64,000 nt of DNA, taken from contig NZ_HG916855.1 in the NCBI RefSeq assembly GCF_000577275.2, positions 806,001 through 870,000 on the forward strand. The letters are read 5' to 3'. Made by a program: the position numbers and the translations under genes. This stretch comes from Rhizobium favelukesii (GTDB lineage: Bacteria > Pseudomonadota > Alphaproteobacteria > Rhizobiales > Rhizobiaceae). Shown piece after piece: positions 1 to 64,000 of this stretch. How positions within the stretch are numbered: the stretch's first letter is position 1; every line of letters begins with the position of its first letter. Below the pieces are notes generated by a model. It saw only the letters and a program-made list of their open reading frames with translations, did not search any database and had not been told where the DNA came from.

Positions 1-430
1 CGACACGTCCCAAACTCAGGGGCCGTGTGTGAGCAAGCCAGTAGCGGACCAGAATTCCCCCAAGCGAGTGGGTTACGAAGTTGACGCGCCGGGCCCCGCA
101 CGCTTCGACCGATTTTCCTACGTAATGCGCGAGACCGGCAATCGATGCGGTCGTTGAAGGGTACTCTTCGTTGATGACGAAGAATCCACGCTGCACCAGC
201 ACCCTTTCGACAAGCCAGAACGATCCGCTGCCGCGGGCAAGCCCGTGCATCAGCACAACACATTCCAAGGAAGGGCGCTCGATGCCCATCGCCATTGGTT
301 GATCCAGCCAAAGGCATGCCACCGGAAGCGATACGCAGAGATTGAAGACAAATCGAAGAGCGCGCCCGAGTGAGCGTGCGCGTTCCAGCATGGAGATCCG
401 ATGGCTATATCGAAACCAATTCAAGCGCAT
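1..430 (-). CDS. Lipase-like alpha/beta hydrolase, C-terminus off the window
   Basis: The reverse frame is open from the window edge to an ATG at 430 (143 residues visible). After a hydrophobic N-terminal stretch (about residues 26-42, a signal peptide or anchor) come the oxyanion-type motif MHG at residues 61-63 and the nucleophile elbow THSLGG with Ser122. This pattern matches small triacylglycerol-lipase/PGAP1-like esterases. The Asp and His of the triad lie beyond the edge. An ATG at 391 is an alternative start; neither has a strong Shine-Dalgarno site, and a GAGG lies about 15 bases before 430. It follows the RND pump genes on the same strand after 268 bases and could be co-transcribed. 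The substrate is unknown. Confidence 0.75.
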   Translation of the reverse strand, partial: MRLNWFRYSHRISMLERARSLGRALRFVFNLCVSLPVACLWLDQPMAMGIERPSLECVVLMHGLARGSGSFWLVERVLVQRGFFVINEEYPSTTASIAGLAHYVGKSVEACGARRVNFVTHSLGGILVRYWLAHTRPLSLGRV

Positions 431-698
431 GGCGGATTTGATCTACCTCTATGTGCATGTGCTGGCCGGATGCTCTCTGTCTCTGGAGTTTACTGGCGTT
501 GCTGTGGAGCCATGCTCGAATATCCGCCAGCGGCGTGTGACATGAGCGCATCTATCGGCCTCATTTACGCATGCCGAGAAAGCCTCTGACGGTCGGACAC
601 TATACGAGCTTCGGCGACATATCGCGCCCGATCGGCTCTGGCATCCAAAAAGCCGACCTGGTGAGAGAACGGGCACGCACCAGTGCTGGGCGCCGGCA

Positions 699-3600
699 CT
701 ATTCCGAAGGCGCGATCGCAGGAGGTTTGCTGCCTTCAGCATTGCGGTCGGTCCGGAAAAGACGACGCTTGACAGCCTCCCTGACTGTTTGGATGAAAAT
801 ATACAGAAGCGGAATGATGAGAATGCCAAATACGGTGCCGACGAGCAATCCTCCGAGCACTGTCGTGCCGATCGCCTGCCGACTGCCAGCTCCCGCCCCC
901 GTGGCCACGACCAAGGGTATGACGCCAAGCACAGACGCCATAGCTGTCATCAGCACAGGCCTAAAGCGCTGCGACGTTCCCTCGGTTGCAGCTTCCATGA
1001 TGGTTAGACCTGCTTCCCTGCGCTCCTTGGCGAACTCAACGATAAGGATCGCATTTTTGGCAGCGAGCCCGATGAGCAACAGCAGGCCTATTTGCGCGTA
1101 GATGTTGAGGTCGATGCCCCCAACCACAAGGCCCCCCAACGCCCCGGCAACGGCCACGGTCACAGACAACATTACTGCCAGAGGCACGCTCCAGCTTTCA
1201 TATTGTGCGACGAGAAACAGGTAGGTGAACACGATCCCCATGATGAGAATGACCACGGTCTGGTTGCCGGCCTGCTTCTCCTGAAGAGCCAACCCTGTCC
1301 ACTCATACCCGAAGCCGGGTGGGAGTTTTTCCGACGCCAGCGTTGCCATGGCACCCAACGCATCGCCAGTACTGGATCCGGCTGCTGCCTGTCCGTTGAT
1401 CGCGGCCGATGGGAAGAGGTTGTAGCGGTTGACCGTGCTGGGACCATAGACGGTCGATATCGACAGCAGGCCCTGCAGCGGAATAAGATTGCCGGACTGG
1501 CTGCGCACCCTCAGTCGCTGAATGTCCTCGACGCGACTTCGAAAACTTGGCTCGTCTTGAAGACGAACCTGGTATACACGCGAAAATATATTGAAATCGT
1601 CCACATAAGACGATCCGAGGTGAGATTGTAGCGCGCCGAATATCGTCGCCGGCGAAACGCCATAAAGTTCTGCACGCTTTCGGTCAATGTCGAGATAAAC
1701 CTGTGGTGAGTCAGCCGAAAACGTGCTGAATACACTCGCCAGTCCCCGGGTCTGGTTTGCCGAGACAATCAGGCTTCGCATGACTTCGGCCAACTCTTCC
1801 TGACTTTGCCCGGCGCGCGCCTGAAGGCGGAAGTCGAAGCCACCCGTTGTGCCGAGGCCGGGGATGGCAGGTGGATTGAATGGCACAACTGATGCCGTCG
1901 TGATCGCCGCGAACTCAGCCCGCAATCGGTTCATCAGGGCAAAAACGCTTTGATCCGCGCCACGCTCATTCCACGGTTTCAACGCCGAGATGATCATACC
2001 GGAATTGGAGCCGCCCCCGCCCACCATGCTTGCACCGGCAATTCCGATCGTGTTTGCAACGCCTGGCGTACGCTGAAGCACCGAGGTGACTGTTGCAATT
2101 GTCTGCTGTGTGCGTTCGAGAGACGCGGCATTCGGCAACTGGACGTTCATGAAGAGATAGCCCTGGTCTTCGGAGGGGATGAAGCCGGTCGGCAGGACAC
2201 GATAGAAGCCGTAAATGCCAGTTACAATTGCCACAAGCAGCACGGCACTAAGACCAAGCCTTCGGGCGAAGAGCGCCAATAAATGCAGATAAAAGCGGCG
2301 TGAAGCGTCTAGCCCCTCATTCACCTTGCTGAAAATTCGGGACTGGCTCTGTTCCACGGGAGGCCGCAGCATGAGGACGCATAGGGCAGGGCTAAGCGTG
2401 AGTGCATTGATCGTGGAAAACGTAATGGTGACCAATATGGTAACCGCAAACTGCCGGTAGAGCTCGCCGGTGATACCAGCCAGAAAAGCCACCGGCACAA
2501 ACAGCGCGGCCAACACGAGCGTTGTGGCGACGATTGGACCCGTGACCTGGTTCATTGTTTGCAGCGTCGCTTCGCGCACGCCGATCCCGGTTTCGCTCAT
2601 GATGCGCTGAGCGTTCTCCACGACGATGATGGCGTCGTCCACAACCAGGCTGATCGCGAGGATCATCGCAAAGAGCGTGATCGTGTTGGCCGAGTACCCC
2701 ATGAGGTAAAGAACGGCAAAGCCACCCACCAGTGAAACGGGTATCGTTAAGGATGGAATGACTGTTGCACGCCAGTCTTGCAGGAAAATGAAGACAACGG
2801 CGACGACGAGGACAAATGTAATTGCCAGGGTGATGAAAATTTCCTCGATGGTTTGTCGAACAAAAGCGGTCGTATCGAAAACCACCGTATAGGCGATGTC
2901 GTCGGGGAACTGCTTTGACAATGTCTCCAGTTCGCCAAGCACAGCGGTGGACACCGAAAGCGCGTTGGCATCTGAGGATTGGTAGACAACCACCGTCGCG
3001 CTGGGCTGTCCATTCAGCGTCGAGGCTGTATCGTATGATTGTGCTCCGAGTTCCACGCGCGCAACGTCGCGAAGACGCACGATTGCTCCATCCCTGTTCG
3101 TGCGAACGATTATGTCGCCGAACTCTGCCTCGTTCGCCAGTCGTCCTCTTGCCATCACGGTCAGTTGCAATTGCTGGCCTTGGGTCGAGGGAGGAGACCC
3201 CAGTTGGCCGGCGGAGGCTTGCGCGTTCTGCGCCTGGATGGCTGCAGTCAGATCGGAGGCCGTGACCCCGAGGGCCTGCATGCGATCAGGATTCATCCAT
3301 ATCCGCATACTATAGGCAGGGCCAAAGACGCTCGCCTCTCCGACCCCCGGTAGCCGTGCGATTGCGTCTCTAATATTGATCGTTGCGTAGTTACTGAGGA
3401 AGACATCGTCGTGCGTACCCTTCGGGGAGTAAATTGCGAAGCCGAGCAGCATGCTCGACGAACGACTTCTCACCGAAACGCCGGTTTGGGTCACCGCAGC
3501 AGGAAGTCGCGGCGTCGCCATTGCTACGCGATTTTGTACATTTACCTGGGCGATTGCAGGATCTGTTCCGGCAGCAAACGTCACTGTCAGGCTGTAAGCG

Positions 3601-3863
3601 CCATTGTTGGTACTGGAGGACGACATGTAGAGCATGTCTTCAACCCCGTTCACCTGGTCCTCAATCGGTGCTCCCACGCTGTCGGTCATGACGCTGGCGT
3701 TGGCACCTGGATAACTCGCGGTAACCTGCACCTCCGGCGGAGTGATCTGAGGAAATTGGGCGACAGGTATTTGAAGGAGGGCGACAGCACCCGCGATGAT
3801 CATGACGATTGCAATGACCATCGCGAACCTGGGTCTTGCAACGAAGGGCGCGGATATATTCAT
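699..3863 (-). CDS. RND multidrug efflux permease (HAE1/AcrB type)
   Basis: This 1,054-residue protein has the usual length and start of the HAE1 family, the inner-membrane proton-driven pump of a tripartite exporter. There is one N-terminal transmembrane segment, a large periplasmic loop, a helix bundle from about residue 340, a second loop, and a C-terminal bundle. The proton-relay pair Asp409-Asp410 is present in [13 protein letters not shown], and the matching lysine is in [13 protein letters not shown] near the C-terminus. Its start overlaps the adaptor stop by ATGA (3860-3863), so the two are translationally coupled. No outer-membrane factor or dedicated regulator is adjacent, so the pump probably borrows a TolC-like channel. 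Substrates cannot be read from sequence. Confidence 0.95.
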
Positions 3864-5017
3864 TGCGATGAACCGGACTGGGAGACGATCGACGTCACGC
3901 TGTTGTTTGCGGGCGAGGCTTGCGTGACAGTGACAGCCAATCCTTCGGCGACATTCTGTATTCCTTCCACGATCAGGCTTTCGCCGCCTTTCAGACCGTC
4001 GTCCACTGCCCAGTTTCCACCCACCTGTTCAGAAACTTTTATTCGCCGGAGCGCGACCTCGTTGTTCTCGTTGACAAGCAGGACAAACTTGCCCTCGCGA
4101 TCCTGTTGGACAGCGCCCAACGGTACGATCGGGCGCATCTTCTTTTCCGCCTCCGAGACGATCACTGTTACGAACTGGCCCGGAACCAGCAGAAAGTCCG
4201 GATTGGGAAACAGAGTTCGAATCGACAGCGTTCCGGTTGCCTCATCGATCTCGTTTCCAAAAAACTCGATCTTGCCCGGCCCCTTGTATTCCTGCCCGTT
4301 GGACAGCCGCAGGGTGGGTACGAATTTTCCAGCGAGCTCATCCTTGCTGATGCCGCCGGCGGCCGCACGAAGCTCGAGAATTGATCGGTCGGTTACTGAG
4401 AAAACCACGCGAATGGGATCCATCTCTACGACGCGGGCAAGTGTCATCGAACTGCCACTCACAAAGCTGCCGTCCGATAATTGCGCGGCACCGATACGGC
4501 CCTCGATTGGTGAGCTTATCCTGGCGTAGCTGAGATTGAGTTCGGCTTGACTGACCCGTGCTTGCGCCGCCAAAAGGTTTGCTTGACCAGTTTCCAGCGC
4601 TGTTTGACTTTCCTCCAGTGTTGCGCGTGATACTGTCTGGCTGCTCAGGGATTTATTTCGCGCGACGCGGCGTTGTGCGTCTGCCAGCGTTGCCTGCGCA
4701 CTTGCAAGTGATGCCTTGGCATCTGCCAGCGCAATGTCCAGTGCGCGACTGTCAATGAGGAACAGATCCTGCCCGCTCTTGACGGCCTGGCCTTCGTTGA
4801 AAAGGCGTTTGTCAATGAAACCCTCGATCCGGGAACGGATGTCAACGGCGTTCATCGCTTCGACGCGTCCCACGAACTCATGCTTTGGGGATACGTCTCC
4901 GACTGCAACGGCCATAACGCCGACGGAGGGACCGGTCTGCGCCAATGGGCTTTGAGGTACGAAAGCCGCCAGTATTACCAGCAGATAGGCCGGCGGAACT
5001 CGACGAGGCACTTTCAT
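3860..5017 (-). CDS. RND efflux periplasmic adaptor (AcrA/MexA type)
   Basis: This is the membrane-fusion protein that bridges the RND permease and an outer-membrane channel. I start it at the ATG at 5017, which has GGGAG 9 bases upstream, rather than the GTG at 5032. An N-terminal signal peptide ends near AQTG. No lipobox cysteine is seen, unlike AcrA/MexA, so it is probably soluble or anchored by its N-terminus. A biotinyl-lipoyl-like half ([11 protein letters not shown]), an alpha-helical hairpin rich in A/L/Q heptads, the second lipoyl half ([10 protein letters not shown]) and the beta-barrel follow in the usual order. It overlaps the permease gene by four bases. Confidence 0.93.
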
Positions 5018-5040
5018 CGACCAATCTCCCACAAGACCGA

Positions 5041-5462
5041 GGTGTCTTTCAACTCAAGGCATTCGAAGTCGATAGGCGCCAATGCGTGATGCTGCCGGTG
5101 GTCGTTTCGATCCGCAAGCCCTGGCAAATACCACACTCACGGGGGGCGATCAGGTCGAAACCCATGACGAGCAGACCGATGCACTCACGGACCCTTTCGC
5201 CTCGCATGCCCACATTTGCGACCCGTTGCGGGGCAGTTGGCCACATACCATCGCCCGTATCACTCGCCGCCGGAACAATCTGCCGCTTGGCCTGCGACGT
5301 CGCCTGTCACGGCTGCTCGCCCCGCCGTTAGCGGTGCCGACGGCGATGCCGCGAAGATTGTTTGTCGCTGCCCCCGCCAGAACTCCGGTCGTTGCCAATG
5401 CCGGGTGCTTGTTGCGTTGGCGTGCAGCGAGTGATCATTCCCATGGTTCGACGGACAAAGTG
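5041..5462. other. Gap upstream of the efflux operon
   Basis: About 420 bases hold only short overlapping frames with no recognisable protein on either strand. It must contain the promoter of the adaptor/permease genes. No TetR or MarR gene sits here, although efflux operons often have one. A reverse frame around 5060-5190 (containing CGICQGLRIETTTG) is open but has no recognised family. Confidence 0.4.
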
Positions 5463-6020
5463 CTAGATTGTTGACTTCGCGTTGCCGGCTTCGATGCGCA
5501 CGTCCGCGGGTGCCTTAGGGGAAAGCGCCGTGCGCAGTCTCGTTTCCTGTTCCGGCGAGAGCGAAGTCCGCAAGATCCGCGCGTTCGCACCTTTGAATTC
5601 CTCAAGGACCTTTTCCGGCTGGACTTTACGAACAAGCAGAAAGAGGGCCGAGCTGTCGACCGGAATGGTGTCCGCCAATTTCTTGATTAAATTGTCGTCT
5701 ATGCCAAAATCTGTGATCGAACCGGCAAGTGCTCCAGAACCAGCTCCGAACGCTCCGCCAAGGACCATGCCGGCCAGCGGGTTCAGAAACAAAAGACCCA
5801 CAAGAGATCCCCAAAGCGCGCCGGACAAACCACCCCTTGTGGCTCCCATTGTCGTGAGGTTCACGCTCTGCTTGAGCCGGACCTTTCCTCCGTTGTCGCG
5901 AACCGCGACAACCGCGTCCTCGAGGTCGATCAGGTACTCCTTTTCGAGCGTCAACAAGCGATTGAGTATGGCGTCCGCCTCATCGGCCTTATCGAAGCCA
6001 AGCACCACGAGTTCAGACAT
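5463..6020 (-). CDS. DUF1269 membrane protein
   Basis: The 185-residue protein matches the DUF1269 family: an N-terminal alpha/beta segment (LVVLGFDKADEAD) followed by a glycine-rich hydrophobic double segment at about residues 82-115 (GALWGSLVGLLFLNPLAGMV...) and a C-terminal LFLLVRKV strand. The start is well supported by AGGGAGGGA just before the ATG. Members are small inner-membrane proteins without a proven biochemical role and are often stress-induced in rhizobia. It stands alone, with no co-oriented gene close upstream. Confidence 0.85.
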   Translation of the reverse strand: MSELVVLGFDKADEADAILNRLLTLEKEYLIDLEDAVVAVRDNGGKVRLKQSVNLTTMGATRGGLSGALWGSLVGLLFLNPLAGMVLGGAFGAGSGALAGSITDFGIDDNLIKKLADTIPVDSSALFLLVRKVQPEKVLEEFKGANARILRTSLSPEQETRLRTALSPKAPADVRIEAGNAKSTI

Positions 6021-6414
6021 TGCTCCCTCCCTGATACGAATTCACGTCCAGATAGCGCCGCGGCTAGCTTCGTCCAGAGGTAGCTATCTACATTTTCGGC
6101 CTGTCATGTGAGATCATGTCGCGAGCATCCGTCAGCCGCCGTCGTTATTCTTTTTGACCAACTCGTCGCAAGGACGTTCGACCGCAGGCTGATATGGCCC
6201 GCCAGAAGCTCTTCGGCTGCACGAGATTCATAGACACCAAAGAGGAACGTCGGCGTTGCCACGCTCGCTTCAAAGGTCTCCCAATGGATGCCAAAGTCAG
6301 AGAGACAGCCTCGTCAAACGCCGTTTCGAACGCCAGATTGAAGACGGGCGGCGGCTGCTTCGCGCCTTCCTTGGCGCGAATGAACGCGGTCACAAACGAT
6401 TGAACAAAGATGCA
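6021..6414. other. Gap with open frames but no recognised gene
   Basis: No gene is called. A reverse frame roughly 6120-6300 reads FGIHWETFEASVATPTFLFG and looks protein-like, and another reverse frame carries FNLAFETAFDEAV, which may be pieces of one broken coding sequence. I do not recognise a family. The 3' side carries the promoter of the exported hydrolase. Confidence 0.3.
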
Positions 6415-6458
6415 TTGACGGAATTCGAATTGCGCGATAATAGATTGTGCACAATCTA
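6415..6458 (+). promoter_or_regulatory. Promoter with 18-bp perfect palindrome (operator candidate)
   Basis: TTGACG at 6415-6420 and TAATAG at 6438-6443 are spaced 17 bases and fit a sigma-70 promoter. A perfect palindrome, TAGATTGTGCACAATCTA, occupies 6441-6458, overlapping the -10 element and the expected start site, just ahead of the AGGAG ribosome site of the hydrolase gene. The placement is that of a repressor operator. TTGTGCACAA cores are typical of MarR/OhrR-like or TetR dimers. Which regulator binds it is unknown. Confidence 0.6.
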
Positions 6459-6472
6459 AAAGGAGAAGAAAG

Positions 6473-7252
6473 ATGAAATTGCTGTTGAGATCATTGCTGG
6501 CCTTTGGTGTCCTGGCTGCTCCGGCCGCCCCCGCGGTCTCCGCTCAGGCAAAGCCCACTGTCGGCCTCGTCCACGGTGCGTTTGCGGATGCATCCAGTTG
6601 GAACGACGTTGTCGCTCGGCTGGAGAAGGACGGCTACCCCGTCGTCGCGGTTGCCAATCCGCTGCGCAGCGTAAAGAGCGACGGTGATTACGTCGGCCGC
6701 ATCCTCGCCGGAATCAAAAACCCGGTTGTGCTGGTCGGGCATTCCTACGGAGGATCGGTGATCAGCGATGCGGCCGCACGTGCAGACAACGTCGAATCCC
6801 TCGTGTATGTGGCGGCGTTCGCCCCGGAAAAGGGAGAAACAGCCGTCGAGCTTTCGAGCAAATTCCCCGGAAGCACCCTGGCTCCCACACTGGCCGAACC
6901 AGTTGTGCTCGATGGCGGCGACAAGGACCTCTATATCCAGCAAGGGAAGTTCCGCGAGCAGTTTGCGGCCGACGTGTCATCCAGAGCGGCCAAGTTGATG
7001 GCAGCCACACAGCGGCCGATCACCGAAAGTGCGCTGAACGAACCAGCGCCAAACGCGGCGTGGAAAAACATCCCGTCCTGGTTCATCTACGGGGACGCCG
7101 ACAAGAACATTCCGGCCAAGGCGCTTGGATGGATGGCCGAGCGGGCCCATTCCAAGGGGACTGTCGTGGTCAAGGGAGCCTCCCACGTCGTCATGGTCTC
7201 ACATCCCGATAAGGTCGTTCAGGTCATCGAAGAGGCTGCTTCGGCCAAGTAG
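6473..7252 (+). CDS. Exported alpha/beta hydrolase
   Basis: The 259-residue protein begins with a clear Sec signal peptide (residues 1-24, cleavage after VSA). The fold signature follows: VHG near residue 33, nucleophile elbow GHSYGG with Ser91, acid residue in YGDADK (Asp210 likely), and His238 in GASHVVMVSHP. It resembles the salicylate-esterase/EstC-like group of short alpha/beta hydrolases. A strong AGGAG precedes the ATG. It is monocistronic, with a hairpin directly downstream and a palindromic operator upstream, so expression is probably induced by a ligand. The physiological ester is not evident. Confidence 0.88.
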   Translation: MKLLLRSLLAFGVLAAPAAPAVSAQAKPTVGLVHGAFADASSWNDVVARLEKDGYPVVAVANPLRSVKSDGDYVGRILAGIKNPVVLVGHSYGGSVISDAAARADNVESLVYVAAFAPEKGETAVELSSKFPGSTLAPTLAEPVVLDGGDKDLYIQQGKFREQFAADVSSRAAKLMAATQRPITESALNEPAPNAAWKNIPSWFIYGDADKNIPAKALGWMAERAHSKGTVVVKGASHVVMVSHPDKVVQVIEEAASAK

Positions 7253-7260
7253 GTCTCGCA

Positions 7261-7288
7261 ATGGGCGGCGACATATCGCGCCGCCCAT
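7261..7288 (+). terminator. GC-rich hairpin after the hydrolase gene
   Basis: ATGGGCGGCG (7261-7270) and CGCCGCCCAT (7279-7288) form a perfect 10-bp stem with an 8-base loop, nine bases after the stop codon. No T-run follows, so it may be a weak or Rho-assisted terminator or an mRNA-stabilising hairpin. Confidence 0.5.
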
Positions 7289-7344
7289 CATGGCTGCGGT
7301 AGCCTCTCATGGAAGGGATCCGCGGACATTCACGCTGTGCGGAA

Positions 7345-7581
7345 TCACGAATAACGCGCGGGGGAGCCACCCGCCGGGCTAGCGCCTTTCGCGCGCCGCC
7401 GAGCCCAGTGGGTCCCTTGGTCTACCTCTCTGCATTTCGAGAGAATCTCGTCGACAATGACGGCGAGCGGCGCAGTGGCGTCGATTACGAGACCACACTG
7501 CGGAACCTCCTCTTTCGTTGCATGCAATCGCACAATCAGCTCCCGTTCGCCAGGTCTTCCGCCAAACTCGTCTTCTGGTCT
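7345..7581 (-). pseudogene. C-terminal fragment, possibly of a P-loop kinase
   Basis: In the reverse frame the segment around LIVRLHATKEE and CGLVIDATAPLAVIVDEIL looks like the C-terminal end of a small P-loop kinase of the gluconokinase/CPT-like kind. The upstream part of the frame is instead IS66 TnpC sequence (junction near 7582), so the N-terminal P-loop half is missing. The frame runs to a stop at 7345, with the last residues of low complexity. The family call is tentative; the truncation by IS sequence is clear. Confidence 0.35.
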
Positions 7582-7801
7582 CCCGATGGCCTGATCATCG
7601 GCTTCCTTGGCCTTGGCGACGGCAAGTTCGGCCACCGCAGCGGCTCGTTCCGCCCGTGCGACGATCAGCTCTGCCTCAAGGGCAGCGGCGTAATCGGGGT
7701 GCTGTTCCGAGCCGGTTTCCATGCTCGAAGTGGACCACAAAACCCCTGATTTGCATAGCTTTTCTTCGGATTCTGAGCCGCAAATCCCGGCAAAATATGC
7801 G

Positions 7802-8149
7802 CTATCCGGCGCTCGTCGGACGCCAGGTCTGCAGCGGGTTTCGCCAGTCGATCCCCTCAAGCAGATAGGACATCTGACCGGCGGAAAGAGCGATCGCGCC
7901 ACCCTCGGTCGCGGGCCAAACGAAACGGCCCCGCTCCAGGCGCTTTGCATAAAGCGATAGCCCGATCCCATCGTGCCACAGGGCCTTTATCAGTCGTCCA
8001 TTTCTCCCGCGGAAGACAAAAACGTCACCTTGGAAGGGGTCACGACCGAGACCTTCCTGCACCAGAAGTGCGAGCCCCTGCATCCCCTTGCGCATGTCGC
8101 AGTGACCGCTCGCGATCCACACCCGCACCCCGGAGCTGATCGGGATCAT
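7802..8149 (-). CDS. tnpB: IS66 accessory protein TnpB
   Basis: This 115-residue protein has the IS66 Orf2/TnpB signature: VWIASGHCDMRKGMQGLA, FRGRNGRLIKALWHDGIG and LYAKRLERGRFVWP. TnpB is required for IS66 transposition but its reaction is unknown. It overlaps the upstream tnpA stop by ATGA (8146-8149) and is followed by about 80 bases before the truncated tnpC. The reading frame is intact, although the element itself is dead. Confidence 0.9.
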   Translation of the reverse strand: MIPISSGVRVWIASGHCDMRKGMQGLALLVQEGLGRDPFQGDVFVFRGRNGRLIKALWHDGIGLSLYAKRLERGRFVWPATEGGAIALSAGQMSYLLEGIDWRNPLQTWRPTSAG

Positions 8150-8483
8150 TTGAGTGCTCGCATGACCGCAGCCGCCAGTGCGGCAGGTGCGGTACAGTCA
8201 ATTCTCACCTTCGCGCCATTCGGGAAGTCCACGAACATAGCCGTTTCGACCCCGCCGTTACCCGGAAGGCCAACGACCCGCGCTGGTACGAAGGCAGGGC
8301 CGACTTCTGCAGCCAAAGCCTGCCGCCGCCAAGTATAAATCAACCGGTCGAAACATCGAAGCGACGCGCAACTTCGGAAACAATCCCATCCGGCGCAAAC
8401 GCCGCCGCCAGTATCTCTGCACGCTCATCTCGGGACCATCGCCGACGTCGCTCTCGCCCGGTCAATAAAATTGCCTGTGCCAT
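8146..8483 (-). pseudogene. tnpA: IS66 tnpA, frameshifted
   Basis: From the ATG at 8483 the frame reads MAQAILLTGRERRRRWSRDE and gives a typical helix-turn-helix (EVARRFDVSTG). It then hits a TGA near 8340. The following sequence IYTWRRQALAAEVGPAFVPA continues in another frame to 8146. A one-base loss (or two-base gain) at the DVSTG/LIYTW junction explains this. IS66 TnpA is normally about 110-140 residues and DNA-binding. Confidence 0.8.
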
Positions 8484-8571
8484 CAGTCCTCAATGCGCTC
8501 TTAAGCCCACTCTTAAGAGCGCAAACTCACAACATCACAACAATTCCGCAAGGTGGCCCCCGCCGAAGGCG

Positions 8572-8991
8572 TACGCCGGTCAAGCAGGGCCTTCTTTAAG
8601 ACTGGGCGCGCGCCGGCAAGGGGCGACGATGGACGTGATCGGCGTCACGACTGGGACAGGAGCCGTCATGCTCGCGAATGCACGCGTCGAAGCCGAGCTT
8701 CTCGGTCCGTCGAAGCCCCGCTGCTCGACGACCGCTACCTTCTTCGCGACGATCGCGCTGAGAGGGCCGCGAGCCGACCGGTTGGGATTGCCGACGTCGC
8801 TTCGGCCCTGCCGCCACTCGAAACACTTTCCGCGGAGAAAGCCCGGCGTGTGGCAGCACGTGAAAGCGGGCACACCGTTGTCGCGTTCGCGCTCGAGCGA
8901 AGCTGCACGGTCAGCGTCTCGATGCGCAAGCAGTTCAGAACCTTCTCCTCGGGTTCGCCAGTGGTTTGATCTACTCGTGCTGAATTTTGTA
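8572..8991 (+). other. Non-genic stretch with a possible M41 peptidase relic
   Basis: No intact gene. One forward frame (about 8700-8940) reads LSAEKARRVAARESGHTVVAFALE and then TVSVSMR, which resembles the helix around the zinc-binding motif of FtsH/M41-type proteases (normally a/vHEAGHalva). The first histidine is Arg here and no ATPase part is present. If real it is a dead fragment left beside the IS66 relic. Confidence 0.25.
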
Positions 8992-9894
8992 CTAGCGGAC
9001 GGCCTGCTTAAACTTCGCCGGCGTCAAGCCGGTAGCACGTCGAAATGCGCGCGCAAAGCTCGATTGCGACGAGTATTGACAATCAAAGGCAATCTCGCTG
9101 AGTGACATTTGTCCTATCGCGAGGAGTTTTTTTGCTCGCTCCAGCCGACGCCTACTCACATAGCTATGCGGTGGCGTCCCGACACTGGCCGCAAATGCGC
9201 GCGTAAAATGGAACACGCTCAGACACGCTATGCTCGCCAGATCGCTCACTGTAATTTCCTCGGTGAGATGCTCTTCAATGTAGGCAAGAACACGCCGCAA
9301 TCTGACGTTATCAAGTCCAAGTCTCGGCTGGCGTTCTAAACGACGCAACGAACTTTCTGAGTGCTCATGAAGGAGTCGGGCTGCCAGAAAGAGCGACGCA
9401 GTCTCGATCAGCATAGGTCCAGACGTCGTTGGATCCGACATTTCGCGTAGGATCGACAAAGCAATCTGGTTGATAAGGCTGTCGTGCACACCGGAAACAT
9501 AGCGGATAGACTGTCCGGGGGTTCGAGGCACGCTGAAGTCTGTCGCCAAGCGGATGAAAGCGGAGGATGGAAGATAAAGGTGAGCGACTTGCAGTTCTTC
9601 CGATGCGATGTGAATTGCGTCGGCTTTGGCAGCCATGGGATTGAGCCAGATCGTACCGTCGGAAGGCCGAACACGCCGCTGCTCTCCTCCGACCTTGCAG
9701 GTCACGAGTCCTGCATCTGAGCCACTGACTATGACTGCTATTTCCAGATCCTGTCCTTCTGCACCCGGTCCTTCACAGCTGGAGTGAGATCGGAGCTCTG
9801 CAAAGAGCGTCGACCATCCCAAATCGTCCGAAGACCTGAGTAGCCGGGAGGCCGGGTATTTTCTGTAACCCTGTGAATGCAGTTGGTCCAACAT
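8992..9894 (-). CDS. AraC-family transcriptional regulator
   Basis: The 300-residue protein has a divergent N-terminal sensing domain and a canonical C-terminal double helix-turn-helix at about residues 195-298: ILTVSDLASIACLSVFHFTRAFA-like first helix pair and the family signature SEIAFDCQYSSQSSFARAFRRATGLTPAKFK. AraC proteins bind direct repeats near promoters and usually respond to a small organic ligand. It lies 285 bases downstream of, and co-oriented with, an exported esterase gene; the inverted repeats in that gap may be its sites. The ATG at 9894 gives the longest frame and fits the family length. Confidence 0.9.
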   Translation of the reverse strand: MLDQLHSQGYRKYPASRLLRSSDDLGWSTLFAELRSHSSCEGPGAEGQDLEIAVIVSGSDAGLVTCKVGGEQRRVRPSDGTIWLNPMAAKADAIHIASEELQVAHLYLPSSAFIRLATDFSVPRTPGQSIRYVSGVHDSLINQIALSILREMSDPTTSGPMLIETASLFLAARLLHEHSESSLRRLERQPRLGLDNVRLRRVLAYIEEHLTEEITVSDLASIACLSVFHFTRAFAASVGTPPHSYVSRRRLERAKKLLAIGQMSLSEIAFDCQYSSQSSFARAFRRATGLTPAKFKQAVR

Positions 9895-9945
9895 GTCAGC
9901 GCACCAGCAAGTATAGGCAATGGCCTGTCCGACGGTAATAACCTG

Positions 9946-10027
9946 GACGGTTTACCGTCGTCCATGACCAGCCACAACCTGCACCTCAGGATAGGAGAAT
10001 TTGGTCTAGTCCTTTGATAAAGACCAA
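9946..10027. promoter_or_regulatory. Two inverted repeats upstream of the AraC gene
   Basis: GACGGT-tt-ACCGTC lies at 9946-9959. A second pair, TTGGTCT (10001-10007) and AGACCAA (10021-10027), is separated by 13 bases. They fall in the 285-base gap between the esterase and the AraC gene and could be regulator sites or an mRNA hairpin. Only the symmetry is observed. Confidence 0.35.
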
Positions 10028-10179
10028 TCTCGGTGCCGTTATTCGTTGGATACACTCCTCAAGCGTTATTGCTTACGTGTGGCGACTTTTGGCTGCTCAG
10101 TTCATCTAGAAGACGCTGATAGCCACGAAATGCGGTTGACGCGGCGGTGCTATGCCCCGCCGAGTCAAGATCGGACCGC

Positions 10180-11223
10180 CTAGTTGTTGACCGGCCCGAG
10201 GTGCTGACGCAGACCATCGTTGATCTGCTTGATCGCCGCTTCTGTCGAGGGAACGTTGCGAAGTGCGTTGAGAAGCACGAAGTCATGGATCGTACCATTG
10301 TATCGAACCGCATCGACCTCGACGCCGGCGTCCTTGAGCTTTCGGGCGTAGGCTTCCCCTTCATCACGCAGCGGATCATTTTCTGCCGTGATCACGAGCG
10401 CGGGGGGCAGGCCCTTCAGCTCGTCCTTGCTTGCAAGAAGAGGCGAAACGTACGGATTGTTTCGAGTCTTCTCGTCCGGCGCATAGAGATCCCACCCGTA
10501 CTTCATAAATGCGCGGGCCAGGAAGCGACCTGTTCCGTACTCGTGATACGATTGCGTGTCCACGCTGGCGTCGGTTGCCGGAATGAGGAGGGCCTGGTAC
10601 GCGATCTTGGGCCCTTGGCGATCCTTGCTCATGAGAGAAAGCGCGGCGGTCATATTCCCGCCGACGGAGTTGCCGGCAACGGCGATGCGATTGCCGTCAG
10701 CACCAAACTCACCGGCGTGCTCGGCGACCCATTTCAGGCCCGCATAGCATTCCTCAAGCTGGGTCGGGAATTTCGCGGCCGGCAAGGGTGTGTACTCGAC
10801 GAAAACGCCAATTTGTCCCGAGCCTACGACGAGATCGCGGAGCAAACGCTGATGGTTCTCGAAATTCCCAACGATCCAAACGCCACCGTGAATGAAGAAC
10901 AGGACACCTGGCTTTCCGCTCAAGTGTTCGGGCTTCATGATGTACAGTTTCACTTGCCGCCCGTCCTGAGAGATGATCTTTTCTGTCGTCGTAACGCCGC
11001 TCATGTCGACGGGCGTCTTGGACTGCAGGCCCGTGAGGATATCCTGCGGCTTTGGTTGGGGCAGCTTCCAGAATGGGCTACTGTCCTTATTGATATCAGC
11101 CAGGAATGACCGAATCTCGGGATCGATCCGTGGATCGGTGTTGGCGTCGGCAGCCATTGCGATCGTTTGGGTCATGAGAGTTGCTCCTATCAGTACGTTT
11201 GCGAGTGTGCGGATGCGGCCCAT
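10180..11223 (-). CDS. Exported HSL-type esterase (alpha/beta hydrolase)
   Basis: The 347-residue protein starts with a signal peptide (cleavage about residues 22-25, AMAADA). It carries the HSL-family HGG oxyanion motif (residues 112-114), nucleophile Ser186, acid Asp283 in ENDPLRDEGE and His313 in IHDF. The nucleophile elbow is GNSVGG, not the usual GDSAGG. This Asp-to-Asn change is also seen in other members annotated as acetyl-hydrolases, and activity is likely retained because the full triad is there. It is probably secreted and acts on short acyl esters. It is co-oriented with the AraC gene downstream. Confidence 0.88.
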   Translation of the reverse strand: MGRIRTLANVLIGATLMTQTIAMAADANTDPRIDPEIRSFLADINKDSSPFWKLPQPKPQDILTGLQSKTPVDMSGVTTTEKIISQDGRQVKLYIMKPEHLSGKPGVLFFIHGGVWIVGNFENHQRLLRDLVVGSGQIGVFVEYTPLPAAKFPTQLEECYAGLKWVAEHAGEFGADGNRIAVAGNSVGGNMTAALSLMSKDRQGPKIAYQALLIPATDASVDTQSYHEYGTGRFLARAFMKYGWDLYAPDEKTRNNPYVSPLLASKDELKGLPPALVITAENDPLRDEGEAYARKLKDAGVEVDAVRYNGTIHDFVLLNALRNVPSTEAAIKQINDGLRQHLGPVNN

Positions 11224-11508
11224 GGAAATGCTCCGGATGGTGGGGTGGCGTCAGTTTTGCGGGGTCATTCTTAAGAGCTCAGCCGGAAGTCCTCTCTGCC
11301 GCGCCTGCTATTGTTTTGACTGATCTTGCGCTTTGCAGTGGCCTGTGATCGCCAGCGATATGCCGGCATTGCCGGGCCATGCTCCGGCAGAAGCCGTCAA
11401 CGACTGAACATGAGAGGAAGGAGAGTAAGCGCTAATTTCTGTGCGCCTTCTGTAGCGGAGTGCTGTGAGGCATGAAGCGTCCACCAAAAAATAGGTGGAC
11501 ACCAAATC

Positions 11509-11928
11509 ATGGATGAAGATGCTCCTAAACTGCAGGTACGGCTTGTTGGTCGCGACGGCCGCCGTCGATATGACCCTGCGTCGAGAGATCAGCTTGTCGC
11601 GGCGTGCTTAGAACCCGGCGTTTCGGTCTCGCGGCTGGCGCTGGAGCACGGCGTCAATGCGAATCTCGTCCGGAAGTGGATGAAGAAGTCCAGAGCGGAG
11701 CGTCAATTGCCTTTGGCCTCGGCGTTCGTTCCGGTTCAGATTGCTCCGGATATGCACTCGGGTTCTGCTGGCGATCTGAAGAAGACCAAGCCATTGAGCC
11801 AGTGCCTTCCCGCATCCAAGGTGAGCGCACTCCTGCCGAACGGGGTCAGCCTGACCGTCGAGTGCGCCGGTGTGGAAGTGCTGGAAGCAATCATAGGAGC
11901 GCTGGGTCATGTTCAGACTGGGCGGTGA
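11509..11928 (+). CDS. tnpA: IS66 TnpA
   Basis: The 139-residue protein has the IS66 Orf1 helix-turn-helix (RDQLVAACLEPGVSVSRLALEHGVNANLVRKWMKK, about residues 24-60) and a C-terminal LLPNGVSLTVECAGVEVLEAI strand typical of the family. It is a DNA-binding accessory protein for transposition. The end overlaps tnpB by 20 bases, the usual IS66 coupling. Confidence 0.95.
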   Translation: MDEDAPKLQVRLVGRDGRRRYDPASRDQLVAACLEPGVSVSRLALEHGVNANLVRKWMKKSRAERQLPLASAFVPVQIAPDMHSGSAGDLKKTKPLSQCLPASKVSALLPNGVSLTVECAGVEVLEAIIGALGHVQTGR

Positions 11929-12262
11929 TCTCAAGGTTTACCTGCATCGCGAACCGATCGACTTCCGCGCGGGCATCAACAGCCTGGCGGTCCTGGTCCA
12001 GGAGACGATGGCGCTGGATCCGTTTGCGCCTGCGGTTTTTGCCTTCTGCAATCGCCGGCGTGACCGAATGAAGCTGCTGTTTTTTGATCGTTCCGGTTTT
12101 GTGATGGTCCTGAAGCGGTTGACCGAGGACAGGTTCAGATGGCCCCGTTGCGAGGTGCCGGTGGTCATGCTGACGACAGAACAGCTTCACTGGATCCTCG
12201 ATGGCATCGATATCGACGCAATGGTGCGCCATCCGGTGCGGCAATATCAGATTGCCGGCTGA
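11909..12262 (+). CDS. tnpB: IS66 TnpB
   Basis: The 117-residue protein has the TnpB hallmarks: VYLHREPIDFRAGINSLAVLV, a FAFCNRRRDRMKLLFFDRSGF core, and VLKRLTEDRFRWPR. This accessory protein is conserved in IS66 elements and has no established enzymatic activity. It sits between tnpA (20-base overlap) and tnpC (54-base gap). Confidence 0.95.
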   Translation: MFRLGGDLKVYLHREPIDFRAGINSLAVLVQETMALDPFAPAVFAFCNRRRDRMKLLFFDRSGFVMVLKRLTEDRFRWPRCEVPVVMLTTEQLHWILDGIDIDAMVRHPVRQYQIAG

Positions 12263-12316
12263 CGGATGTCGAATTGAGCAGTTGACGCGGCTGGGCGGTT
12301 CAGATTCAAGAATCTG

Positions 12317-13906
12317 ATGACTCGCACCGGCGAACCGAGCATTGCAGAACTGATGGCGCAATTGGCAGCCAATGCTGCCGAAATCGCTGCGCTCAAAGCC
12401 GAGAAGGAAGCGCTCTCGCAGCGGGTCGTCAAGCTGGAAGAAGAGCTTGCACTGGCAAAACTCCATCGCTTTGCCCCCCGCAGTGAAAAGCACATTGATC
12501 GTCTCTTCAACGAGGCCGAAGAGGCTGCGGTCGAGGATGGCAGCGAAGCAGGCGATGTTGTCGAGCTTCCGGACACCGGCCTGCCAGCGGTAGAAGGTCA
12601 AACGGGAAAGAAGCGTGGACGCAGACCTCTGCCAGAAGACCTGCCACGCGAGCGCGTCGAATATGACCTCCCCGACGATCAGAAGTCTTGTCCCTGCTGC
12701 CAGGGTCAGATGCATCGCATGGGCGAGGCTGTTACCGAGCAGCTCCATATCGAGGTCAAGGCAAAGGTCCTACAGAATGTGCGGTTCAAGTACGCTTGCC
12801 GCCATTGCGACCGCACCGGGATCAACACACCCGTCGTGATCGCACCGATGCCGACGCAGCCCCTGCCGGGCAGCATCGCTACCGCCTCGACGTTAGCCTT
12901 CGCGCTCGTCCACAAATACGTCGACGGCACACCGCTTTACCGCGTGGCTCAGACATTCGAGCGTGCTGGTGTTCCGATCAGCCGCGGCGCTCTCGCTCAC
13001 TGGGTCATCGGCTCAAGCGAGAAGCATCTGCACCGCATCTATGATGCGCTGAAACTGCGGTTGCGATCGCAGCCTCTCATTCATGGCGATGAGACGACGG
13101 TTCAAGTCCTCAAGGAAAAGGACAAGGAGGCCACCAGCACATCGTACATGTGGGCCTATCGCAGCGGCGAGGACAGTGACCAGCCAATCGTACTGCTCGA
13201 TTATCAGCCCGGGCGCGGCCAGATCCACCCGCAGACCTTCCTTGGTGACTACCGCGGCATATTGGTGAGCGATGGCTACACAGCCTGGCGCACATTGCAT
13301 GGCGCAACCCATGTCGGATGCATGGCTCACTCCAGGCGGCGCTTCGTCGAAGCCCTCAAGGCAAGAAAGAATGGCGGCGGCCCGCCGGAGCAAGCGCTCA
13401 GGTTCTTCGAGCAGCTCTACCGGATCGAGAGGCAGGCGCGAGAGATAAAGCCCGACGCCGGTGAAACGCAGGCCGCCTGCATTCGCCGCTTCCGGCAACA
13501 GCACAGTTTGCCTGTCCTGAACGCCCTCAAGACGTGGCTCGATAACATCGCGCCGAAGGTCGTGCCGGATACCAAGCTCGGCGATGCTGTGTCCTACACC
13601 CTGAACCAATGGGATTATCTGACGCGCTACACCAGCGACGGCAGGATGCCGATCGATAACAACATCCTGGAACGCGACATCAGGGTTTTTGCGACCGGAA
13701 GAAAATCGTGGCTGTTCAGCGACACTGCTGACGGAGCCAAGGCCAGTGCTGTGATTTACAGTCTGATGCTGACATGCCGCGCCTGTGGCGTCGACCCTCT
13801 GATCTGGCTGCGCCACGTACTCACCGAGTTGCCACAGCGCGAAGAGAATGCCGACATCGGCGACCTGCTCCCGTTCAACTTCTCCAAGACCTCCACGACC
13901 GAATAG
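12317..13906 (+). CDS. tnpC: IS66 transposase TnpC
   Basis: The 529-residue DDE transposase begins with a coiled-coil/leucine-zipper region (about residues 10-55, AALKAEKEALSQRVVKLEEEL). A zinc-finger-like segment follows (CPCCQGQMHRMGE and CRHCDRTGI). The catalytic core has acidic residues in IHGDETTVQV, LVSDGYTAW and NNILERDIR. It is full length with no disabling change, so this copy can probably transpose. Confidence 0.95.
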   Translation: MTRTGEPSIAELMAQLAANAAEIAALKAEKEALSQRVVKLEEELALAKLHRFAPRSEKHIDRLFNEAEEAAVEDGSEAGDVVELPDTGLPAVEGQTGKKRGRRPLPEDLPRERVEYDLPDDQKSCPCCQGQMHRMGEAVTEQLHIEVKAKVLQNVRFKYACRHCDRTGINTPVVIAPMPTQPLPGSIATASTLAFALVHKYVDGTPLYRVAQTFERAGVPISRGALAHWVIGSSEKHLHRIYDALKLRLRSQPLIHGDETTVQVLKEKDKEATSTSYMWAYRSGEDSDQPIVLLDYQPGRGQIHPQTFLGDYRGILVSDGYTAWRTLHGATHVGCMAHSRRRFVEALKARKNGGGPPEQALRFFEQLYRIERQAREIKPDAGETQAACIRRFRQQHSLPVLNALKTWLDNIAPKVVPDTKLGDAVSYTLNQWDYLTRYTSDGRMPIDNNILERDIRVFATGRKSWLFSDTADGAKASAVIYSLMLTCRACGVDPLIWLRHVLTELPQREENADIGDLLPFNFSKTSTTE

Positions 13907-13982
13907 AGCCGGATACCGCGACCGATGCTATCCGCCGTTCGGTGTGGAACAGGCGTCAATACGCATCGAAAATCGCGCTTAC

Positions 13983-14296
13983 GAACGGGCGCACCGTTCA
14001 GCGCCAATGCGTTCTACGCGACTGACTGTGTCGAAATATCCGGAACGTCGACGGAATTCATTCGCACCGCCGATAGCGGTCGCAAGGTTCACATGCATTT
14101 TTGCCCGACCTGCGGTTCGACCGTCTATTGGAAGGCCGATGCCGCGCCGTCCTGGATCGGTGTGGGGGTCGGTTCATTTGCCGACCCGGCCTATTCGCCG
14201 CCTGCCATGTCTGTCTTCGAGCAATCGAAACATCCGTGGGTACAGCTTGACGACACGGTTGAGCATTTCGAAGGTCTTCCAGCCCGCCTGGATTAA
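13983..14296 (+). pseudogene. GFA-family protein, N-terminus lost to IS66
   Basis: Directly after the IS66 end the forward frame reads RTGAPFSANAFYATDCVEI, then HFCPTCGSTVYWKAD, then ends at 14296. This is the C-terminal two thirds of a glutathione-dependent formaldehyde-activating (GFA, Mss4-like) zinc-fold protein: the CPTCGS pair of zinc ligands is kept, while the N-terminal CLCG and CHCxxCQ pairs are absent. The missing part is not found left of the IS66 element, so the insertion was followed by a deletion or rearrangement. It is certainly non-functional unless expressed from the IS. Confidence 0.85.
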
Positions 14297-14490
14297 GGGT
14301 GGTGCGAAACCTTCTTTGTCCTCATTTGCCGCTGCGCCGGCCCGATCCCTCGTCTGCTTCCGCAGGGGGGCTCACAGGATGAATGCAACACACTATTCTT
14401 TTGTCAAGTGTGGACATGAAGCGTCGGCGGGTGATTTCCGAAGCGAGGCGTATAAACTGGCAACCTTTAAGATGAATGGAGGATGTGCTG

Positions 14491-14829
14491 ATGCCCCGCT
14501 TTCTTGCCGTTTACACCATGAAGCCCGAGGACCTGGCGTCCTTTCGAAACCTGCCCAAAGCCGAGCAGGATGCAGTCGACGCCGTCGGCATAAAAGAGTG
14601 GTCGGCGTGGGAAGAAAGAAATGCTTCATCCATCCTTGATCCTGGCGGAATGGTGGGCAAGACGACACGCATGACCAAGGAGGGCGTCGTCAACGCGGTG
14701 AATTCGTTCTGCGGCTACTTGGTGGTCGAAGCGGAGAGCGCTGATGCCGCTGCACGACTGTTCGAAGACCACCCGCACATCACCGTTTTTCCGGGCGACG
14801 GGGTGGATATAATGCCTTTTTTGACGTGA
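14491..14829 (+). CDS. YCII-related small protein
   Basis: The 112-residue protein MPRFLAVYTMKPEDL... has the beta-alpha-beta layout of the YCII/DUF1330-like ferredoxin-fold superfamily, ending with FEDHPHITVFPGDGVDIMPF, which is common in hypothetical YciI-like proteins. I start it at 14491 because GGAGG lies 9 bases upstream, rather than at the ATG at 14476, which overlaps that site. The family is uncharacterised; some members are monooxygenase-like or dehalogenase-like. Confidence 0.75.
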   Translation: MPRFLAVYTMKPEDLASFRNLPKAEQDAVDAVGIKEWSAWEERNASSILDPGGMVGKTTRMTKEGVVNAVNSFCGYLVVEAESADAAARLFEDHPHITVFPGDGVDIMPFLT

Positions 14830-15095
14830 CCTCTTTGCGCGGGCATCACCACAGCCGATGATCTCACCTCAGCGACGAGGGGGTCCGCATTGGGCCCTGA
14901 TTGGCCACGCGTAACGGCAGCTTTGCGCCCCCAAGCCGTTGGGGTACGCCTTGCCGTTGCCCGAAAGTAGACATCGTCGGCGAACACGCTGTAGGTCGCA
15001 GACGCGCCAGAGAACTTGATCTCAGCCGAGATCGCTGCGGGCATAAGTTCCCATGTCTCGGTCTTCCTGCTATCGTGGCGATGAGGAACGGCTCT

Positions 15096-16868
15096 ATGAG
15101 CGAGAACCGCAAGCTGGCCGCAATTCTGGCCGCGGACGTAGTCGGATATAGCCGGCTCGCCAGCGAGGACGAAGATCGCACCCTGGCAAGGTTGCGGGCA
15201 CTGCGCAGCGACCTGATCGACCCAACCATCGCCGTGCACAACGGCCGTGTCATCAAGCGTACCGGAGACGGAGCGCTGGTCGAATTCCGCAGCGTTGTCG
15301 ATGCCGTGCGCTGCGCCATCGAGGTGCAGAACGGAATGGTCGAGCGCAATGCCGGCGTTCAGCACGATCGGCGCATCGAGTTCCGGATCGGCATCCATCT
15401 GGGGGACGTAGTAGAGGAAAGCGATGGCGACCTGATGGGCGACGGCGTCAACATCGCCTCGCGTATCGAGGGTGTCGCGGCCCCCGGCGCCATTTGCCTG
15501 TCCGAGGACGCCTATCGCCAGGTCAGGGCGAGGCTCGATCTCTCCGTCAGCGATCTCGGCAACACGCAGCTCAAGAACATCGCCGAGCCGATCCGGATTT
15601 ATTCGCTCCAGGTCGGCGCCGCCGCGCAGGCAAAACCACTAGTGACCGCAGGCGCCGTTGCTCGTGCGCCGGCCGCATTGCCGCCGGGGCTCTCGATTGC
15701 CGTGCTGCCCTTCGCCAACATGAGCGGCGATGCCGAGCAGGAGTACTTCGCCGACGGCATCTCCGAAGATATCATCACTGCGCTGTCGAAGCTGTCGCAG
15801 TTGTTTGTCATCGCACGCAACTCGTCGTTTACCTTCAAGGGCCGGAACGTGAACGTGCAGGAGGTGGGCCACAGCCTCAACGTGCGCTACGTGCTGGAAG
15901 GAAGCGTCCGCAAATCAGGCAACAAGGTGAGGATCACCGCGCAGCTCATCGATGCGACCACTGGCGGGCATCAGTGGGCTGAGCGTTTCGATCGCGACCT
16001 AAGCGACATCTTCGCGGTGCAGGATGACGTCACGCAGCAGATCGTCGGCGCTCTGGAACTCAAGCTCACGACCGGGGACCAGCAGCGGCTTGCGGCCGAG
16101 CAGACCCAAAATCTGGAAGCCTATGACTGTTTCCTACGGGGCCGTGAACACATGTGGCGGCTGACGAGAGAGCAGAACATTCAGGGCCAGCAATTGTTGC
16201 AACGCGCCATCGATCTGGACCCGAAATTCGCCCCGGCCCACGCCTTCCTCGCCGTCGCGCACGGGCTGGCCTACGTCAACCAGTGGAGCCAATCACCCTC
16301 GAAATCGCTGGAACAGGCGACCGGGTCTGCGACGCAGGCGGTGGCGCTCGATGATCGATATCCGTACGCACATTGGGCGCTGGGCGTCGTCAGCTTGTAC
16401 CTGCGACGGCTTGACGTAGCCATCCGGGAGGCTGAACGCGTGATCGCGCTTGCTCCCAATCTTGTCGAGGGCCACGAGAGCCTCGGCAACGCGCTCCACT
16501 ATGCGGGCAGGCCCGACGAGGCCCTCGTCTGTTTCGAGCGGGCAATGGCCCTGAATCCATATTATCCGGATATCTTTCTGCACTTCCACGCGCAGGCGAT
16601 GTTCCAGCTAGGCAGGTACGAGGAGGCCGTTGTCATCCTGAAGCGACGGCTTGTCCGCAATCCAGCCACCGACATCTCACGTGTGTTGCTGGCGGCGAGC
16701 TATGGTCACCTGGGCCGCTTCGCGGAGGCGCGCGGGCAGTGGGAGGAAGCGTTCCGGATCAATCCCGATTATTCCCTGGAGCACAGGCGCAAAGTGCTGC
16801 CCTACAAGAACCCTGCCGATTTCGAGCGCATTGTGGACGGCCTGCGCAAAGCTGGCCTCACTGAGTGA
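15096..16868 (+). CDS. Class III adenylate cyclase with TPR domain
   Basis: The 590-residue cytoplasmic protein starts at 15096 behind GAGGAA. An N-terminal class III cyclase domain has metal residues Asp14 (ADVVGYSR) and Asp58 (TGDG), adenine-type specificity residues Lys54 and Asp112, and transition-state residues Asn119 and Arg123 (GVNIASRIE). A TolB/FlgO-like segment follows at about residues 185-310 (VLPFANMSGDAEQEYFADG), then several TPR repeats to the C-terminus. This architecture is multiplied in rhizobial genomes. It should make cAMP from ATP; the input signal is unknown. It stands alone in its transcription unit. Confidence 0.92.
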   Translation: MSENRKLAAILAADVVGYSRLASEDEDRTLARLRALRSDLIDPTIAVHNGRVIKRTGDGALVEFRSVVDAVRCAIEVQNGMVERNAGVQHDRRIEFRIGIHLGDVVEESDGDLMGDGVNIASRIEGVAAPGAICLSEDAYRQVRARLDLSVSDLGNTQLKNIAEPIRIYSLQVGAAAQAKPLVTAGAVARAPAALPPGLSIAVLPFANMSGDAEQEYFADGISEDIITALSKLSQLFVIARNSSFTFKGRNVNVQEVGHSLNVRYVLEGSVRKSGNKVRITAQLIDATTGGHQWAERFDRDLSDIFAVQDDVTQQIVGALELKLTTGDQQRLAAEQTQNLEAYDCFLRGREHMWRLTREQNIQGQQLLQRAIDLDPKFAPAHAFLAVAHGLAYVNQWSQSPSKSLEQATGSATQAVALDDRYPYAHWALGVVSLYLRRLDVAIREAERVIALAPNLVEGHESLGNALHYAGRPDEALVCFERAMALNPYYPDIFLHFHAQAMFQLGRYEEAVVILKRRLVRNPATDISRVLLAASYGHLGRFAEARGQWEEAFRINPDYSLEHRRKVLPYKNPADFERIVDGLRKAGLTE

Positions 16869-17141
16869 TACCATTCCATCGCCGGCAATCGTCCACAGCT
16901 TCCGTGCGGCTCCGCAAAAGCACGCCGCGTGGTTTCGGGTTCGCCCCAGATTGTGCGAGACTTGCTCATGGCGCATTCGTGCAGGCAGGCGCCAGCGGGC
17001 AAAGCATAGTTCCTCGACGCATAGCGATCATTGATCCGGCTCAGACGAACGTCTGGAGATTGCGCAACAGCGACCTCCCACGTGGTCGACGGGAATGTCT
17101 GCTTTCAGGCGGCTGCGGAGCTCGCCTCAATGGCCGATATG

Positions 17142-17640
17142 GGCCGATGTCGTTGAAAAACTCGATAGATTAGCCGCTTACCCGGCCGCTTTGGCTTTTT
17201 GGGCAGGGGAATTATGGGTTATCTGCCTGGCGCCTCTGCGCAAGCTATCGGTTTATGCCGCTCTTAGACGGCGCTCGCCGTGTGGCGACCTTTGTGGTCT
17301 GAGTTTCGCCAGTCTCCTCAGATTTTGGGCGGTTGCTGCAAGCAGGAATTCGTCTCGCGCACCGCACGGACCTCGCAGCCTCAAACGCGCCATCCGGAGA
17401 ATGCGTTTCAGGTGTGCGAAGAGCATCTCGACCTTCTTGCGACGATGCCGGGACTGCTCATATTCAGGCGTGGCAGCAATCGCTCGGGCGACATCGCGGG
17501 CATCTTCGTTGAGATCACGCGGTACCTTGCGGGCAGGCGCATTCGGGCAGCAGCGCTGTTTGAGTTCACAGGCGTCTCAGTCCTTCTTGCTGGCGCGATA
17601 GAGCCGTGTCCCTTCGCTCGTGATCCCCGATCTGGGCGTT
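17142..17640 (-). pseudogene. IS1182-family transposase remnant
   Basis: The reverse strand reads LYRASKKD, then a TGA where a Cys codon is expected, then DACELKQRCCPNAPARKVP and KKVEMLFAHLKRILRMARLRLRG, ending at a TAA at 17253. This is the C-terminal zinc-cluster and catalytic-Glu region of IS1182-type DDE transposases. The N-terminal two thirds are missing, and the in-frame TGA also kills it. At 17142-17164 the sequence GGCCGATGTCGTTGAAAAAC is the element's terminal repeat; a related repeat bounds the short element at 28886-29112. Confidence 0.8.
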
Positions 17641-17945
17641 GCTCCAGCGAGCCAAGGCCAGTTCCGAAGACGAATGCACGCGCTACTTCAAGTTGGCTGT
17701 GGGAGGGTCTTTGTCTTGGTGCTTTTTATCAGTGGACCGATTGTTGCCACGGTATCTCCAGAGATAAATCCTGCGAAAGCGAAACTGATCGCTTTCCTTA
17801 TGCCACCTACGTTGGCTTCCGTTTCACCAATGTTCATCGCCATTCAGGCTTCTAGCCGACAGCTATCGTAGGATTTAGAGATGTCCGGTGTTGGCGCATC
17901 CCGGCCGGGGCTGTTGTCGCCTGACGGGCCCGAAGCAGCCATAAG
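17641..17945. other. Gap with a weak hydrophobic ORF
   Basis: One forward frame (about 17677-17871, from an ATG) encodes a hydrophobic peptide (FVLVLFISGPIVATVSP...) that could be a small membrane protein but lacks a convincing ribosome site. At 17894-17943 there is a member of the dispersed palindromic repeat family (TTGGCGCATCCCGG...CGGGCCCGAAGC). Confidence 0.3.
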
Positions 17946-18701
17946 TCAGTGAAGCGTTGCGACTGGCGCAAATATTCGAGTTAAGAATTCCCGGAGGATT
18001 GGCGTGACCTGTTCTCGGGGAAGGCGATGACCGCCTTCGAGCGCATAGAAGCGTACCGACACACCGACCTGTGCGAGAGCCTCCGAAAATCGTTCAGCTT
18101 GATCAACCGATGCACGATCATCGTACTTGCCATGTAGAAGTAAGGTTTCCGCACGAATCCTGTGCGAGTAATGGAGTGCGGACCGATCCAAGAAGCTTTC
18201 GTTCGAAACGCCTGCCTCTTTCTGGATAGCTTGCTGCAAGCCTCTCGAACCGCTTTCGTAGGCGTCTCGTAAATCGTAAACGCCTCCTGTTAGGATGAGC
18301 GCCCTAAGGCCCTGGACTTTCGTGGCCACCATGGCGGACGCCACAGCCCCTCGACTGTTTCCGTAGAGAACTATGCGTGCGGGATCGACTGATGGCTGCT
18401 GCTTCAGAAACGCCAAAGCGGCTATAATCGCTTGCTGAGTAGTCGGGCCGCAGAAATCGGCGGGCCCATCCGATGCACCAAAACCAGGCTGAGAGATTGC
18501 AGCCGCCGTTACACCAAGACGGGAAGAGAACCGAACCAGCGATCCGTCATCGACAGCCTCTTTTCCACCTAAGAGAAGTCCACCCTGATTTCCATGTACA
18601 AACAATATCGCCCCGTTCTTGGGCGCAGACGGTCGAGCCTGGAATAGTTCCACGCGCGCGCCGTCGCCTCGATCAATGATGTGTTGGGTAACCGCAGACA
18701 T
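17946..18701 (-). CDS. Alpha/beta hydrolase (S9/dienelactone-hydrolase-like)
   Basis: This 251-residue protein has no signal peptide and is probably cytoplasmic. Motifs are FVHGNQGG (about residue 34), nucleophile Ser116 in YGNSRGAV, acid residue in HGKYDDRASVD (Asp194/195) and His225 in GGHRLP. The layout fits prolyl-oligopeptidase-like or dienelactone-hydrolase-like single-domain hydrolases. The neighbours (an IS1182 relic and small membrane ORFs) give no pathway hint. Confidence 0.85.
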   Translation of the reverse strand: MSAVTQHIIDRGDGARVELFQARPSAPKNGAILFVHGNQGGLLLGGKEAVDDGSLVRFSSRLGVTAAAISQPGFGASDGPADFCGPTTQQAIIAALAFLKQQPSVDPARIVLYGNSRGAVASAMVATKVQGLRALILTGGVYDLRDAYESGSRGLQQAIQKEAGVSNESFLDRSALHYSHRIRAETLLLHGKYDDRASVDQAERFSEALAQVGVSVRFYALEGGHRLPREQVTPILREFLTRIFAPVATLH

Positions 18702-18780
18702 GACTCACCCCATCAAACCTTCAGGCGAGGATACGATGACATCCACCTCTGTCAATGTCCGCTTCTGGCGCAGCCACCCC

Positions 18781-18844
18781 CCACCTCGTCGCCCGTGATG
18801 GGCGGACGAACGATATCATGGTTTGTCGCTACACGGCCCTAAGC
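18781..18844. repeat. 64-bp exact repeat (integrase leader), copy 1
   Basis: The 64 bases are identical to 55857-55920, where they sit just upstream of a truncated tyrosine-recombinase gene. Here no recombinase follows. The block contains the small inverted repeat CGCCC-gtgat-GGGCG. A diverged version occurs near 63765-63835, again beside a broken recombinase of the same family. Confidence 0.85.
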
Positions 18845-18860
18845 TGCCATACCGTCGGTG

Positions 18861-19025
18861 CTATTTTCCGCGCAAAGCGAAGTTGAACCACACGGTAAAG
18901 AGACGGGAAAACTCGGCGAACAGCAGAAGTATGAAGCAACCTCCCCAACGCGGTTCTGCAAAAATCACCATGCTGATGAGCGCCACCAGAAAGTAGGCGG
19001 CTGCAAGGATGGAAACGTACCTCAA
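18861..19025 (-). CDS. Small two-helix membrane protein (TTG start)
   Basis: A 54-codon reverse frame opens with TTG at 19025, 13 bases after AGGAGG, with a TAA stop directly upstream in frame. It encodes LRYVSILAAAYFLVALISMV, a PRWGG turn, and a second hydrophobic helix FILLLFAEFSRLFTVWF, ending in a basic tail (LRGK). Two transmembrane segments in a 54-residue peptide, plus the good ribosome site, argue that it is real. No family is recognised. The rare start and long spacing keep confidence moderate. Confidence 0.5.
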   Translation of the reverse strand: MRYVSILAAAYFLVALISMVIFAEPRWGGCFILLLFAEFSRLFTVWFNFALRGK

Positions 19026-19510
19026 TTATGCCACCTGTTCCTCCTTCGGCTATCCGCTTATTTAACTCTGTAACGAGCACTTTCCTGAGCGGGCGAACCG
19101 TCCAAGAAGCAAAGCGTAGTTTTATCGCAAGCAACCTGTTTTTCACTGCGGCTGCGTTTACGTTCTGCATCGTGGTTGCGGTCATGCTGCCTTGTTTGGG
19201 AAAGACCCGCGACGTCAGCGATATGAAGTAGCATCCCGGCTCGCATTTTCCCGCTCATGTTCGTATTCGGGGTGCTCGCCTTTCTTGGTAGCCAAGCGAA
19301 TTCTTGGGGATGGCCCTAAAGACTGCGTGGTGACCGCAGTTGGCGCTAAGCGAAAGCCAATTGGCGAGCATTTGGCCCAATCCGGAACCTTCAGCGGATC
19401 CTTATGTCTGCCTCGGAAGCAGCAGACCTTTGCCGCTGGTCGGGAACGTCTCAGTCTGACGGATGAACCACGATGGGGACTGGCAGGTAGCTAGGATTGT
19501 TCCGGTTCCC
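19026..19510. other. Gap with repeat sequence
   Basis: No convincing gene in about 485 bases. The part at 19328-19375 (GTGACCGCAGTTGGCGCTAAG...) belongs to the dispersed palindromic repeat family. Short forward and reverse frames here have no recognisable domain. Confidence 0.4.
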
Positions 19511-20557
19511 TCAACGCAGTTCCTGGCATTCGATCAGTTCGATCCGACCCTTGCCCTTGATTTCTACGAAGCCCAGGGAGCGCCCGCGACCCCGCTCGCG
19601 AATGCGATGCCACGTGGCCCCGCTGATCGCTACAGTCCCAGGGCTAGCATGGGCTGCGATCCGGGAGGCCACATTTACCGTGTCGCCCCACAGGTCGAAC
19701 ACGAATTGCCGCTGCCCGATGATTCCCGCCACAACTGGACCGAAATGAACGCCGACTCGCACCTCCCATTTGGGCTCGATGCAACGTGATGCTGTCACCA
19801 TGTCGAGTCCGCATTGCAAGCTGGCAAAAACCGGATCTGGCATGCGATCAAACAGGCCGGCCGTAGCCATAAAGGCGTCGCCGATAGTCTTGATCTTCTC
19901 CATCCCATGCTGACGGACGATTCGTTCGTATTCGCCGATCAGCGCCTGAAGATCCTCCACCACTTTCTCCGGCGGATTCTCATCGCAATAAGCTGTGAAG
20001 CCAACGATATCGCAGAATAGCACCGCGACTTCATTGTAGCGGCGGGGCCGGACCTCATTGGTCGCTTTGAGCTCGCGCACCGCGCCGGCGGGTAGGATGG
20101 CGTACAGAAGCTCGTCCGCTCGGCGCTTTTCGGTTTCGATTTGCTGCGTGTATACCACCTCTTGGTCGCGCAGCCTCTTCTTTTCCAGGCACGCGGCCAC
20201 GCGGGCGCGCAGCAGAACCGCGTTGAACGGTTTGGCCAGATAATCCTCGGCGCCGAGGCTGATGCAGCGCGCCACACTGTCGATCTCATCGACCGCCGAT
20301 ATCATGACAACCGGAATGTTGCGCAGCGTTGTGTCGGCCTTCAGCTCCTCGAGCACCTGGTAGCCGTCCATTTCCGGCATCGTAATGTCGAGCAGCACGA
20401 GATCGAACGATCTCGTTGCCAGCATTTCGAGCGCCTCCCGTCCATTGCTGGCGCATGCCACGTTTCTATAGCCTTCTCGCTTCAACCGCTCAGTCAGCGT
20501 AAAGCGATTGTCCTCGTTATCGTCGACGACGAGCAGGGCGGGTGCAACCTCGCTCAT
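19511..20557 (-). CDS. Response regulator with adenylate cyclase output
   Basis: The 348-residue protein joins a receiver domain (residues 8-125: acidic pocket Asp12/Asp13, phospho-acceptor Asp57 in LVLLDITMPEMDG, Lys109 in LAKPF), a helical linker (about 126-172), and a class III cyclase domain (about 173-348). Catalytic residues are complete: metal Asp183 (FCDIVGFT) and Asp227 (TIGDAF), adenine-specific Lys223 and Asp288 (FDLWGD), Asn295 and Arg299. So it should produce cAMP under phosphorylation control. Its start overlaps the preceding receiver gene by ATGA, and it is last in the kinase cassette. Confidence 0.92.
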   Translation of the reverse strand: MSEVAPALLVVDDNEDNRFTLTERLKREGYRNVACASNGREALEMLATRSFDLVLLDITMPEMDGYQVLEELKADTTLRNIPVVMISAVDEIDSVARCISLGAEDYLAKPFNAVLLRARVAACLEKKRLRDQEVVYTQQIETEKRRADELLYAILPAGAVRELKATNEVRPRRYNEVAVLFCDIVGFTAYCDENPPEKVVEDLQALIGEYERIVRQHGMEKIKTIGDAFMATAGLFDRMPDPVFASLQCGLDMVTASRCIEPKWEVRVGVHFGPVVAGIIGQRQFVFDLWGDTVNVASRIAAHASPGTVAISGATWHRIRERGRGRSLGFVEIKGKGRIELIECQELR

Positions 20558-20931
20558 GACATCGACCCCTTTGGAAGTTGGGCCTTGATCTTTCCAAGCA
20601 GACGCGTGAAATCGACGGGCTTGGTATCGAAGTCATCGCACCCGGCTGCCAGTGCTGCTTCGCGGTCGCCAGCCATCGCGTGCGACGAGAGCGCGATCAC
20701 GGGAATATCCCGCGTCTCAGGCAATGTCTTGAGACGTCTTGTCGCCTCCCAGCCGTCGAGGACGGGAAGGCTTAAGTCCATCAGGATCAGCGCAGGCGCG
20801 TCCGATCGCGCACGCGCCACGCCCTGATCGCCATCGGTGGCGACGATCACCTCGTAGCCTTTGCGTCTTAGCCGCGCGGACAGCATGTAGATGTTGTCCT
20901 CATTGTCTTCGACATAGAGGATCCTAACCAT
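20554..20931 (-). CDS. Single-domain response regulator
   Basis: The 125-residue stand-alone receiver (CheY/DivK type) starts at [13 protein letters not shown]. Phospho-acceptor Asp52 lies in [13 protein letters not shown]; the acidic pair Glu8/Asp9 and a Lys in DTKPVDF complete the site. A longer upstream frame exists, but it only reads through the end of the kinase gene. It overlaps that gene by 8 bases and the receiver-cyclase gene by 4, so all three are translationally coupled. It probably shuttles phosphate from the hybrid kinase, possibly as a phosphate sink or relay. Confidence 0.93.
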
Positions 20932-23900
20932 CACGACGATCCTTGTCAGGCGAGTTTCGTTTGGGAATGTATCTTGCAACCATCTTGCGCAATTCCTCCA
21001 GAAGCTCGTTGCGGCTGAAGGCGGTCTTGGCGAGCACGCGCTCGACGCCACCGTTCAGGCGCCGGTGGTCATCCTCGCTGAGGGTTGCCGCCGTCACAAC
21101 CACGACCGGCATCGCCTTAAAGGCGGGTTGCTTGCGCAGTTCGATGAGAAACTCGAAGCCGTCCATTTCCGGCATAAGGAGGTCGAGGATGATGAGGTCT
21201 GGAGGCGCGCTGATGAGTCGTTCCAGCGCGACCCGGCCATTCTCGGCCTCGTCCACGTCGCAACCCTCTGTGCTCAATATGCGACGCCATTGCTGGCGCG
21301 TGCTCTCATCATCCTCGACGATCAGAACACGAAGCGCTGGACCAGGAGCACCGGACCAGAATTTCCTGATCAGTTTCCGGAGCGCGTCGCGCTCGATCGG
21401 CTTAACCATGTAATCGGCGGCACCGAGCGCGTACCCCCGGTTCCTCTCATCGGCCATGGTGAGCATCACGACAGGGACATTCGCGAGCTCAGGATCCGCC
21501 TTCAGTTCCTGCAGGACGCTCCAGCCGTCGCAGTCCGGCATCAGCACGTCAAGCGTGATGAGCGCTGGCTTCACCTGCCGGGCCAGTTTAAGCCCTTCCG
21601 CACCGTCCTTGGCGGTCACTACATCGCAACCCTCGCGGGCGAGAAACCGGCGCATCTGGTCCCGTACCGCCTCATCGTCATCAACGACGAGGACCACGTT
21701 CGAGACGGGGCGAACGCGATCATCAGCGGCGACCCCGGCGCCAGGGGCCGGCTGCTCCAGCGTGGGGCCCACGTCGATTGCCGACGGCAGCCGCACCGTG
21801 AACCTGGTGCCGGCGCCAGGAGTGCTGTCCACAGTGATCTCGCCATCCATCGCGCGGCACAGGCGTTGGCTGATGGCAAGCCCTAGCCCGGTGCCGCCGT
21901 ACTTGCGGGTGGTGGAACTATCGGCCTGACTAAACTCCTGGAACAGGTTCGTCATCTGCTGCGGCGTCATGCCAATGCCGGTATCGGCGACGGTAAATAT
22001 CACGCCATCGCCTCCATCATGCTTTGCGCAGGTCGCCCCAATCGTCACTTGGCCGTTCTCCGTGAACTTGCAGGCATTGCTCAACAGGTTGAGGAGGATC
22101 TGGCGCACCCGAAGCTGATCGGCGCGCATGCTGCCAATGTCATCCGGGCATCGGATGATGATCCGGTTGCGGTTTTTCTGTGCAAGTGGCTGCGCGGTTG
22201 TCGCGGCATCTTGAACCATGCCTGCGATATCGAACTCCTCGATATGCAATTCCAGGCGGCCGGCCTCGATCTTGGAAAGATCGAGGACCTCATTAATGAG
22301 CTTGAGCAGATGCTTGCCGGCGCGCGCCACCCGCTGAAGCGGTTCGATCAGTTCGCCTTGGCCAGCTTCGCTGGCATCTTCCTGCAGCATTTCGGTAATG
22401 CCCAGGATAGCGTTCAGCGGCGTGCGCAACTCGTGGCTCATGCTGGCAAGGAACTTGCTCTTGGCCTGTGTCGCCGCCATGGCCGCGTCGCGGGCGATCT
22501 CGAGCTCGGTTTCATGCCTCTTTAGCTTGCTGATATCGGTGTAGACAGCGACGATGCCGCCGCCAGTAATGCGCCGCTCATTGACCTGAATCCAGCGGTC
22601 CTGGCTGCGAAGTTGAACCAGCGTCAGCTTAGGATTGCGATGTGCCGCAAGCCGTGCGGCGAGCCATTCCTCCTCTTTGCCTTTCGCATCTTCGACGAGG
22701 CCCTTTTCCACTGCCCTCCGGACAATCGTCTCAAATTGTGCACCAGGCACGACGGCATCGGCGACGCCGGGATAGAGGATTTCCCTATATCGGCTGTTGC
22801 ATAGAACAAGCCGGTCCTCGGCATCATAAAGGGCGAAGCCCTCGGAGATGCTCTCGATTGCATCGACGAGTCGCTGGCGCGCTTCGGCAACCTCGCGCAG
22901 GTTTTTTTCCTCGACCTCGACCGCAGTGTCACGGAACAGCAGAAGCGCCTTGGCCATGCGGCCGATCTCGTCGCGGCCCGTGGCAGGCAGTGGTGCTCGA
23001 AGATTGCCGCCGGCGATGGCAAGCATGCTTTGGCTCAGCCCCGACAAGCGGGCAAGAAGATTGCGGTCGACATACAACCAGACGATCAGAACTGAACTCA
23101 GGAGGCTCAGAACGGCCGAGCCAAGAACAACTCCGGTACCGTAGCGCTGGACGGTCGCAGCTTCACGACCAGCCTCGGTGATGTCACGGTTAGCCGCAGC
23201 TACGAGGCGATCCACGGCAACGGTTAAATTACGCGAGAGCTGAGCGTTCTCGACCAAAAGTTTTCCGCCCTTTGCGAGTAATGCGAGCTCATCCTCACGC
23301 GCCTGTGCAATGCTCTTCGGACCGTCGATCAACCCCTCGAACTCGTCAACACGCTGGCGGAATCGCGTCCGCAGCTTCTCATCCATCTCGGGCATCACCG
23401 CCGCAAGGGAGTCGACCGAGCGGCGCAGCGGAAAGGACATCAGTGCCAGGTCGCCGGGCGTCGGCGCAACCGCCGTCTTGAGCAGCGCGTCGTTGATCGC
23501 CGAAATCTCCCGTTGTGCCTTCTGTTGCGGGATGTAGGAGGCGATTGCCTGCGCAAGGTCTGTCGTAGCCGCCGCGCGTGCTTCGGGTGGTAGGGCGGCA
23601 TCCGCCACGGCTGCACGCCACTGGGGGACCTTGGAGTTCATCACGAGGATGCCAGGCGCCACAAGACGCTGGCTTGCGTTTGTCGTAGCCGACAAGCGGC
23701 GCAGCAGCTCCTCTTTGCGCGCAACCACGGTGAGGCGAGCGGCGACAAGATTGTCGAGAGTGTTGAGGTTGCGCCGCAGACCGATCACCGCGGCTTCGAT
23801 CTCAGCCACCGCCGCCGTGCTGACCGCGGTGCCTTTGAGCGCGGCAAGCAACTCTTCGAGGCGCGACATCTCCACCCCGATCGCAGCCGAGACCTGGTTG

Positions 23901-24139
23901 TGCTGAACCGTGCTGGTCGTAGCAAGTACGGCCGGCGCAGTGGCGGCGACCCGCTCCGCTTGGCGGGGGAGCTCGAGCGATGCAAGCGCGGACGGGACCC
24001 GGCGCTCCGTGATCCGCTCGACGACCTCGCCCACTTGGAGGAACGCATACACGGCCGCGGCAGTTGCGAGCACCGCGAAGGTGCTGATACCAAAGAAAGC
24101 GAAGAGTAAGCGGCCACGTATTCCGAGACGTTCAAACAT
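20924..24139 (-). CDS. Hybrid sensor histidine kinase with two receivers
   Basis: The 1,071-residue protein has a transmembrane helix at about 11-31, a long helical periplasmic region (32-335), a second helix at 336-356, HAMP (about 357-410), and a PAS-like domain (about 425-540). Next are HisKA with the phospho-site His569 ([12 protein letters not shown]) and an HATPase with its N box (NLLSNACKF) and GTGLGL G box. Two receivers follow, with acceptors Asp864 (ITLDVLMPD) and Asp986 (IILDLLMPE). All catalytic features are intact. The helical periplasmic sensor is of the four-helix type that often binds a partner protein. The neighbour upstream, 87 bases away, encodes a LivJ-like binding protein that could be that partner. 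Confidence 0.94.
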
Positions 24140-24226
24140 CGCGGCGACCCATCGATCCGGCTGATGTGGTCAACATGGCCCGCACAGCTTTTTTCTCGAA
24201 CGCGATCCGCAGTGATCAGCGTTGTG

Positions 24227-25324
24227 TTATTCCAACAGCACGTATTCGCCGCCCTTCCAGATATACCATACCCAGCTCTGAACAGTGAGGTCGCCTTTGT
24301 CGTCAAAGTCGATACGGCCCAGTACAGTATCAAATGAATGGGCGCGTAATGAAGCAATCACCTCGCGCAGCTTCAGCGAGCCGGCTTTCGTGACCGCCTG
24401 CGCCCAGGCTTGAACGGCGCTGTAGCTCAGCAGCGTGTAGCCTGCAGGTTCGAAGTTTTCTGCACGGAACCGCTCCACGACTGGGGCCGCTTCGGGGTTT
24501 CGCCGTGCGTCCGCGGAGAACGTGAAGAGGGTTCCCTCAGCGGCTGGACCGGCGATCAGGGCAAATTCCTCGGTCGCCAGAGCATCGCCAGAGACGAACT
24601 GAACCGCGTAGCCTTGGTCGTGTGCAGCGCGAACCATCAGCGCAACCTCAGCATGATAACCGCCGACATATACCACGGTGACCTTCGCAGCCTTTAGTGC
24701 AGCGATTTCAGCCGAATAGTCGTTCTTCGCAGGGGTGTACGCCTGGTAGATCGCTTCGGTCACACCTCGCTTGTTCAACTGCTTTCGGGTCTCATCGGCA
24801 AGGCCCCTACCATAGGTGGTGCCATCGTGAAGGATCGCAATCTTCTTGTCGACCCAATAATCGGCCAGGTAGTTGCCGGCCACGACGCCCTGCGCATCAT
24901 CACGACCAATGACGCGGAACACGTTGGCACGGCCTTGTTCGGTCAGCAGCGGGTTGGTCGACCCTGGTGAAATCTGCAGAACTCCCGCCGCCTCATACAC
25001 CTTTGATGCCGGGATCGAGGCTCCAGAGCAGTAGTGACCGACGACGAGCACTACACCGTCAGCCACGAGTTTTTTGGCGACGGCCACCGCTTGCTCTGGA
25101 TCGCAGAAGTCGTCGACCGCGATGAGCCGCACCTGCTGGCCTAGAACGCCGCCCGCCGCATTGATATCGGCCACGGCCATCTCTGCGCCACGCTGCCCCT
25201 GTTCCCCGATCCACGCGAGCCGTCCGGTCATCGCGGCTGAAACGCCGATCAGCACCTCAGCGTGCGCGGAATAGCTGACCAAGGCTGCAAGTGCGAGAAT
25301 AGCGACGGCGACGATGCGGTGCAT
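24227..25324 (-). CDS. LivJ-type periplasmic ligand-binding protein
   Basis: The 365-residue exported protein has a signal peptide (MHRIVAVAILALAAL...AHA, cleavage near residue 23) and the type I periplasmic-binding fold of branched-chain amino acid/amide ABC receptors: GVSAAMTGRLAWIGEQG, INAAGGVLGQQV, GVVLVVGHYCSGA. I start it at 25324 behind AAGG rather than at an upstream codon. No ABC permease or ATPase is nearby. It instead precedes a hybrid kinase, a receiver and a receiver-cyclase on the same strand, so a role as a co-sensor for the kinase is plausible. The ligand is unknown, likely an amino acid, amide or aromatic acid. Confidence 0.9.
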   Translation of the reverse strand: MHRIVAVAILALAALVSYSAHAEVLIGVSAAMTGRLAWIGEQGQRGAEMAVADINAAGGVLGQQVRLIAVDDFCDPEQAVAVAKKLVADGVVLVVGHYCSGASIPASKVYEAAGVLQISPGSTNPLLTEQGRANVFRVIGRDDAQGVVAGNYLADYWVDKKIAILHDGTTYGRGLADETRKQLNKRGVTEAIYQAYTPAKNDYSAEIAALKAAKVTVVYVGGYHAEVALMVRAAHDQGYAVQFVSGDALATEEFALIAGPAAEGTLFTFSADARRNPEAAPVVERFRAENFEPAGYTLLSYSAVQAWAQAVTKAGSLKLREVIASLRAHSFDTVLGRIDFDDKGDLTVQSWVWYIWKGGEYVLLE

Positions 25325-25440
25325 GAAACAGCCTTCCGCCTTGATACCGGATTTTTTTGCACGAGAGCGGTACCGCAACTGCGCCAGCGGGGCGCGCCGT
25401 CATGATGTGGCAATCGCGACCCGCCGTGATCAGCAATCTG

Positions 25441-25540
25441 CTATTCCAGCGGCGCCCAATCGCCATCCCTCAAAATATACCATGCGGCGCTGAGGAGTGA
25501 TATGGCCTTGGTGTCGATGGCGCTGAGCAGGGCACGTTCA
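25441..25540 (-). pseudogene. 3' remnant of a second LivJ-like gene
   Basis: The reverse frame ends in SLLSAAWYILRDGDWAPLE and a stop. This aligns with the end of the intact binding protein (TVQSWVWYIWKGGEYVLLE, stop), and the bases just after both stops are also alike (GTGATCAGC). Only about 30 codons are left; upstream sequence is unrelated and leads to the 264-bp repeat. A tandem paralogue once preceded the intact gene and was cut away. Confidence 0.65.
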
Positions 25541-25812
25541 TGGCGAGCGCATGAGCAGCTCCGTCGCGAAGAGGGCTGTCGGCGAGGCTTGCCGAGCGGG
25601 ACGGAGGATGGTCTGCCAATGGTCGGTTCTTCTGACCGAGGCCGGCAAAACAACAAATGCGAGTACGCGAAGATTTCCTTTCCGCATGAAGGATGATTTT
25701 ACCGCCGTGACCTCGCTGAGCGCAGCCCGCCTGGAAACTCGTGAAGCCAGTGCGAAACGGACGAGGTGAATGCGAACCTTGGCTGTTCCCGGGACGCGAT
25801 CGACCGCCGCCG
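25541..25812. other. Non-genic stretch between remnant and repeat
   Basis: Open frames run through both strands, but none looks like a known protein or has a good start. It appears to be filler left by the rearrangement that removed the livJ paralogue. Confidence 0.3.
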
Positions 25813-26076
25813 AACAGAGCCGGCCAACGGGAGGGCCTGCGCCAGTCCGAATGGCGCTGGCTTCCAACCGGCCAAACGCTCTCCCAATCACCACGAAACT
25901 CTCGGCCGTCACACCCGAAAACACCAATCTTCACCCGCTGGGACCGACAAGCGACGCTGCGAGCAGCGGCCCGCCGGAAGATCCGATACACAAAACCCCA
26001 TAGCTCACGGAATGCCGACCGCGGGTTCCTGCATGAGAGGCTTTCGTACGCCTGACGGCACCCGAAACCCTTCACC
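25813..26076. repeat. 264-bp exact repeat, copy 1
   Basis: The 264 bases are identical to 59643-59906, in the same orientation. The second copy directly follows an IS91-type transposase gene, so this block may be the distal (origin-side) end of that element. It has no terminal inverted repeats. The reverse strand is open throughout (about 87 codons from a GTG, VKGFGCRQAYESLSCRN...), with no recognised family. Confidence 0.9.
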
Positions 26077-26276
26077 ATGTCGGACATTGAGAGTTCTTAG
26101 CCGCATCCGAAAAAGCGGACATTTGCGCGAGCTGCCGAGACAGCAGGTTGATGCCATCGGGGAACTTCTGGCAATCGGACGGCAGTTCTCGTGGCGTTGG
26201 GTCCGCTTTTCTTCTAGTGCCCGGAGGCTAAACCAAGCCTTTTGACCGCGGGCATCGCGAAGCCCGCGGTCAGTCG

Positions 26277-26656
26277 TCACGCCGCTGCACCAAGTCCGTG
26301 GCGGGCAACGGTCCAGCAGAAACAGCAGCATTGAGGCCAAAGTCAGTATCGCGCCGGCACTCGCCAGAGCGGGCGAACCTCCGACGATGACCGTGGCAAT
26401 GCCTGGGATCATGAGAGCGATACCGAGGATGGCGAGTCCGGCGTGAACGCGCGGAAGGATCCCCTCACGCTGCTGTGGGGGTCAGTCGGTAGTACAGACC
26501 AAACAACGCCAGCATGGTCCATCCCACCAAGTTGAGGTGCGCATGGGCCGGCGCCAGCAAGTGATCCTCGCTGATTGCCATCTGGATCCCCCAACCCATG
26601 CCAGAGGTGACACACACGACCGCCGCGAGAAAAAAGATAAAGGCGATGTCACGCAA
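26277..26656 (-). pseudogene. Small polytopic membrane protein, two frameshifts
   Basis: From a TTG at 26656, immediately after the cupin stop and behind AGAGAGG, the frame reads LRDIAFIFFLAAVVC, then AHAHLNLVGWTMLALFGLYYRLTP, and stops. Homologous sequence resumes in another frame (RVHAGLAILGIALMIPGIA...LASMLLFLL) and finishes in the third as VARHGLGAAA followed by a stop at 26277. The AHxHLNxxGW motif matches a family of short membrane proteins related to the haem-copper oxidase/NnrS-like group in rhizobia. Two indels make it non-functional. Confidence 0.7.
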
Positions 26657-27106
26657 TCAGCCTCTCTGCGCCAGTCCGGGGCCGGTAAACTGCGAGCCAT
26701 AGCGTGCCGCGCATTCGGCAACCGCGGCGATGTCACGCGGTATTTGAAAACCGCCCGCGGCGACTTCTTTGAAAAAGCCTTCAAAGCCACCTGGCGTCAG
26801 CACGGTAATGCAAACAGCGCCGTCTGGACCGGTGCGGAAGCTATGACGCTTGCCACGTGGGATATGCGCAGTCTCCATCGGACCGCGCCGAAACACGGTG
26901 CCCTCAAGTTCGAAATCAACGACACCTTCCAGCACAAGGAAGGTTTCGTCCTCGGCCTCGTGGACGTGCGAAGGCGGGCCTTCAAGCGGGCCGGCAACGC
27001 CGTGGACGATGGACATGGCGCCTTGAGTTTCGGCGGAGGACAACAGGATGCGATAGGTAGTGCCGTTCCAGCTATGAGACTGCTGTGGCTGAGTGTATAT
27101 GTTCAT
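26657..27106 (-). CDS. Cupin-domain protein
   Basis: The 149-residue single-domain cupin begins at the ATG at 27106; the longer upstream frame is antisense to the LysR gene. Cupin motif 1 (PPSHVHEAEDETFLVLEGVVDFE) supplies two His and a Glu, and motif 2 (AHIPRGKRHSFRTG) supplies the last His of a metal site. Small cupins of this kind include dioxygenases, isomerases and quercetinase-like enzymes. It is divergent from a LysR gene across 100 bases, so it is the likely target of that regulator. The next gene in its unit is a pseudogene. Confidence 0.85.
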   Translation of the reverse strand: MNIYTQPQQSHSWNGTTYRILLSSAETQGAMSIVHGVAGPLEGPPSHVHEAEDETFLVLEGVVDFELEGTVFRRGPMETAHIPRGKRHSFRTGPDGAVCITVLTPGGFEGFFKEVAAGGFQIPRDIAAVAECAARYGSQFTGPGLAQRG

Positions 27107-27206
27107 GATGCATGGACCTTTGTGGTTGGTTGATGGGAAGGTCCCGGAGATAGCGCACCGCCGGGCTTGTGATAAATTGAATGATTGTATCGACTGAATT
27201 GGTCCC

Positions 27207-28190
27207 ATGAATTTATCCGCGTTCGACCTCAACCTGTTGAAAGTGCTGGATGCCTTGTTGCGCGAACGGTCTACCGTGCGCGCCGGGGAGCGGGTTGGCC
27301 TATCGCAGCCGGCCGTGTCGGCGGCCCTTGGGCGGTTGCGCGCCGCCTTCGGCGATCCATTGCTGGTGCGTGATGGCCAGCAAATGCGCCCCACCGAATT
27401 TGCACTTGGTTTGGTGTTGCCGCTGACGCAACTGCTTGAGGATTCAAGCCGCCTCTTGAACCCGGCAAGCTTCGATCCAGTGAGTGCGGTGCAGACTTTC
27501 CGCATTGCAGCGTCGGATTTTTTCACCGAGATGATGCTTCCCGGCCTAATGGCTAACCTGGAACAGTGGGCGCCGGGCATTTCGCTGCGCTATACTGACT
27601 CGCTCAATCTTCAGACCATTGACGACCTACGAGAAGCCAGGCTGGATCTGCTGTTGTTGCCTGCGGGCAATTTTTCGCCCTGGGTCGATTGGCGACCGAT
27701 TTTTCATGCCAGTTACGTTGTTGTTGCGCGGCAGGATCATCCGGTTCTACGCCAGCACCATGTTACGCCAGCGGCGGCGATGCCCGTCGAACTGTATTGC
27801 AGTCTGCGCCACGCCGCCTTCCGCGTCATCGAGATGGCGCCTGATCCAGAAACTGCCGCACTTGCTGCACTGGGCCTGCAACGCGAGGTAGTCCTGTCGG
27901 TGCCGACCTTTACGGCCGTCTTGCGGTCTGTGGCCGCGACAAACCTCGTCGGAATTGTACCGCGCCGGATGGCCCTGAAAGTGGCCATCGCAGAGGGGCT
28001 TGCCATTCATCCGCTACCCTTTGTTTTGCCGCCAACGCTGTTGGCTATGATTTGGCACCGGCGCAATTCCGCCTCTCGTGCACACGCCTGGCTGCGCGAT
28101 CAGGTCTCCGAAATACTCACGCCACTCGATGATCTTGAACAGGCCAACGTCGGTAGCGCGGTATCGGGAAGCGCTGGCAATCTCGATTGA
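27207..28190 (+). CDS. LysR-family transcriptional regulator
   Basis: The 327-residue protein has the LysR winged helix-turn-helix at residues 5-63 (FDLNLLKVLDALLRERSTVRAGERVGLSQPAVSAALGRLR) followed by a substrate-binding domain of the NodD/PnbR-like group (PASFDPVSAVQTFRIAASDFF). It is transcribed divergently from the cupin gene. The 100-base shared region holds a GATA-N13-TATC dyad (27171-27191) that could be its site. The inducer is unknown. Confidence 0.92.
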   Translation: MNLSAFDLNLLKVLDALLRERSTVRAGERVGLSQPAVSAALGRLRAAFGDPLLVRDGQQMRPTEFALGLVLPLTQLLEDSSRLLNPASFDPVSAVQTFRIAASDFFTEMMLPGLMANLEQWAPGISLRYTDSLNLQTIDDLREARLDLLLLPAGNFSPWVDWRPIFHASYVVVARQDHPVLRQHHVTPAAAMPVELYCSLRHAAFRVIEMAPDPETAALAALGLQREVVLSVPTFTAVLRSVAATNLVGIVPRRMALKVAIAEGLAIHPLPFVLPPTLLAMIWHRRNSASRAHAWLRDQVSEILTPLDDLEQANVGSAVSGSAGNLD

Positions 28191-28415
28191 TTGCGGGCCA
28201 GGTTTGCGTCCCGTATGGGCACCATGGAACGGCTGCTCTCGATACTTGGAAGCCGAAAACCGACTGTCAGTTTCCGACCATTTCGGGCCTCCAGGCGCAG
28301 TAGGGCAAACGTCTCCTACTGGCCCAAAGCCGCCATAAAGTTGTATCAATGCATCTCACAATTTCGCAACTTCATGTTGATATTAGTGCTTTTTCGAGAA
28401 AGCTAATGGTGGATT

Positions 28416-28844
28416 ATGAAGTTCTTGCGCGCTTCCATTTTGGCTGCCGTTGGTATGGTGATCTTAGGAGACTTCATCGCCTTGATGACCCGATTTGACC
28501 GCCTGAGGGACCCAGATCGGGTTGGCTTTATTTTGAATGTTCCGACGATTCCATCATCCGTCCGAAACGTCGAATGTTCGTCGGGCGCTATCACCGATGT
28601 GATAATCACCTGCGCCTTCGCCATTGACGCCAAGGATTTTGATCAGCTTCTGGTCGGCTGGCAGTTTGAGAAAAGTACCAGCGGAAGAAGCACCTCATAC
28701 ATGAGTTATCCCGATCTCGGGCGCGAGTTCGATGTTGCGACTGCCTATAGCGCCGAACCAGAAAGCTTCAAACACGGCGGCAGCGTCGATCTCGTCAGCA
28801 ACGCTGATCGAACGCTTGCCGTGGCAAGCAGGTTCGAAGAATGA
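28416..28844 (+). CDS. Unknown protein, paralogue of the broken gene at 41.4 kb
   Basis: The 142-residue protein has an N-terminal hydrophobic segment (residues 5-24, signal or anchor), then a soluble domain with CSSGAITDVIITCAFAIDAKDFDQLLVGW and SYMSYPDLGREFDVATAYSAEPE. I do not recognise a family. Its value lies in the second copy at 41402-41816, which keeps the same order of motifs (RDVDCSSGAVIVSCAFAIN..., YPNLGRDFDVAASY) with at least two disabling changes. A conserved paired CSSGA...SCAFAI core suggests a real family. Confidence 0.65.
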   Translation: MKFLRASILAAVGMVILGDFIALMTRFDRLRDPDRVGFILNVPTIPSSVRNVECSSGAITDVIITCAFAIDAKDFDQLLVGWQFEKSTSGRSTSYMSYPDLGREFDVATAYSAEPESFKHGGSVDLVSNADRTLAVASRFEE

Positions 28845-28885
28845 TCTTGTGTTGGCAGGTGTTAGGTACAACGGTGTCCGCATCC

Positions 28886-29112
28886 GGCCGATAGTGTTGA
28901 AAAAGTCGAAAATCCGAGCTTGCCGAAAGTCAGCCAATCCGCGATTTGAGCGAATGTTGCCGCTCGATGCTGTTTCACTTCCGTTACACGGCCCACACGC
29001 TGCCTGAACGCGAAACTGGCGGGCACCCCAGCTTAATATTCTGTGTCGGCCTCTACGGCCGTGAAAAAAAATCAGAGTTTGCAGAAAACGGACTTTTTCA
29101 ACAGTATCGGCC
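28886..29112. mobile_element. 227-bp MITE-like element with IS1182-type ends
   Basis: GGCCGATAGTGTTGAAAAAG at the left end is matched by its inverted copy (CTTTTTCAACAGTATCGGCC) at the right end, about 22 bp with one mismatch. The end resembles the IS1182 terminal repeat at 17142. The interior has no transposase. No clear target duplication is visible. It fits a non-autonomous derivative of an IS1182-type element or an internally deleted relic. Confidence 0.6.
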
Positions 29113-29301
29113 CATTGCAGACGTGCACCCCGCTGCTGCGCAACAATGCGGACCATGGAGCATGTGCCACAAACCGTCGCGAGCGATTTAAGCTCGGCGC
29201 GTTGCACGCTGGCTGTCAGGGTCCTAGACTGGTGGGAACTCGGTCTTTCTCTTGATCAAGAGCGCTCGGCACTTTGAATTCATTCGGTCTGGTTTGCCGG
29301 A

Positions 29302-30174
29302 TCAGGGTGCATCCGGCCCGACAACGGCACCGGCGTGACCGGCACCCGTGGCACTGAGAGTCAAGCTGGCAAACGCGATCTCGCCATCGGTAATGTAATG
29401 GTTGACCTTTCCGATGTTCAAACGTGAGCCAGATTGGTGCCGCGCGACCTCCCCGATTACTTGCTTTGCCCTCAGTTCATTGACTATGTAGTCGCGCTCG
29501 GCGTTCGTATCGGAATCGGTCTTATGTGTGACTTGGAATGTCAGCCAAGTCAGAGAAAGACCGGTATCTCTGGTGCCCGCCCCAACCCATAGGACCCGCT
29601 CCTCGGGCGATGGCCTGTCGGTATTCAACCAGAAGCTCGCCGCGCTCATGTCGTCCTCGGAATGGGCAAGACTAAGGGCCCAGAAACGGATGTGATGGCG
29701 CTTGCGGGGGCTATCGTCGATGGGCTCCTGGAATCCTATGTCCTGCCGTCGTCCAAAGAGATAGAAGGTGCTGAAAGGTGCGGTGGGATAGGCAGAGTTC
29801 ATCAGGAAAGCGCGTATCATTCGGAACGAGCTTGCGATCCCCAAATGGTCGGCCGTGGACCAGCCTGCCGTTGCAAAGGCCTCGCGGAGTTGTTGAAGAT
29901 TGCCGATGAGGGCGAAATTTATAGGATCGCCGGGCAGGCCATCGGCCGTGATCGTGTATCTGGGGATCAGCCCCCGATGAAGAACCTTCAGGGACAGTCG
30001 GACGACGTTCGGAAGAATGACGTAAGCAGCCAGGCCATATGTGAGGCACACCGCAACGAGCCATGGAAACCTGTGGTCCGCAGTATCGAAAACAACGAAG
30101 ACGATCAGCCAAACGCTGAGTACACCCAGACAGAAAACCAGAAACCTCCGGAAAAGGCGCGTCAGCAATCTCAA
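29302..30174 (-). CDS. Membrane protein with LssY C-terminal domain
   Basis: The 290-residue protein has two N-terminal transmembrane segments (about 10-30 and 36-58), then a soluble domain with INFALIGNLQQLREAFATAGW, PTAPFSTFYLFGRRQDIGFQ and SPRKRHHIRFW. These are the marks of the LssY_C family, found alone or fused to PAP2/DedA proteins near secretion or lipid genes; the function is unknown. It is flanked by repeats and an IS630 element, and is not in an operon. Confidence 0.75.
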   Translation of the reverse strand: MRLLTRLFRRFLVFCLGVLSVWLIVFVVFDTADHRFPWLVAVCLTYGLAAYVILPNVVRLSLKVLHRGLIPRYTITADGLPGDPINFALIGNLQQLREAFATAGWSTADHLGIASSFRMIRAFLMNSAYPTAPFSTFYLFGRRQDIGFQEPIDDSPRKRHHIRFWALSLAHSEDDMSAASFWLNTDRPSPEERVLWVGAGTRDTGLSLTWLTFQVTHKTDSDTNAERDYIVNELRAKQVIGEVARHQSGSRLNIGKVNHYITDGEIAFASLTLSATGAGHAGAVVGPDAP

Positions 30175-30319
30175 GACACAGTCTCCTCGTCTGGCGTCTG
30201 ATGGGCTGGCAGTCGCCCTCGCTGTTCGTCACCGGGATTTTAGCACCCGAGAGTATGCAAATGATAGCGCCGCCTTCGCTCATTATGGGCCATATCGAGC
30301 GAGCCCCCACCACACGCTA

Positions 30320-31371
30320 GAGCGCCGTACCTTTAATCGAACCCATAGCCTGCGGCTGTAAAATAGTTTCGACATTCTTGGCTGTTGAAGACCTTTCAGA
30401 TGGATCCGAGCGCATTTGAGAGTGCGTCAAACGTGCGAGCGGCGGCGGCTCGGAGATGGGCCTTAATTTTGGCGAAGGCCATTTCGATCGGGTTCAAATC
30501 TGGCGAATAAGACGGCAGAAACAGGAGCCACGCACCAACTTCCTTGAGGCAGGCTTTGGCTTTATCGCTCTTGTGAACGCGAAGATTATCCAGGATGACG
30601 ACATTGCCTGGTTCGAGTGTCGGCGCAAGCTGGGTCTCGATGTAGGTGTCGAAGATTTCCCGGTTCATCGGCCTGTCAATAATCCAGGGCGCAGTAAGAC
30701 CGAAACAGCGCAAGCCTGCAATGAATGTCTGTGTCCCCCAGTGGCCAAAGGGCGCATCCGTGATGAGACGCTCGCCGCGCGGGGAGCGCCCACGCAGTCT
30801 CACCATCTTTGTGTTCACCGAGGTTTCGTCCAAGAAAACAAGTCGATGCGGTTCAAATCGCATCCGGGGTTGGCGTTTCGAAATCCAGACATCACGATCC
30901 TTTCGGATATCAGCGCGAGCGCGTTCCGACGCCATTATCTGTTTTTTTATATGTGTATCCCTGCGTTATCAAAAACCGCGACAGGGACGATGGTGGAATA
31001 ACCAATCCATGTTCATCCTCAAGGCGACGGGCAAGCTCTGGCATGGTGATATCCGGTTTGCCTTCGACCTGTGCGACCAGGAAATCGCGAAACGCCGACA
31101 GTTTCCCTGCACCTGGTGGCCTTCCTTGACGCGCGGGGGTTATCAGCCCAGTCCGCTCCCGGCGTTGCAGCAGCTTGATCGCACTGCTGTCGCTGATTGC
31201 GAAATGACGGGCAGCGGCTCGCCGTGATTGGCCGCTAGCGACCATGGAAACAACACGCTGACGAAGATCAACAGAATGAGATTTACCCATGTGATTCACC
31301 TCCAACCGCAGTGAATCACACCAATACCCTCGTGAAAACCCCACTCGATTCTCAATTCAAGTGCGATGCTC
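30320..31371 (-). mobile_element. IS630-family element with TA target sites
   Basis: The ends are marked by TA dinucleotides at 30318-30319 and 31372-31373 with inward-facing GAGC...-type repeats (CTAGAGCGCCGTAC left, GTGCGATGCTCTAG right), as expected for IS630/Tc1 elements that duplicate TA. It holds one transposase gene in two frames and is 1,052 bp long. It appears to have separated the reading frame at 31419-31715 from its 5' end. Confidence 0.85.
30333..31290 (-). pseudogene. IS630 transposase, split frame and early stop
   Basis: The first frame runs from MGKSHSVDLRQRVV (31290) with a helix-turn-helix, to a run of seven A's at about 30948. The next part (MASERARADIRKDRDV..., catalytic VFLDETSVN, VILDNLRVHKS and LNPIEMAF) is in another frame. 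IS630 elements often use programmed frameshifting at such A-runs, so this break alone need not be fatal. However, near 30396 an in-frame TGA precedes KVFNSQECRNYFTAAGYGFD, the normal C-terminus, so the last 20 or so residues are cut off. Confidence 0.8.
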
Positions 31372-31418
31372 TAGCGGAACCATGTGGCACTTGCTCCATA
31401 ACGCCGCAAAAGTGGTGA

Positions 31419-31715
31419 CCTCACCGCGAGCGTAAATGTCACCTCGCGAAGGTCGAGTATTCCTCCGATGAGGGACACTTCGCCTTTGTTTTCATCAGAA
31501 AGCAAGGCATCGAAATAGAACGGATCAAGCGATCACAAAAACTGTATTTCTTTGGCAATCGAAAGCTGCCGACGGCAATCTCTGATGCCGTGCCTCACAA
31601 TTTCTCCCAAGAAGACTGCGTTAGTGGACCTTCCGCTGCCATCATCAAGATAAGGTTGGACGACCGGACCTACGTCCTCTTTGGTCAGGCACAGGCACAG
31701 GCACCGGCACCGTAG
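31419..31715 (+). pseudogene. 3' part of an unknown gene beside IS630
   Basis: This frame is open for 98 codons but has no start. It reads VEYSSDEGHFAFVFIRKQGI, then KLYFFGNRKLPTAISDAVPHNF, then IIKIRLDDRTYVLFGQ and a short Ala/Gln/Pro tail. The composition is protein-like and the codon pattern regular. The start side meets the IS630 end within 50 bases, so the 5' end was probably displaced. No family is recognised. Confidence 0.4.
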
Positions 31716-31897
31716 CTACAGCAATGTGAACGATGACCGCTTGTGGCGCATTCCGGCCAAGACCGTCTTCGTGGCCTTCGCCGGAAGGCGCTCGTCATTG
31801 CCCACGTGATGGTGGCCATCGGAGCAGTTCCGATGGGTGCCTGTTGTCTGCTGCCCAACTATGGCAAACGACTTCCGCATTATAATTCTGGCCGTTC

Positions 31898-32542
31898 TCA
31901 ATGACGCGCGTGCTGTACATTGCCGTCGGCGGAAACCCACCTATCGCAGGCGTCCTTGAGCTTTGTTTTAGCCTCTTCGAGGGCCTCCTCGCCATATAAA
32001 GTCACGAAGCTCTGCTCATAGTAACCGTTCGCTGCCAGTTTCTGATGGATTTCTCTTGGCAGGGCATGCGGCGATAGTCGGCTGATCTCTTGGAAGTTAT
32101 CTTTTCCGAGCCGCTCCATAAGATGAAGGCTATGTCTTGCCTCTACAATTACATTCACTAGCACCGTTTCTCGGTCGGGACTTGGATGGTCGGCGGGCAT
32201 GAGACGGCATTCGACAGACAGTTCTTCCGGCAGACCATGCTGCTTGCCCTTTTCGGCCTCAGGAAAGAGCGAATAGCTTATGACCTTTCCATTAACGGTA
32301 GCCTGCCTAAAGGAATGCTGCGGCTGAGGCGCGGGGTGTTCGCAGAGGAGGGCATTCAGGCGAGCTAGAATAGCATCGGCAGACCCAACAAGGGCCTGAC
32401 TTCCGAGTATCGTCAAACGGAGTTGCCCGTCTTTCGCACGAGGCACGCTGAAGATGAAGTTGGGACTGTTGAAATTCCTCTGCACGATTTTAAACGCGAT
32501 TTGGGAATCAATTAGATCATAGAAGAGACTCGAAGGTATCAT
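31898..32542 (-). CDS. Unknown protein, 214 residues
   Basis: The start chosen is the ATG at 32542, with GGGAGAA seven bases upstream; the frame itself opens 23 codons earlier. It reads IPSSLFYDLIDSQIAFKIVQ and is soluble, with no signal peptide. Features are an FIFSVPRAKDGQLRLTILGSQ strand region and a Glu/Lys-rich C-terminal helix (YGEEALEEAKTKLKDACDRW). It has no recognised domain. No co-oriented neighbour is close. Confidence 0.6.
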   Translation of the reverse strand: MIPSSLFYDLIDSQIAFKIVQRNFNSPNFIFSVPRAKDGQLRLTILGSQALVGSADAILARLNALLCEHPAPQPQHSFRQATVNGKVISYSLFPEAEKGKQHGLPEELSVECRLMPADHPSPDRETVLVNVIVEARHSLHLMERLGKDNFQEISRLSPHALPREIHQKLAANGYYEQSFVTLYGEEALEEAKTKLKDACDRWVSADGNVQHARH

Positions 32543-32839
32543 GGTCTTTCTCCCGATAGCTTTGGACTCGACAAGGGGGATAACGCGCGGCACGTTGGAT
32601 CGCAGAAGCAAAACTGTGTGATCCGAATCGCTGTTCCTTCAGGGTCGCTCTCGCTGCCCGCGATGTCAAATTCATTGGTCTGCCGCAAGGTGGCGCTTCG
32701 GTTTTATGGATTGGGGCCGTAGTTGGTGAGTAGGTTGGCTCCCCAGGATAACATCCCGGCCCCTCCAATTCGCCGCCGCAAGTTCGGGCACCATGGGTGC
32801 GGATGTGGCCTGTGGGTGAGGAGAGGCGCTTGCCTCCTG

Positions 32840-32920
32840 CTAAAATGTGTAGGCCAAGCCGATGAGCAAGGCCACAAAGGCAGCTGCCGCGAACAATGCC
32901 CAGGTGCCCTCCTTGGACAT
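32840..32920 (-). CDS. Possible 26-residue single-helix membrane peptide
   Basis: A reverse ATG at 32920 (GAGA seven bases upstream) opens a 26-codon frame: four polar residues (SKEG) followed by one continuous hydrophobic helix (TWALFAAAAFVALLIGLAYTF) and a stop. It is too short for standard gene callers. Composition and orientation fit a small inner-membrane peptide, but there is no independent support. Confidence 0.35.
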   Translation of the reverse strand: MSKEGTWALFAAAAFVALLIGLAYTF

Positions 32921-33235
32921 AGCTTTCTCTTGGCCGTCGTAATTTGTTTTCTCATGGGTGGGCCCACAAGGATCGCTTGTGTTGTCTGACAAATCGCTTA
33001 CTCCAATGTAGTACCTGACCAGGGCGGGCGGTTTGTTCCTGACGGTCGTTTGGCATCATTGGAGATCGACGCCGAGGTACTCGGACGGGAGATGCCTTGC
33101 GAATACCCTCGACGCCCCCCATCTCCAATGGGTCGGGCGAGCCGACTGCGTTCTCTTTCTGGCTACTGTTTTGCCAGCGGAAAGAATCGTGGTGATATCG
33201 GCCGGACTGCAGCTAACTGTCTCAAAAGGAATCCT
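32921..33235. other. Gap, nothing recognised
   Basis: About 315 bases with only short frames. The 3' end provides the AAAGGA ribosome site of the next gene. No promoter or repeat stands out. Confidence 0.3.
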
Positions 33236-33901
33236 ATGAGCACCTTCGACGTCGCTGCCCTCCTGGTTGTCGCCGGATTTGCATTGGGCGCATTATCAAT
33301 CAGTGGCTTTCTCTGGGTTCGGCCCATTTTTCAACAACGCGACGAACCCGTCCTTCATGACGATGCCCGCGACCTAGCCATGCGGATCGTTCTCATACTG
33401 GATGACTTCGTGGGGTCGTCCCATGCCGCCGCCATGGACTTTCCGGAAATCGACTTGAATGAGCCGTCGAACTTCTTCCTTCATTCCGATAATCCCGTTC
33501 TCTTGCTTCCAAAGGACGCGAACTGGACGCTGCTCGGGCGGGAGCTGTCTGACGAAATACGCTGGCTTCCGAACCGGTTGAGGAATGTGCTCGATGCGCT
33601 GGAATCGATTGAGATCGACCCTCCAGATTTCAACGATCTTTTCGAGCACCGACAGGAGGACTTCGCGCGACTCGGTTTGCGGGCTATGGACTTAATCGAA
33701 AGGCTTTGCTCCGAGTACGGATTGCCACTTCCCGAGCGCCCCGCCTATTTCGATCCGCGAAAAGGGCTTGTCGCAAAACTCCGGGAAATGGAAGAGTTCT
33801 GGAAGAGACGCGTCCAGAGTGCGGAGCGAGTTCCGTCTGGTGCGTCGAACATCACCCCAATATTTGGGAGGAACGGTTCGCCTGAGAACCAGTCAAAGTA
33901 G
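33236..33901 (+). CDS. Unknown membrane-anchored protein, 221 residues
   Basis: I start at 33236, behind AAAAGGA, rather than at the upstream end of the open frame. One N-terminal transmembrane helix (residues 6-29, VAALLVVAGFALGALSISGFLWV) precedes a soluble helical domain (RDLAMRIVLILDDFVG..., LPNRLRNVLDALESIEID, LVAKLREMEEFWKRRV). The anchored cytoplasmic helical domain could be regulatory. No family is recognised. Confidence 0.6.
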   Translation: MSTFDVAALLVVAGFALGALSISGFLWVRPIFQQRDEPVLHDDARDLAMRIVLILDDFVGSSHAAAMDFPEIDLNEPSNFFLHSDNPVLLLPKDANWTLLGRELSDEIRWLPNRLRNVLDALESIEIDPPDFNDLFEHRQEDFARLGLRAMDLIERLCSEYGLPLPERPAYFDPRKGLVAKLREMEEFWKRRVQSAERVPSGASNITPIFGRNGSPENQSK

Positions 33902-33984
33902 TCGACTGCAAGACGCGAAGGCCCCAGCTCCTTCGCGTGAATGCGGTGGAACCACCGACACGGAATTCCTCCCAGGTCAGAAAT

Positions 33985-34400
33985 ACCCTGAAAGATACGG
34001 TTCTGTCCGAAGATCAAGCTCGAGCGCTGGTTCTTGAGCGAAATCGCAAGATGGCGGGGTCGGCTCACGCTTATGTGCGGCAGCACGAAACGGATTTACG
34101 AGTGGCTATCGCAATCAGAGCACACTGAAATTCCGACCGGTCCGGCGATTTGGATTTGCGGCGATTGCGGGCAATCTTGGACCGGTTGCCACCGGCGAGG
34201 GGGTGCTCGCCATCCAAATCCGCGATCTCGATCAAACAGTTGTTGGAAATCGGCGTACGACCTGATCCGGCTTGCACTCTCGCTTGCAGTCGCGGCTCGC
34301 TCATCCGACCTGCTCGGCGTGACCACCGCCCTCATGCTGGAGCGCATGATGGAAGGAATACGGCAAAGGCTCATTGCGAGACCTGATCGAAAGCGATCGA
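33985..34400 (+). pseudogene. DUF2252-like gene broken by three indels
   Basis: Consecutive pieces in different forward frames make one protein. They are RNRKMAGSAHAYVR; GSTKRIYEWLSQSE and AIWICGDC; GNLGPVATGEGVLAIQIRDLDQTVVGN; and AYDLIRLALSLAVAARSSDLLGVTT. The WICGDCHxGNLGP and IRDLDQTVxGNPxxDLIRLxLSL signatures are those of the DUF2252 family. Frame changes fall near 34078, 34162 (with His and its neighbour deleted) and 34250. The C-terminal half is missing. Confidence 0.7.
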
Positions 34401-34452
34401 CCGCACCGCCCATCAACGGGCGGGGCTGGAGAATTCACAAACGGACCGACAC

Positions 34453-34926
34453 CTACCGATGGTCAGCGAAATCAACTGATGAGATGTCTACGCTCCATTC
34501 AAAATCCTTGGGCGAAGGTTTGTCTGGTAAGCTCTCCAAGCCTCTATACTTATTTAGCGCCCAGCATGTCCCGTAAACGCCATGCGGCTCAATGATCTTG
34601 TAGCTGCTGAGATAGTCGGAGTAAGCTTCAATGCTGAAGCCTGGGCGCTTTGCGACCAATCGGAAGCGCACTACGTTGACCTGCTGGTCCGAGCCGTTGA
34701 ACAACTGAACGAAAACTGGCTTGGCAGGGTCAAGGCAGCCTTGGGTGCCGGTGCTCGTGCCAACCACCAAGCCCGCTGAGTTGTTGCGGTCGGATTGCTG
34801 GAAGTAAACATAGATCCCGATCCCAGCGCCGACGAAAATGGCCGCAATCAGCGCAATCAACGTGGGGCGGGGAAACAGGAAGAAAAAAACTAAAACGATC
34901 GCGACCGCAACTATCATGAGGATCAT
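34453..34926 (-). CDS. Unknown two-helix membrane protein
   Basis: Starting at the ATG at 34926 (GGAG eight bases before), the 157-residue protein opens with two adjacent hydrophobic helices (MILMIVAVAIVLVFFFLF and LIALIAAIFVGAGIGIYVYF). A periplasmic-like domain of about 110 residues follows (CLDPAKPVFVQLFNGSDQQVNVVRFRLVAKRPGF), with two Cys (GC, TCW) that could pair. The beta-rich C-terminal domain resembles small secreted multidrug-transporter-associated proteins but cannot be assigned. Confidence 0.6.
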   Translation of the reverse strand: MILMIVAVAIVLVFFFLFPRPTLIALIAAIFVGAGIGIYVYFQQSDRNNSAGLVVGTSTGTQGCLDPAKPVFVQLFNGSDQQVNVVRFRLVAKRPGFSIEAYSDYLSSYKIIEPHGVYGTCWALNKYRGLESLPDKPSPKDFEWSVDISSVDFADHR

Positions 34927-35019
34927 CTGGCGTGCTCCATTTGATTCAGGAGCTAAAGCAGGCACCGATGACAGGCAAGGCTGGTTCGAGACCGACCTCA
35001 TTTAATCTTCGTTAATCAG

Positions 35020-35358
35020 TCATTGGTCACGATCAAACCACTCCCAAGTTGCCGCCTCTTTGATCTCGATTTGAAAGATATCGACTGGGTAAGGAGTTAC
35101 GTCGCCTTCATCCAGACGTTTGTGGTCGGAAGAGGCTGGCGTCGCCTCCTGGCCCATTCCAAACACATTGAGGGCACCAATAGCGGCTGTGTTGTAAAGT
35201 GAGCGGTAAGCTCGAACCATAAGAGCTACTGCCGCCAGCGCTTTCGAATGAAGCCATTTCGTGGGCCGGTCAGAAACGACCGAATTATCGCCAAATAGAT
35301 CGTGGTTCCGTTCGCAGATGTTGGCACTCTTATTAAGGGAAACCGTAGAGGTCTTCAA
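35020..35358 (-). CDS. Weak hypothetical ORF beside IS66 copy 2
   Basis: An open reverse frame of 112 codons starts at a TTG within the IS66 target duplication (35358-35365), so its natural start was probably changed by the insertion. An internal ATG (VRAYRSLYNTAAIGALNVFG...) is possible. No domain is recognised and no strong ribosome site is seen. Confidence 0.3.
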   Translation of the reverse strand: MKTSTVSLNKSANICERNHDLFGDNSVVSDRPTKWLHSKALAAVALMVRAYRSLYNTAAIGALNVFGMGQEATPASSDHKRLDEGDVTPYPVDIFQIEIKEAATWEWFDRDQ

Positions 35359-35441
35359 TTAAGCCGTAAGCGCGATTTTCGATGCGTATTGACGCCTGTT
35401 CCACACCGAACGGCGGATAGCATCGGTCGCGGTATCCGGCT

Positions 35442-37031
35442 CTATTCGGTCGTGGAGGTCTTGGAGAAGTTGAACGGGAGCAGGTCGCCGATGTCGGCAT
35501 TCTCTTCGCGCTGTGGCAACTCGGTGAGTACGTGGCGCAGCCAGATCAGAGGGTCGACGCCACAGGCGCGGCATGTCAGCATCAGACTGTAAATCACAGC
35601 ACTGGCCTTGGCTCCGTCAGCAGTGTCGCTGAACAGCCACGATTTTCTTCCGGTCGCAAAAACCCTGATGTCGCGTTCCAGGATGTTGTTATCGATCGGC
35701 ATCCTGCCGTCGCTGGTGTAGCGCGTCAGATAATCCCATTGGTTCAGGGTGTAGGACACAGCATCGCCGAGCTTGGTATCCGGCACGACCTTCGGCGCGA
35801 TGTTATCGAGCCACGTCTTGAGGGCGTTCAGGACAGGCAAACTGTGCTGTTGCCGGAAGCGGCGAATGCAGGCGGCCTGCGTTTCACCGGCGTCGGGCTT
35901 TATCTCTCGCGCCTGCCTCTCGATCCGGTAGAGCTGCTCGAAGAACCTGAGCGCTTGCTCCGGCGGGCCGCCGCCATTCTTTCTTGCCTTGAGGGCTTCG
36001 ACGAAGCGCCGCCTGGAGTGAGCCATGCATCCGACATGGGTTGCGCCATGCAATGTGCGCCAGGCTGTGTAGCCATCGCTCACCAATATGCCGCGGTAGT
36101 CACCAAGGAAGGTCTGCGGGTGGATCTGGCCGCGCCCGGGCTGATAATCGAGCAGTACGATTGGCTGGTCACTGTCTTCGCCGCTGCGATAGGCCCACAT
36201 GTACGATGTGCTGGTGGCCTCCTTGTCCTTTTCCTTGAGGACTTGAACCGTCGTCTCATCGCCATGAATGAGAGGCTGCGATCGCAACCGCAGTTTCAGC
36301 GCATCATAGATGCGGTGCAGATGCTTCTCGCTTGAGCCGATGACCCAGTGAGCGAGAGCGCCGCGGCTGATCGGAACACCAGCACGCTCGAATGTCTGAG
36401 CCACGCGGTAAAGCGGTGTGCCGTCGACGTATTTGTGGACGAGCGCGAAGGCTAACGTCGAGGCGGTAGCGATGCTGCCCGGCAGGGGCTGCGTCGGCAT
36501 CGGTGCGATCACGACGGGTATGTTGATCCCGGTGCGGTCGCAATGGCGGCAAGCGTACTTGAACCGCACATTCTGTAGGACCTTTGCCTTGACCTCGATA
36601 TGGAGCTGCTCGGTAACAGCCTCGCCCATGCGATGCATCTGACCCTGGCAGCAGGGACAAGACTTCTGATCGTCGGGGAGGTCATATTCGACGCGCTCGC
36701 GTGGCAGGTCTTCTGGCAGAGGTCTGCGTCCACGCTTCTTTCCCGTTTGACCTTCTACCGCTGGCAGGCCGGTGTCCGGAAGCTCGACAACATCGCCTGC
36801 TTCGCTGCCATCCTCGACCGCAGCCTCTTCGGCCTCGTTGAAGAGACGATCAATGTGCTTTTCACTGCGGGGGGCAAAGCGATGGAGTTTTGCCAGTGCA
36901 AGCTCTTCTTCCAGCTTGACGACCCGCTGCGAGAGCGCTTCCTTCTCGGCTTTGAGCGCAGCGATTTCGGCAGCATTGGCTGCCAATTGCGCCATCAGTT
37001 CTGCAATGCTCGGTTCGCCGGTGCGAGTCAT
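35442..37031 (-). CDS. tnpC: IS66 transposase TnpC, copy 2
   Basis: The 529-residue protein is identical to the copy 1 transposase except for one Thr-to-Ile change in the segment after the zinc-finger-like cysteines (GINIPVVIAP). The acidic catalytic residues in HGDETTVQV, SDGYTAW and ILERDIR are unchanged, so it should be active. Low divergence between copies indicates recent transposition within this genome. Confidence 0.95.
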   Translation of the reverse strand: MTRTGEPSIAELMAQLAANAAEIAALKAEKEALSQRVVKLEEELALAKLHRFAPRSEKHIDRLFNEAEEAAVEDGSEAGDVVELPDTGLPAVEGQTGKKRGRRPLPEDLPRERVEYDLPDDQKSCPCCQGQMHRMGEAVTEQLHIEVKAKVLQNVRFKYACRHCDRTGINIPVVIAPMPTQPLPGSIATASTLAFALVHKYVDGTPLYRVAQTFERAGVPISRGALAHWVIGSSEKHLHRIYDALKLRLRSQPLIHGDETTVQVLKEKDKEATSTSYMWAYRSGEDSDQPIVLLDYQPGRGQIHPQTFLGDYRGILVSDGYTAWRTLHGATHVGCMAHSRRRFVEALKARKNGGGPPEQALRFFEQLYRIERQAREIKPDAGETQAACIRRFRQQHSLPVLNALKTWLDNIAPKVVPDTKLGDAVSYTLNQWDYLTRYTSDGRMPIDNNILERDIRVFATGRKSWLFSDTADGAKASAVIYSLMLTCRACGVDPLIWLRHVLTELPQREENADIGDLLPFNFSKTSTTE

Positions 37032-37085
37032 CAGATTCTTGAATCTGAACCGCCCAGCCGCGTCAACTGCTCAATTCGACATCCG

Positions 37086-37439
37086 TCAGCCGGCAATCTG
37101 ATATTGCCGCACCGGATGGCGCACCATTGCGTCGATATCGATGCCATCGAGGATCCAGTGAAGCTGTTCTGTCGTCAGCATGACCACCGGCACCTCGCAA
37201 CGGGGCCATCTGAACCTGTCCTCGGTCAACCGCTTCAGGACCATCACAAAACCGGAACGATCAAAAAACAGCAGCTTCATTCGGTCACGCCGGCGATTGC
37301 AGAAGGCAAAAACCGCAGGCGCAAACGGATCCAGCGCCATCGTCTCCTGGACCAGGACCGCCAGGCTGTTGATGCCCGCGCGGAAGTCGATCGGTTCGCG
37401 ATGCAGGTAAACCTTGAGATCACCGCCCAGTCTGAACAT
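37086..37439 (-). CDS. tnpB: IS66 TnpB, copy 2
   Basis: The 117-residue TnpB is identical in sequence to the one in copy 1 (REPIDFRAGINSLAV, FAFCNRRRDRMKLLFF). It overlaps the end of tnpA by 20 bases and precedes tnpC by 54 bases. Confidence 0.95.
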   Translation of the reverse strand: MFRLGGDLKVYLHREPIDFRAGINSLAVLVQETMALDPFAPAVFAFCNRRRDRMKLLFFDRSGFVMVLKRLTEDRFRWPRCEVPVVMLTTEQLHWILDGIDIDAMVRHPVRQYQIAG

Positions 37440-37839
37440 GACCCAGCGCTCCTATGATTGCTTCCAGCACTTCCACACCGGCGCACTCGACGGTCAGGCT
37501 GACCCCGTTCGGCAGGAGTGCGCTCACCTTGGATGCGGGAAGGCACTGGCTCAATGGCTTGGTCTTCTTCAGATCGCCAGCAGAACCCGAGTGCATATCC
37601 GGAGCAATCTGAACCGGAACGAACGCCGAGGCCAAAGGCAATTGACGCTCCGCTCTGGACTTCTTCATCCACTTCCGGACGAGATTCGCATTGACGCCGT
37701 GCTCCAGCGCCAGCCGCGAGACCGAAACGCCGGGTTCTAAGCACGCCGCGACAAGCTGATCTCTCGACGCAGGGTCATATCGACGGCGGCCGTCGCGACC
37801 AACAAGCCGTACCTGCAGTTTAGGAGCATCTTCATCCAT
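37420..37839 (-). CDS. tnpA: IS66 TnpA, copy 2
   Basis: The 139-residue helix-turn-helix protein is identical to copy 1 (ALEHGVNANLVRKWMKKSRAE). It is the first gene of the element on the reverse strand, with its start about 85 bases inside the right-hand terminal repeat. Confidence 0.95.
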   Translation of the reverse strand: MDEDAPKLQVRLVGRDGRRRYDPASRDQLVAACLEPGVSVSRLALEHGVNANLVRKWMKKSRAERQLPLASAFVPVQIAPDMHSGSAGDLKKTKPLSQCLPASKVSALLPNGVSLTVECAGVEVLEAIIGALGHVQTGR

Positions 37840-38112
37840 GATTTGGTGTCCACCTATTTTTTGGTGGACGCTTCATGCCTCACAGCACTCCGCTACAGAA
37901 GGCGCACAGAAATTAGCGCTTACATTAAGCCTGCAAGCCGGGTTGTTTCAAGCATGACCGCTCTTGGGCCCGAAGCTGCCCTTTATGGAGACGCCTCAGC
38001 AGGTCAGGTTAGGTGGAGAGCGGCCGTTCGGCCACGGGCTGCGATGCGCCAAAAGGAGACGCTATGCGGCTCGAAGTAGGTCGCAATCATCAATGACGCG
38101 TTTCGCCCGACC

Positions 38113-39489
38113 TCATAGCGGCAGAATGTTCTGGTTCATGTGGAAGAGATTGTCTGGATCGTAGTCACGCTTGACCTTCTGAAGCCTTGCGTAGGTTTCA
38201 GCACCGAAAGCGTCGCTAACAAGATTCTCACCTTCTCCAAATCCGGGAAAGTTCAGATACAGGCGGCCGGTGGAATAGGGCTGCATGTCCCCCCAGACGT
38301 CGCGAACCCACTCGATGTTGGCATCGTCATCCGTCGGATCGGACCAGATTGCATCGAGGCTCAGCATGAACGGCATGGAGCGGTCGCCAAAGGCGGTGGC
38401 ATCGGCGGCAACGCGTTGTACCGCACCGCCAAACTTCCAGATCGAGGCAAAAGTCATCTCGGACGGACGTTTCGCCACGCGCTTGGTGATATCGGCGATA
38501 ACGCCATTGTCGAGGCCCGAGAGGTATGTCGATTTCCAGTAGCAGCGATCGCGGCCCGTGGGAAACAATCCGTCGTAGATGGACTGCAGTGCACGGTATG
38601 GCATGCGGCCGCTGAAATCGAGCAGCGGTTCACCAAAGCTGCGCAGAGGCTGCGTGACATGCTCTCCCTCTTCGGCCAGACCATCATAAACTGTGGCGAG
38701 CGCCAAGACACGCATGCCCCAGGTGTATTCCGGATACGCCGGATCACTGGGTATGGTGGAAAATTCGGCGAGACCGCTTACTTCTTCCGGTGCCGAGGCC
38801 ATGTAGTCACGCCATTTCGCAAGGATGTCGTTGGCGCACTCTTCGGGATAGGCGGGAGCGCAGAACATCAGCTCTTCTGCGATCGGATGTAGGCAAAATT
38901 CAAAGTTCACGACAATGCCGAAGTTGCCGCCGCCACCCTTCAGTGCCCATAGCAAGTCGGCGTTTTCCGTCTCGCTCGCATGGATCACGTCACCCCCGGC
39001 GGTAACCACATCGGCGGCAATGAGATTGTCGCAGCTAAGACCGTGCGTTCCCCGCAGCCAGCCGATGCCACCCGACAAGGTAAGCCCGGCCACACCCGTG
39101 GTCGAAATCAGTCCGCCGGGCGTGGCGCGTCCGAAAGGCGTCGTTGCGGCGTCGACGTCGCCCCATGTGGCACCGCCTTCAACATACGCCCGGTCAAGTC
39201 CAGATGTAATGCGGACAGCATTCATCGGAGACATGTCGATCATCAGGCCTCCATCACAGACGGCATAGCCGGCGACATTGTGTCCGCCACTGCGAACGGC
39301 AATGGCGAGTCCGTGGGTGCGAGCGTGGTTTACCGACGCAATGACGTCGGCGGCGTTGCGGCATCTGGCAATCAGCGCGGGCCGCCTGTCGATCATCCCG
39401 TTCCACACCACCCGCGCAGCGTCGTAAGCGGCGCTTCCCGGTGCGAGCAGTTCGCCGCGCAGTTCGTTGCGGAGTGCTTCATCCGTCAT
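38113..39489 (-). CDS. Berberine-bridge-type FAD oxidoreductase
   Basis: The 458-residue protein has the PCMH FAD-binding fold with RSGGHNVAGYAVCDGG and a C-terminal BBE segment ending in YDPDNLFHMNQNI. His70 is in the position of the His that binds FAD covalently; Cys153 in GLSCDNL matches the second (6-S-cysteinyl) attachment site, so bicovalent FAD is likely. Such enzymes oxidise sugars, alkaloids or phenolics with oxygen. It is divergent from a DJ-1/AraC regulator 89 bases away, probably its controller. AGGAGG is well placed before the ATG, next to a hairpin at 39503-39522. Confidence 0.93.
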   Translation of the reverse strand: MTDEALRNELRGELLAPGSAAYDAARVVWNGMIDRRPALIARCRNAADVIASVNHARTHGLAIAVRSGGHNVAGYAVCDGGLMIDMSPMNAVRITSGLDRAYVEGGATWGDVDAATTPFGRATPGGLISTTGVAGLTLSGGIGWLRGTHGLSCDNLIAADVVTAGGDVIHASETENADLLWALKGGGGNFGIVVNFEFCLHPIAEELMFCAPAYPEECANDILAKWRDYMASAPEEVSGLAEFSTIPSDPAYPEYTWGMRVLALATVYDGLAEEGEHVTQPLRSFGEPLLDFSGRMPYRALQSIYDGLFPTGRDRCYWKSTYLSGLDNGVIADITKRVAKRPSEMTFASIWKFGGAVQRVAADATAFGDRSMPFMLSLDAIWSDPTDDDANIEWVRDVWGDMQPYSTGRLYLNFPGFGEGENLVSDAFGAETYARLQKVKRDYDPDNLFHMNQNILPL

Positions 39490-39502
39490 GTCGAGACCTC
39501 CT

Positions 39503-39522
39503 CTAGGCTCGCAGGAGCCTAG
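39503..39522 (-). promoter_or_regulatory. Perfect hairpin abutting a Shine-Dalgarno site
   Basis: CTAGGCTC (39503-39510) and GAGCCTAG (39515-39522) form an 8-bp perfect stem with a 4-base loop. It lies directly 5' of the AGGAGG ribosome site of the oxidoreductase gene, inside the intergenic region shared with the AraC-type regulator. It may be an operator half-site pair or an RNA structure affecting translation. Confidence 0.55.
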
Positions 39523-39578
39523 TAGCGTCGGACGTTTGGGACTAAAGTCGAAAATGCTGAAAGGCGGTCGTTTCTGCC

Positions 39579-40610
39579 ATGCTCGATCAAAACAGCCGCA
39601 TCAATGTTGCCATCCTCGCGGTGCCGGAGGTCACGGCCTCGGCGTTGTTCGGCATGTTTGACCTGTTTTCTTCACCCGGCCGGGATTGGTCCTACATCGT
39701 AAGTGGTGAAGCAGGCGAACAGCGCATGCAGCCCTATATCGTCGCTCGATCGCGTGATGGTTTCGAAGCCGCGAATGGCATCTGGGTGAAGCCGGACTAT
39801 GATTTCAACGGATGCCCGCGCCCTCATATCGTGTGCATTCCGGATTTCTTCGTCAATCCGGGCGAAAGCGTCACTGGACGGTATGAACCTGAAGCGAGAT
39901 GGCTGAAGCGGTCGCACGAGGAAGGCGCGATGTTGGCCAGCGCGTGTTCAGGTGCGGTGTTGCTCGGCGAAGCCGGGCTGCTCGTTAATTGTGATGCTAC
40001 AATTCACTGGGGCTATGTGGCGACGCTCACCAACAACTACCCGGGGGTCAGGGTGAGAGTGGATCGGTCTCTCGTGCTGAGCGGCGAAGCGCAGCGCATC
40101 GTCATGGCGGGGGGCGGATCGAGCTGGCAGGACCTTGCACTGTATCTGATCGCGCGGTTTGTCGGTTTGAAGGAAGCAATGGAAGTTGCCAAGGTCTACA
40201 TGCTGCAATGGCATGACATGGGACAGCAGCCATTCGCGTCGCTCATGAGCCTCCGGCAGACAACCGATGTGGTGATCAACAGATGCCAGCACTGGGTGGC
40301 GATGAACTACAAGACTCGCGCTCCGGTCGCCGCGATGGTAGCACTTTCCGGCCTTCCGGAACGCTCTTTCATCCGCCGCTTCACCAAGGCCGCGGGCATG
40401 ACTCCCCTCAACTATGTGCATGCACTGCGCCTCGAGGAAGCCAAGCAGATGCTGGAAACCACCGATTTACCGATCGAGGCGGTCGCCAACGAAGCTGGCT
40501 ACGAGGATGCGAGCTTCTTCGGCCGTCTGTTCCGCCGTGAGACTAGCCTGACACCTGGGCACTATCGCCTACGATTTGGCTCCTTGGGCAGGACGCTGAA
40601 GCCCAAATAG
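39579..40610 (+). CDS. DJ-1/PfpI-AraC transcriptional regulator (GlxA-like)
   Basis: The 343-residue protein joins an N-terminal DJ-1/PfpI-like domain (about residues 8-195; nucleophile-elbow Cys123 in SACSGAVLLGEAG) and a C-terminal AraC helix-turn-helix pair (about 235-335: SGLPERSFIRRFTKAAGMTPLNYV and EAVANEAGYEDASFFGRLFRRETSLTPGHYR). GlxA-like regulators commonly control metabolite-handling genes. It is divergently placed with the oxidoreductase gene, suggesting mutual control. The Cys shows the ligand/enzyme pocket may be retained. Confidence 0.92.
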   Translation: MLDQNSRINVAILAVPEVTASALFGMFDLFSSPGRDWSYIVSGEAGEQRMQPYIVARSRDGFEAANGIWVKPDYDFNGCPRPHIVCIPDFFVNPGESVTGRYEPEARWLKRSHEEGAMLASACSGAVLLGEAGLLVNCDATIHWGYVATLTNNYPGVRVRVDRSLVLSGEAQRIVMAGGGSSWQDLALYLIARFVGLKEAMEVAKVYMLQWHDMGQQPFASLMSLRQTTDVVINRCQHWVAMNYKTRAPVAAMVALSGLPERSFIRRFTKAAGMTPLNYVHALRLEEAKQMLETTDLPIEAVANEAGYEDASFFGRLFRRETSLTPGHYRLRFGSLGRTLKPK

Positions 40611-40795
40611 GGAGACATGCGTCGAAGCTGATTGTTCTCCTGTTGAGCGAGTGGCGGCCAGCACGGGAGGACATATCCAGTGCTATCGTCGAGCGGCAGC
40701 TAGGGGTCGCCTGCAGCCATATACACAATCTGCGCTACGGCGGCTTTTTGGCGCAAAGTTGTCGACGTTCTCAGTCCGCTCTCGGCCCGAAACGG

Positions 40796-41197
40796 TCATC
40801 GCGAGGGAGATTTCCAGACAGCCTCAATATGGTTTCCATCTGGGTCAATGACGAAGGCCGCGTAGTAATGCGGACCGTAGTGCGGCCTGAGACCCGGACC
40901 TCCATTATCTACGCCGCCGTGCTCCAATGCCGCGAGATGGAATGCGTTGACCGCTTCTCGGCTAGGGGCAGCAAAGGCCAAGTGATGCCCTGAGCCACCA
41001 GAGATCGCGGCACCAGCGCGAAGCTTAATAGCGAACTTGTCTCCGGAGTCTGGCGGTCCGTAGCCGATAGCTTGATCAGCACTGCCGGGCGTTAAATCTT
41101 CCCAGACCCTCGAATACCCCAAAGCGGAAAATACCGCATCATAGAAGCTGGACGAGGTTTGAATGTTTGAGACGCCAAACGAAGCATGATGAAGCAT
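40796..41197 (-). CDS. VOC-family protein (glyoxalase/dioxygenase fold)
   Basis: The 133-residue protein starts MLHHASFGVSNIQTSSSFYDAVFSALGY and ends FVIDPDGNHIEAVWK, the two ends of a VOC (vicinal oxygen chelate) fold. Metal ligands fitting the fold are His4, a His in GGSGHHLAFAA, and Glu in NHIEAV. Such proteins include glyoxalase I, fosfomycin-resistance proteins and extradiol dioxygenases; the reaction cannot be told. It is convergent with the DJ-1/AraC gene. Confidence 0.88.
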   Translation of the reverse strand: MLHHASFGVSNIQTSSSFYDAVFSALGYSRVWEDLTPGSADQAIGYGPPDSGDKFAIKLRAGAAISGGSGHHLAFAAPSREAVNAFHLAALEHGGVDNGGPGLRPHYGPHYYAAFVIDPDGNHIEAVWKSPSR

Positions 41198-41401
41198 TGT
41201 GCCCTCACTTTCGACCGATGCACGAGAGCAATATACTCAGGCCTCTGCGCCTGAAGCAATGTCCGCTTATGGCGCTTTCCGGCCAAGGCTATCGTCGCCT
41301 GTCGGCCAGAAGCGGACTTTGAAAATTGTACGGATCTTCCTCACTAATCTAACACCGGTCGCTGGTAGGACGTACTTTCCGGTTAAACCGACGGTGAGAG
41401 A

Positions 41402-41816
41402 GTGAAGTTCGCGCGGGCACTAATGCTAATTCTAGGCGGTTCGGCTGTGTTGTGGGGGTTCATGACGGCGATGAATAGCCTTGACCGTCTAAAAGACCCC
41501 GGTCGTGTAGCCTTCTAAACATTCGGTCGGCTCCTCCGTCCGTCCGCGATGTCGATTGTTCATCAGGTGCCGTGATCGTCTCCTGCGCCTTCGCAATCAA
41601 CCCAGATGACTTCGAACCGCTTCTGGCTGGTTGGCAGTTCGACAGCGACGCTTCCGGAAGAAGCAGCTCTTACATGATCTATCCGAACCTCGGGCGCGAT
41701 TTTGATGTTGCAGCTTCTTACGGCTTCGATCGGACAGTTTCGAACACGGAGGCAGCGTTGAGCTGTTGACTAACGCAGATAGGACCCTTGCTGTCGCGAG
41801 CAGATATGAGGAGTGA
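41402..41816 (+). pseudogene. Broken paralogue of the 28.4 kb protein
   Basis: From a GTG at 41402 the frame reads KFARALMLILGG and LDRLKDPGRVAF, then stops (TAA at about 41516). Related sequence continues in another frame (VRDVDCSSGAVIVSCAFAINPDDF, YPNLGRDFDVAASYG), changes frame again near 41750 and ends as ADRTLAVASRYEE. The order and motifs match the intact gene at 28416-28844 almost completely, so this copy is a diverged and inactivated duplicate. Confidence 0.8.
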
Positions 41817-41966
41817 GCTCTTTGATGACTGCTCATGGCGCTATGTCGTCAATGTTCTCGTACGCTGCGGGCCTTTTCGCGGTCATTCGCCCTTGTTTCT
41901 GAGCGCGTTGCTAAACCCCTTCAGGTTGCTATGGTGAGACACCACCGACTTTGCATGGGGTAACGT

Positions 41967-42182
41967 ATGATCGACCGAGATGGGCCGGGAGGAGAAGTGT
42001 TGTTGGCATGGTTCGGAGAGGTGCCAACTTTCCACGATGCCGAGATTATCAGTCTGTCTCTTAGCCGCACCGGAGCGAGCGAAGTGGAGATTCACGGCTG
42101 GATCGTGACCGACGGTGTCGATCCGAATGGGTATGATAGACCTTGTCGTTTCCGGCGTCGTAGGATCGACAACCGTTGGTAA
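41967..42182 (+). pseudogene. Truncated protein, WFGxxPxFHDAE family
   Basis: The short reading frame starts with a hydrophobic-charged segment LLAWFGEVPTFHDAEIISLSLSRTGASEVEIHGWIVTD. This is the N-terminus of a recurrent, uncharacterised family of about 120-140 residues. After DGVDPNGY the frame becomes Arg-rich and ends, so the C-terminal half is missing or frameshifted. It directly precedes the GFA-like gene. Confidence 0.5.
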
Positions 42183-42199
42183 ACAAGGAACTGGCCCCT

Positions 42200-42607
42200 A
42201 TGCCCACCCATCATGCGAAGTGTACTTGTGGCGCTCTTTCCCTCGAGGTCGATGGCGATCCTTTGCACAACCACGTATGCACTTGCACGCGTTGTCAGCG
42301 TGCATCTGGCAGCGCACTTGCGCACAATGTGTGATTCCTTGAGGAAAATGTCCGGATCATCTCTGGAGAATACTCCATATGGTTTCCGCGAGGCGAAACC
42401 ACACCTGATGTGATGAAGGCTTTTTGCCCGATCTGTGGTGGGGGCGGATTTTCGAAATCCGGAACATATTTTCCCGGCACTGTCGTCATCGCGGGCGGCA
42501 CATTCGCCGATCCGTCCTTTCCTGCGCCGGATCATGTTCATTGGTGGGACAATCGCCCGCATTGGATCGACCTAGCCGAGCCGATCGAGCGTCATGCCGG
42601 AAATTGA
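42200..42607 (+). pseudogene. GFA-family protein with an in-frame TGA
   Basis: The frame from the ATG at 42200 reads KCTCGALSLEVDGDPLHNHVCTCTRCQRASGSALAHNV, then a TGA at 42332-42334. It then continues in the same frame: FLEENVRIISGEY..., CPICGGGGFSKSG, and so on to 42607. All the zinc-ligand motifs of a GFA-type (Mss4-like) protein, CxCG, CxCxxCQ and CPICG, are intact around the stop. A single nonsense change therefore inactivates an otherwise complete gene, unless the TGA is read through. An internal start at 42410 would give only the C-terminal part. Confidence 0.8.
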
Positions 42608-42684
42608 ACTCTCCTGGTATCGCCTACGTTGCAATCTTGGTGGCGCTCATCGCACTCGTGTTGTTCAGCATGTACTTGAAGTAA
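42604..42684 (+). CDS. Possible 26-residue membrane peptide overlapping GFA stop
   Basis: A TTG overlapping the stop of the GFA-like gene (TTGA at 42604-42607) opens a 26-codon frame: LNSPGIAYVAILVALIALVLFSMYLK. It is almost entirely one hydrophobic helix with a basic end. The overlap would allow coupling to the broken gene upstream. Only composition supports it. Confidence 0.3.
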   Translation: MNSPGIAYVAILVALIALVLFSMYLK

Positions 42685-43006
42685 TGTCTGCTCCTGGCGC
42701 TCTGCGGACGAGGCTGTTGTCGCCTTCCGGCCCAAAGCAGTCATCCATCGGGCCACCGCCAGTGCGCTGAAATCGGAACGTATCCGACCGAGCTACCTGC
42801 CTATCGGCTAGGTTGGATATCGTTTACGCGCCTTGAACGGGAGGATGCCATTGTCCATCTACGGCCCATCACCCGTTTCGATGACGTCCTGTGGCAGGCT
42901 ATATAGCTCGGACGTTCGATGTCGTCCGGGTTAAGGAGGGAGGCGCTTCCCGTTCGGGTCGAGCGCCTCCTTCCGTTTCAGTTTCCCTTTCATTGCAGCC
43001 CTCCTT
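42685..43006. other. Gap with repeat and hairpin
   Basis: The first 65 bases (ATGTCTGCTCCTGGCGCTCT...CGGCCCAAAGCAG) are a member of the dispersed palindromic repeat family. A strong hairpin at 42939-42970 follows. No coding frame is convincing. Confidence 0.45.
42939..42970 (+). terminator. Hairpin with T-rich tail
   Basis: GGAGGCGCT (42939-42947) pairs with AGCGCCTCC (42962-42970) around a 14-base loop, followed by TTCCGTTTCAGTTTCCCTTT on the forward strand. It lies between the GFA-like pseudogene and the convergent end of the lipocalin-like operon and could stop transcription from either side. Confidence 0.5.
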
Positions 43007-43447
43007 TCAGAGCCGTTCGTAGGTCACGCGCCAACCTTCTTGGGGATCGGCGGGCGTGATCGTGAGTTGATCGGCATCGACCTCGAACTTGCGCTCCATG
43101 CGCTGGCCGATGAGATTTCGGACAAGCGACGATTCCACGGTGATGGCGAACGTCTTTTTGGTTTCGTCGACTTCGACCGGGCCATAGTATGCCTCGTAGC
43201 CATTTGCTGTGTAGGGCGTCGGTTCCGCGGCGGCGTCCGGGTTCATCGCCTGGACGGAGAGCGTTCCGCCTTGCGAGAAGATGACCTGGCCGGAATAGGG
43301 GATTTCGGTCTGCTTGCCCCTCGCGTCGGTGACCTGGAGCGACGTCATGCGCCACGTCCCTGTTATCGCAGACTTGCTGTCATAGGCGAAGGCGGGAGAG
43401 GACGCGGCCAGCGTCAGTGCGATAAGCGCGATCTTGAAGTTTTTCAT
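43007..43447 (-). CDS. Exported lipocalin-like protein
   Basis: The 146-residue protein starts at the ATG at 43447, eight bases after GAGG, with a signal peptide ending at AFA. The mature part is all-beta, with the lipocalin-like GTWRMTSLQVTDARGK motif and a final ERKFEVDADQLTITPADP...WRVTYERL strand pair, as in the Lipocalin_5-type family. It probably binds a small hydrophobic molecule in the periplasm. It is the last gene of the likely four-gene unit with the MFS, SDR and cyclophilin-like genes. Confidence 0.8.
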   Translation of the reverse strand: MKNFKIALIALTLAASSPAFAYDSKSAITGTWRMTSLQVTDARGKQTEIPYSGQVIFSQGGTLSVQAMNPDAAAEPTPYTANGYEAYYGPVEVDETKKTFAITVESSLVRNLIGQRMERKFEVDADQLTITPADPQEGWRVTYERL

Positions 43448-43482
43448 TCGGTTGATCCTCTTCGGGTGGTGGCGTTGATGGT

Positions 43483-43953
43483 TCAAATCCGTTCGATGTG
43501 CACGGGGTATGTGCCGCGAACGAATAGAGGCTCGAAACCCCCGTCGAAACGGCCGAGACGGATCAGCCCGTCCCAGCGGTAATCGTCGTAGAACAGGGCG
43601 AGATTGCCCCATGGCTTGAAGTAGCAGAGGTCGCCGGGCCGCTCGTTTCCGAACGGACCGCTGCCTTCCTCGGTCAGCTTCCGCGGCGGATGGACGATCT
43701 TCTCGTTCCCCCCAAAATCCTCGATCCTGAGGTCCAGAGGAAGCATCGAGGCGAAGTCGCGCGCTGATGGATTGTCGTAAAGCGTGGCCGTCAGCGACAG
43801 GTCGTTGAAGGTCATTCTGATCTTGACGTCGGTCGGCTCCTGGCTGGCGGGATCGCGGCCGTCCTGTCCACGTACAGCAAAGGGGAAAGCCGCGGCTGCG
43901 AGAACCCCACCCACCATCCTTCGCCGGGTCATAGCCATGGTGTTCATCGACAT
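43483..43953 (-). CDS. Cyclophilin-like fold protein with Tat signal
   Basis: The chosen start at 43953 gives 156 residues. The N-terminus has a twin-arginine-like leader (MTRRRMVGGVLAAAAFPFAVRG), and the mature part (IRMTFNDLSLTATLYDNPSARDF, RPGDLCYFKPWGNLALFYDDYR) fits the cyclophilin-like, not true cyclophilin, family often found near flavin enzymes and oxidoreductases. The protein is thus probably exported folded. It lies 11 bases after the SDR stop and 35 before the lipocalin-like gene. Confidence 0.75.
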   Translation of the reverse strand: MSMNTMAMTRRRMVGGVLAAAAFPFAVRGQDGRDPASQEPTDVKIRMTFNDLSLTATLYDNPSARDFASMLPLDLRIEDFGGNEKIVHPPRKLTEEGSGPFGNERPGDLCYFKPWGNLALFYDDYRWDGLIRLGRFDGGFEPLFVRGTYPVHIERI

Positions 43954-43964
43954 GGTTCGTCCAG

Positions 43965-44711
43965 TCAAACTGGTTGCGCCGTGGGCCGGAATAGGATTTC
44001 GTTGATGTCGACATCGTCGGGCTCGTTCACTGCGAAAGCGACCGTCCGGGCGAACGTGTCTGCACCGACGGCGATCTTGCTCACGAATTCCTTTGTGCCC
44101 GCCTGGATGTCCTTCTCGCTAATATGCTCGAGAAGCTCGGTGCTGACCGCGCCGGGCGAGATGATGGTGGTGCGGATGTTGTAGGGCTTCACCTCCTTGC
44201 GCAGCCCTTCGGAGAGTGCGCGGACGGCGAACTTAGTGGCGCAGTAGACGGCGGCACCCGGATCGACGACATGGCCGTAGACCGAGGAAACGTTGATGAT
44301 GTGTCCGGACTGCCGCGCCTTCATGTGCGGCAGTGCCGCGGCGATGCCATAAAGCACGCCCTTGATGTTGACGTCGATCATGCGATCCCACTCGTCCACC
44401 TTGAGACGTTCGAGCGGGGCAAGCGGCATCAGGCCCGCATTGTTCAGCATGACATCGATGCGGCCGAATTCGCTCACCGCCGTGTCCACCAGGTTGCTAA
44501 CCTGCTGCCTGTCCGTGACATCTGTCTGGACCGCCCTGACCTTGTAGCCCTTTTTGGTGAGTTCGTCTGCCAGTGCATCGATGCGGTCACGCCGCCGGGC
44601 ACCGAGCACCACGGTGGCACCTCGCTCGGCGAGATGGCGCGCCGTAGCTTCTCCAAGTCCACTGCTCGCCCCAGTAATGACGACGACTTTGTTTTCGATG
44701 CCTTGAGACAT
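43965..44711 (-). CDS. SDR-family NAD(P)-dependent oxidoreductase
   Basis: The 248-residue classical short-chain dehydrogenase starts at the ATG at 44711, well behind AGGAG. It has the Rossmann motif TGASSGLG (residues 13-20), NNAG (90-93), catalytic Ser in NVSSVYG (142/143) and YCATK with Tyr156 and Lys160. The Arg at 39-40 (GARRRD) favours NADP(H). It is a cytosolic ketone/alcohol reductase of unknown substrate. It sits 32 bases after the MFS gene. Confidence 0.94.
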
Positions 44712-44743
44712 GATGTTCTCCTGTTTCGAGATTTTGGAAAAGG

Positions 44744-45931
44744 TTAAACGCGTCGGCTGGCGAGCGCTCCGAACGCGGCGGAGCCTGCAAGAAGGAGGGC
44801 GGCCAGAAGGAAAGCGCTCCACCAGCCTGCGATGTCGAAGAGAACGCCGCCTGCAAACGCTCCGCCTGCAATGGACAACTGAATCAGCGCGACCTGGACA
44901 CCGCCGGCCGCTTCCAATTCACCGGGGACCAACCTCGCCATCCAGGTGTTCCAGGCCACCGGGGTCGGGGTCGAGAAGAATCCCCAGAGCACGAGAAGAA
45001 CCGCGGTGGCCCACGGTGAAGACCCGAAGCAGATCAGCGCGAGAGCGATCAGAGCGACTGTGCCAGGCAGGCCAATAAGCGCGGCGGTCAGGTGTCGGCG
45101 CAGGACGAAACCGATCAGGGTAGTCCCGGCCAAACCGCCGAGTCCGACACCCAGTAGCATCAGCGAGAGCGTGTTGAGTTCCACCCCGGTGACACCCTCG
45201 AGAAACGGACGCAGATAGATCGAAAGCGCGTTCATCCCCATGAAGACAAGACCCGTCGCCGCCATACCGATCAGGAAGGCGCGGTTGCGCAAGAGGCGCA
45301 ACATCCGGCCGACCGACACGGTTTCCGTCGCAAGCATCTTCGGCAGAACGGCAAATTGCCAGACCAGTGCGACGAGACCGATCGGAACCGTGATCAGGAA
45401 GGTGCTACGCCAGCCGATCAGCCCGCCGAGGAAGCTGCCGAGAGGAGCCGCGACAACGATGGCGAGCGCGGTGCCGCCCTGGAGCAGGGCGATGGCCTTT
45501 GGCAGGTCCGACTTGGAAGCCAAACGTGCGAGGATAGCTGTCGACAGCGACCAGAAACCGCCGATCGCGACGCCGACAAGCGCCCGACCCGCGAGAAAGA
45601 CGGCGAAGTTGGGAGCGAGGGCGACTGTCAGACTGGAGAGGACCAGAACCCCGGTGTAGAGCAGGACGACTGCCTTCCTGTCCCATTTCGACAGACAGCC
45701 GTTGCCGAACAGGCTGGTGGCAACTGCGAAGATGCCTGAGATTGTAATCGCCAGCCCAGCCTGTCCTTCCGATACCGAGAGGTCTCGGGCGATGGGGGTC
45801 AGGAGGCTGACTGGCAGGAACTCCAGCCCAACCAGCAGGAAGGTCAGGAGCGACAGGCAGGTCACGGCAGCCCATGGCGTATCTGCGGCTTCCGTCGAGA
45901 TTATGTCATTCGCTGTCAGCTCAACGACCAT
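44744..45931 (-). CDS. MFS efflux transporter
   Basis: The chosen ATG (45931) follows GGAG and gives 395 residues with about 12 transmembrane helices. The start of the first helix ([38 protein letters not shown]) and the [16 protein letters not shown] segment at helix 4 are typical of the DHA1 drug:H+ antiporter group (AraJ/Bcr-like). It may export the substrate or product of the SDR. It is transcribed divergently from a LysR gene 96 bases away, its probable regulator. Confidence 0.92.
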
Positions 45932-46027
45932 TACGGCTCTCCTTTGCGGTTGCAGCAATAAATAGCCAAACGGGGTTAGACAGACTAGAAGGTATAATCT
46001 GCATGTCTAGGTGAAAGAGATTCAACA

Positions 46028-46927
46028 ATGAGGCGGGACGAGTTCACCGAGATGAGAGCGTTCTTGGAAGTTGCCAAGGAGCGGAGCTTCACGCGCGCTG
46101 CCGCCAAGCTTGGTGTCACACGCTCGGCCCTCAGTCACACAGTCAGCGCGCTGGAGGAGCGGCTGGGCATCCGGCTTCTTTCCCGCACCACGCGGGACGT
46201 GGCCCCCACCGCGGCCGGCGAACGTCTCATGGAGTGCATCCAGCCGCATTTCGAGAGTATCGCCGCAGGGATCAACGCGATCAGCGCATTGCGCGACAAG
46301 CCGTCCGGCGACGTACGCGTGGTCTGCCCCGACGATGCGGTCGAGCTCGTGTTCCGCCGTCGGCTCTCGGCATTCCTGCGGGACTTCCCAGACGTAACGG
46401 TGGAGATTATCGTCGACAATGGCTTCACCAACATTGTCGAGCGGCAGTTCGACGCTGGCGTCCGTCTTGGCGAGGCCGTTGCCCGAGATATGGTGGCGGT
46501 GCGCATAGGACCCGACGTGTCATATTCCGTCGTGGCCTCGCCCGACTATCTGGAGCGGCATGGGCCGCCGTCAATCCCGCAGGACCTGACAGGCCACAAC
46601 TGCGTCAACCTTCGGCTTCCAACGTCCGGAGGGCTTTATGCCTGGGAATTCGAGCGGGACGGCCGTGAGTTCAGCGTGCGGGTGGAGGGCCAGCTCACCT
46701 TGAGCAACATCGCTCCGGCGATAGACGCTGCATTGGACGGTATCGGTCTTGCCTATGTGCCCACGGACCTCGTCGTGCGACATGTCGAGCGCGGGCGGTT
46801 GCGGCAGTTACTTTCGGACTGGTGTCCGACCTTCCAGGGCTATCATCTCTATTATCCGAGCCGGCGCAATCCTTCGCCAGCCTTCTCGGCGTTCGTCGAC
46901 GCTTTCCGGCATAGACAGCGGAAATAG
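46028..46927 (+). CDS. LysR-family transcriptional regulator
   Basis: The 299-residue protein has a winged helix-turn-helix at residues 4-62 (FTEMRAFLEVAKERSFTRAAAKLGVTRSALSHTVSALEERLGIRLL) and a LysR substrate-binding domain. It is divergent from the MFS-SDR-cyclophilin-lipocalin unit. LysR proteins of this AaeR/DmlR-like group often regulate a divergently placed efflux or oxidoreductase gene in response to small aromatic or aliphatic acids. Confidence in its target rests on position only. Confidence 0.93.
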   Translation: MRRDEFTEMRAFLEVAKERSFTRAAAKLGVTRSALSHTVSALEERLGIRLLSRTTRDVAPTAAGERLMECIQPHFESIAAGINAISALRDKPSGDVRVVCPDDAVELVFRRRLSAFLRDFPDVTVEIIVDNGFTNIVERQFDAGVRLGEAVARDMVAVRIGPDVSYSVVASPDYLERHGPPSIPQDLTGHNCVNLRLPTSGGLYAWEFERDGREFSVRVEGQLTLSNIAPAIDAALDGIGLAYVPTDLVVRHVERGRLRQLLSDWCPTFQGYHLYYPSRRNPSPAFSAFVDAFRHRQRK

Positions 46928-47411
46928 TGGCAGGCCCCACAGCCCCAATGTCTCCTATTGGCGCAAAGTCGCCGTCCTTCTCATGACCGCGTCTGGTCCG
47001 ATGCCGTCCATCAGTTGTAATCGGGGAAGGTGACCGGCTTATCATCTGGCGCGTCCGCCCATGCGCCTCGTAGGTCACCGTACCGGACCCGATCCCCTTG
47101 ATCATGCGACGGCACACCTCGGTCGTAGCCTTCTCTGCTGACATTCCGCTATCGCGCTGCAGTTCTGCCCTTGCTTGCTCGGTCAGCGCCGCCAGCCCGC
47201 GCTCGGAACACCCTTGAATAATTCGGGGGTGCGCTTCCGGCCGCTTACGAATTAGTGAAGCGTTGTGTTTCGAAGGTTTCTCTGTTCCACGGACCGCCAT
47301 CGGCCCTAACTGGAGACGATATTGTAAGTGCAGTGGTGAAAGCCGTGACCAACTGAATTCGATACTGCATTCCGGCTGAAGTAAGCTCTGGCCCATTGAG
47401 AGGACCAGGGA
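46928..47411. other. Gap with repeat and an unexplained reverse frame
   Basis: A member of the dispersed palindromic repeat lies at 46947-46997. A reverse frame at about 47030-47250 reads HPRIIQGCSERGLAALTEQARAE and MSAEKATTEVCRRMIKGIGSGTVTYEAHGR, with protein-like composition and no recognised family. Its C-terminal side runs into the repeat, so it is probably truncated. It could equally be chance. Confidence 0.35.
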
Positions 47412-47490
47412 ATGAAGCGAAGCCGTTTCACAGACGAACAGATTATCGGCATTCTGAAGGAGCACGAGGCGGGCACGCCGGTCTCGCAAG
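47412..47490 (+). pseudogene. IS3-family orfA, N-terminal scrap
   Basis: The ATG at 47412 opens MKRSRFTDEQIIGILKEHE and AGTPVS, the start of the helix-turn-helix OrfA of IS407/IS3-type elements. It breaks off after about 26 codons and runs into the integrase remnant on the other strand. Nothing more of the element follows. Confidence 0.8.
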
Positions 47491-47512
47491 CCCTGTATCA
47501 CGCGGTCGCCGG

Positions 47513-47607
47513 CCCCACGTGCCCTCGGTGAAGCCGCGCATGGACATGTCTTCGATCATGCGCTCACGAAGCGCGCTGCCGGTCGGATGTGAAGGGGGGA
47601 CGGTCAT
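47513..47607 (-). pseudogene. Tyrosine recombinase, N-terminal scrap
   Basis: The reverse frame from the ATG at 47607 reads MTVPPSHPTGSALRERMIED and MSMRGFTEGT, very similar to the N-terminus of the complete recombinase at 57504 (PLRQRMQEDMVMRG). About 31 codons remain before it meets the IS3 fragment. It is a relic of a second IS91-associated integrase. Confidence 0.7.
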
Positions 47608-47988
47608 CGGAGGCTCTTCTCAAGCTGAAGGTTGACGCTTCATGCTCGGAGGCCGATGGCCGTCCGTCACCCCTAATCGATCAAAGCCTCAGCGATGCCG
47701 TCAATAACGCACACGCCTCAAGGCCCGAGCCCCTCCCGCGCGAGCGGGTTCGTTCCTTGGCCCCGAAGCGGACGTTCCCAAACCGTTGCCGATCGAACAT
47801 ACGGGAGAAGGTGTGCCACCATGGGAGGTCTTGCATCAACGCTGAAACCCGAACGTTCCGGCCATCGAATTTGCGGGCCCCGCCAGCCCGAGCTTCGGCC
47901 AGCGCCCGCCCCAATAGCAATTTTCAAGGTTCTAGCAGGCTGCTATAATTCCAGCGACCCTAGGCCATCAGTTATGGAGGGGGCGGCC
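47608..47988. other. Upstream region of the solute-binding protein
   Basis: About 380 bases without a convincing gene. A TATAAT at 47944-47949, 17 bases after TTTTCA (47921-47926), is a promoter candidate for the downstream gene. The stretch 47757-47785 (CCTTGGCCCCGAAGCGGACG...) resembles the dispersed repeat. Confidence 0.4.
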
Positions 47989-49185
47989 ATGAAAGTAGGA
48001 TGGAGGGCGAACTGCCTGGTGATGCCGTCGGCGGCACTGGCCGTGCTGGCATTCACCGCAATGACTTCCGCCAGTCCGATGGACGAATTGGTGGCAGCCG
48101 CCAAGACTGAGGGCCAGCTCACCATTATCGCACTGCCTCGCGACTGGTGTGGATACGGCGGCATCATCGACGGTTTCAAGGCGAAATTCGGCCTGAAGAT
48201 CAACGAACTTTTACCCGACGTGGGATCATCCACGGTGATTGACGCGATCAGGGAGCTGCGGGACAGAGCCGGCCCGCAAACGCCGGATGTGATCGACGTC
48301 GGCCTGTCTTTCGCGTCATCGGCGAAAAGGGACGGCCTCCTGCAGCCTTACAAGATGACGACGTGGGCCACCATTGCGCACGCCGCCAAGGATACGGACG
48401 GATATTGGTACGGCGCCTACTATGGGACGATCGCCTTCGAGGTGAATGCGGATATCATCACGAAGATGCCGACGGATTGGGCAGACCTTGCCTCGCCGGA
48501 TTACAGAAATGCGGTCGGCCTCGCCGGCGATCTTGCGTCAAATCAGGCCATCCAGGGCGTCTTCGCCGCGGGCCTGTCGGCCGCAAAGGGCAATGTCGAC
48601 CAGGCGGCCAATCAGGGTCTGAGGTTCTTTGCGGACCTCAACCGTAAAGGCAATTTCGTTCCTATCGTCGGCAATCTTGCTTCGCTTAGGGACGGACGGA
48701 CGCCCATCCTCGTTCGCTGGGATTACCTGGCGCTTGGCGACCGCGAGCGGCTAAGGGGCAAAACCAGGATCGAGATCGTCAGGCCCAAGACCGGTGGCGT
48801 CGCGGGCGTCTATGTCCAGGCGATCAGCGCTTTCGCTTCGCACCCGAATGCCGCCCGTTTGTGGATGGAATACCTATATTCGGACGAGACGCAGCTCGCC
48901 TTCCTGAACGGCCACTGTCGTCCTATCCGCTTGGCGGACCTGGCACGCAGTGGGAAGGTGCCGGCCGAATTGGGGAAAAGGCTTGTGCAGTTCCACGATT
49001 ATGGTGGCGATGTCGATCCTCTATTCCCGACTCTTGAGGAGCAGGAGAAGACAAGGGAGATCATCACCAAAGGGTGGGACGGCGTCGTCGGCGTGAAGAT
49101 CCAATGTCTCCCGGACGACAGCCCTTCCGATGTCCCCATGGCTCTCAATAAAAGGACTGTCGGACAGTGCTCCATTCCGCAGTAG
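47989..49185 (+). CDS. Orphan periplasmic solute-binding protein (class of Fe/polyamine ABC)
   Basis: The 398-residue exported protein starts at 47989 behind GGAGG and has a signal peptide (to about residue 29). The mature part resembles extracellular solute-binding proteins of the FbpA/PotD-like group: DELVAAAKTEGQLTIIALPRDWCGYG, IDAIRELRDRAGPQTPDVIDVGLSF, TIAFEVNADIITKMPTDWADLASPDYR. There is no ABC permease or ATPase nearby. It is preceded by a promoter-like TATAAT. Ligand unknown. Confidence 0.85.
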   Translation: MKVGWRANCLVMPSAALAVLAFTAMTSASPMDELVAAAKTEGQLTIIALPRDWCGYGGIIDGFKAKFGLKINELLPDVGSSTVIDAIRELRDRAGPQTPDVIDVGLSFASSAKRDGLLQPYKMTTWATIAHAAKDTDGYWYGAYYGTIAFEVNADIITKMPTDWADLASPDYRNAVGLAGDLASNQAIQGVFAAGLSAAKGNVDQAANQGLRFFADLNRKGNFVPIVGNLASLRDGRTPILVRWDYLALGDRERLRGKTRIEIVRPKTGGVAGVYVQAISAFASHPNAARLWMEYLYSDETQLAFLNGHCRPIRLADLARSGKVPAELGKRLVQFHDYGGDVDPLFPTLEEQEKTREIITKGWDGVVGVKIQCLPDDSPSDVPMALNKRTVGQCSIPQ

Positions 49186-49657
49186 CCGAAGTGATTTGAT
49201 CGCCGATTTTGCGCACGAAAACAATTCGATAAAGAGCAATGGCGGCTTTTGAGCGCATGGATTGGCCTGGTACCCAAACAGAACAGCGAGACCGGACCTG
49301 TCGGTTGCTCGCAGAAAGCAACTTCTAGTCAAAGTTTTAAACGATCGAGAAAACGAGGCGGTATTTTTACCCTAAGCTCTCTCAGGTGTTTGGCTGCAGG
49401 CTTTCATGCTGAATGAAAAGTGAATAAAAACACTAAGATGGCAGTTCGGACAGCAGTGCGATGCGAAAGTTGCTGCCGCGAAAACAGATCGAGAGTAACA
49501 CCCTTGAGCATTTCAAGTGGACCGTCAGCACGTGCGGAAATGGCGATGCTCGGTGCTGCGCCAAAAAGGGTAAATCTACTAATCCGGCTCCGGCAGCCGG
49601 TTAAGAATTTCTCTCGTACGTTCGTTCGCACCGCGAAAGCAAAACAGTGAGGGATCA
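49186..49657. other. Gap upstream of an unknown gene
   Basis: About 470 bases with no convincing gene on either strand, although several short frames are open. It is comparatively A/T-rich around 49320-49450. It must hold the promoter of the 49.66 kb gene, whose GAGGG ribosome site is clear. Confidence 0.35.
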
Positions 49658-50353
49658 ATGACCGCAGTTTCGAAACTCCAGTACGGCGACCGTTTCGGTG
49701 AAGAGGTGATCAAGATTGCACGGGGATCGCTCTCTGTCGCCTCGTCCTCGTCCGAGGCTGAGGTTGCCAGCGCAAAGTACTCACGCTGGTTCAATGGTGA
49801 GGACGCTACACCGGAGCCGATGGCGACATCGAGCCGGAAATTCCGCAAGATCACCGCAAACATGGCAGTTTCAGAGGTGGCTGCCGCAACCAAGGAAAAC
49901 CTCTCCATTCTCGGAGACGATGCCAGTGATCTGTTCACGTCCAAACTTCCCGCCGGACACAAGATGCGCAGGACGGTGCGTCCGTCGCTCCTGCACGGAT
50001 TTCCATATTTGGGGACCTGCAAGTTCGGTGAGGTCGTCACAGAACGCGGTCAGGACAAATATGCAGTGACACAGATGTTCATCGCCAACTTCGATGGCGA
50101 TCTGGACACAGCGGATGGCGCGAATTTCTACAAGCCTGCTAGCCGCGATTTCGGCCAGATGTTCTATGGCGTGCATATCCTCGTCGACAGATTCGGCAAT
50201 CCGCTTGGATTCGATCGTGATCGCGGCGAAAATGGCATTGCTTTCAAGACAAAGGACGTCACCAAGGCACTTTACAGCATCGCGTCGGCGAGCACCGGAT
50301 TGTCGATCGAAGCCCTCCAGAAGAGAGCAGCGGCAAAGAAGACCGCCAGATAG
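49658..50353 (+). CDS. Unknown 231-residue protein
   Basis: A well-placed GAGGGATCA precedes the ATG. The protein is soluble without signal peptide. It begins MTAVSKLQYGDRFGEEVIKIARG, has a Ser/Ala-rich segment, then a domain with LHGFPYLGTCKFGEVVTERGQDKYAVTQMFIANFDG and FYGVHILVDRFGNPLGFDRDRGENG, and a Lys-rich C-terminus (KRAAAKKTAR). I recognise no family. It is convergent with a LuxR-type regulator (27-base gap), so they may be functionally linked. Confidence 0.65.
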   Translation: MTAVSKLQYGDRFGEEVIKIARGSLSVASSSSEAEVASAKYSRWFNGEDATPEPMATSSRKFRKITANMAVSEVAAATKENLSILGDDASDLFTSKLPAGHKMRRTVRPSLLHGFPYLGTCKFGEVVTERGQDKYAVTQMFIANFDGDLDTADGANFYKPASRDFGQMFYGVHILVDRFGNPLGFDRDRGENGIAFKTKDVTKALYSIASASTGLSIEALQKRAAAKKTAR

Positions 50354-50380
50354 GTTCCCCCTCCTATGCGTTCGTATTGC

Positions 50381-51049
50381 CTACTTGGCAGACGTTCGGC
50401 GATCCAGTTGGGTGGCAACCAGTTTCGCCACCAGATGCACCAGATTCTTGGCTTCGAGCTGCAACTTCAGTTTGTCGATACGGTGCTCGATGGTCCTCGG
50501 TGATAGGTTGAGAAATTCTGCAATTTCCTTCGCGGTTTGGCCTTCGATGAGCAGTTGAATGATGCCCTCATCCGTCATGTCGAACTTCATCTCCTGGCCC
50601 GGAGGGATAAAATACCTGCCTTCCGTCAGGCTGATGCACCATCCCGGCTTACCATTGCATTTCTGCGGCAATATCAGGCGTTCGTATCCGATGCGAACGC
50701 CGATCAGCTTGGTCTTCACAAGATCGATCGTCGGCCGCCGCAACTCCACGACGCGCGAGTAAGTCGGAATAATTGCATCATCGACGAATGACCGGTCAAG
50801 GTCGCGCAGGCGGGCATTCGGAAGCTGCCCTCTCAGCCGATCCAGCATCCGACTCTTGAACCCGAAATCCTGTATACGGCGAAAACGCCAGTCGTAGGGG
50901 TCGTCTGCATCGGTGCTAACGACTGCGATCGCCATCTTGATACTCAGGCTGGCCAGCACTCTGGAATACAGGCTTTCGGGACCGTCCATCTCATCTGACT
51001 GCAGCCATGCATCGATGAGTTCGTGAGAAATGGAATTAAACAAGCTCAT
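50381..51049 (-). CDS. LuxR-type transcriptional regulator
   Basis: The 222-residue protein (start 51049) has a C-terminal LuxR/GerE helix-turn-helix (about residues 155-210: IIQLLIEGQTAKEIAEFLNLSPRTIEHRIDKLKLQL). The N-terminal 150 residues (ESLYSRVLASLSIKMAIAVVSTD..., RRPTIDLVKTKLIGVRI) look like a PAS-like sensory domain, not an autoinducer-binding or receiver domain. No autoinducer synthase gene is in the window, so this is an orphan regulator. Confidence 0.85.
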   Translation of the reverse strand: MSLFNSISHELIDAWLQSDEMDGPESLYSRVLASLSIKMAIAVVSTDADDPYDWRFRRIQDFGFKSRMLDRLRGQLPNARLRDLDRSFVDDAIIPTYSRVVELRRPTIDLVKTKLIGVRIGYERLILPQKCNGKPGWCISLTEGRYFIPPGQEMKFDMTDEGIIQLLIEGQTAKEIAEFLNLSPRTIEHRIDKLKLQLEAKNLVHLVAKLVATQLDRRTSAK

Positions 51050-51400
51050 GATTAGTCCACTTTGCAATGAAGTATCTATTTATTTCAAATACATCGCAAG
51101 GATATTACCAAACGGTTGTATCAAGTCAAAAATGCATTCCGTTATAAGTGTGGGCGTAAGACCGTGCGACCAAACGATCCCCGATGCTGCGGCCGCGGGA
51201 AAAAGCGACTTTTCGGTGCACACGCACCAGGCGCGTCCTCGCGGTCGCGGCCACGCAGTGCTCGCCGAAACGATGAATAGCGAGCATGTGATATGACCGC
51301 TTCGGGTCACGACTTGGCGTAGGGCAGTTCGGAAGGCAGAGAAGGGTCGATCTTTCCGGTTCCTATCCGTCGTGGAAGGGTGGAAATCGGACGTAGCTGG
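51050..51400. other. Gap with a short repeat
   Basis: No gene is seen. A fragment of the dispersed repeat family occurs at 51286-51315 (GTGATATGACCGCTTCGGGTCACGAC), itself a short palindrome. A GC-rich segment at 51180-51260 has no open frame of note. Confidence 0.4.
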
Positions 51401-51964
51401 CTAGAACGCAGTCTGTTTGAACAGACGGATGCCATGGTTGTGCATCACATCCTCGACGTCGTTGAGGAGGGCGTCGTCCGTGCTGTCGCCAGCCTCCTGC
51501 TGCTGCCTAGCTTTGGCGACGAGCCGCGCCAACTGTTCGGCGAACCTGAACGGTCGGCGCTTCGGAGGCTCCTTGAGCGTCCAGAAATCATTTGCAGCGG
51601 CACTTGTCCGGTCTGATAGCTTCGTCCTGACGAAGCTGAATTTCTGGCCTGTACCGTTGAACTCGATCCTGCTGTATCGTGAAAACCACTCGCGAATGGC
51701 GTCGCGTTCAGGTTCATTACGGGCGAACTCGATGAGCTTGTTTGTGTAGTCGCCGCACTTATCGATGTGGTCGAGGATCGCTACCGCGACCTCGTGCATA
51801 AGCTCCCGGTCATCACCTGCCGTTTGGCGAGGCTTCTTGGATGCCGTTTTAGCTGCTTTTGATGCTGTCGATACGTATTTCTTTGCGAGGCCAGAAATCG
51901 CAAGATCACGCTTCTTGGCGGATAACGGCTTGAGGATGGGCCTTGAGTGATTCAGCCGCCTCAT
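51401..51964 (-). CDS. Unknown 187-residue basic protein (phage-like)
   Basis: The reverse frame from the ATG at 51964 encodes a Lys/Arg-rich helical N-terminus (KKRDLAISGLAKKYVSTASKAAKTASKKPRQ), then MHEVAVAILDHIDKCGDYTNKLIEFARNE and IREWFSRYSRIEFNGTGQKFSFVRTKL, a pattern reminiscent of small proteins from T7-like phages. The ending is Glu/Asp-rich. No ribosome site is obvious at this start. It is co-oriented with the LuxR gene. Function unknown. Confidence 0.5.
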   Translation of the reverse strand: MRRLNHSRPILKPLSAKKRDLAISGLAKKYVSTASKAAKTASKKPRQTAGDDRELMHEVAVAILDHIDKCGDYTNKLIEFARNEPERDAIREWFSRYSRIEFNGTGQKFSFVRTKLSDRTSAAANDFWTLKEPPKRRPFRFAEQLARLVAKARQQQEAGDSTDDALLNDVEDVMHNHGIRLFKQTAF

Positions 51965-52664
51965 ATCGAGAGGCTGCCCTGCTTATTGGCTGGCCATTAG
52001 AGGGGCACTGGCCCGCGAAGGCAAGAGCCGATATGGGTCGAAACGAGCCAGCGCCGACCGGGCTGCAGACAACAGCTCTTGGGCTCAAAGCGGAAGAATT
52101 CGCCCCTGACAAATGGGTCCCCAGCCAATTTTCGTGCGATCGTAGATTGCGACATCGGAGTAGCGCGAAGCTGCGGCTACCGGAGCGCCGCATCGCGAGC
52201 GACCGTGGATGCCACCTTTGTGCCCTGGCTTTGGGCCTCAGTCAATACGGGGGAGGAGCGGCAATTATTTCCGCTTTTGGCGATCCAACGCGGACGTTCG
52301 GAGCACTCTGCTCGACATCGCATCTGAGGTCCCAGAATTGACATCGGTTGGGAACAGGGGGGACGACTCAAAAAAGACGCGAGCTTGCCCAAGCACCAGC
52401 GGCATGGCGAATTCGCTGTGTACCGCGATCACCTTTCGGCCGAGCGTCGTCCCTCGTTTGGTTCGCGCTGCATTAGATGGACGACGCTGAATGCCAATTG
52501 CGCCTGGGTCAGGCTGGCAGGCAAGTCGCCCGACGACGACGGAGTGGCTCGAGATGCTGGTTCTGGAGCACCTCCGGAAGTTAGAACCTCCCGGCAATGC
52601 CAAGCGTTAATAGCATTCTGAGCCGGCCCAGGGCGGCTTGTTAGCTGGAAGCAGGCCTACCTAT
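51965..52664. other. 700-base gap with repeats
   Basis: It carries sequence (52075-52290) of the dispersed repeat type and a 55-bp block at 52191-52245 found exactly again at 57290-57344. No convincing coding frame; a 40-codon forward frame at 52489-52609 (MPIAPGSGWQASRPTTTEWLEMLVLEHL) is open but unsupported. Confidence 0.4.
52191..52245. repeat. 55-bp exact repeat, copy 1
   Basis: The block is identical to 57290-57344 and starts CATCGCGAGCGACCGTGG. Around it the two loci remain similar (TTTCCGCTTTTGG follows both). On the reverse strand it is open and reads LTEAQSQGTKVASTVARD, so it may derive from an old coding sequence. Confidence 0.75.
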
Positions 52665-53462
52665 CTAACTGCCGTCGATCGCCTCGCCGATACGGGCGAT
52701 CGCCTGCTGATAGACACTCGCGGAGTTCCAGCCAGCGATGGCGCCCATGTTGCCCTGATAGCCCCCGCCGGCCCGCCAGCCGTGCGCCCTGAGGAAGTTG
52801 GCCGTGGACATTAGCGCGGTACGCTTGTCGCGCATGTTCCTGCTGCCGACGCCGTATTTCAGGACGTTCCCCGGCAAGAACCCGGTCTGGCCGATCTCGC
52901 CGTGCATGGCGCCGACCGAGCCGGCACTCAGCGCGCCGCTGTCGACCAGCTTGAGCGCAGCTATCGCATGCGGCGCGAAGAATTGCGGGCGGCGGCAATC
53001 GTAGGCGAGCGTGACGATTGCCGAAACAGTGTTCTGGTTGCCCATGGAGGCGCCGTAGCCGGTCTCCATGCCCCAGATGGCGAGCAGCACCCCGGCGGGC
53101 ACGCCGTAGTTACGCTCGATGTTGTCGAAGAGTGCTGCGTTTGCCCTCTTGAGCGAACGGCCCTTGGAAATAATCGCGGACCCACCGCGTCGTCTCATAA
53201 AGTCGCCGACCGAGCCACTGAAAGCCTTGTTGACGGAGCGGTCGGCCTGGATGGTTCCTACGGCATATTTCGCGCCTGCAAGCGCAGCAAGACCCTTCCC
53301 CTTGACGCCGGCGGCATTTGCCGTCTCGGCAAACTCTACTTTCCACTGTTCAAACCCGGCAGCACTTTTGCCGCATGAGGCCGCCTGAGCAACGCACGTT
53401 AGATGGCAAAAGGCGAGGGCGCCCGCCGCAGCAATCAACTTTCCTTTCGCAAAGAATACCAT
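52665..53462 (-). CDS. Lytic murein transglycosylase (MltB-like)
   Basis: The 265-residue protein starts at 53462 behind GGAG; the signal peptide ends about residue 28 and no lipobox is seen. The fold has the SLT_2/MltB signature, with the catalytic Glu133 in AIWGMETGYGASMGN and the downstream VSAIVTLAYDCRRPQFF and SAGSVGAMHGEIGQTGFLP motifs. It cleaves peptidoglycan glycan strands, producing 1,6-anhydromuropeptides in the periplasm. It is compact, lacking the peptidoglycan-binding extension of some paralogues. Confidence 0.93.
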   Translation of the reverse strand: MVFFAKGKLIAAAGALAFCHLTCVAQAASCGKSAAGFEQWKVEFAETANAAGVKGKGLAALAGAKYAVGTIQADRSVNKAFSGSVGDFMRRRGGSAIISKGRSLKRANAALFDNIERNYGVPAGVLLAIWGMETGYGASMGNQNTVSAIVTLAYDCRRPQFFAPHAIAALKLVDSGALSAGSVGAMHGEIGQTGFLPGNVLKYGVGSRNMRDKRTALMSTANFLRAHGWRAGGGYQGNMGAIAGWNSASVYQQAIARIGEAIDGS

Positions 53463-54205
53463 GTCGCTCTCCAAATGTGCCTGAACCATCATGTATTCGG
53501 CCGCATGGCGTCACTCCTTCACTTGCTGAAAGCCTAAATGGTTGCTTTCGCTCGCTCGAGAAATGAGACCAAATCAATAATGGCGATTGTGCGAAATAAA
53601 GCCAGTCACGGCGATTGGACCATAGACAACTGGAGGACGCAGAATGACCGCTCAAGGGTCGGATCGCGACCTAGAGGCCCGTGGAGAGGGGTTTCGATGT
53701 TCCGGGATGAAGTCAGCGAACGCGCCCCCCAACGGGCGGCATGGCCAACGTGCTGCCGTTCGGAGGCTGTCCGGCGTGTCGCCCGAAAGAAGGCCCCGCC
53801 CGAGTGCGTCCCTGCTTTGCCGGGTATCGTTCTGAGAATCGGATTGCCCACGTGCTTCGCGACCTCAAATCCGAACGAAACAATTTCAGTGAGTTAACTG
53901 TTACACAGGTCCACCAGTTGACACATGGTTGCATTGTCCAAATTGCGGAATGCAGAAGCGCACAGAGGGTAAGATGGCATGGAATACCGCTAATTCGGAT
54001 CACGCGATTGATCGCGCGTCCGTGACGTTTCTATATGCATCATTACCGGAGAAGGCGCTCAGGCATTGGGCTGCCGCAAAAGCGTAACACCCGCCGTCCT
54101 GACGACCGGAATGGGTCGAACTTGTGTAAAAACGCCGCGCCTGGCTCCAATCTGATCCGTGGATCGTGTACTGTGACGAGACGTCGGGATCGGAGATCAG
54201 CGGAT
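53463..54205. other. 740-base gap, nothing recognised
   Basis: No gene is supported on either strand. Short frames are present and low in similarity to any family I know. The end nearest 54206 provides the GGAG site of the DUF2332 gene. Confidence 0.35.
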
Positions 54206-55195
54206 ATGGGCGAGGAGGGCTTGGCTGAAATCTCAGCCCGATATATTCGCTTCGCCGATACGGAGGCTCACGGTCGGTCGCCGCTATACGAGGAGTTGGC
54301 TCGTGCGGTCGCTGGGGACCGGGAAACACTCGGCTTCCTGTCGACCCTCCCGGACGTGAAGCGGCAACCGAACCTTCTGCTCGCCGCGGTGCGTCACCTG
54401 TTCGGCACGCCGACAGGATGGAACGAGTTTCGTCAGGCGCTTCAGGCTAATGCCGACGCTATCCGCTCACTAATGCTCGAGCGCTCGACGCAAACCAACG
54501 AGCCGGGAAGGTGCGCCACATTACTCCCCGTACTGGCGCGCTTGCCGCAGCCGCTGGCCCTCCTGGAGGTCGGGACTTCCGCAGGCCTCTGCCTCATGCC
54601 CGACCTCTACAGCTACGATTACGGGCGCAAGGCGATCCGCGCACCCGCGATGGCCGCGGAGCCGCCTGTCTTCCGATGTTCCGCCAGTGAGACAACGCCG
54701 ATGCCTGCGGCCGCACCGCAGGTCGTCTGGCGGGCAGGACTCGACCTGAGCCCGATCGATGCTTCGGACCCCTCGCAAGTCGCATGGCTTGAGACGCTGG
54801 TCTGGCCAGAGCAGACGGCGCGGCTCGCCAATCTGCGGGCGGCCGTAAAAATCGCTGCCACGGTCAAGCCCCGAGTGCTGAAGGGCGACCTGCGCGGCAG
54901 CGACCTAGTGCGGCTCTGCAGCGAAGCTCCAAAGGATGCTACCCTCGTCGTCTTTCACACAGCCGTCCTCGACTATGTTTCCGACCCCGCAGACAGAGAG
55001 GCTTTCGCTGAGCAGGTGATGCGTCTCTCTCCCTATTGGGTATCGAACGAGTTCCCTCGCGTATTCCCGTGCATCGCCACGTGCGCCGGAAAAAGCCGGC
55101 CGCCAGGCCGCTTTCTCCTATCTGTGAACGGCTCCCCTGTCGCTTGGACCGACCCGCATGGCGCCTCGCTCGAATGGATCGCGGACGCGGCGTAG
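54206..55195 (+). CDS. DUF2332 family protein
   Basis: The start at 54206 gives 329 residues. DUF2332 features are YIRFADTEAHGRSPLYEELARAVAGD, a LLEVGTSAGLCLMPDLYSYDYG segment like the glycine loop of SAM-dependent methyltransferases, DLSPIDASDPSQVAWLETLVWPEQTARLANLRAAV, and an LVVFHTAVLDYV strand. Members are widespread uncharacterised proteins with a methyltransferase-like fold. It is monocistronic and the following gap is long. Confidence 0.85.
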   Translation: MGEEGLAEISARYIRFADTEAHGRSPLYEELARAVAGDRETLGFLSTLPDVKRQPNLLLAAVRHLFGTPTGWNEFRQALQANADAIRSLMLERSTQTNEPGRCATLLPVLARLPQPLALLEVGTSAGLCLMPDLYSYDYGRKAIRAPAMAAEPPVFRCSASETTPMPAAAPQVVWRAGLDLSPIDASDPSQVAWLETLVWPEQTARLANLRAAVKIAATVKPRVLKGDLRGSDLVRLCSEAPKDATLVVFHTAVLDYVSDPADREAFAEQVMRLSPYWVSNEFPRVFPCIATCAGKSRPPGRFLLSVNGSPVAWTDPHGASLEWIADAA

Positions 55196-55643
55196 GCGGC
55201 TGGCAATGACAACGTCTCCAAACCGCTCGCCAGAGGTCAGCTATACGTTCCGACTCGAGCCGTTGCGCGAAGGGCAGCTTTGAGGGAGCGCCATGAAGGT
55301 CGCCTTATGGCGCGTCCCGCTGGTTCAGGCACCTGAGCCGCAGAACGGCCGAAATGAGCGTCGAAGGACTGCGTGGGGTGGGAGGCGGCCGTTGCCGCGA
55401 GGGCGAAGGTTCGGCCGTATTGCGCGCAATGCGGTCGCTGGAGGTCCCGACATCGATACGGCCAATCGATCCGCCGAAACTGCTCAGACCGCTCGAACTT
55501 CGGCGAGCCGCTTGACGGCGTACTCGTCCTGCCAGCAGACGGCGGCTTCCCATGCGGCTGACGCTTGCGCGGCGATGTCGTGCGCGCCGTCGTCGAGACC
55601 GGCAGCGTTGCCGGGCAGCACCAGGTCGAGGTCGGGAACGTCG
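55196..55643. other. Gap with an unexplained reverse frame
   Basis: Between the DUF2332 gene and the recombinase fragment, a reverse frame near 55490-55650 reads VDVPDLDLVLPGNAAGLDDGAHDIAAQ and AAVCWQDEYAVKRLAEVRAV before a stop, which looks protein-like but has no known family. It joins the recombinase fragment at about 55643, so it may be the sequence that replaced the recombinase C-terminus. Confidence 0.3.
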
Positions 55644-55835
55644 ACATTGCTTCAGGAGATCGCAAGCGCGGAGCTTGCTGTCGATGGCGAGATTGAAGAG
55701 CGCCAACTCTCGGATCGCCCCGCTCATTTCAAGCCGAACCCGGATCGTCCACACGTTTTTTGGCTGAAGCGGTCGCTTTTGACCGACGAGAACCTTTGTT
55801 CCATGGATATCGGGACGCAATACGGCGGTGTCCAT
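55644..55835 (-). pseudogene. Tyrosine recombinase, N-terminal fragment
   Basis: From the ATG at 55835 it reads MDTAVLRPDIHGTKVLVGQK, then LQPKNVWTIRVRLEMSGAIRELALFNLAIDSKLRACDLLKQ. This is the N-terminal region of a group of stand-alone integrases common in rhizobia, which are normally about 200 residues. Only about 64 codons remain; the catalytic domain (R..HxxR..Y) is missing. The same fragment, more decayed, is at 63529-63750. Confidence 0.75.
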
Positions 55836-55856
55836 GACAGAACCTCCGCCACACCT

Positions 55857-55920
55857 CCACCTCGTCGCCCGTGATGGGCGGACGAACGATATCATGGTTT
55901 GTCGCTACACGGCCCTAAGC
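55857..55920. repeat. 64-bp exact repeat (integrase leader), copy 2
   Basis: The block is identical to 18781-18844. Here it is in its probable native place, immediately upstream of the recombinase start (55835), and includes CGCCC-gtgat-GGGCG. It may hold the promoter or operator of that gene. Confidence 0.85.
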
Positions 55921-56001
55921 GGACTTCGGCTGCAACAAAAGTGCATCGAAAATTTCCCCTTTCGCAACGCTTGCAAACGAGCAAAGCCGGGATTAGATCG
56001 A

Positions 56002-56030
56002 GAATATGTACAGTTAAACTGTATATATTC
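56002..56030 (+). promoter_or_regulatory. 29-bp near-perfect palindrome
   Basis: From GAATATGTACAGTT to AACTGTATATATTC the two arms around the central A match at all but one position (G:T). It sits 32 bases before the ATG of the SnoaL-like gene, overlapping a likely -10/-35 region, and close to a MarR gene. The size and symmetry are those of a MarR or TetR-type operator. Confidence 0.7.
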
Positions 56031-56061
56031 TTGTGACAGAATTTCAGGCAAAGGATCAGTC

Positions 56062-56472
56062 ATGTCCGCTGACAACAAGGAAGTGGTTCGCCGCTTTAAA
56101 ATCGAGGTCATTCAAAACGGGAATGAGGACGAATTCCACGCGTTGATGGCTTCGGACTTCGTGAACCATGCCGCTCCGTCGGGAATGCCGAACGGCCCGC
56201 AAAGCATGTGGAACACTTTCCAGAACATCCTTCGCCCCGCCCTGTCCGACATGAAGGTGACGATCCATGATCAGATCGCCGAGGGAGACAGGGTGACGAC
56301 CCGCAAAACAATCAGCGGCATTCATTCGGGCACATTGATGGGAATTCGAGCGACGGGGAAGGATGTCGCCATCAGCGTCATCGACATCGTGCGGGTTCAG
56401 GAGGGCAAGTATGCAGAGCACTGGGGCTTGAACAGCTTGTCGAATGTCCTTGCTGCATTGGCGAAGGTGTAG
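56062..56472 (+). CDS. SnoaL-like (NTF2-fold) protein
   Basis: The 136-residue protein begins at the ATG at 56062 behind AAAGGA. It shows the SnoaL/ester-cyclase pattern: NKEVVRRFKIEVIQNGNEDEFHALMASDFVNHAAPSG, DMKVTIHDQIAEGDRVTTRKTISGIHSG and KYAEHWGLNSLSNVLAAL. Such proteins are cone-shaped dimers acting on polyketides or other small molecules, or binding them. The upstream palindrome and convergent MarR gene suggest ligand-responsive expression. Confidence 0.85.
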   Translation: MSADNKEVVRRFKIEVIQNGNEDEFHALMASDFVNHAAPSGMPNGPQSMWNTFQNILRPALSDMKVTIHDQIAEGDRVTTRKTISGIHSGTLMGIRATGKDVAISVIDIVRVQEGKYAEHWGLNSLSNVLAALAKV

Positions 56473-56480
56473 TGTCGGCG

Positions 56481-56957
56481 CTATGCCAGTCGCTCGATGA
56501 CGGCGATTGCGGCCCGGAGAATTTGCCGATCCCGATCGGATAGCCTTTCTTCAATCAAGTCCGCAATCTTTGAGGCCCTTGCTTCCCTCCATCGGGACAG
56601 TGACTCCTGGCCCTTCTCGGTAAGGGACAGGAGCTGGCTGCGCCCGTCCGCAGGATTTGGCAATCTACCGACGAGCCCGTCCATTTCCAGTTGGCCGACG
56701 ACCAGACGCATGCTCTGGTGTCTGACATTGCGGAGGCCTGCCAGTTCGGCGACACTCAAGGGACCATTCCTGTCCAGAAGGGAGAGCGTCTCCGACTGTG
56801 ATGTCGTGGGCGTATCTGCTTGGGATCGGATGCCACGGACAAATTTCCCGAGCGTGCGACGGAGGTTTTCGGCAAGAGCCAACGCATCTTCTTGTCCAGA
56901 ACTGGCTTGATCACCTGCCATCTGTCGTTCGTGCCCATGTTGGAGAGTGCGATTCAC
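56481..56957 (-). CDS. MarR-family transcriptional regulator
   Basis: The 158-residue protein contains the MarR winged helix: SETLSLLDRNGPLSVAELAGLRNVRHQSMRLVVGQLEMDGLVGRLPNPADGRSQLLSLTEKG. The GTG at 56957 gives the longest version; an ATG at 56921 (MAGDQ) is also possible. It is convergent with the SnoaL-like gene (8-base gap). A 29-bp palindrome upstream of that gene is a plausible binding site. MarR proteins respond to phenolics or oxidants. Confidence 0.88.
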   Translation of the reverse strand: MNRTLQHGHERQMAGDQASSGQEDALALAENLRRTLGKFVRGIRSQADTPTTSQSETLSLLDRNGPLSVAELAGLRNVRHQSMRLVVGQLEMDGLVGRLPNPADGRSQLLSLTEKGQESLSRWREARASKIADLIEERLSDRDRQILRAAIAVIERLA

Positions 56958-57503
56958 CTAACCTATACACCGACGCTGACATTCAGCGAAATGCCCGAGC
57001 CGAAATGACTGCAATTGGCGCGAAGCGGAAGAACGAATAACCGCAGTCACGATAATCGGGTCCCAGCCACTTTTCGCGCGGCTACGAACTTTGTTTTAGA
57101 TTGGAGGGAATCGCTGGCAAGCTTGCTTCAACAAGCCGGTAAGTCGCTGTAAAGTTTAGGATTTTTGGTAGGCAGTTTCTTCTTCAAAGGAGGGGGCCGC
57201 ACGCATAAAATCCGACTACCTAGGGACTCTTGATTCTCACATGATTTCGATGGCTTATGGAAATCGCCTTGAAATTCCCTTTGTTTTTCCATCGCGAGCG
57301 ACCGTGGATGCCACCTTTGTGCCCTGGCTTTGGGCCTCAGTCAACATGTGCGTAGGGCGGCAATAATTTCCGCTTTTGGCTCCATGCACGAACCCGCTTC
57401 GCGGGAGGGCGTGCGCGGTGAGGTTGGTGTGATTATCTGAAGTTCTGGGCAGGCTGTTGGTGTTGCCTGACCATTGAGTTCCCTTCAACGAGAGGAACGT
57501 TCA
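56958..57503. other. Gap with repeats before the IS91-type element
   Basis: At 57003-57052 there is a dispersed palindromic repeat (ATGACTGCAATTGGCGCGAAGC). The 55-bp block is at 57290-57344. The left end of the IS91-type element must lie within about 57386-57503 but no end sequence can be proved. No gene is seen. Confidence 0.45.
57290..57344. repeat. 55-bp exact repeat, copy 2
   Basis: The block is identical to 52191-52245 and sits shortly upstream of the IS91-type element, with similar sequence on both sides. Confidence 0.75.
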
Positions 57504-58409
57504 ATGGCCAGCTTCTCCAATGATGCCCCGACCACCCCGCTTCGCCAGCGCATGCAGGAAGACATGGTGATGCGAGGGTTGGGATCCCACACTCAGCAGG
57601 ACTACATCCGTCATGTCCGGCGCTTCGCCACGTTTCTTGGGCGTACCCCTGACACCGCAATGGTCGAGGACATACGACATTTCCAGTTGTATCAGCATGA
57701 GAACGGTGTGGGTCCGGCCACGATCAACGGCACGGTTTCGGCGCTACGCTTTCTGTTTGCGGTGACGCTAAAGCGGCGGGATCTGGCGCGAGCGCTGGTG
57801 ATAACCCGCAATCCACGCAAGCTACCCGATGTGCTGAGCATGGAGGAAGCTGCGCGGTTGCTCGAGGCGGCGCCAGGCATCAAATACAAAGCGGCGCTTG
57901 GCGTGGCCTATGGCGCGGGCTTGCGCGTCTCCGAGGTCGCGCATCTCAAGGTCGATGACATCGACTCGACGCGCATGCTGATCCGCGTTGAACAAGGCAA
58001 GGGACGCAAGGATCGCAATGCCCTGCTTTCTCCGCAACTCCTTGAACTGCTGCGACTGTGGTGGCGCGAAGGAAAGCGGCGCGGCGTGATGCTGCCTCAT
58101 GGCTGGCTGTTTCCGGGGCGCAGTCGCACCGACCCGATCTCGTCGCGGCAACTGCATCGCGCGGTTCAGGAAGCTGCGGAGGTCGCCGGCATCCACAAGC
58201 GCGTCAGCCCGCATACCCTACGGCACAGCTTTGCCACCCACCTTCTGGAGGATGGCACCGATATCCGCGTCATCCAGGTTCTGCTCGGACATAGCAAGCT
58301 GGAGACGACCGCGCTCTATGCGAAGGTCTCCACCCGGACTATTCACGCGGTCGCAGGGCCCCTCGACCGGCTGATGGCGCTGATGGAAGGCAAAACGCCC
58401 GACGGCTGA
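57504..58409 (+). CDS. Tyrosine recombinase of an IS91-type element
   Basis: The 301-residue protein starts at 57504 behind GAGAGGA. The N-terminal core-binding domain (SHTQQDYIRHVRRFATFLG) is followed by the catalytic domain, with Arg141 (GLRVSE), His237 and Arg240 (PHTLRHSFATH), His263 (LGHSK) and the Tyr272 nucleophile (TTALYAKV). All expected catalytic residues are present. It ends three bases before the HUH transposase start and belongs to the same element. Confidence 0.93.
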   Translation: MASFSNDAPTTPLRQRMQEDMVMRGLGSHTQQDYIRHVRRFATFLGRTPDTAMVEDIRHFQLYQHENGVGPATINGTVSALRFLFAVTLKRRDLARALVITRNPRKLPDVLSMEEAARLLEAAPGIKYKAALGVAYGAGLRVSEVAHLKVDDIDSTRMLIRVEQGKGRKDRNALLSPQLLELLRLWWREGKRRGVMLPHGWLFPGRSRTDPISSRQLHRAVQEAAEVAGIHKRVSPHTLRHSFATHLLEDGTDIRVIQVLLGHSKLETTALYAKVSTRTIHAVAGPLDRLMALMEGKTPDG

Positions 58410-58412
58410 GCC

Positions 58413-59606
58413 ATGCGCACCTCGATTGAGGTCGCCGATATCTTCCGTGTTGCCGGGCCGACCTATCGGAAAGCCCATGGGGGACACCTCAGCTTGGCCC
58501 AGTTCAAAGTGATGTCGGCGGTCGAGCACTGCCGCACCGCTGCATTGGGCGGCCATGTCGAGGCCTGCGAGGATTGCGGAGAGTGGCGCATTGCCTACAA
58601 TTCCTGCCGGAACCGGCATTGCCCGAAGTGCCAGGGCGCCGCCGCACGCACATGGCTCGCCGAGCGCGAGGCTGATCTCTTGCCGGTCGGATACTTCCAT
58701 GTCGTCTTCACGCTGCCTGCCGAGATCGCCGCGATCGCCTTCTACAACAAGGCGCTCGTCTACGACCTTCTGTTCAAGGCCGCATCGGAAACGATGCTGA
58801 CAATCGCCGCCGATCCGAAGCATCTCGGCGCGCGCATCGGCATGACCGCCGTGCTGCACACATGGGGATCGGCCATGACCCATCATCCCCATGTTCACAT
58901 GATCGTGCCAAGCGGCGGCATCTCCCTTGATGGGTCACGCTGGATATCGTCACGTCCTGCATTCCTCTTGCCGGTGCGTGTGCTAGGCAAGCTCTTCCGG
59001 CGCTTGTTCCTCACGAGACTGCTCCAACTCCACGATGCCGGGCGGCTCGCCTTCTTCGGTTCGGCTGCGCATCTCACTGACCGCCGGGCATTCGTACGGT
59101 ACCTGTCGCCGGTGCGAAAGAAGCGTTGGGTCGTTTATGCCAAGCCGCCCTTCGCGGGACCTGAGGCGGTTCTTGCCTATCTGTCACGATATACGCACCG
59201 GGTGGCCATCTCGAACAGTCGTCTGATCTCGTTCGACGAGACCGGTGTCACCTTCCGCTACAAGGACTACCGCCGCGACGGCCGCGACCGGCAGCAAATC
59301 ATGACGCTCGCGACCGTCGAGTTCATTCGCCGCTTCCTGCTCCATGTCCTGCCGCGCGGGTTCCACCGCATCCGGCATTACGGTCTGCTCGCCGGCAGCT
59401 CCCGAAAGATCAGCATCGCTCGCGCCCGCGAACTCCTGAACGCTGTCCCGCCGCCCGCTGACGACGCAACCGATGAGCCGAACGATATCCGCCCGCCATG
59501 CCCATGCTGCGGCGGACGTATGATCGTCGTCAAGGTGTTCGAACGCTGGCGGCAACCGCGCGGACCGCCAGATAAGGCAACAACGAACCGGGAGAGTGCG
59601 TCATGA
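58413..59606 (+). CDS. IS91-family HUH transposase
   Basis: The 397-residue protein has an N-terminal zinc-binding segment (CEDCGEWRIAYNSCRNRHCPKC, residues 52-73), the HUH metal motif His160-x-His162 in HHPHVHMIVPSGG, and the two catalytic tyrosines Tyr256 and Tyr260 in AYLSRYTHR (the YxxxY of IS91). The C-terminus carries another CxxC pair (CPCCGG). IS91 moves by rolling-circle transposition from one end, which can carry adjacent DNA with it. Confidence 0.94.
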   Translation: MRTSIEVADIFRVAGPTYRKAHGGHLSLAQFKVMSAVEHCRTAALGGHVEACEDCGEWRIAYNSCRNRHCPKCQGAAARTWLAEREADLLPVGYFHVVFTLPAEIAAIAFYNKALVYDLLFKAASETMLTIAADPKHLGARIGMTAVLHTWGSAMTHHPHVHMIVPSGGISLDGSRWISSRPAFLLPVRVLGKLFRRLFLTRLLQLHDAGRLAFFGSAAHLTDRRAFVRYLSPVRKKRWVVYAKPPFAGPEAVLAYLSRYTHRVAISNSRLISFDETGVTFRYKDYRRDGRDRQQIMTLATVEFIRRFLLHVLPRGFHRIRHYGLLAGSSRKISIARARELLNAVPPPADDATDEPNDIRPPCPCCGGRMIVVKVFERWRQPRGPPDKATTNRESAS

Positions 59607-59642
59607 CCCGGCATGGCAGATCCATTCATATGGTCCACTCAA

Positions 59643-59906
59643 AACAGAGCCGGCCAACGGGAGGGCCTGCGCCAGTCCGAATGGCGCTGGCTTCCAACCG
59701 GCCAAACGCTCTCCCAATCACCACGAAACTCTCGGCCGTCACACCCGAAAACACCAATCTTCACCCGCTGGGACCGACAAGCGACGCTGCGAGCAGCGGC
59801 CCGCCGGAAGATCCGATACACAAAACCCCATAGCTCACGGAATGCCGACCGCGGGTTCCTGCATGAGAGGCTTTCGTACGCCTGACGGCACCCGAAACCC
59901 TTCACC
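59643..59906. repeat. 264-bp exact repeat, copy 2
   Basis: The block is identical to 25813-26076, in direct orientation, 33.8 kb away. Here it follows the IS91-type transposase gene by 36 bases, where the replication-origin end of such elements is expected. Confidence 0.9.
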
Positions 59907-60284
59907 GAAGCGGTCGCGTCTGTCTGGCAGCCGACCGTCTGCATTGGGGAACGCGGTCAGGTCTCGATTTAAGGGAACATGCACTCACGAAATCTGCAGT
60001 TGTAGAGAGATCGCGTTGTCCAGACGGGCGGACGGCCCCGGATCCGCCCCGCCGCCCATTCTGGTAGAATTTGGGGCGAGCGTTCGCGATCAACAAACTG
60101 CGTTTTTCGGGCGGGGCGATGCGACACCGTGAATGGGCCATTATTGAAAGAAAGCTTCCTGCGACTGCATAATTCCTCGAATCAAAATCGATTCTAAGGT
60201 AAAATTACGCCGCTCATTTAAAGGGCTGCAGCGTCCTTGCGCGCCGTATTCGACGCGGGGCGCTGTAGAGGAAAGGTGAAGCCA
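59907..60284. other. Upstream region of the BA14K-like gene
   Basis: About 380 bases with no gene. An imperfect palindrome at about 60174-60198 (CCTCGAATC...GATTCTAAGG) precedes the GAGGAAAGG ribosome site of the next gene and could be a regulatory site. The start of the stretch is AT-poor and probably belongs to the right flank of the IS91-type element. Confidence 0.4.
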
Positions 60285-60770
60285 ATGAAAAGGTTAGCAA
60301 TCGTTACCCTGTCGCTGTTGACGGCGCTGACGAGCGTCCCGCCGGCCATTGCGTTTCCCACCGTTGCCGTGCCGAAGATCGAAGTATCAGAGGCGCAGCC
60401 CGTCCAGTACAGGCATTACCGCGGCGGCTACAATCGCGGATACGGGGGCGGCTATCGCGGGTATGGACACCACAATGGTGGCGACGGTTGGGCTTGGGCA
60501 CTCGGCGGTCTCGCGACGGGCGCAATTATCGGCGGATTGCTGGCGCAGCCGAGCTATTATGGCCCCAGCTACTACGATCAGGGCTACTACGGGCCGACCT
60601 ATTACCGTCAGCATTACTACGCGCCCCCGCGCTATTACCGCCAGGTCTATTCTGGCGGCAACGCACATACGCGCTGGTGCTATGCGCGCTACCGGTCCTA
60701 CAGAGCTTACGACAACACGTTCCAGCCCTTCTACGGTTCGCGACGCGCGTGCGCCTCACCCTACTATTGA
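60285..60770 (+). CDS. BA14K-family exported protein
   Basis: The 161-residue protein starts behind GAGGAAAGG and has a signal peptide (MKRLAIVTLSLLTALTSVPPAIA). Next come a Gly/Tyr/Arg-rich stretch (HYRGGYNRGYGGGYRGYGHH), a membrane-type Gly/Ala segment (WALGGLATGAIIGGLL) and a Tyr-rich repeat (SYYGPSYYDQGYYGPTYY). The C-terminal box HTRWCYARYRSYRAYDNTFQPFYGSRRACASPYY matches the BA14K family known from Brucella and rhizobia. The precise role is unproven; lectin-like activity is reported for a Brucella member. Confidence 0.88.
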   Translation: MKRLAIVTLSLLTALTSVPPAIAFPTVAVPKIEVSEAQPVQYRHYRGGYNRGYGGGYRGYGHHNGGDGWAWALGGLATGAIIGGLLAQPSYYGPSYYDQGYYGPTYYRQHYYAPPRYYRQVYSGGNAHTRWCYARYRSYRAYDNTFQPFYGSRRACASPYY

Positions 60771-60898
60771 TTGCGGGCGTACTTGGCTCGGCATTAATTG
60801 AGATCAGTTCCAAGTCTCTATCGGCCCGAAGCGGTCGCTCGACGAGAGCTTGGGGCCTTTCCTATGCTGCTCACTCGGCCTTCTAGGGACAGTTCTTA

Positions 60899-62414
60899 GC
60901 TCGACTTTGTACAAAATCGGTGGTGATTTCGGGGGCATCTGAGCAGCCCTGGGTGAATCAATTCGCCGCAGGGTCCCGGCCTTGCGCCATTCGTTTGATC
61001 GGATTCGAACGAATGGATGAGCGAACAACATGATTGTAGCCGTGAGCCGGGAGACGCGGTCCCCCACATCCTTCGCAAATGGCTGTCGCCGTTTCGTTTC
61101 TGGTTTACCGCGCCAAGCTGGGAGCATCTGCTGGTCCTGGTGATGGGTGCGCTCCTTTCGCCTGGCAAGCGAACGGTGACGGCCTGCCTGCGCATCACCG
61201 GACGCGCGGAGGTAAGTAATTTTGCCGCCTATCATCAACTCCTCAACCGAGCCCGCTGGAACCCTCGCACGTTGGCGGCCCGTCTGCTGTCCATCATTGT
61301 TGCCCGGCTCGTGCCCGAGGGCCCTGTCGTGATTGGCATGGATGATACAATCGAACGGCGTTGGGGCCAACGCATCGCCGCGCGTGGAATTTATCGTGAC
61401 CCGGTGCGCTCCAGCCATGGCCACTTTGTCAAAGCCAGCGGCTTGAGATGGTTGAGCTTCATGGTTCTTTCACCTGTCCCATGGGCAAAATGTATTAAAG
61501 CCCTGCCGGTGCTGACGATCCTGTGTCCCTCTGAGCGCCATGATCAGAAGAAGGGCCGAAAGCACAAGCTGCTGACTGATTGGGCAAGGCAAGGCGTCTT
61601 GCAGCTTTGCCGCTGGCTGCCGGGCCGCGAAATCATCTTTGTCGGCGATAGCAGCTTTGCCGTTCATACACTGGCTGCGGCTCTTCCCGACACGGCCACT
61701 CTCATCACGCGGTTGCGTCTGGATGCCAGTCTCTTTGCTCCACCAGATCAACGGCACGAACATACGCTCGGGCGACCGGCGCAAAAAGGCAGGCCATTGC
61801 CGAAACTGAAAACGCTCCTCAAAGACGCAAAGACCGAGTGGCAGCGCATCGTCGCATCGTCCTGGTACGGCAAGCAAACCGACAAAACCCTTGATGTCAC
61901 ATCAGGAACCGGCCTCTGGTATCGGCGTGGAACGCCCCCAAGACCAATTCGCTGGGTTCTCGTTCGCGATCCATCAGGCCGTCGTGAACCCCAGGCGTTC
62001 ATGAGCACCAACGTCAACCTTGAGCCCGCTCAGATCATTGCCTATTTCGTTCGGCGCTGGCAGATCGAGGTCACCTTCGCCGAAACGCGAGCGCATCTTG
62101 GCGTGGAAACCCAACGGCAGTGGAACGACAAAGCCATCATGCGCACGACCCCGTCGCTGCTGGCGCTCTACAGCCTCGTCACACTCTGGGCATGCGATCT
62201 GCTCGGTCATGGCGTCCTTCCCTATGCCGCCGCCTGGTACAAGAAAACAGAGTTCACCTTCTCCGATGCCATCGGTGCGGTTCGCATGATCCTGTGGGAT
62301 CAGGATATTTATCGACAGCACCCGCCAGACCCGGACATTCCTGAAACTCAACCAAGCCGCCTCAAGCGGATGACACAAGCACTTTGCTTCGCTGCATAAT
62401 GTACAAAGTCGAGC
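60899..62414 (+). mobile_element. IS701/IS4-like element (1,516 bp)
   Basis: Ends GCTCGACTTTGTACA (left) and its inverse TGTACAAAGTCGAGC (right) are 15-bp inverted repeats. TTA at 60896-60898 and 62415-62417 could be a 3-bp target duplication, or part of a YTAR-type site. The single gene is a DDE transposase. The element has split off the front of the TetR-like gene on its right. Confidence 0.85.
61017..62399 (+). CDS. DDE transposase (IS701/IS4-like)
   Basis: The 460-residue protein has an acidic catalytic set in the usual IS4-superfamily order: Asp in VIGMDDTIERRWG, Asp in IIFVGDSSFAVH, and Glu in WQIEVTFAETRAHLGVETQRQWN. Family assignment to IS701 rather than IS4 is from general layout and not certain. 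It is complete and followed closely by the right inverted repeat. Confidence 0.85.
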   Translation: MSEQHDCSREPGDAVPHILRKWLSPFRFWFTAPSWEHLLVLVMGALLSPGKRTVTACLRITGRAEVSNFAAYHQLLNRARWNPRTLAARLLSIIVARLVPEGPVVIGMDDTIERRWGQRIAARGIYRDPVRSSHGHFVKASGLRWLSFMVLSPVPWAKCIKALPVLTILCPSERHDQKKGRKHKLLTDWARQGVLQLCRWLPGREIIFVGDSSFAVHTLAAALPDTATLITRLRLDASLFAPPDQRHEHTLGRPAQKGRPLPKLKTLLKDAKTEWQRIVASSWYGKQTDKTLDVTSGTGLWYRRGTPPRPIRWVLVRDPSGRREPQAFMSTNVNLEPAQIIAYFVRRWQIEVTFAETRAHLGVETQRQWNDKAIMRTTPSLLALYSLVTLWACDLLGHGVLPYAAAWYKKTEFTFSDAIGAVRMILWDQDIYRQHPPDPDIPETQPSRLKRMTQALCFAA

Positions 62415-62809
62415 TTAGAGAGCAAAGGCGGCAGACGACCAAAATGCTGGCGGAGATACTCAGCGACCGATCGAGGCCTCCATTCGAAAGACTTCGATCG
62501 TTGGTCCATGCGTTCCTCCGCTCGGAATGCGAGGAGGCATCCGTTCGGATCGCGCTCAGCGATGCCGCGCCGCTCTACCGCGACGCCCCCGAGGCCGAGG
62601 CATCAAAGAGCGCGACCGAGCCGGTCATGGAGGAATTCATGCTTGACGTCCTGCCGGCAGCGTCGAAGCCAGTTCGCGATGTCGCATGTGATTTGATCAT
62701 GACCACGCTGGGTACGGTCGGCCAGGATTTCTCGGCAACGCCGAGGACAGAGGACGATCACCGCTTTCTTGTTTTGCGCATACCTGCAAAGCCTGGTGAA
62801 CCGGACTGA
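62415..62809 (+). pseudogene. TetR-like regulator, N-terminal HTH lost
   Basis: Directly after the IS the frame reads EQRRQTTKMLAEILSDRSRPPFERLRSLVHAFLRSECEEASVRIALSDAAPLYRD and VMEEFMLDVLPAASKPVRDVACDLIMTTLGTVGQDFS, the ligand-binding helical domain of a TetR-type repressor. No helix-turn-helix precedes it, and no such part is found left of the IS. The gene is inactivated unless the IS supplies a start. Confidence 0.7.
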
Positions 62810-63183
62810 TCCGGCCGCGACGGCGAAATAGAAAGCAAGCCGCTCTTCACGTCTGCCTTGCCGTGACGTCGCCATGTAGTCTTGACCGCAATTGGCGCAA
62901 ACGCTCAAGGTCTGATATGTCCGGAAGCGGCCCCCTTGCGGTCATGACTCACAGCGATCCTCTCGATGGTTTGACATCAGTTGTAGTTCGTATCCCTTTA
63001 ATCCAGCCCCGGAAGCGGCGGCAGCCAAAGGCACGCCCGACGGCGAGCGCGTCTTGCGCCAGCACGGCGACGAACCTGGCTGTTCAATGCGAATACCGCT
63101 TCGATCGCTGGCGCGTCTCGCCTACGGTCAAACCGCCTTTTTGACAAAGGCTAGAGGAGACAAGCCGGCTTACTCTGACGGGA
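62810..63183. other. Gap with a dispersed repeat
   Basis: No gene is seen. At 62879-62950 there is a member of the dispersed palindromic repeat (TTGACCGCAATTGGCGCAAAC...GCGGCCCCCTTGCGGTCATG). Confidence 0.45.
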
Positions 63184-63528
63184 TCAGGCAACGCCGAGCT
63201 TCCCGCGCTCCCCTTCACGAGGTGTCGAGAGTTTCTCGGGTGTCAGAAACTCGGCCAGATCCGCCGCCTCGTAGAACGGGCGGATCTCCATCTCACTCTT
63301 ACCCGACATGAATTTGGGGGCGCGCTTCGCCCAAGCCATGGCCTCGTCCATGTCCCTGACCTCCCAGATCGAGAAACCGGCGACCAGCTCGCGGGTCTCG
63401 GCGAACGGCCCATCGATGACCGTGTGGCCCGGACCATCGAGAATGATGCGTTTGGCTTGAGCGCTATTCTGGAGGCCGGCGGCAGCAATGAAGACGCCGG
63501 CCTTGACCAGCTCCTCGGTGAACCGATC
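63184..63528 (-). pseudogene. YCII-family protein, N-terminus lost
   Basis: Read on the reverse strand the frame has FTEELVKAGVFIAAAGLQNSAQAKRIILDGPGHTVIDGPFAETRELVAGFSIWEVRDMDEAMAWAKRAP and then stops at 63184. This is the C-terminal part of a YCII/DGPF-type protein (GPFAETRELVAGF is the family signature). The first 30 or so residues are replaced by integrase-fragment sequence at about 63529, so it is a chimera and unlikely to be functional. Confidence 0.75.
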
Positions 63529-63750
63529 CCCTCCGGACCATAGGTCGTCGACCCTCAGCTGACGAGGTCGCAGGCGCGAAGCTTGCTATCTATCGCAAGA
63601 TTAAAGAGAGCAAGCTCCAGCGTTGCGCCGGTCATTTCAAGACGGACGCAGATCGACCAAACGTTCTTTGGCTGAAGTGGCCGCTTCTGACCGACAATAA
63701 TGCCCTTGTTCCACGGATGCCGGAGACGCGATACGACGGTTCTATGACAA
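63529..63750 (-). pseudogene. Tyrosine recombinase fragment, more decayed copy
   Basis: It shares IIVGQKRPLQPKNVWSICVRLEM and ELALFNLAIDSKLRACDLV with the fragment at 55644. It has lost its ATG (ATA here), has a frameshift upstream of GIIVGQK and another after CDLV (VDDLWSGG continues in a second frame), and then joins the YCII sequence. Confidence 0.7.
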
Positions 63751-63871
63751 AGTCTCCGCCACTCCTCCCGCCGCAACGCCCTGCTGGGCGGGCAGACAAT
63801 ATCACAATCGGCGCTTGTCGGCCCCAAAGCAAGCTGACGCGTCGGCGCAATCCACCAGGCGGGTCGCGCGA

Positions 63872-64000
63872 TCAGGCAGGAACGTACGTCAACCTGATGA
63901 CGTCCTCGGCAATCCGATCGCTGGCCGCTAGGCGGAGCGGCTCGCGCGGGCCGGCGAAGAAAGGTTTACCGCGACCCACCACGACGGGGCAGAGGTAGAG
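63872..64000 (-). CDS. Dihydrofolate-reductase-family protein, C-terminus only
   Basis: The last 42 codons of a reverse-strand gene reach the window edge: LYLCPVVVGRGKPFF...PLRLAASDRIAEDVIRLTYVPA and a stop at 63872. The CPVVVGxGKPFF segment followed by a C-terminal VIRLTYV strand is typical of RibD C-terminal/dihydrofolate-reductase-family proteins. The rest is outside the window. Confidence 0.65.
   Translation of the reverse strand, partial: LYLCPVVVGRGKPFFAGPREPLRLAASDRIAEDVIRLTYVPA

Follow-up and report, generated by a model that had tools for sequence, protein, structure and literature searches.

The window, that is, the whole 64,000-nucleotide (nt) stretch of Rhizobium favelukesii DNA that we analyzed (host genome, 7.57-Mb assembly), carries a cassette of four genes, which, like their domains and the upstream stretch described with them in this paragraph, lie on the minus strand. 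The first gene (24227..25324) encodes an exported, LivJ-like binding protein (SBP; 365 aa) of the Peripla_BP_6 family with a hydrophobic, signal-like N terminus. After a gap of 87 nt, it is followed by a gene for a hybrid sensor kinase (20924..24139; 1071 aa; delimited by its open reading frame [ORF], Pfam, and a curated-model scan), which overlaps by 8 nt the gene for a single-domain receiver (20554..20931; 125 aa, Asp52), and this gene in turn overlaps by 4 nt the gene for a receiver-adenylate cyclase (19511..20557; 348 aa). Coordinates and ORFs agree with the initial annotation, which had described four same-strand genes with this gap and these overlaps. In the kinase, hydropathy marks two membrane segments with a long periplasmic part between them, namely, a TorS-like sensor (23132..24052; residues ~30 to 336; located by hydropathy, PF21689, and our sensor profile). 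The sensor is followed by HAMP (residues 359 to 404) and PAS_7 (428 to 543) domains (22511..23065), by HisKA and HATPase_c (21782..22465; phospho-acceptor His569), and by a C-terminal pair of receivers (21023..21694; Asp864 and Asp986), the extent of the second receiver being borrowed from the Rhizobium mongolense copy. Pfam matches above cut-off were Peripla_BP_6 for the SBP; HAMP, PAS_7, HisKA, HATPase_c, and two Response_reg for the kinase; Response_reg for the receiver; and Response_reg plus Guanylate_cyc for the receiver-cyclase. The cassette thus holds three extra receivers, of which two belong to the kinase and one stands alone; an Hpt Pfam match was found neither in the kinase nor elsewhere in the cassette at E 0.01. 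Eight of the 10 other loci share with the window not only the cassette but also the stretch upstream of the SBP gene at 25325..25509 (in four, as far as 25602), which probably contains the cassette's own promoter.

The receiver-cyclase joins a REC domain (residues 9 to 120; phospho-acceptor Asp57) to a class IIIa-type cyclase domain (171 to 340). That its adenine and metal residues are complete had been proposed before, and our alignment shows all of them: Lys223 and Asp288, which we take from class III cyclases to be the adenine-contacting pair, and Asp183 and Asp227, presumably the metal ligands, together with Asn295 and Arg299. The protein therefore combines a REC phospho-Asp with a class III cyclase bearing metal and adenine residues, as expected of a receiver-adenylate cyclase. 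Throughout, we take a Lys + Asp adenine pair to denote class IIIa (as in the window) and a Lys + Thr pair to denote class IIIb (as in the fused cyclases described below). The host genome contains 36 Guanylate_cyc matches in total.

We found the four-gene order to be conserved, and the homologues are not separated from each other. Among 148 Rhizobium genomes, 17 had some match at E 1e-30; the cyclase was present at 93 to 100% identity in nine genomes (window included), the next matches dropping to 47%, and the order SBP, kinase, receiver, receiver-cyclase was whole in 9/9 such loci. Named relatives with the cassette are Rhizobium sullae and R. mongolense, whose records (L015 and L016) were taken to be the same as L148 and L145 and were counted once. 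The order also occurs in two genomes of other genera (L153 and L154), reached via a sensor search that matched 21 of 394 family genomes; the best 12 besides the window's own were fetched, and the 8 weakest (E 2.3e-7 to 7.6e-6) were left out. In two of these 11 loci, one gene appears to have its frame broken (the receiver of L152 and the receiver-cyclase of L153). Purifying selection acts on all five segments (dN/dS, 0.09 to 0.28, from a comparison with 5 of the 10 other loci; for L152, only part of the receiver gene). Long DNA identity to the window is restricted to ~19.4 to 25.6 kb, and the 11 four-gene loci lie in six genomic contexts (flanks compared over ~3 to 5 kb a side), so that the block moves as a unit, and in eight of the 10 other loci it takes with it at least ~0.2 kb of the DNA preceding the SBP gene. 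Many loci come from close relatives; neither these 11 nor the eight fused loci described below are independent cases. Two identical inverted IS66 copies flank the window cassette. We considered and rejected an IS66 composite transposon, as the right copy comes with an 8-bp target repeat of its own that has no counterpart at the left copy; separate insertion of the two copies seems likelier.

We then related the periplasmic part of the kinase to TorS. PF21689 (TorS sensor) scored 23.0 bits on the window kinase (cut-off, 27) and TIGR02956 scored 404.6 bits (cut-off, 676.5), so that TorS proper was rejected under both curated models. When 14 such sensors were scanned with Pfam, PF21689 passed in eight (L163, L227, L229, L234, L236, L257, L258, and L297), fell below cut-off in three (the window, L155, and L225), and gave no match in three (L164, which is cut short, L226, and L228). 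When a sensor profile built from 20 relatives was searched against the PDB, the top three matches were TorS structures (E 3.8e-6 to 7.2e-6), with alignments that span most of the domain but with a large composition bias. Taken together, these comparisons indicate that the periplasmic domain is a distantly TorS-like helical sensor. The TorT-TorS-TorR system, which senses TMAO (3i9w, 3i9y, and 3o1h), shares with the cassette a periplasmic binding protein plus a hybrid kinase, a long all-helical sensor, and a distant sequence kinship. In contrast to the TorT family, the SBP here belongs to Peripla_BP_6; the kinase contains PAS_7 and a pair of receivers but lacks an HPt, whereas TorS has a C-terminal HPt; and the output is a receiver-cyclase, whereas TorR is an OmpR-type regulator. 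A solved complex shows TorT docked on the sensor of TorS (PMC6321045), and that sensor consists of two stacked four-helix bundles (PMC8534201). A structure predicted for the sensor here from three sequences (the window and two close loci) was all-helical, but was too poor for use (pLDDT 44, pTM 0.31).

The same sensing head occurs on a second kind of protein. In eight loci of the same family (L155 to L162), an SBP gene is followed by a sensor-HAMP-PAS_7 head that runs straight into a class IIIb-type cyclase, giving a receptor cyclase of ~820 aa with the cyclase domain where the kinase would be (Pfam architecture checked for L155 only). Relative to the window, the SBPs of these loci are 69 to 82% identical (L162, 70%) and the sensors 61 to 77% (57 to 61% for the pieces of L162, where the sensor has an apparent frame break); the SBP-receptor gap is 73 to 84 nt, compared with 86 to 88 nt for the 10 other loci with a kinase. 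More specifically, the window kinase is 77, 85, and 70% identical to L155 in sensor, HAMP, and PAS_7, respectively, and its identity to the receptor cyclases stops just past PAS_7, near residue 550: per 25-residue bin, L155, L157, L159, and L160 show 48 to 96% up to residue 550 and 16 to 28% thereafter, and L161 shows the same pattern with two low sensor bins (20 and 32%). Beyond this point, similarity lies with a cassette of Sneathiella (L017), to which the window's kinase core, first and second kinase receivers, single receiver, and receiver-cyclase are 63, 52, 52, 70, and 61% identical, respectively. By comparison, HAMP and PAS_7 are only 40 and 43% identical to those of L017, and the window sensor gave no match to it at E 1e-3. 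The window kinase is thus a chimera at the sequence level: its head resembles that of the receptor cyclases, and its tail, like the two response regulators encoded beside it, resembles the Sneathiella cassette, the last gene of which encodes a cyclase of the same type.

The cyclases at the two ends of this exchange differ. Window and fused cyclases are 25 to 29% identical (seven of the eight that gave a match), and the two metal Asp residues, the Lys, and the Thr are present in 11/11 fused cyclases aligned (L155 to L162, L224, L225, and L236; L224 is cut by a contig end, and L223 was not included). Judged by these alignments, the two cyclases are not orthologous, and a cyclase output has been kept through the change in wiring. 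Two non-orthologous cyclases, one acting in cis and the other by phosphotransfer, would then serve one head, which makes cAMP the probable output of the system; the fused relatives likewise suggest that cAMP is what the system is for. These data also bear on a rival that we consider distinctly improbable, in which the main output is the single receiver, acting in a DivK-like manner on a transcriptional or cell-cycle pathway, with the receiver-cyclase as a side branch or a source of little cAMP. Conservation of the single receiver in both window-type and Sneathiella cassettes agrees with such a role; however, the receiver-cyclase, with its complete catalytic residues, is the gene most identical to the window among the four in 7/8 other Rhizobium loci and has a dN/dS of 0.09 to 0.14 (5 loci), and the cis relatives contain a cyclase but lack a receiver domain (Pfam scope, L155).

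Wider searches with sensor profiles gave matches in 25 genomes out of 397 at the order level, 41 out of 385 at the class level, and 29 out of 398 at the phylum level; from beyond the class, the phylum search contributed only 6 genomes (best E 2e-26), none of which was fetched. Of these matches, 44 neighborhoods were fetched and the other matched loci were left out. We defined as strong sensors the window plus 31 fetched loci scoring at least 120 bits with profile A1 (n = 32; L298, L299, and L300, at 45 to 116 bits, fall outside this set). An SBP gene adjoins the sensor in 30/30 judgeable strong-sensor loci, a count that leaves out L164 and L226 (contig end upstream): 26 are upstream on the same strand, 3 are divergent (L163, L220, and L229), and 1 is downstream (L228). 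These SBPs belong to four families, Peripla_BP_6, DctP, SBP_bac_3, and NMT1, as called by Pfam for the window and 13 loci and by similarity to the window SBP for the others. A cyclase, either fused in cis or encoded within the cassette, is present at 24/32 strong-sensor loci, and no cyclase was found in the cassette at the other eight (L163, L164, L220, L221, L222, L227, L229, and L297), L222 having a receiver-SpoIIE output. In the receiver-cyclase of L226, Gln replaces the adenine Lys, which is a point against naming every receiver-cyclase an adenylate cyclase. Under 120 bits, L236 pairs an SBP with a sensor-HAMP-cyclase, and L234, L257, and L258 each pair an SBP with a TorS-like chemoreceptor; among the weaker sensors (L230 to L259; n = 30), Peripla_BP_6, the one SBP family looked for, is adjacent in 8/30. 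A tree of 30 sensors requires 4 changes between kinase and cyclase output, 3 of them forced by well-supported branches, its deep branches being long and uncertain. Distances between SBPs and between sensors correlate with r = 0.98 over 21 loci, without correction for shared ancestry (L162 was left out of both tree and correlation).

The SBP itself scored 183.9 bits with Peripla_BP_6 (cut-off, 31.7) and also has an ANF_receptor Pfam match. Its best PDB match, over nearly its full length, is 3ip5 (E 2e-104), which we take to be an Agrobacterium amino-acid binding protein with GABA and proline as ligands. The residues Ser100, Thr123, Tyr171, and Asp247 are of LivJ type and presumably form a LivJ-type ligand pocket; the four are kept in 23 of 24 SBP rows aligned (paralogue rows L011 and L012 left out), and only the second tandem copy in L161 departs from them. 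Because these residues are kept and 3ip5 is the nearest solved relative, the ligand may be an amino acid or a GABA-like compound. Despite its similarity to LivJ/LivK and 3ip5, the SBP here is paired with a receptor and has no nearby permease genes: the nearest of 52 PF02653 matches on the contig is ~298 kb away, bearing out the earlier statement that no other ABC parts accompany the LivJ-like gene. Nor does such a gene keep company with Liv permease genes elsewhere: no LivH/LivM-like permease occurs in the 60 neighborhoods examined, of which 9 have an ABC ATPase match somewhere. We therefore rejected a Liv-type ABC transporter, notwithstanding the Peripla_BP_6 assignment, for want of permease genes in the operon; the closest SBP paralogue (49%), in contrast, adjoins permease and ATPase-like genes. 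The whole genome has 12 Peripla_BP_6 genes above cut-off (13 stretches, two in one gene), and we estimate the probability of a chance SBP-sensor adjacency at well under 1% per gene.

It could still be argued that the SBP is a spare scavenger feeding one of the many distant Liv-type permeases, while the kinase senses otherwise (directly or through PAS_7) and the genes merely travel together. The SBP does belong to a transporter family and retains its pocket, and, in a Pseudomonas study, neighboring binding proteins bound neither AgtS (by calorimetry) nor AruS (by two-hybrid) (PMC11113362), so that adjacent SBP and kinase genes alone are no proof of a functional link. Nevertheless, we regard this alternative as unlikely: the adjacency holds in every judgeable strong-sensor locus and across four SBP families, exchange of the output half leaves SBP and head together, and the neighborhoods lack LivH/LivM matches.

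We favor instead, with fair though not strong confidence, a self-contained ligand-to-cAMP relay, in which a binding-protein head has been joined to a kinase-receiver-receiver-cyclase tail. The secreted SBP would bind a small zwitterion (an amino acid or GABA-like) in the periplasm, and a ligand-dependent form of it would dock on the kinase's helical, TorS-like domain, by analogy with TorT-TorS; the HAMP-PAS_7 relay would then reset the kinase. Phosphate may pass from His569 via the receivers to Asp57 of the receiver-cyclase, either directly or through an HPt whose gene lies elsewhere. Among related cassettes, HPt is present in L164, L221, and L226, and the L226 arrangement, an HPt-bearing kinase of this kind with two receivers and then a receiver-cyclase after it, supports this direction of flow. 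Phosphorylation of Asp57 would change cAMP synthesis by the predicted cyclase with either sign. A variant of this best explanation, which we consider possible but doubtful, has negative coupling: the loaded SBP would hold the kinase in phosphatase mode, ligand would lower cAMP, and the receivers would act as phosphate sinks. Three extra receivers and the lack of an HPt fit such a sink/phosphatase design, and nothing here fixes the sign; on the other side, the cis receptor cyclases carry the same head with neither kinase nor phosphatase, although inhibition by ligand would be compatible even with these. As to the origin of the favored relay, a receptor-cyclase sensing head was presumably combined with a kinase-receiver-receiver-cyclase tail, cAMP output being kept, and the exchange may have run in that direction. 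By comparison, the cassette is a real, conserved, and coherent signaling unit. The route from SBP through kinase and receiver-cyclase to cAMP suggested by the initial annotation is well supported by gene order, the TorS-like sensor, the chimera, and the cis-cyclase relatives, and its interpretation as a whole is partly supported.

In the accessible part of a 2022 survey, the SBP-activated receptors listed are chemoreceptors, sensor kinases, c-di-GMP enzymes, and Ser/Thr kinases, adenylate cyclases not being among them (PMC9602780). Likewise, we found no SBP-driven bacterial adenylate cyclase in the open-access literature searched, the coverage of which was limited. The cassette thus probably adds a variant with cAMP output to the SBP-activated receptors already known. 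The combination, previously called unusual, is so in this literature, but less so among alphaproteobacterial genomes. In the animal ANP receptor and the receptor adenylate cyclases of Trypanosoma brucei, a PBP fold on the outer side of the membrane is believed to govern a class III cyclase on the inner side (PMC6027212). In these Venus-flytrap receptor cyclases, the fold is fused, whereas here a separate, soluble SBP would act via a helical domain and, in the window, via the kinase. We offer as an evenly balanced proposition that cAMP receptors gated by binding proteins recur in Alphaproteobacteria as a modular class, a two-protein bacterial counterpart of those eukaryotic receptors. In this class, one head, made up of a separate Venus-flytrap protein and a TorS-like domain, would drive either a fused class IIIb cyclase or, once the output half had been exchanged, a kinase with a class IIIa receiver-cyclase. 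If this is true, adenylate cyclases would join the receptor types driven by binding proteins. To our knowledge, the signals of most bacterial class III cyclases, which can be many per genome, are unknown; for this system, the ligand could be looked for in ordinary binding screens with the soluble SBP, with cAMP as the readout. Moreover, one head wired to cAMP in two ways by natural exchange provides a clean test of whether selection keeps the second messenger or the wiring.

The window's own genome has a second cassette, of the Tll0287 type (C62, ~623.4 to 628.8 kb). In both this cassette and that of Sneathiella, a Tll0287-like exported protein comes first, followed by a PAS_7 hybrid kinase, a receiver, and a receiver-cyclase, so that order and tail are as in the window, whereas the exported protein differs and the periplasmic part of the kinase is different and shorter. 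This second cassette was absent from the initial annotation, as were the TorS kinship and the fused receptor cyclases. It ends in a HisKA-REC-cyclase that is ~44% identical to the window's.

The genome that carries the window contains a second cassette of exported-protein, kinase, receiver and cyclase genes (L301, positions 4418-9814, corresponding to ~623.4-628.8 kb of contig C62). Its lead gene encodes a Tll0287-like protein, and its cyclase protein has a HisKA-like domain N-terminal to the receiver.

In the window, the cassette region is bracketed by two IS66-type copies (11425-13983, 2559 nt, on the left and 35365-37923, inverted relative to it, on the right), which are 100% identical over 2559 nt. 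An 8-bp target repeat is present at the right copy, and no matching target repeat was found at the left copy. A second cyclase gene in the window, encoding a class III cyclase with TPR repeats, lies on the plus strand ~2.6 kb downstream of the cassette (14901-16868). This gene has an 82% DNA match within the receptor-cyclase locus L158, and a TPR-cyclase gene is found immediately downstream of another such locus, L157.

Among the receptor-cyclase loci, L161 (8143-10455) has one receptor cyclase preceded by two tandem genes for exported binding proteins (SBPs), and the pocket residues are altered in the copy farther from the cyclase. A further SBP-to-cyclase arrangement was seen in L228 (1957-8498), in which genes for a receiver, a GAF-containing kinase, a DctP-type binding protein and a HisKA-REC-cyclase all lie on one strand; this kinase has a sensor of the window-kinase type (154 bits). 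At L227, an SBP and TorS-like kinase locus, the cassette is without a response regulator, and two cyclase-like genes (9424-13071) lie behind the SBP gene on the opposite strand.

The TorS-like sensor is also joined to an MCP signalling domain in proteins of L234, L257 and L258, each with a Peripla_BP_6-type gene directly upstream. Downstream of TorS-like kinases in L164 (2936-4495), L221 (10613-11734) and L297 (2268-3794), we observed an odd kind of output, i.e., response regulators in which a receiver is joined to an EamA-type transporter domain (the domain match of L221 falls slightly short of the cut-off, which those of L164 and L297 exceed). An HPt gene lies between kinase and regulator in L164 and L221, and the regulators of L221 and L297 carry a borderline HAMP.
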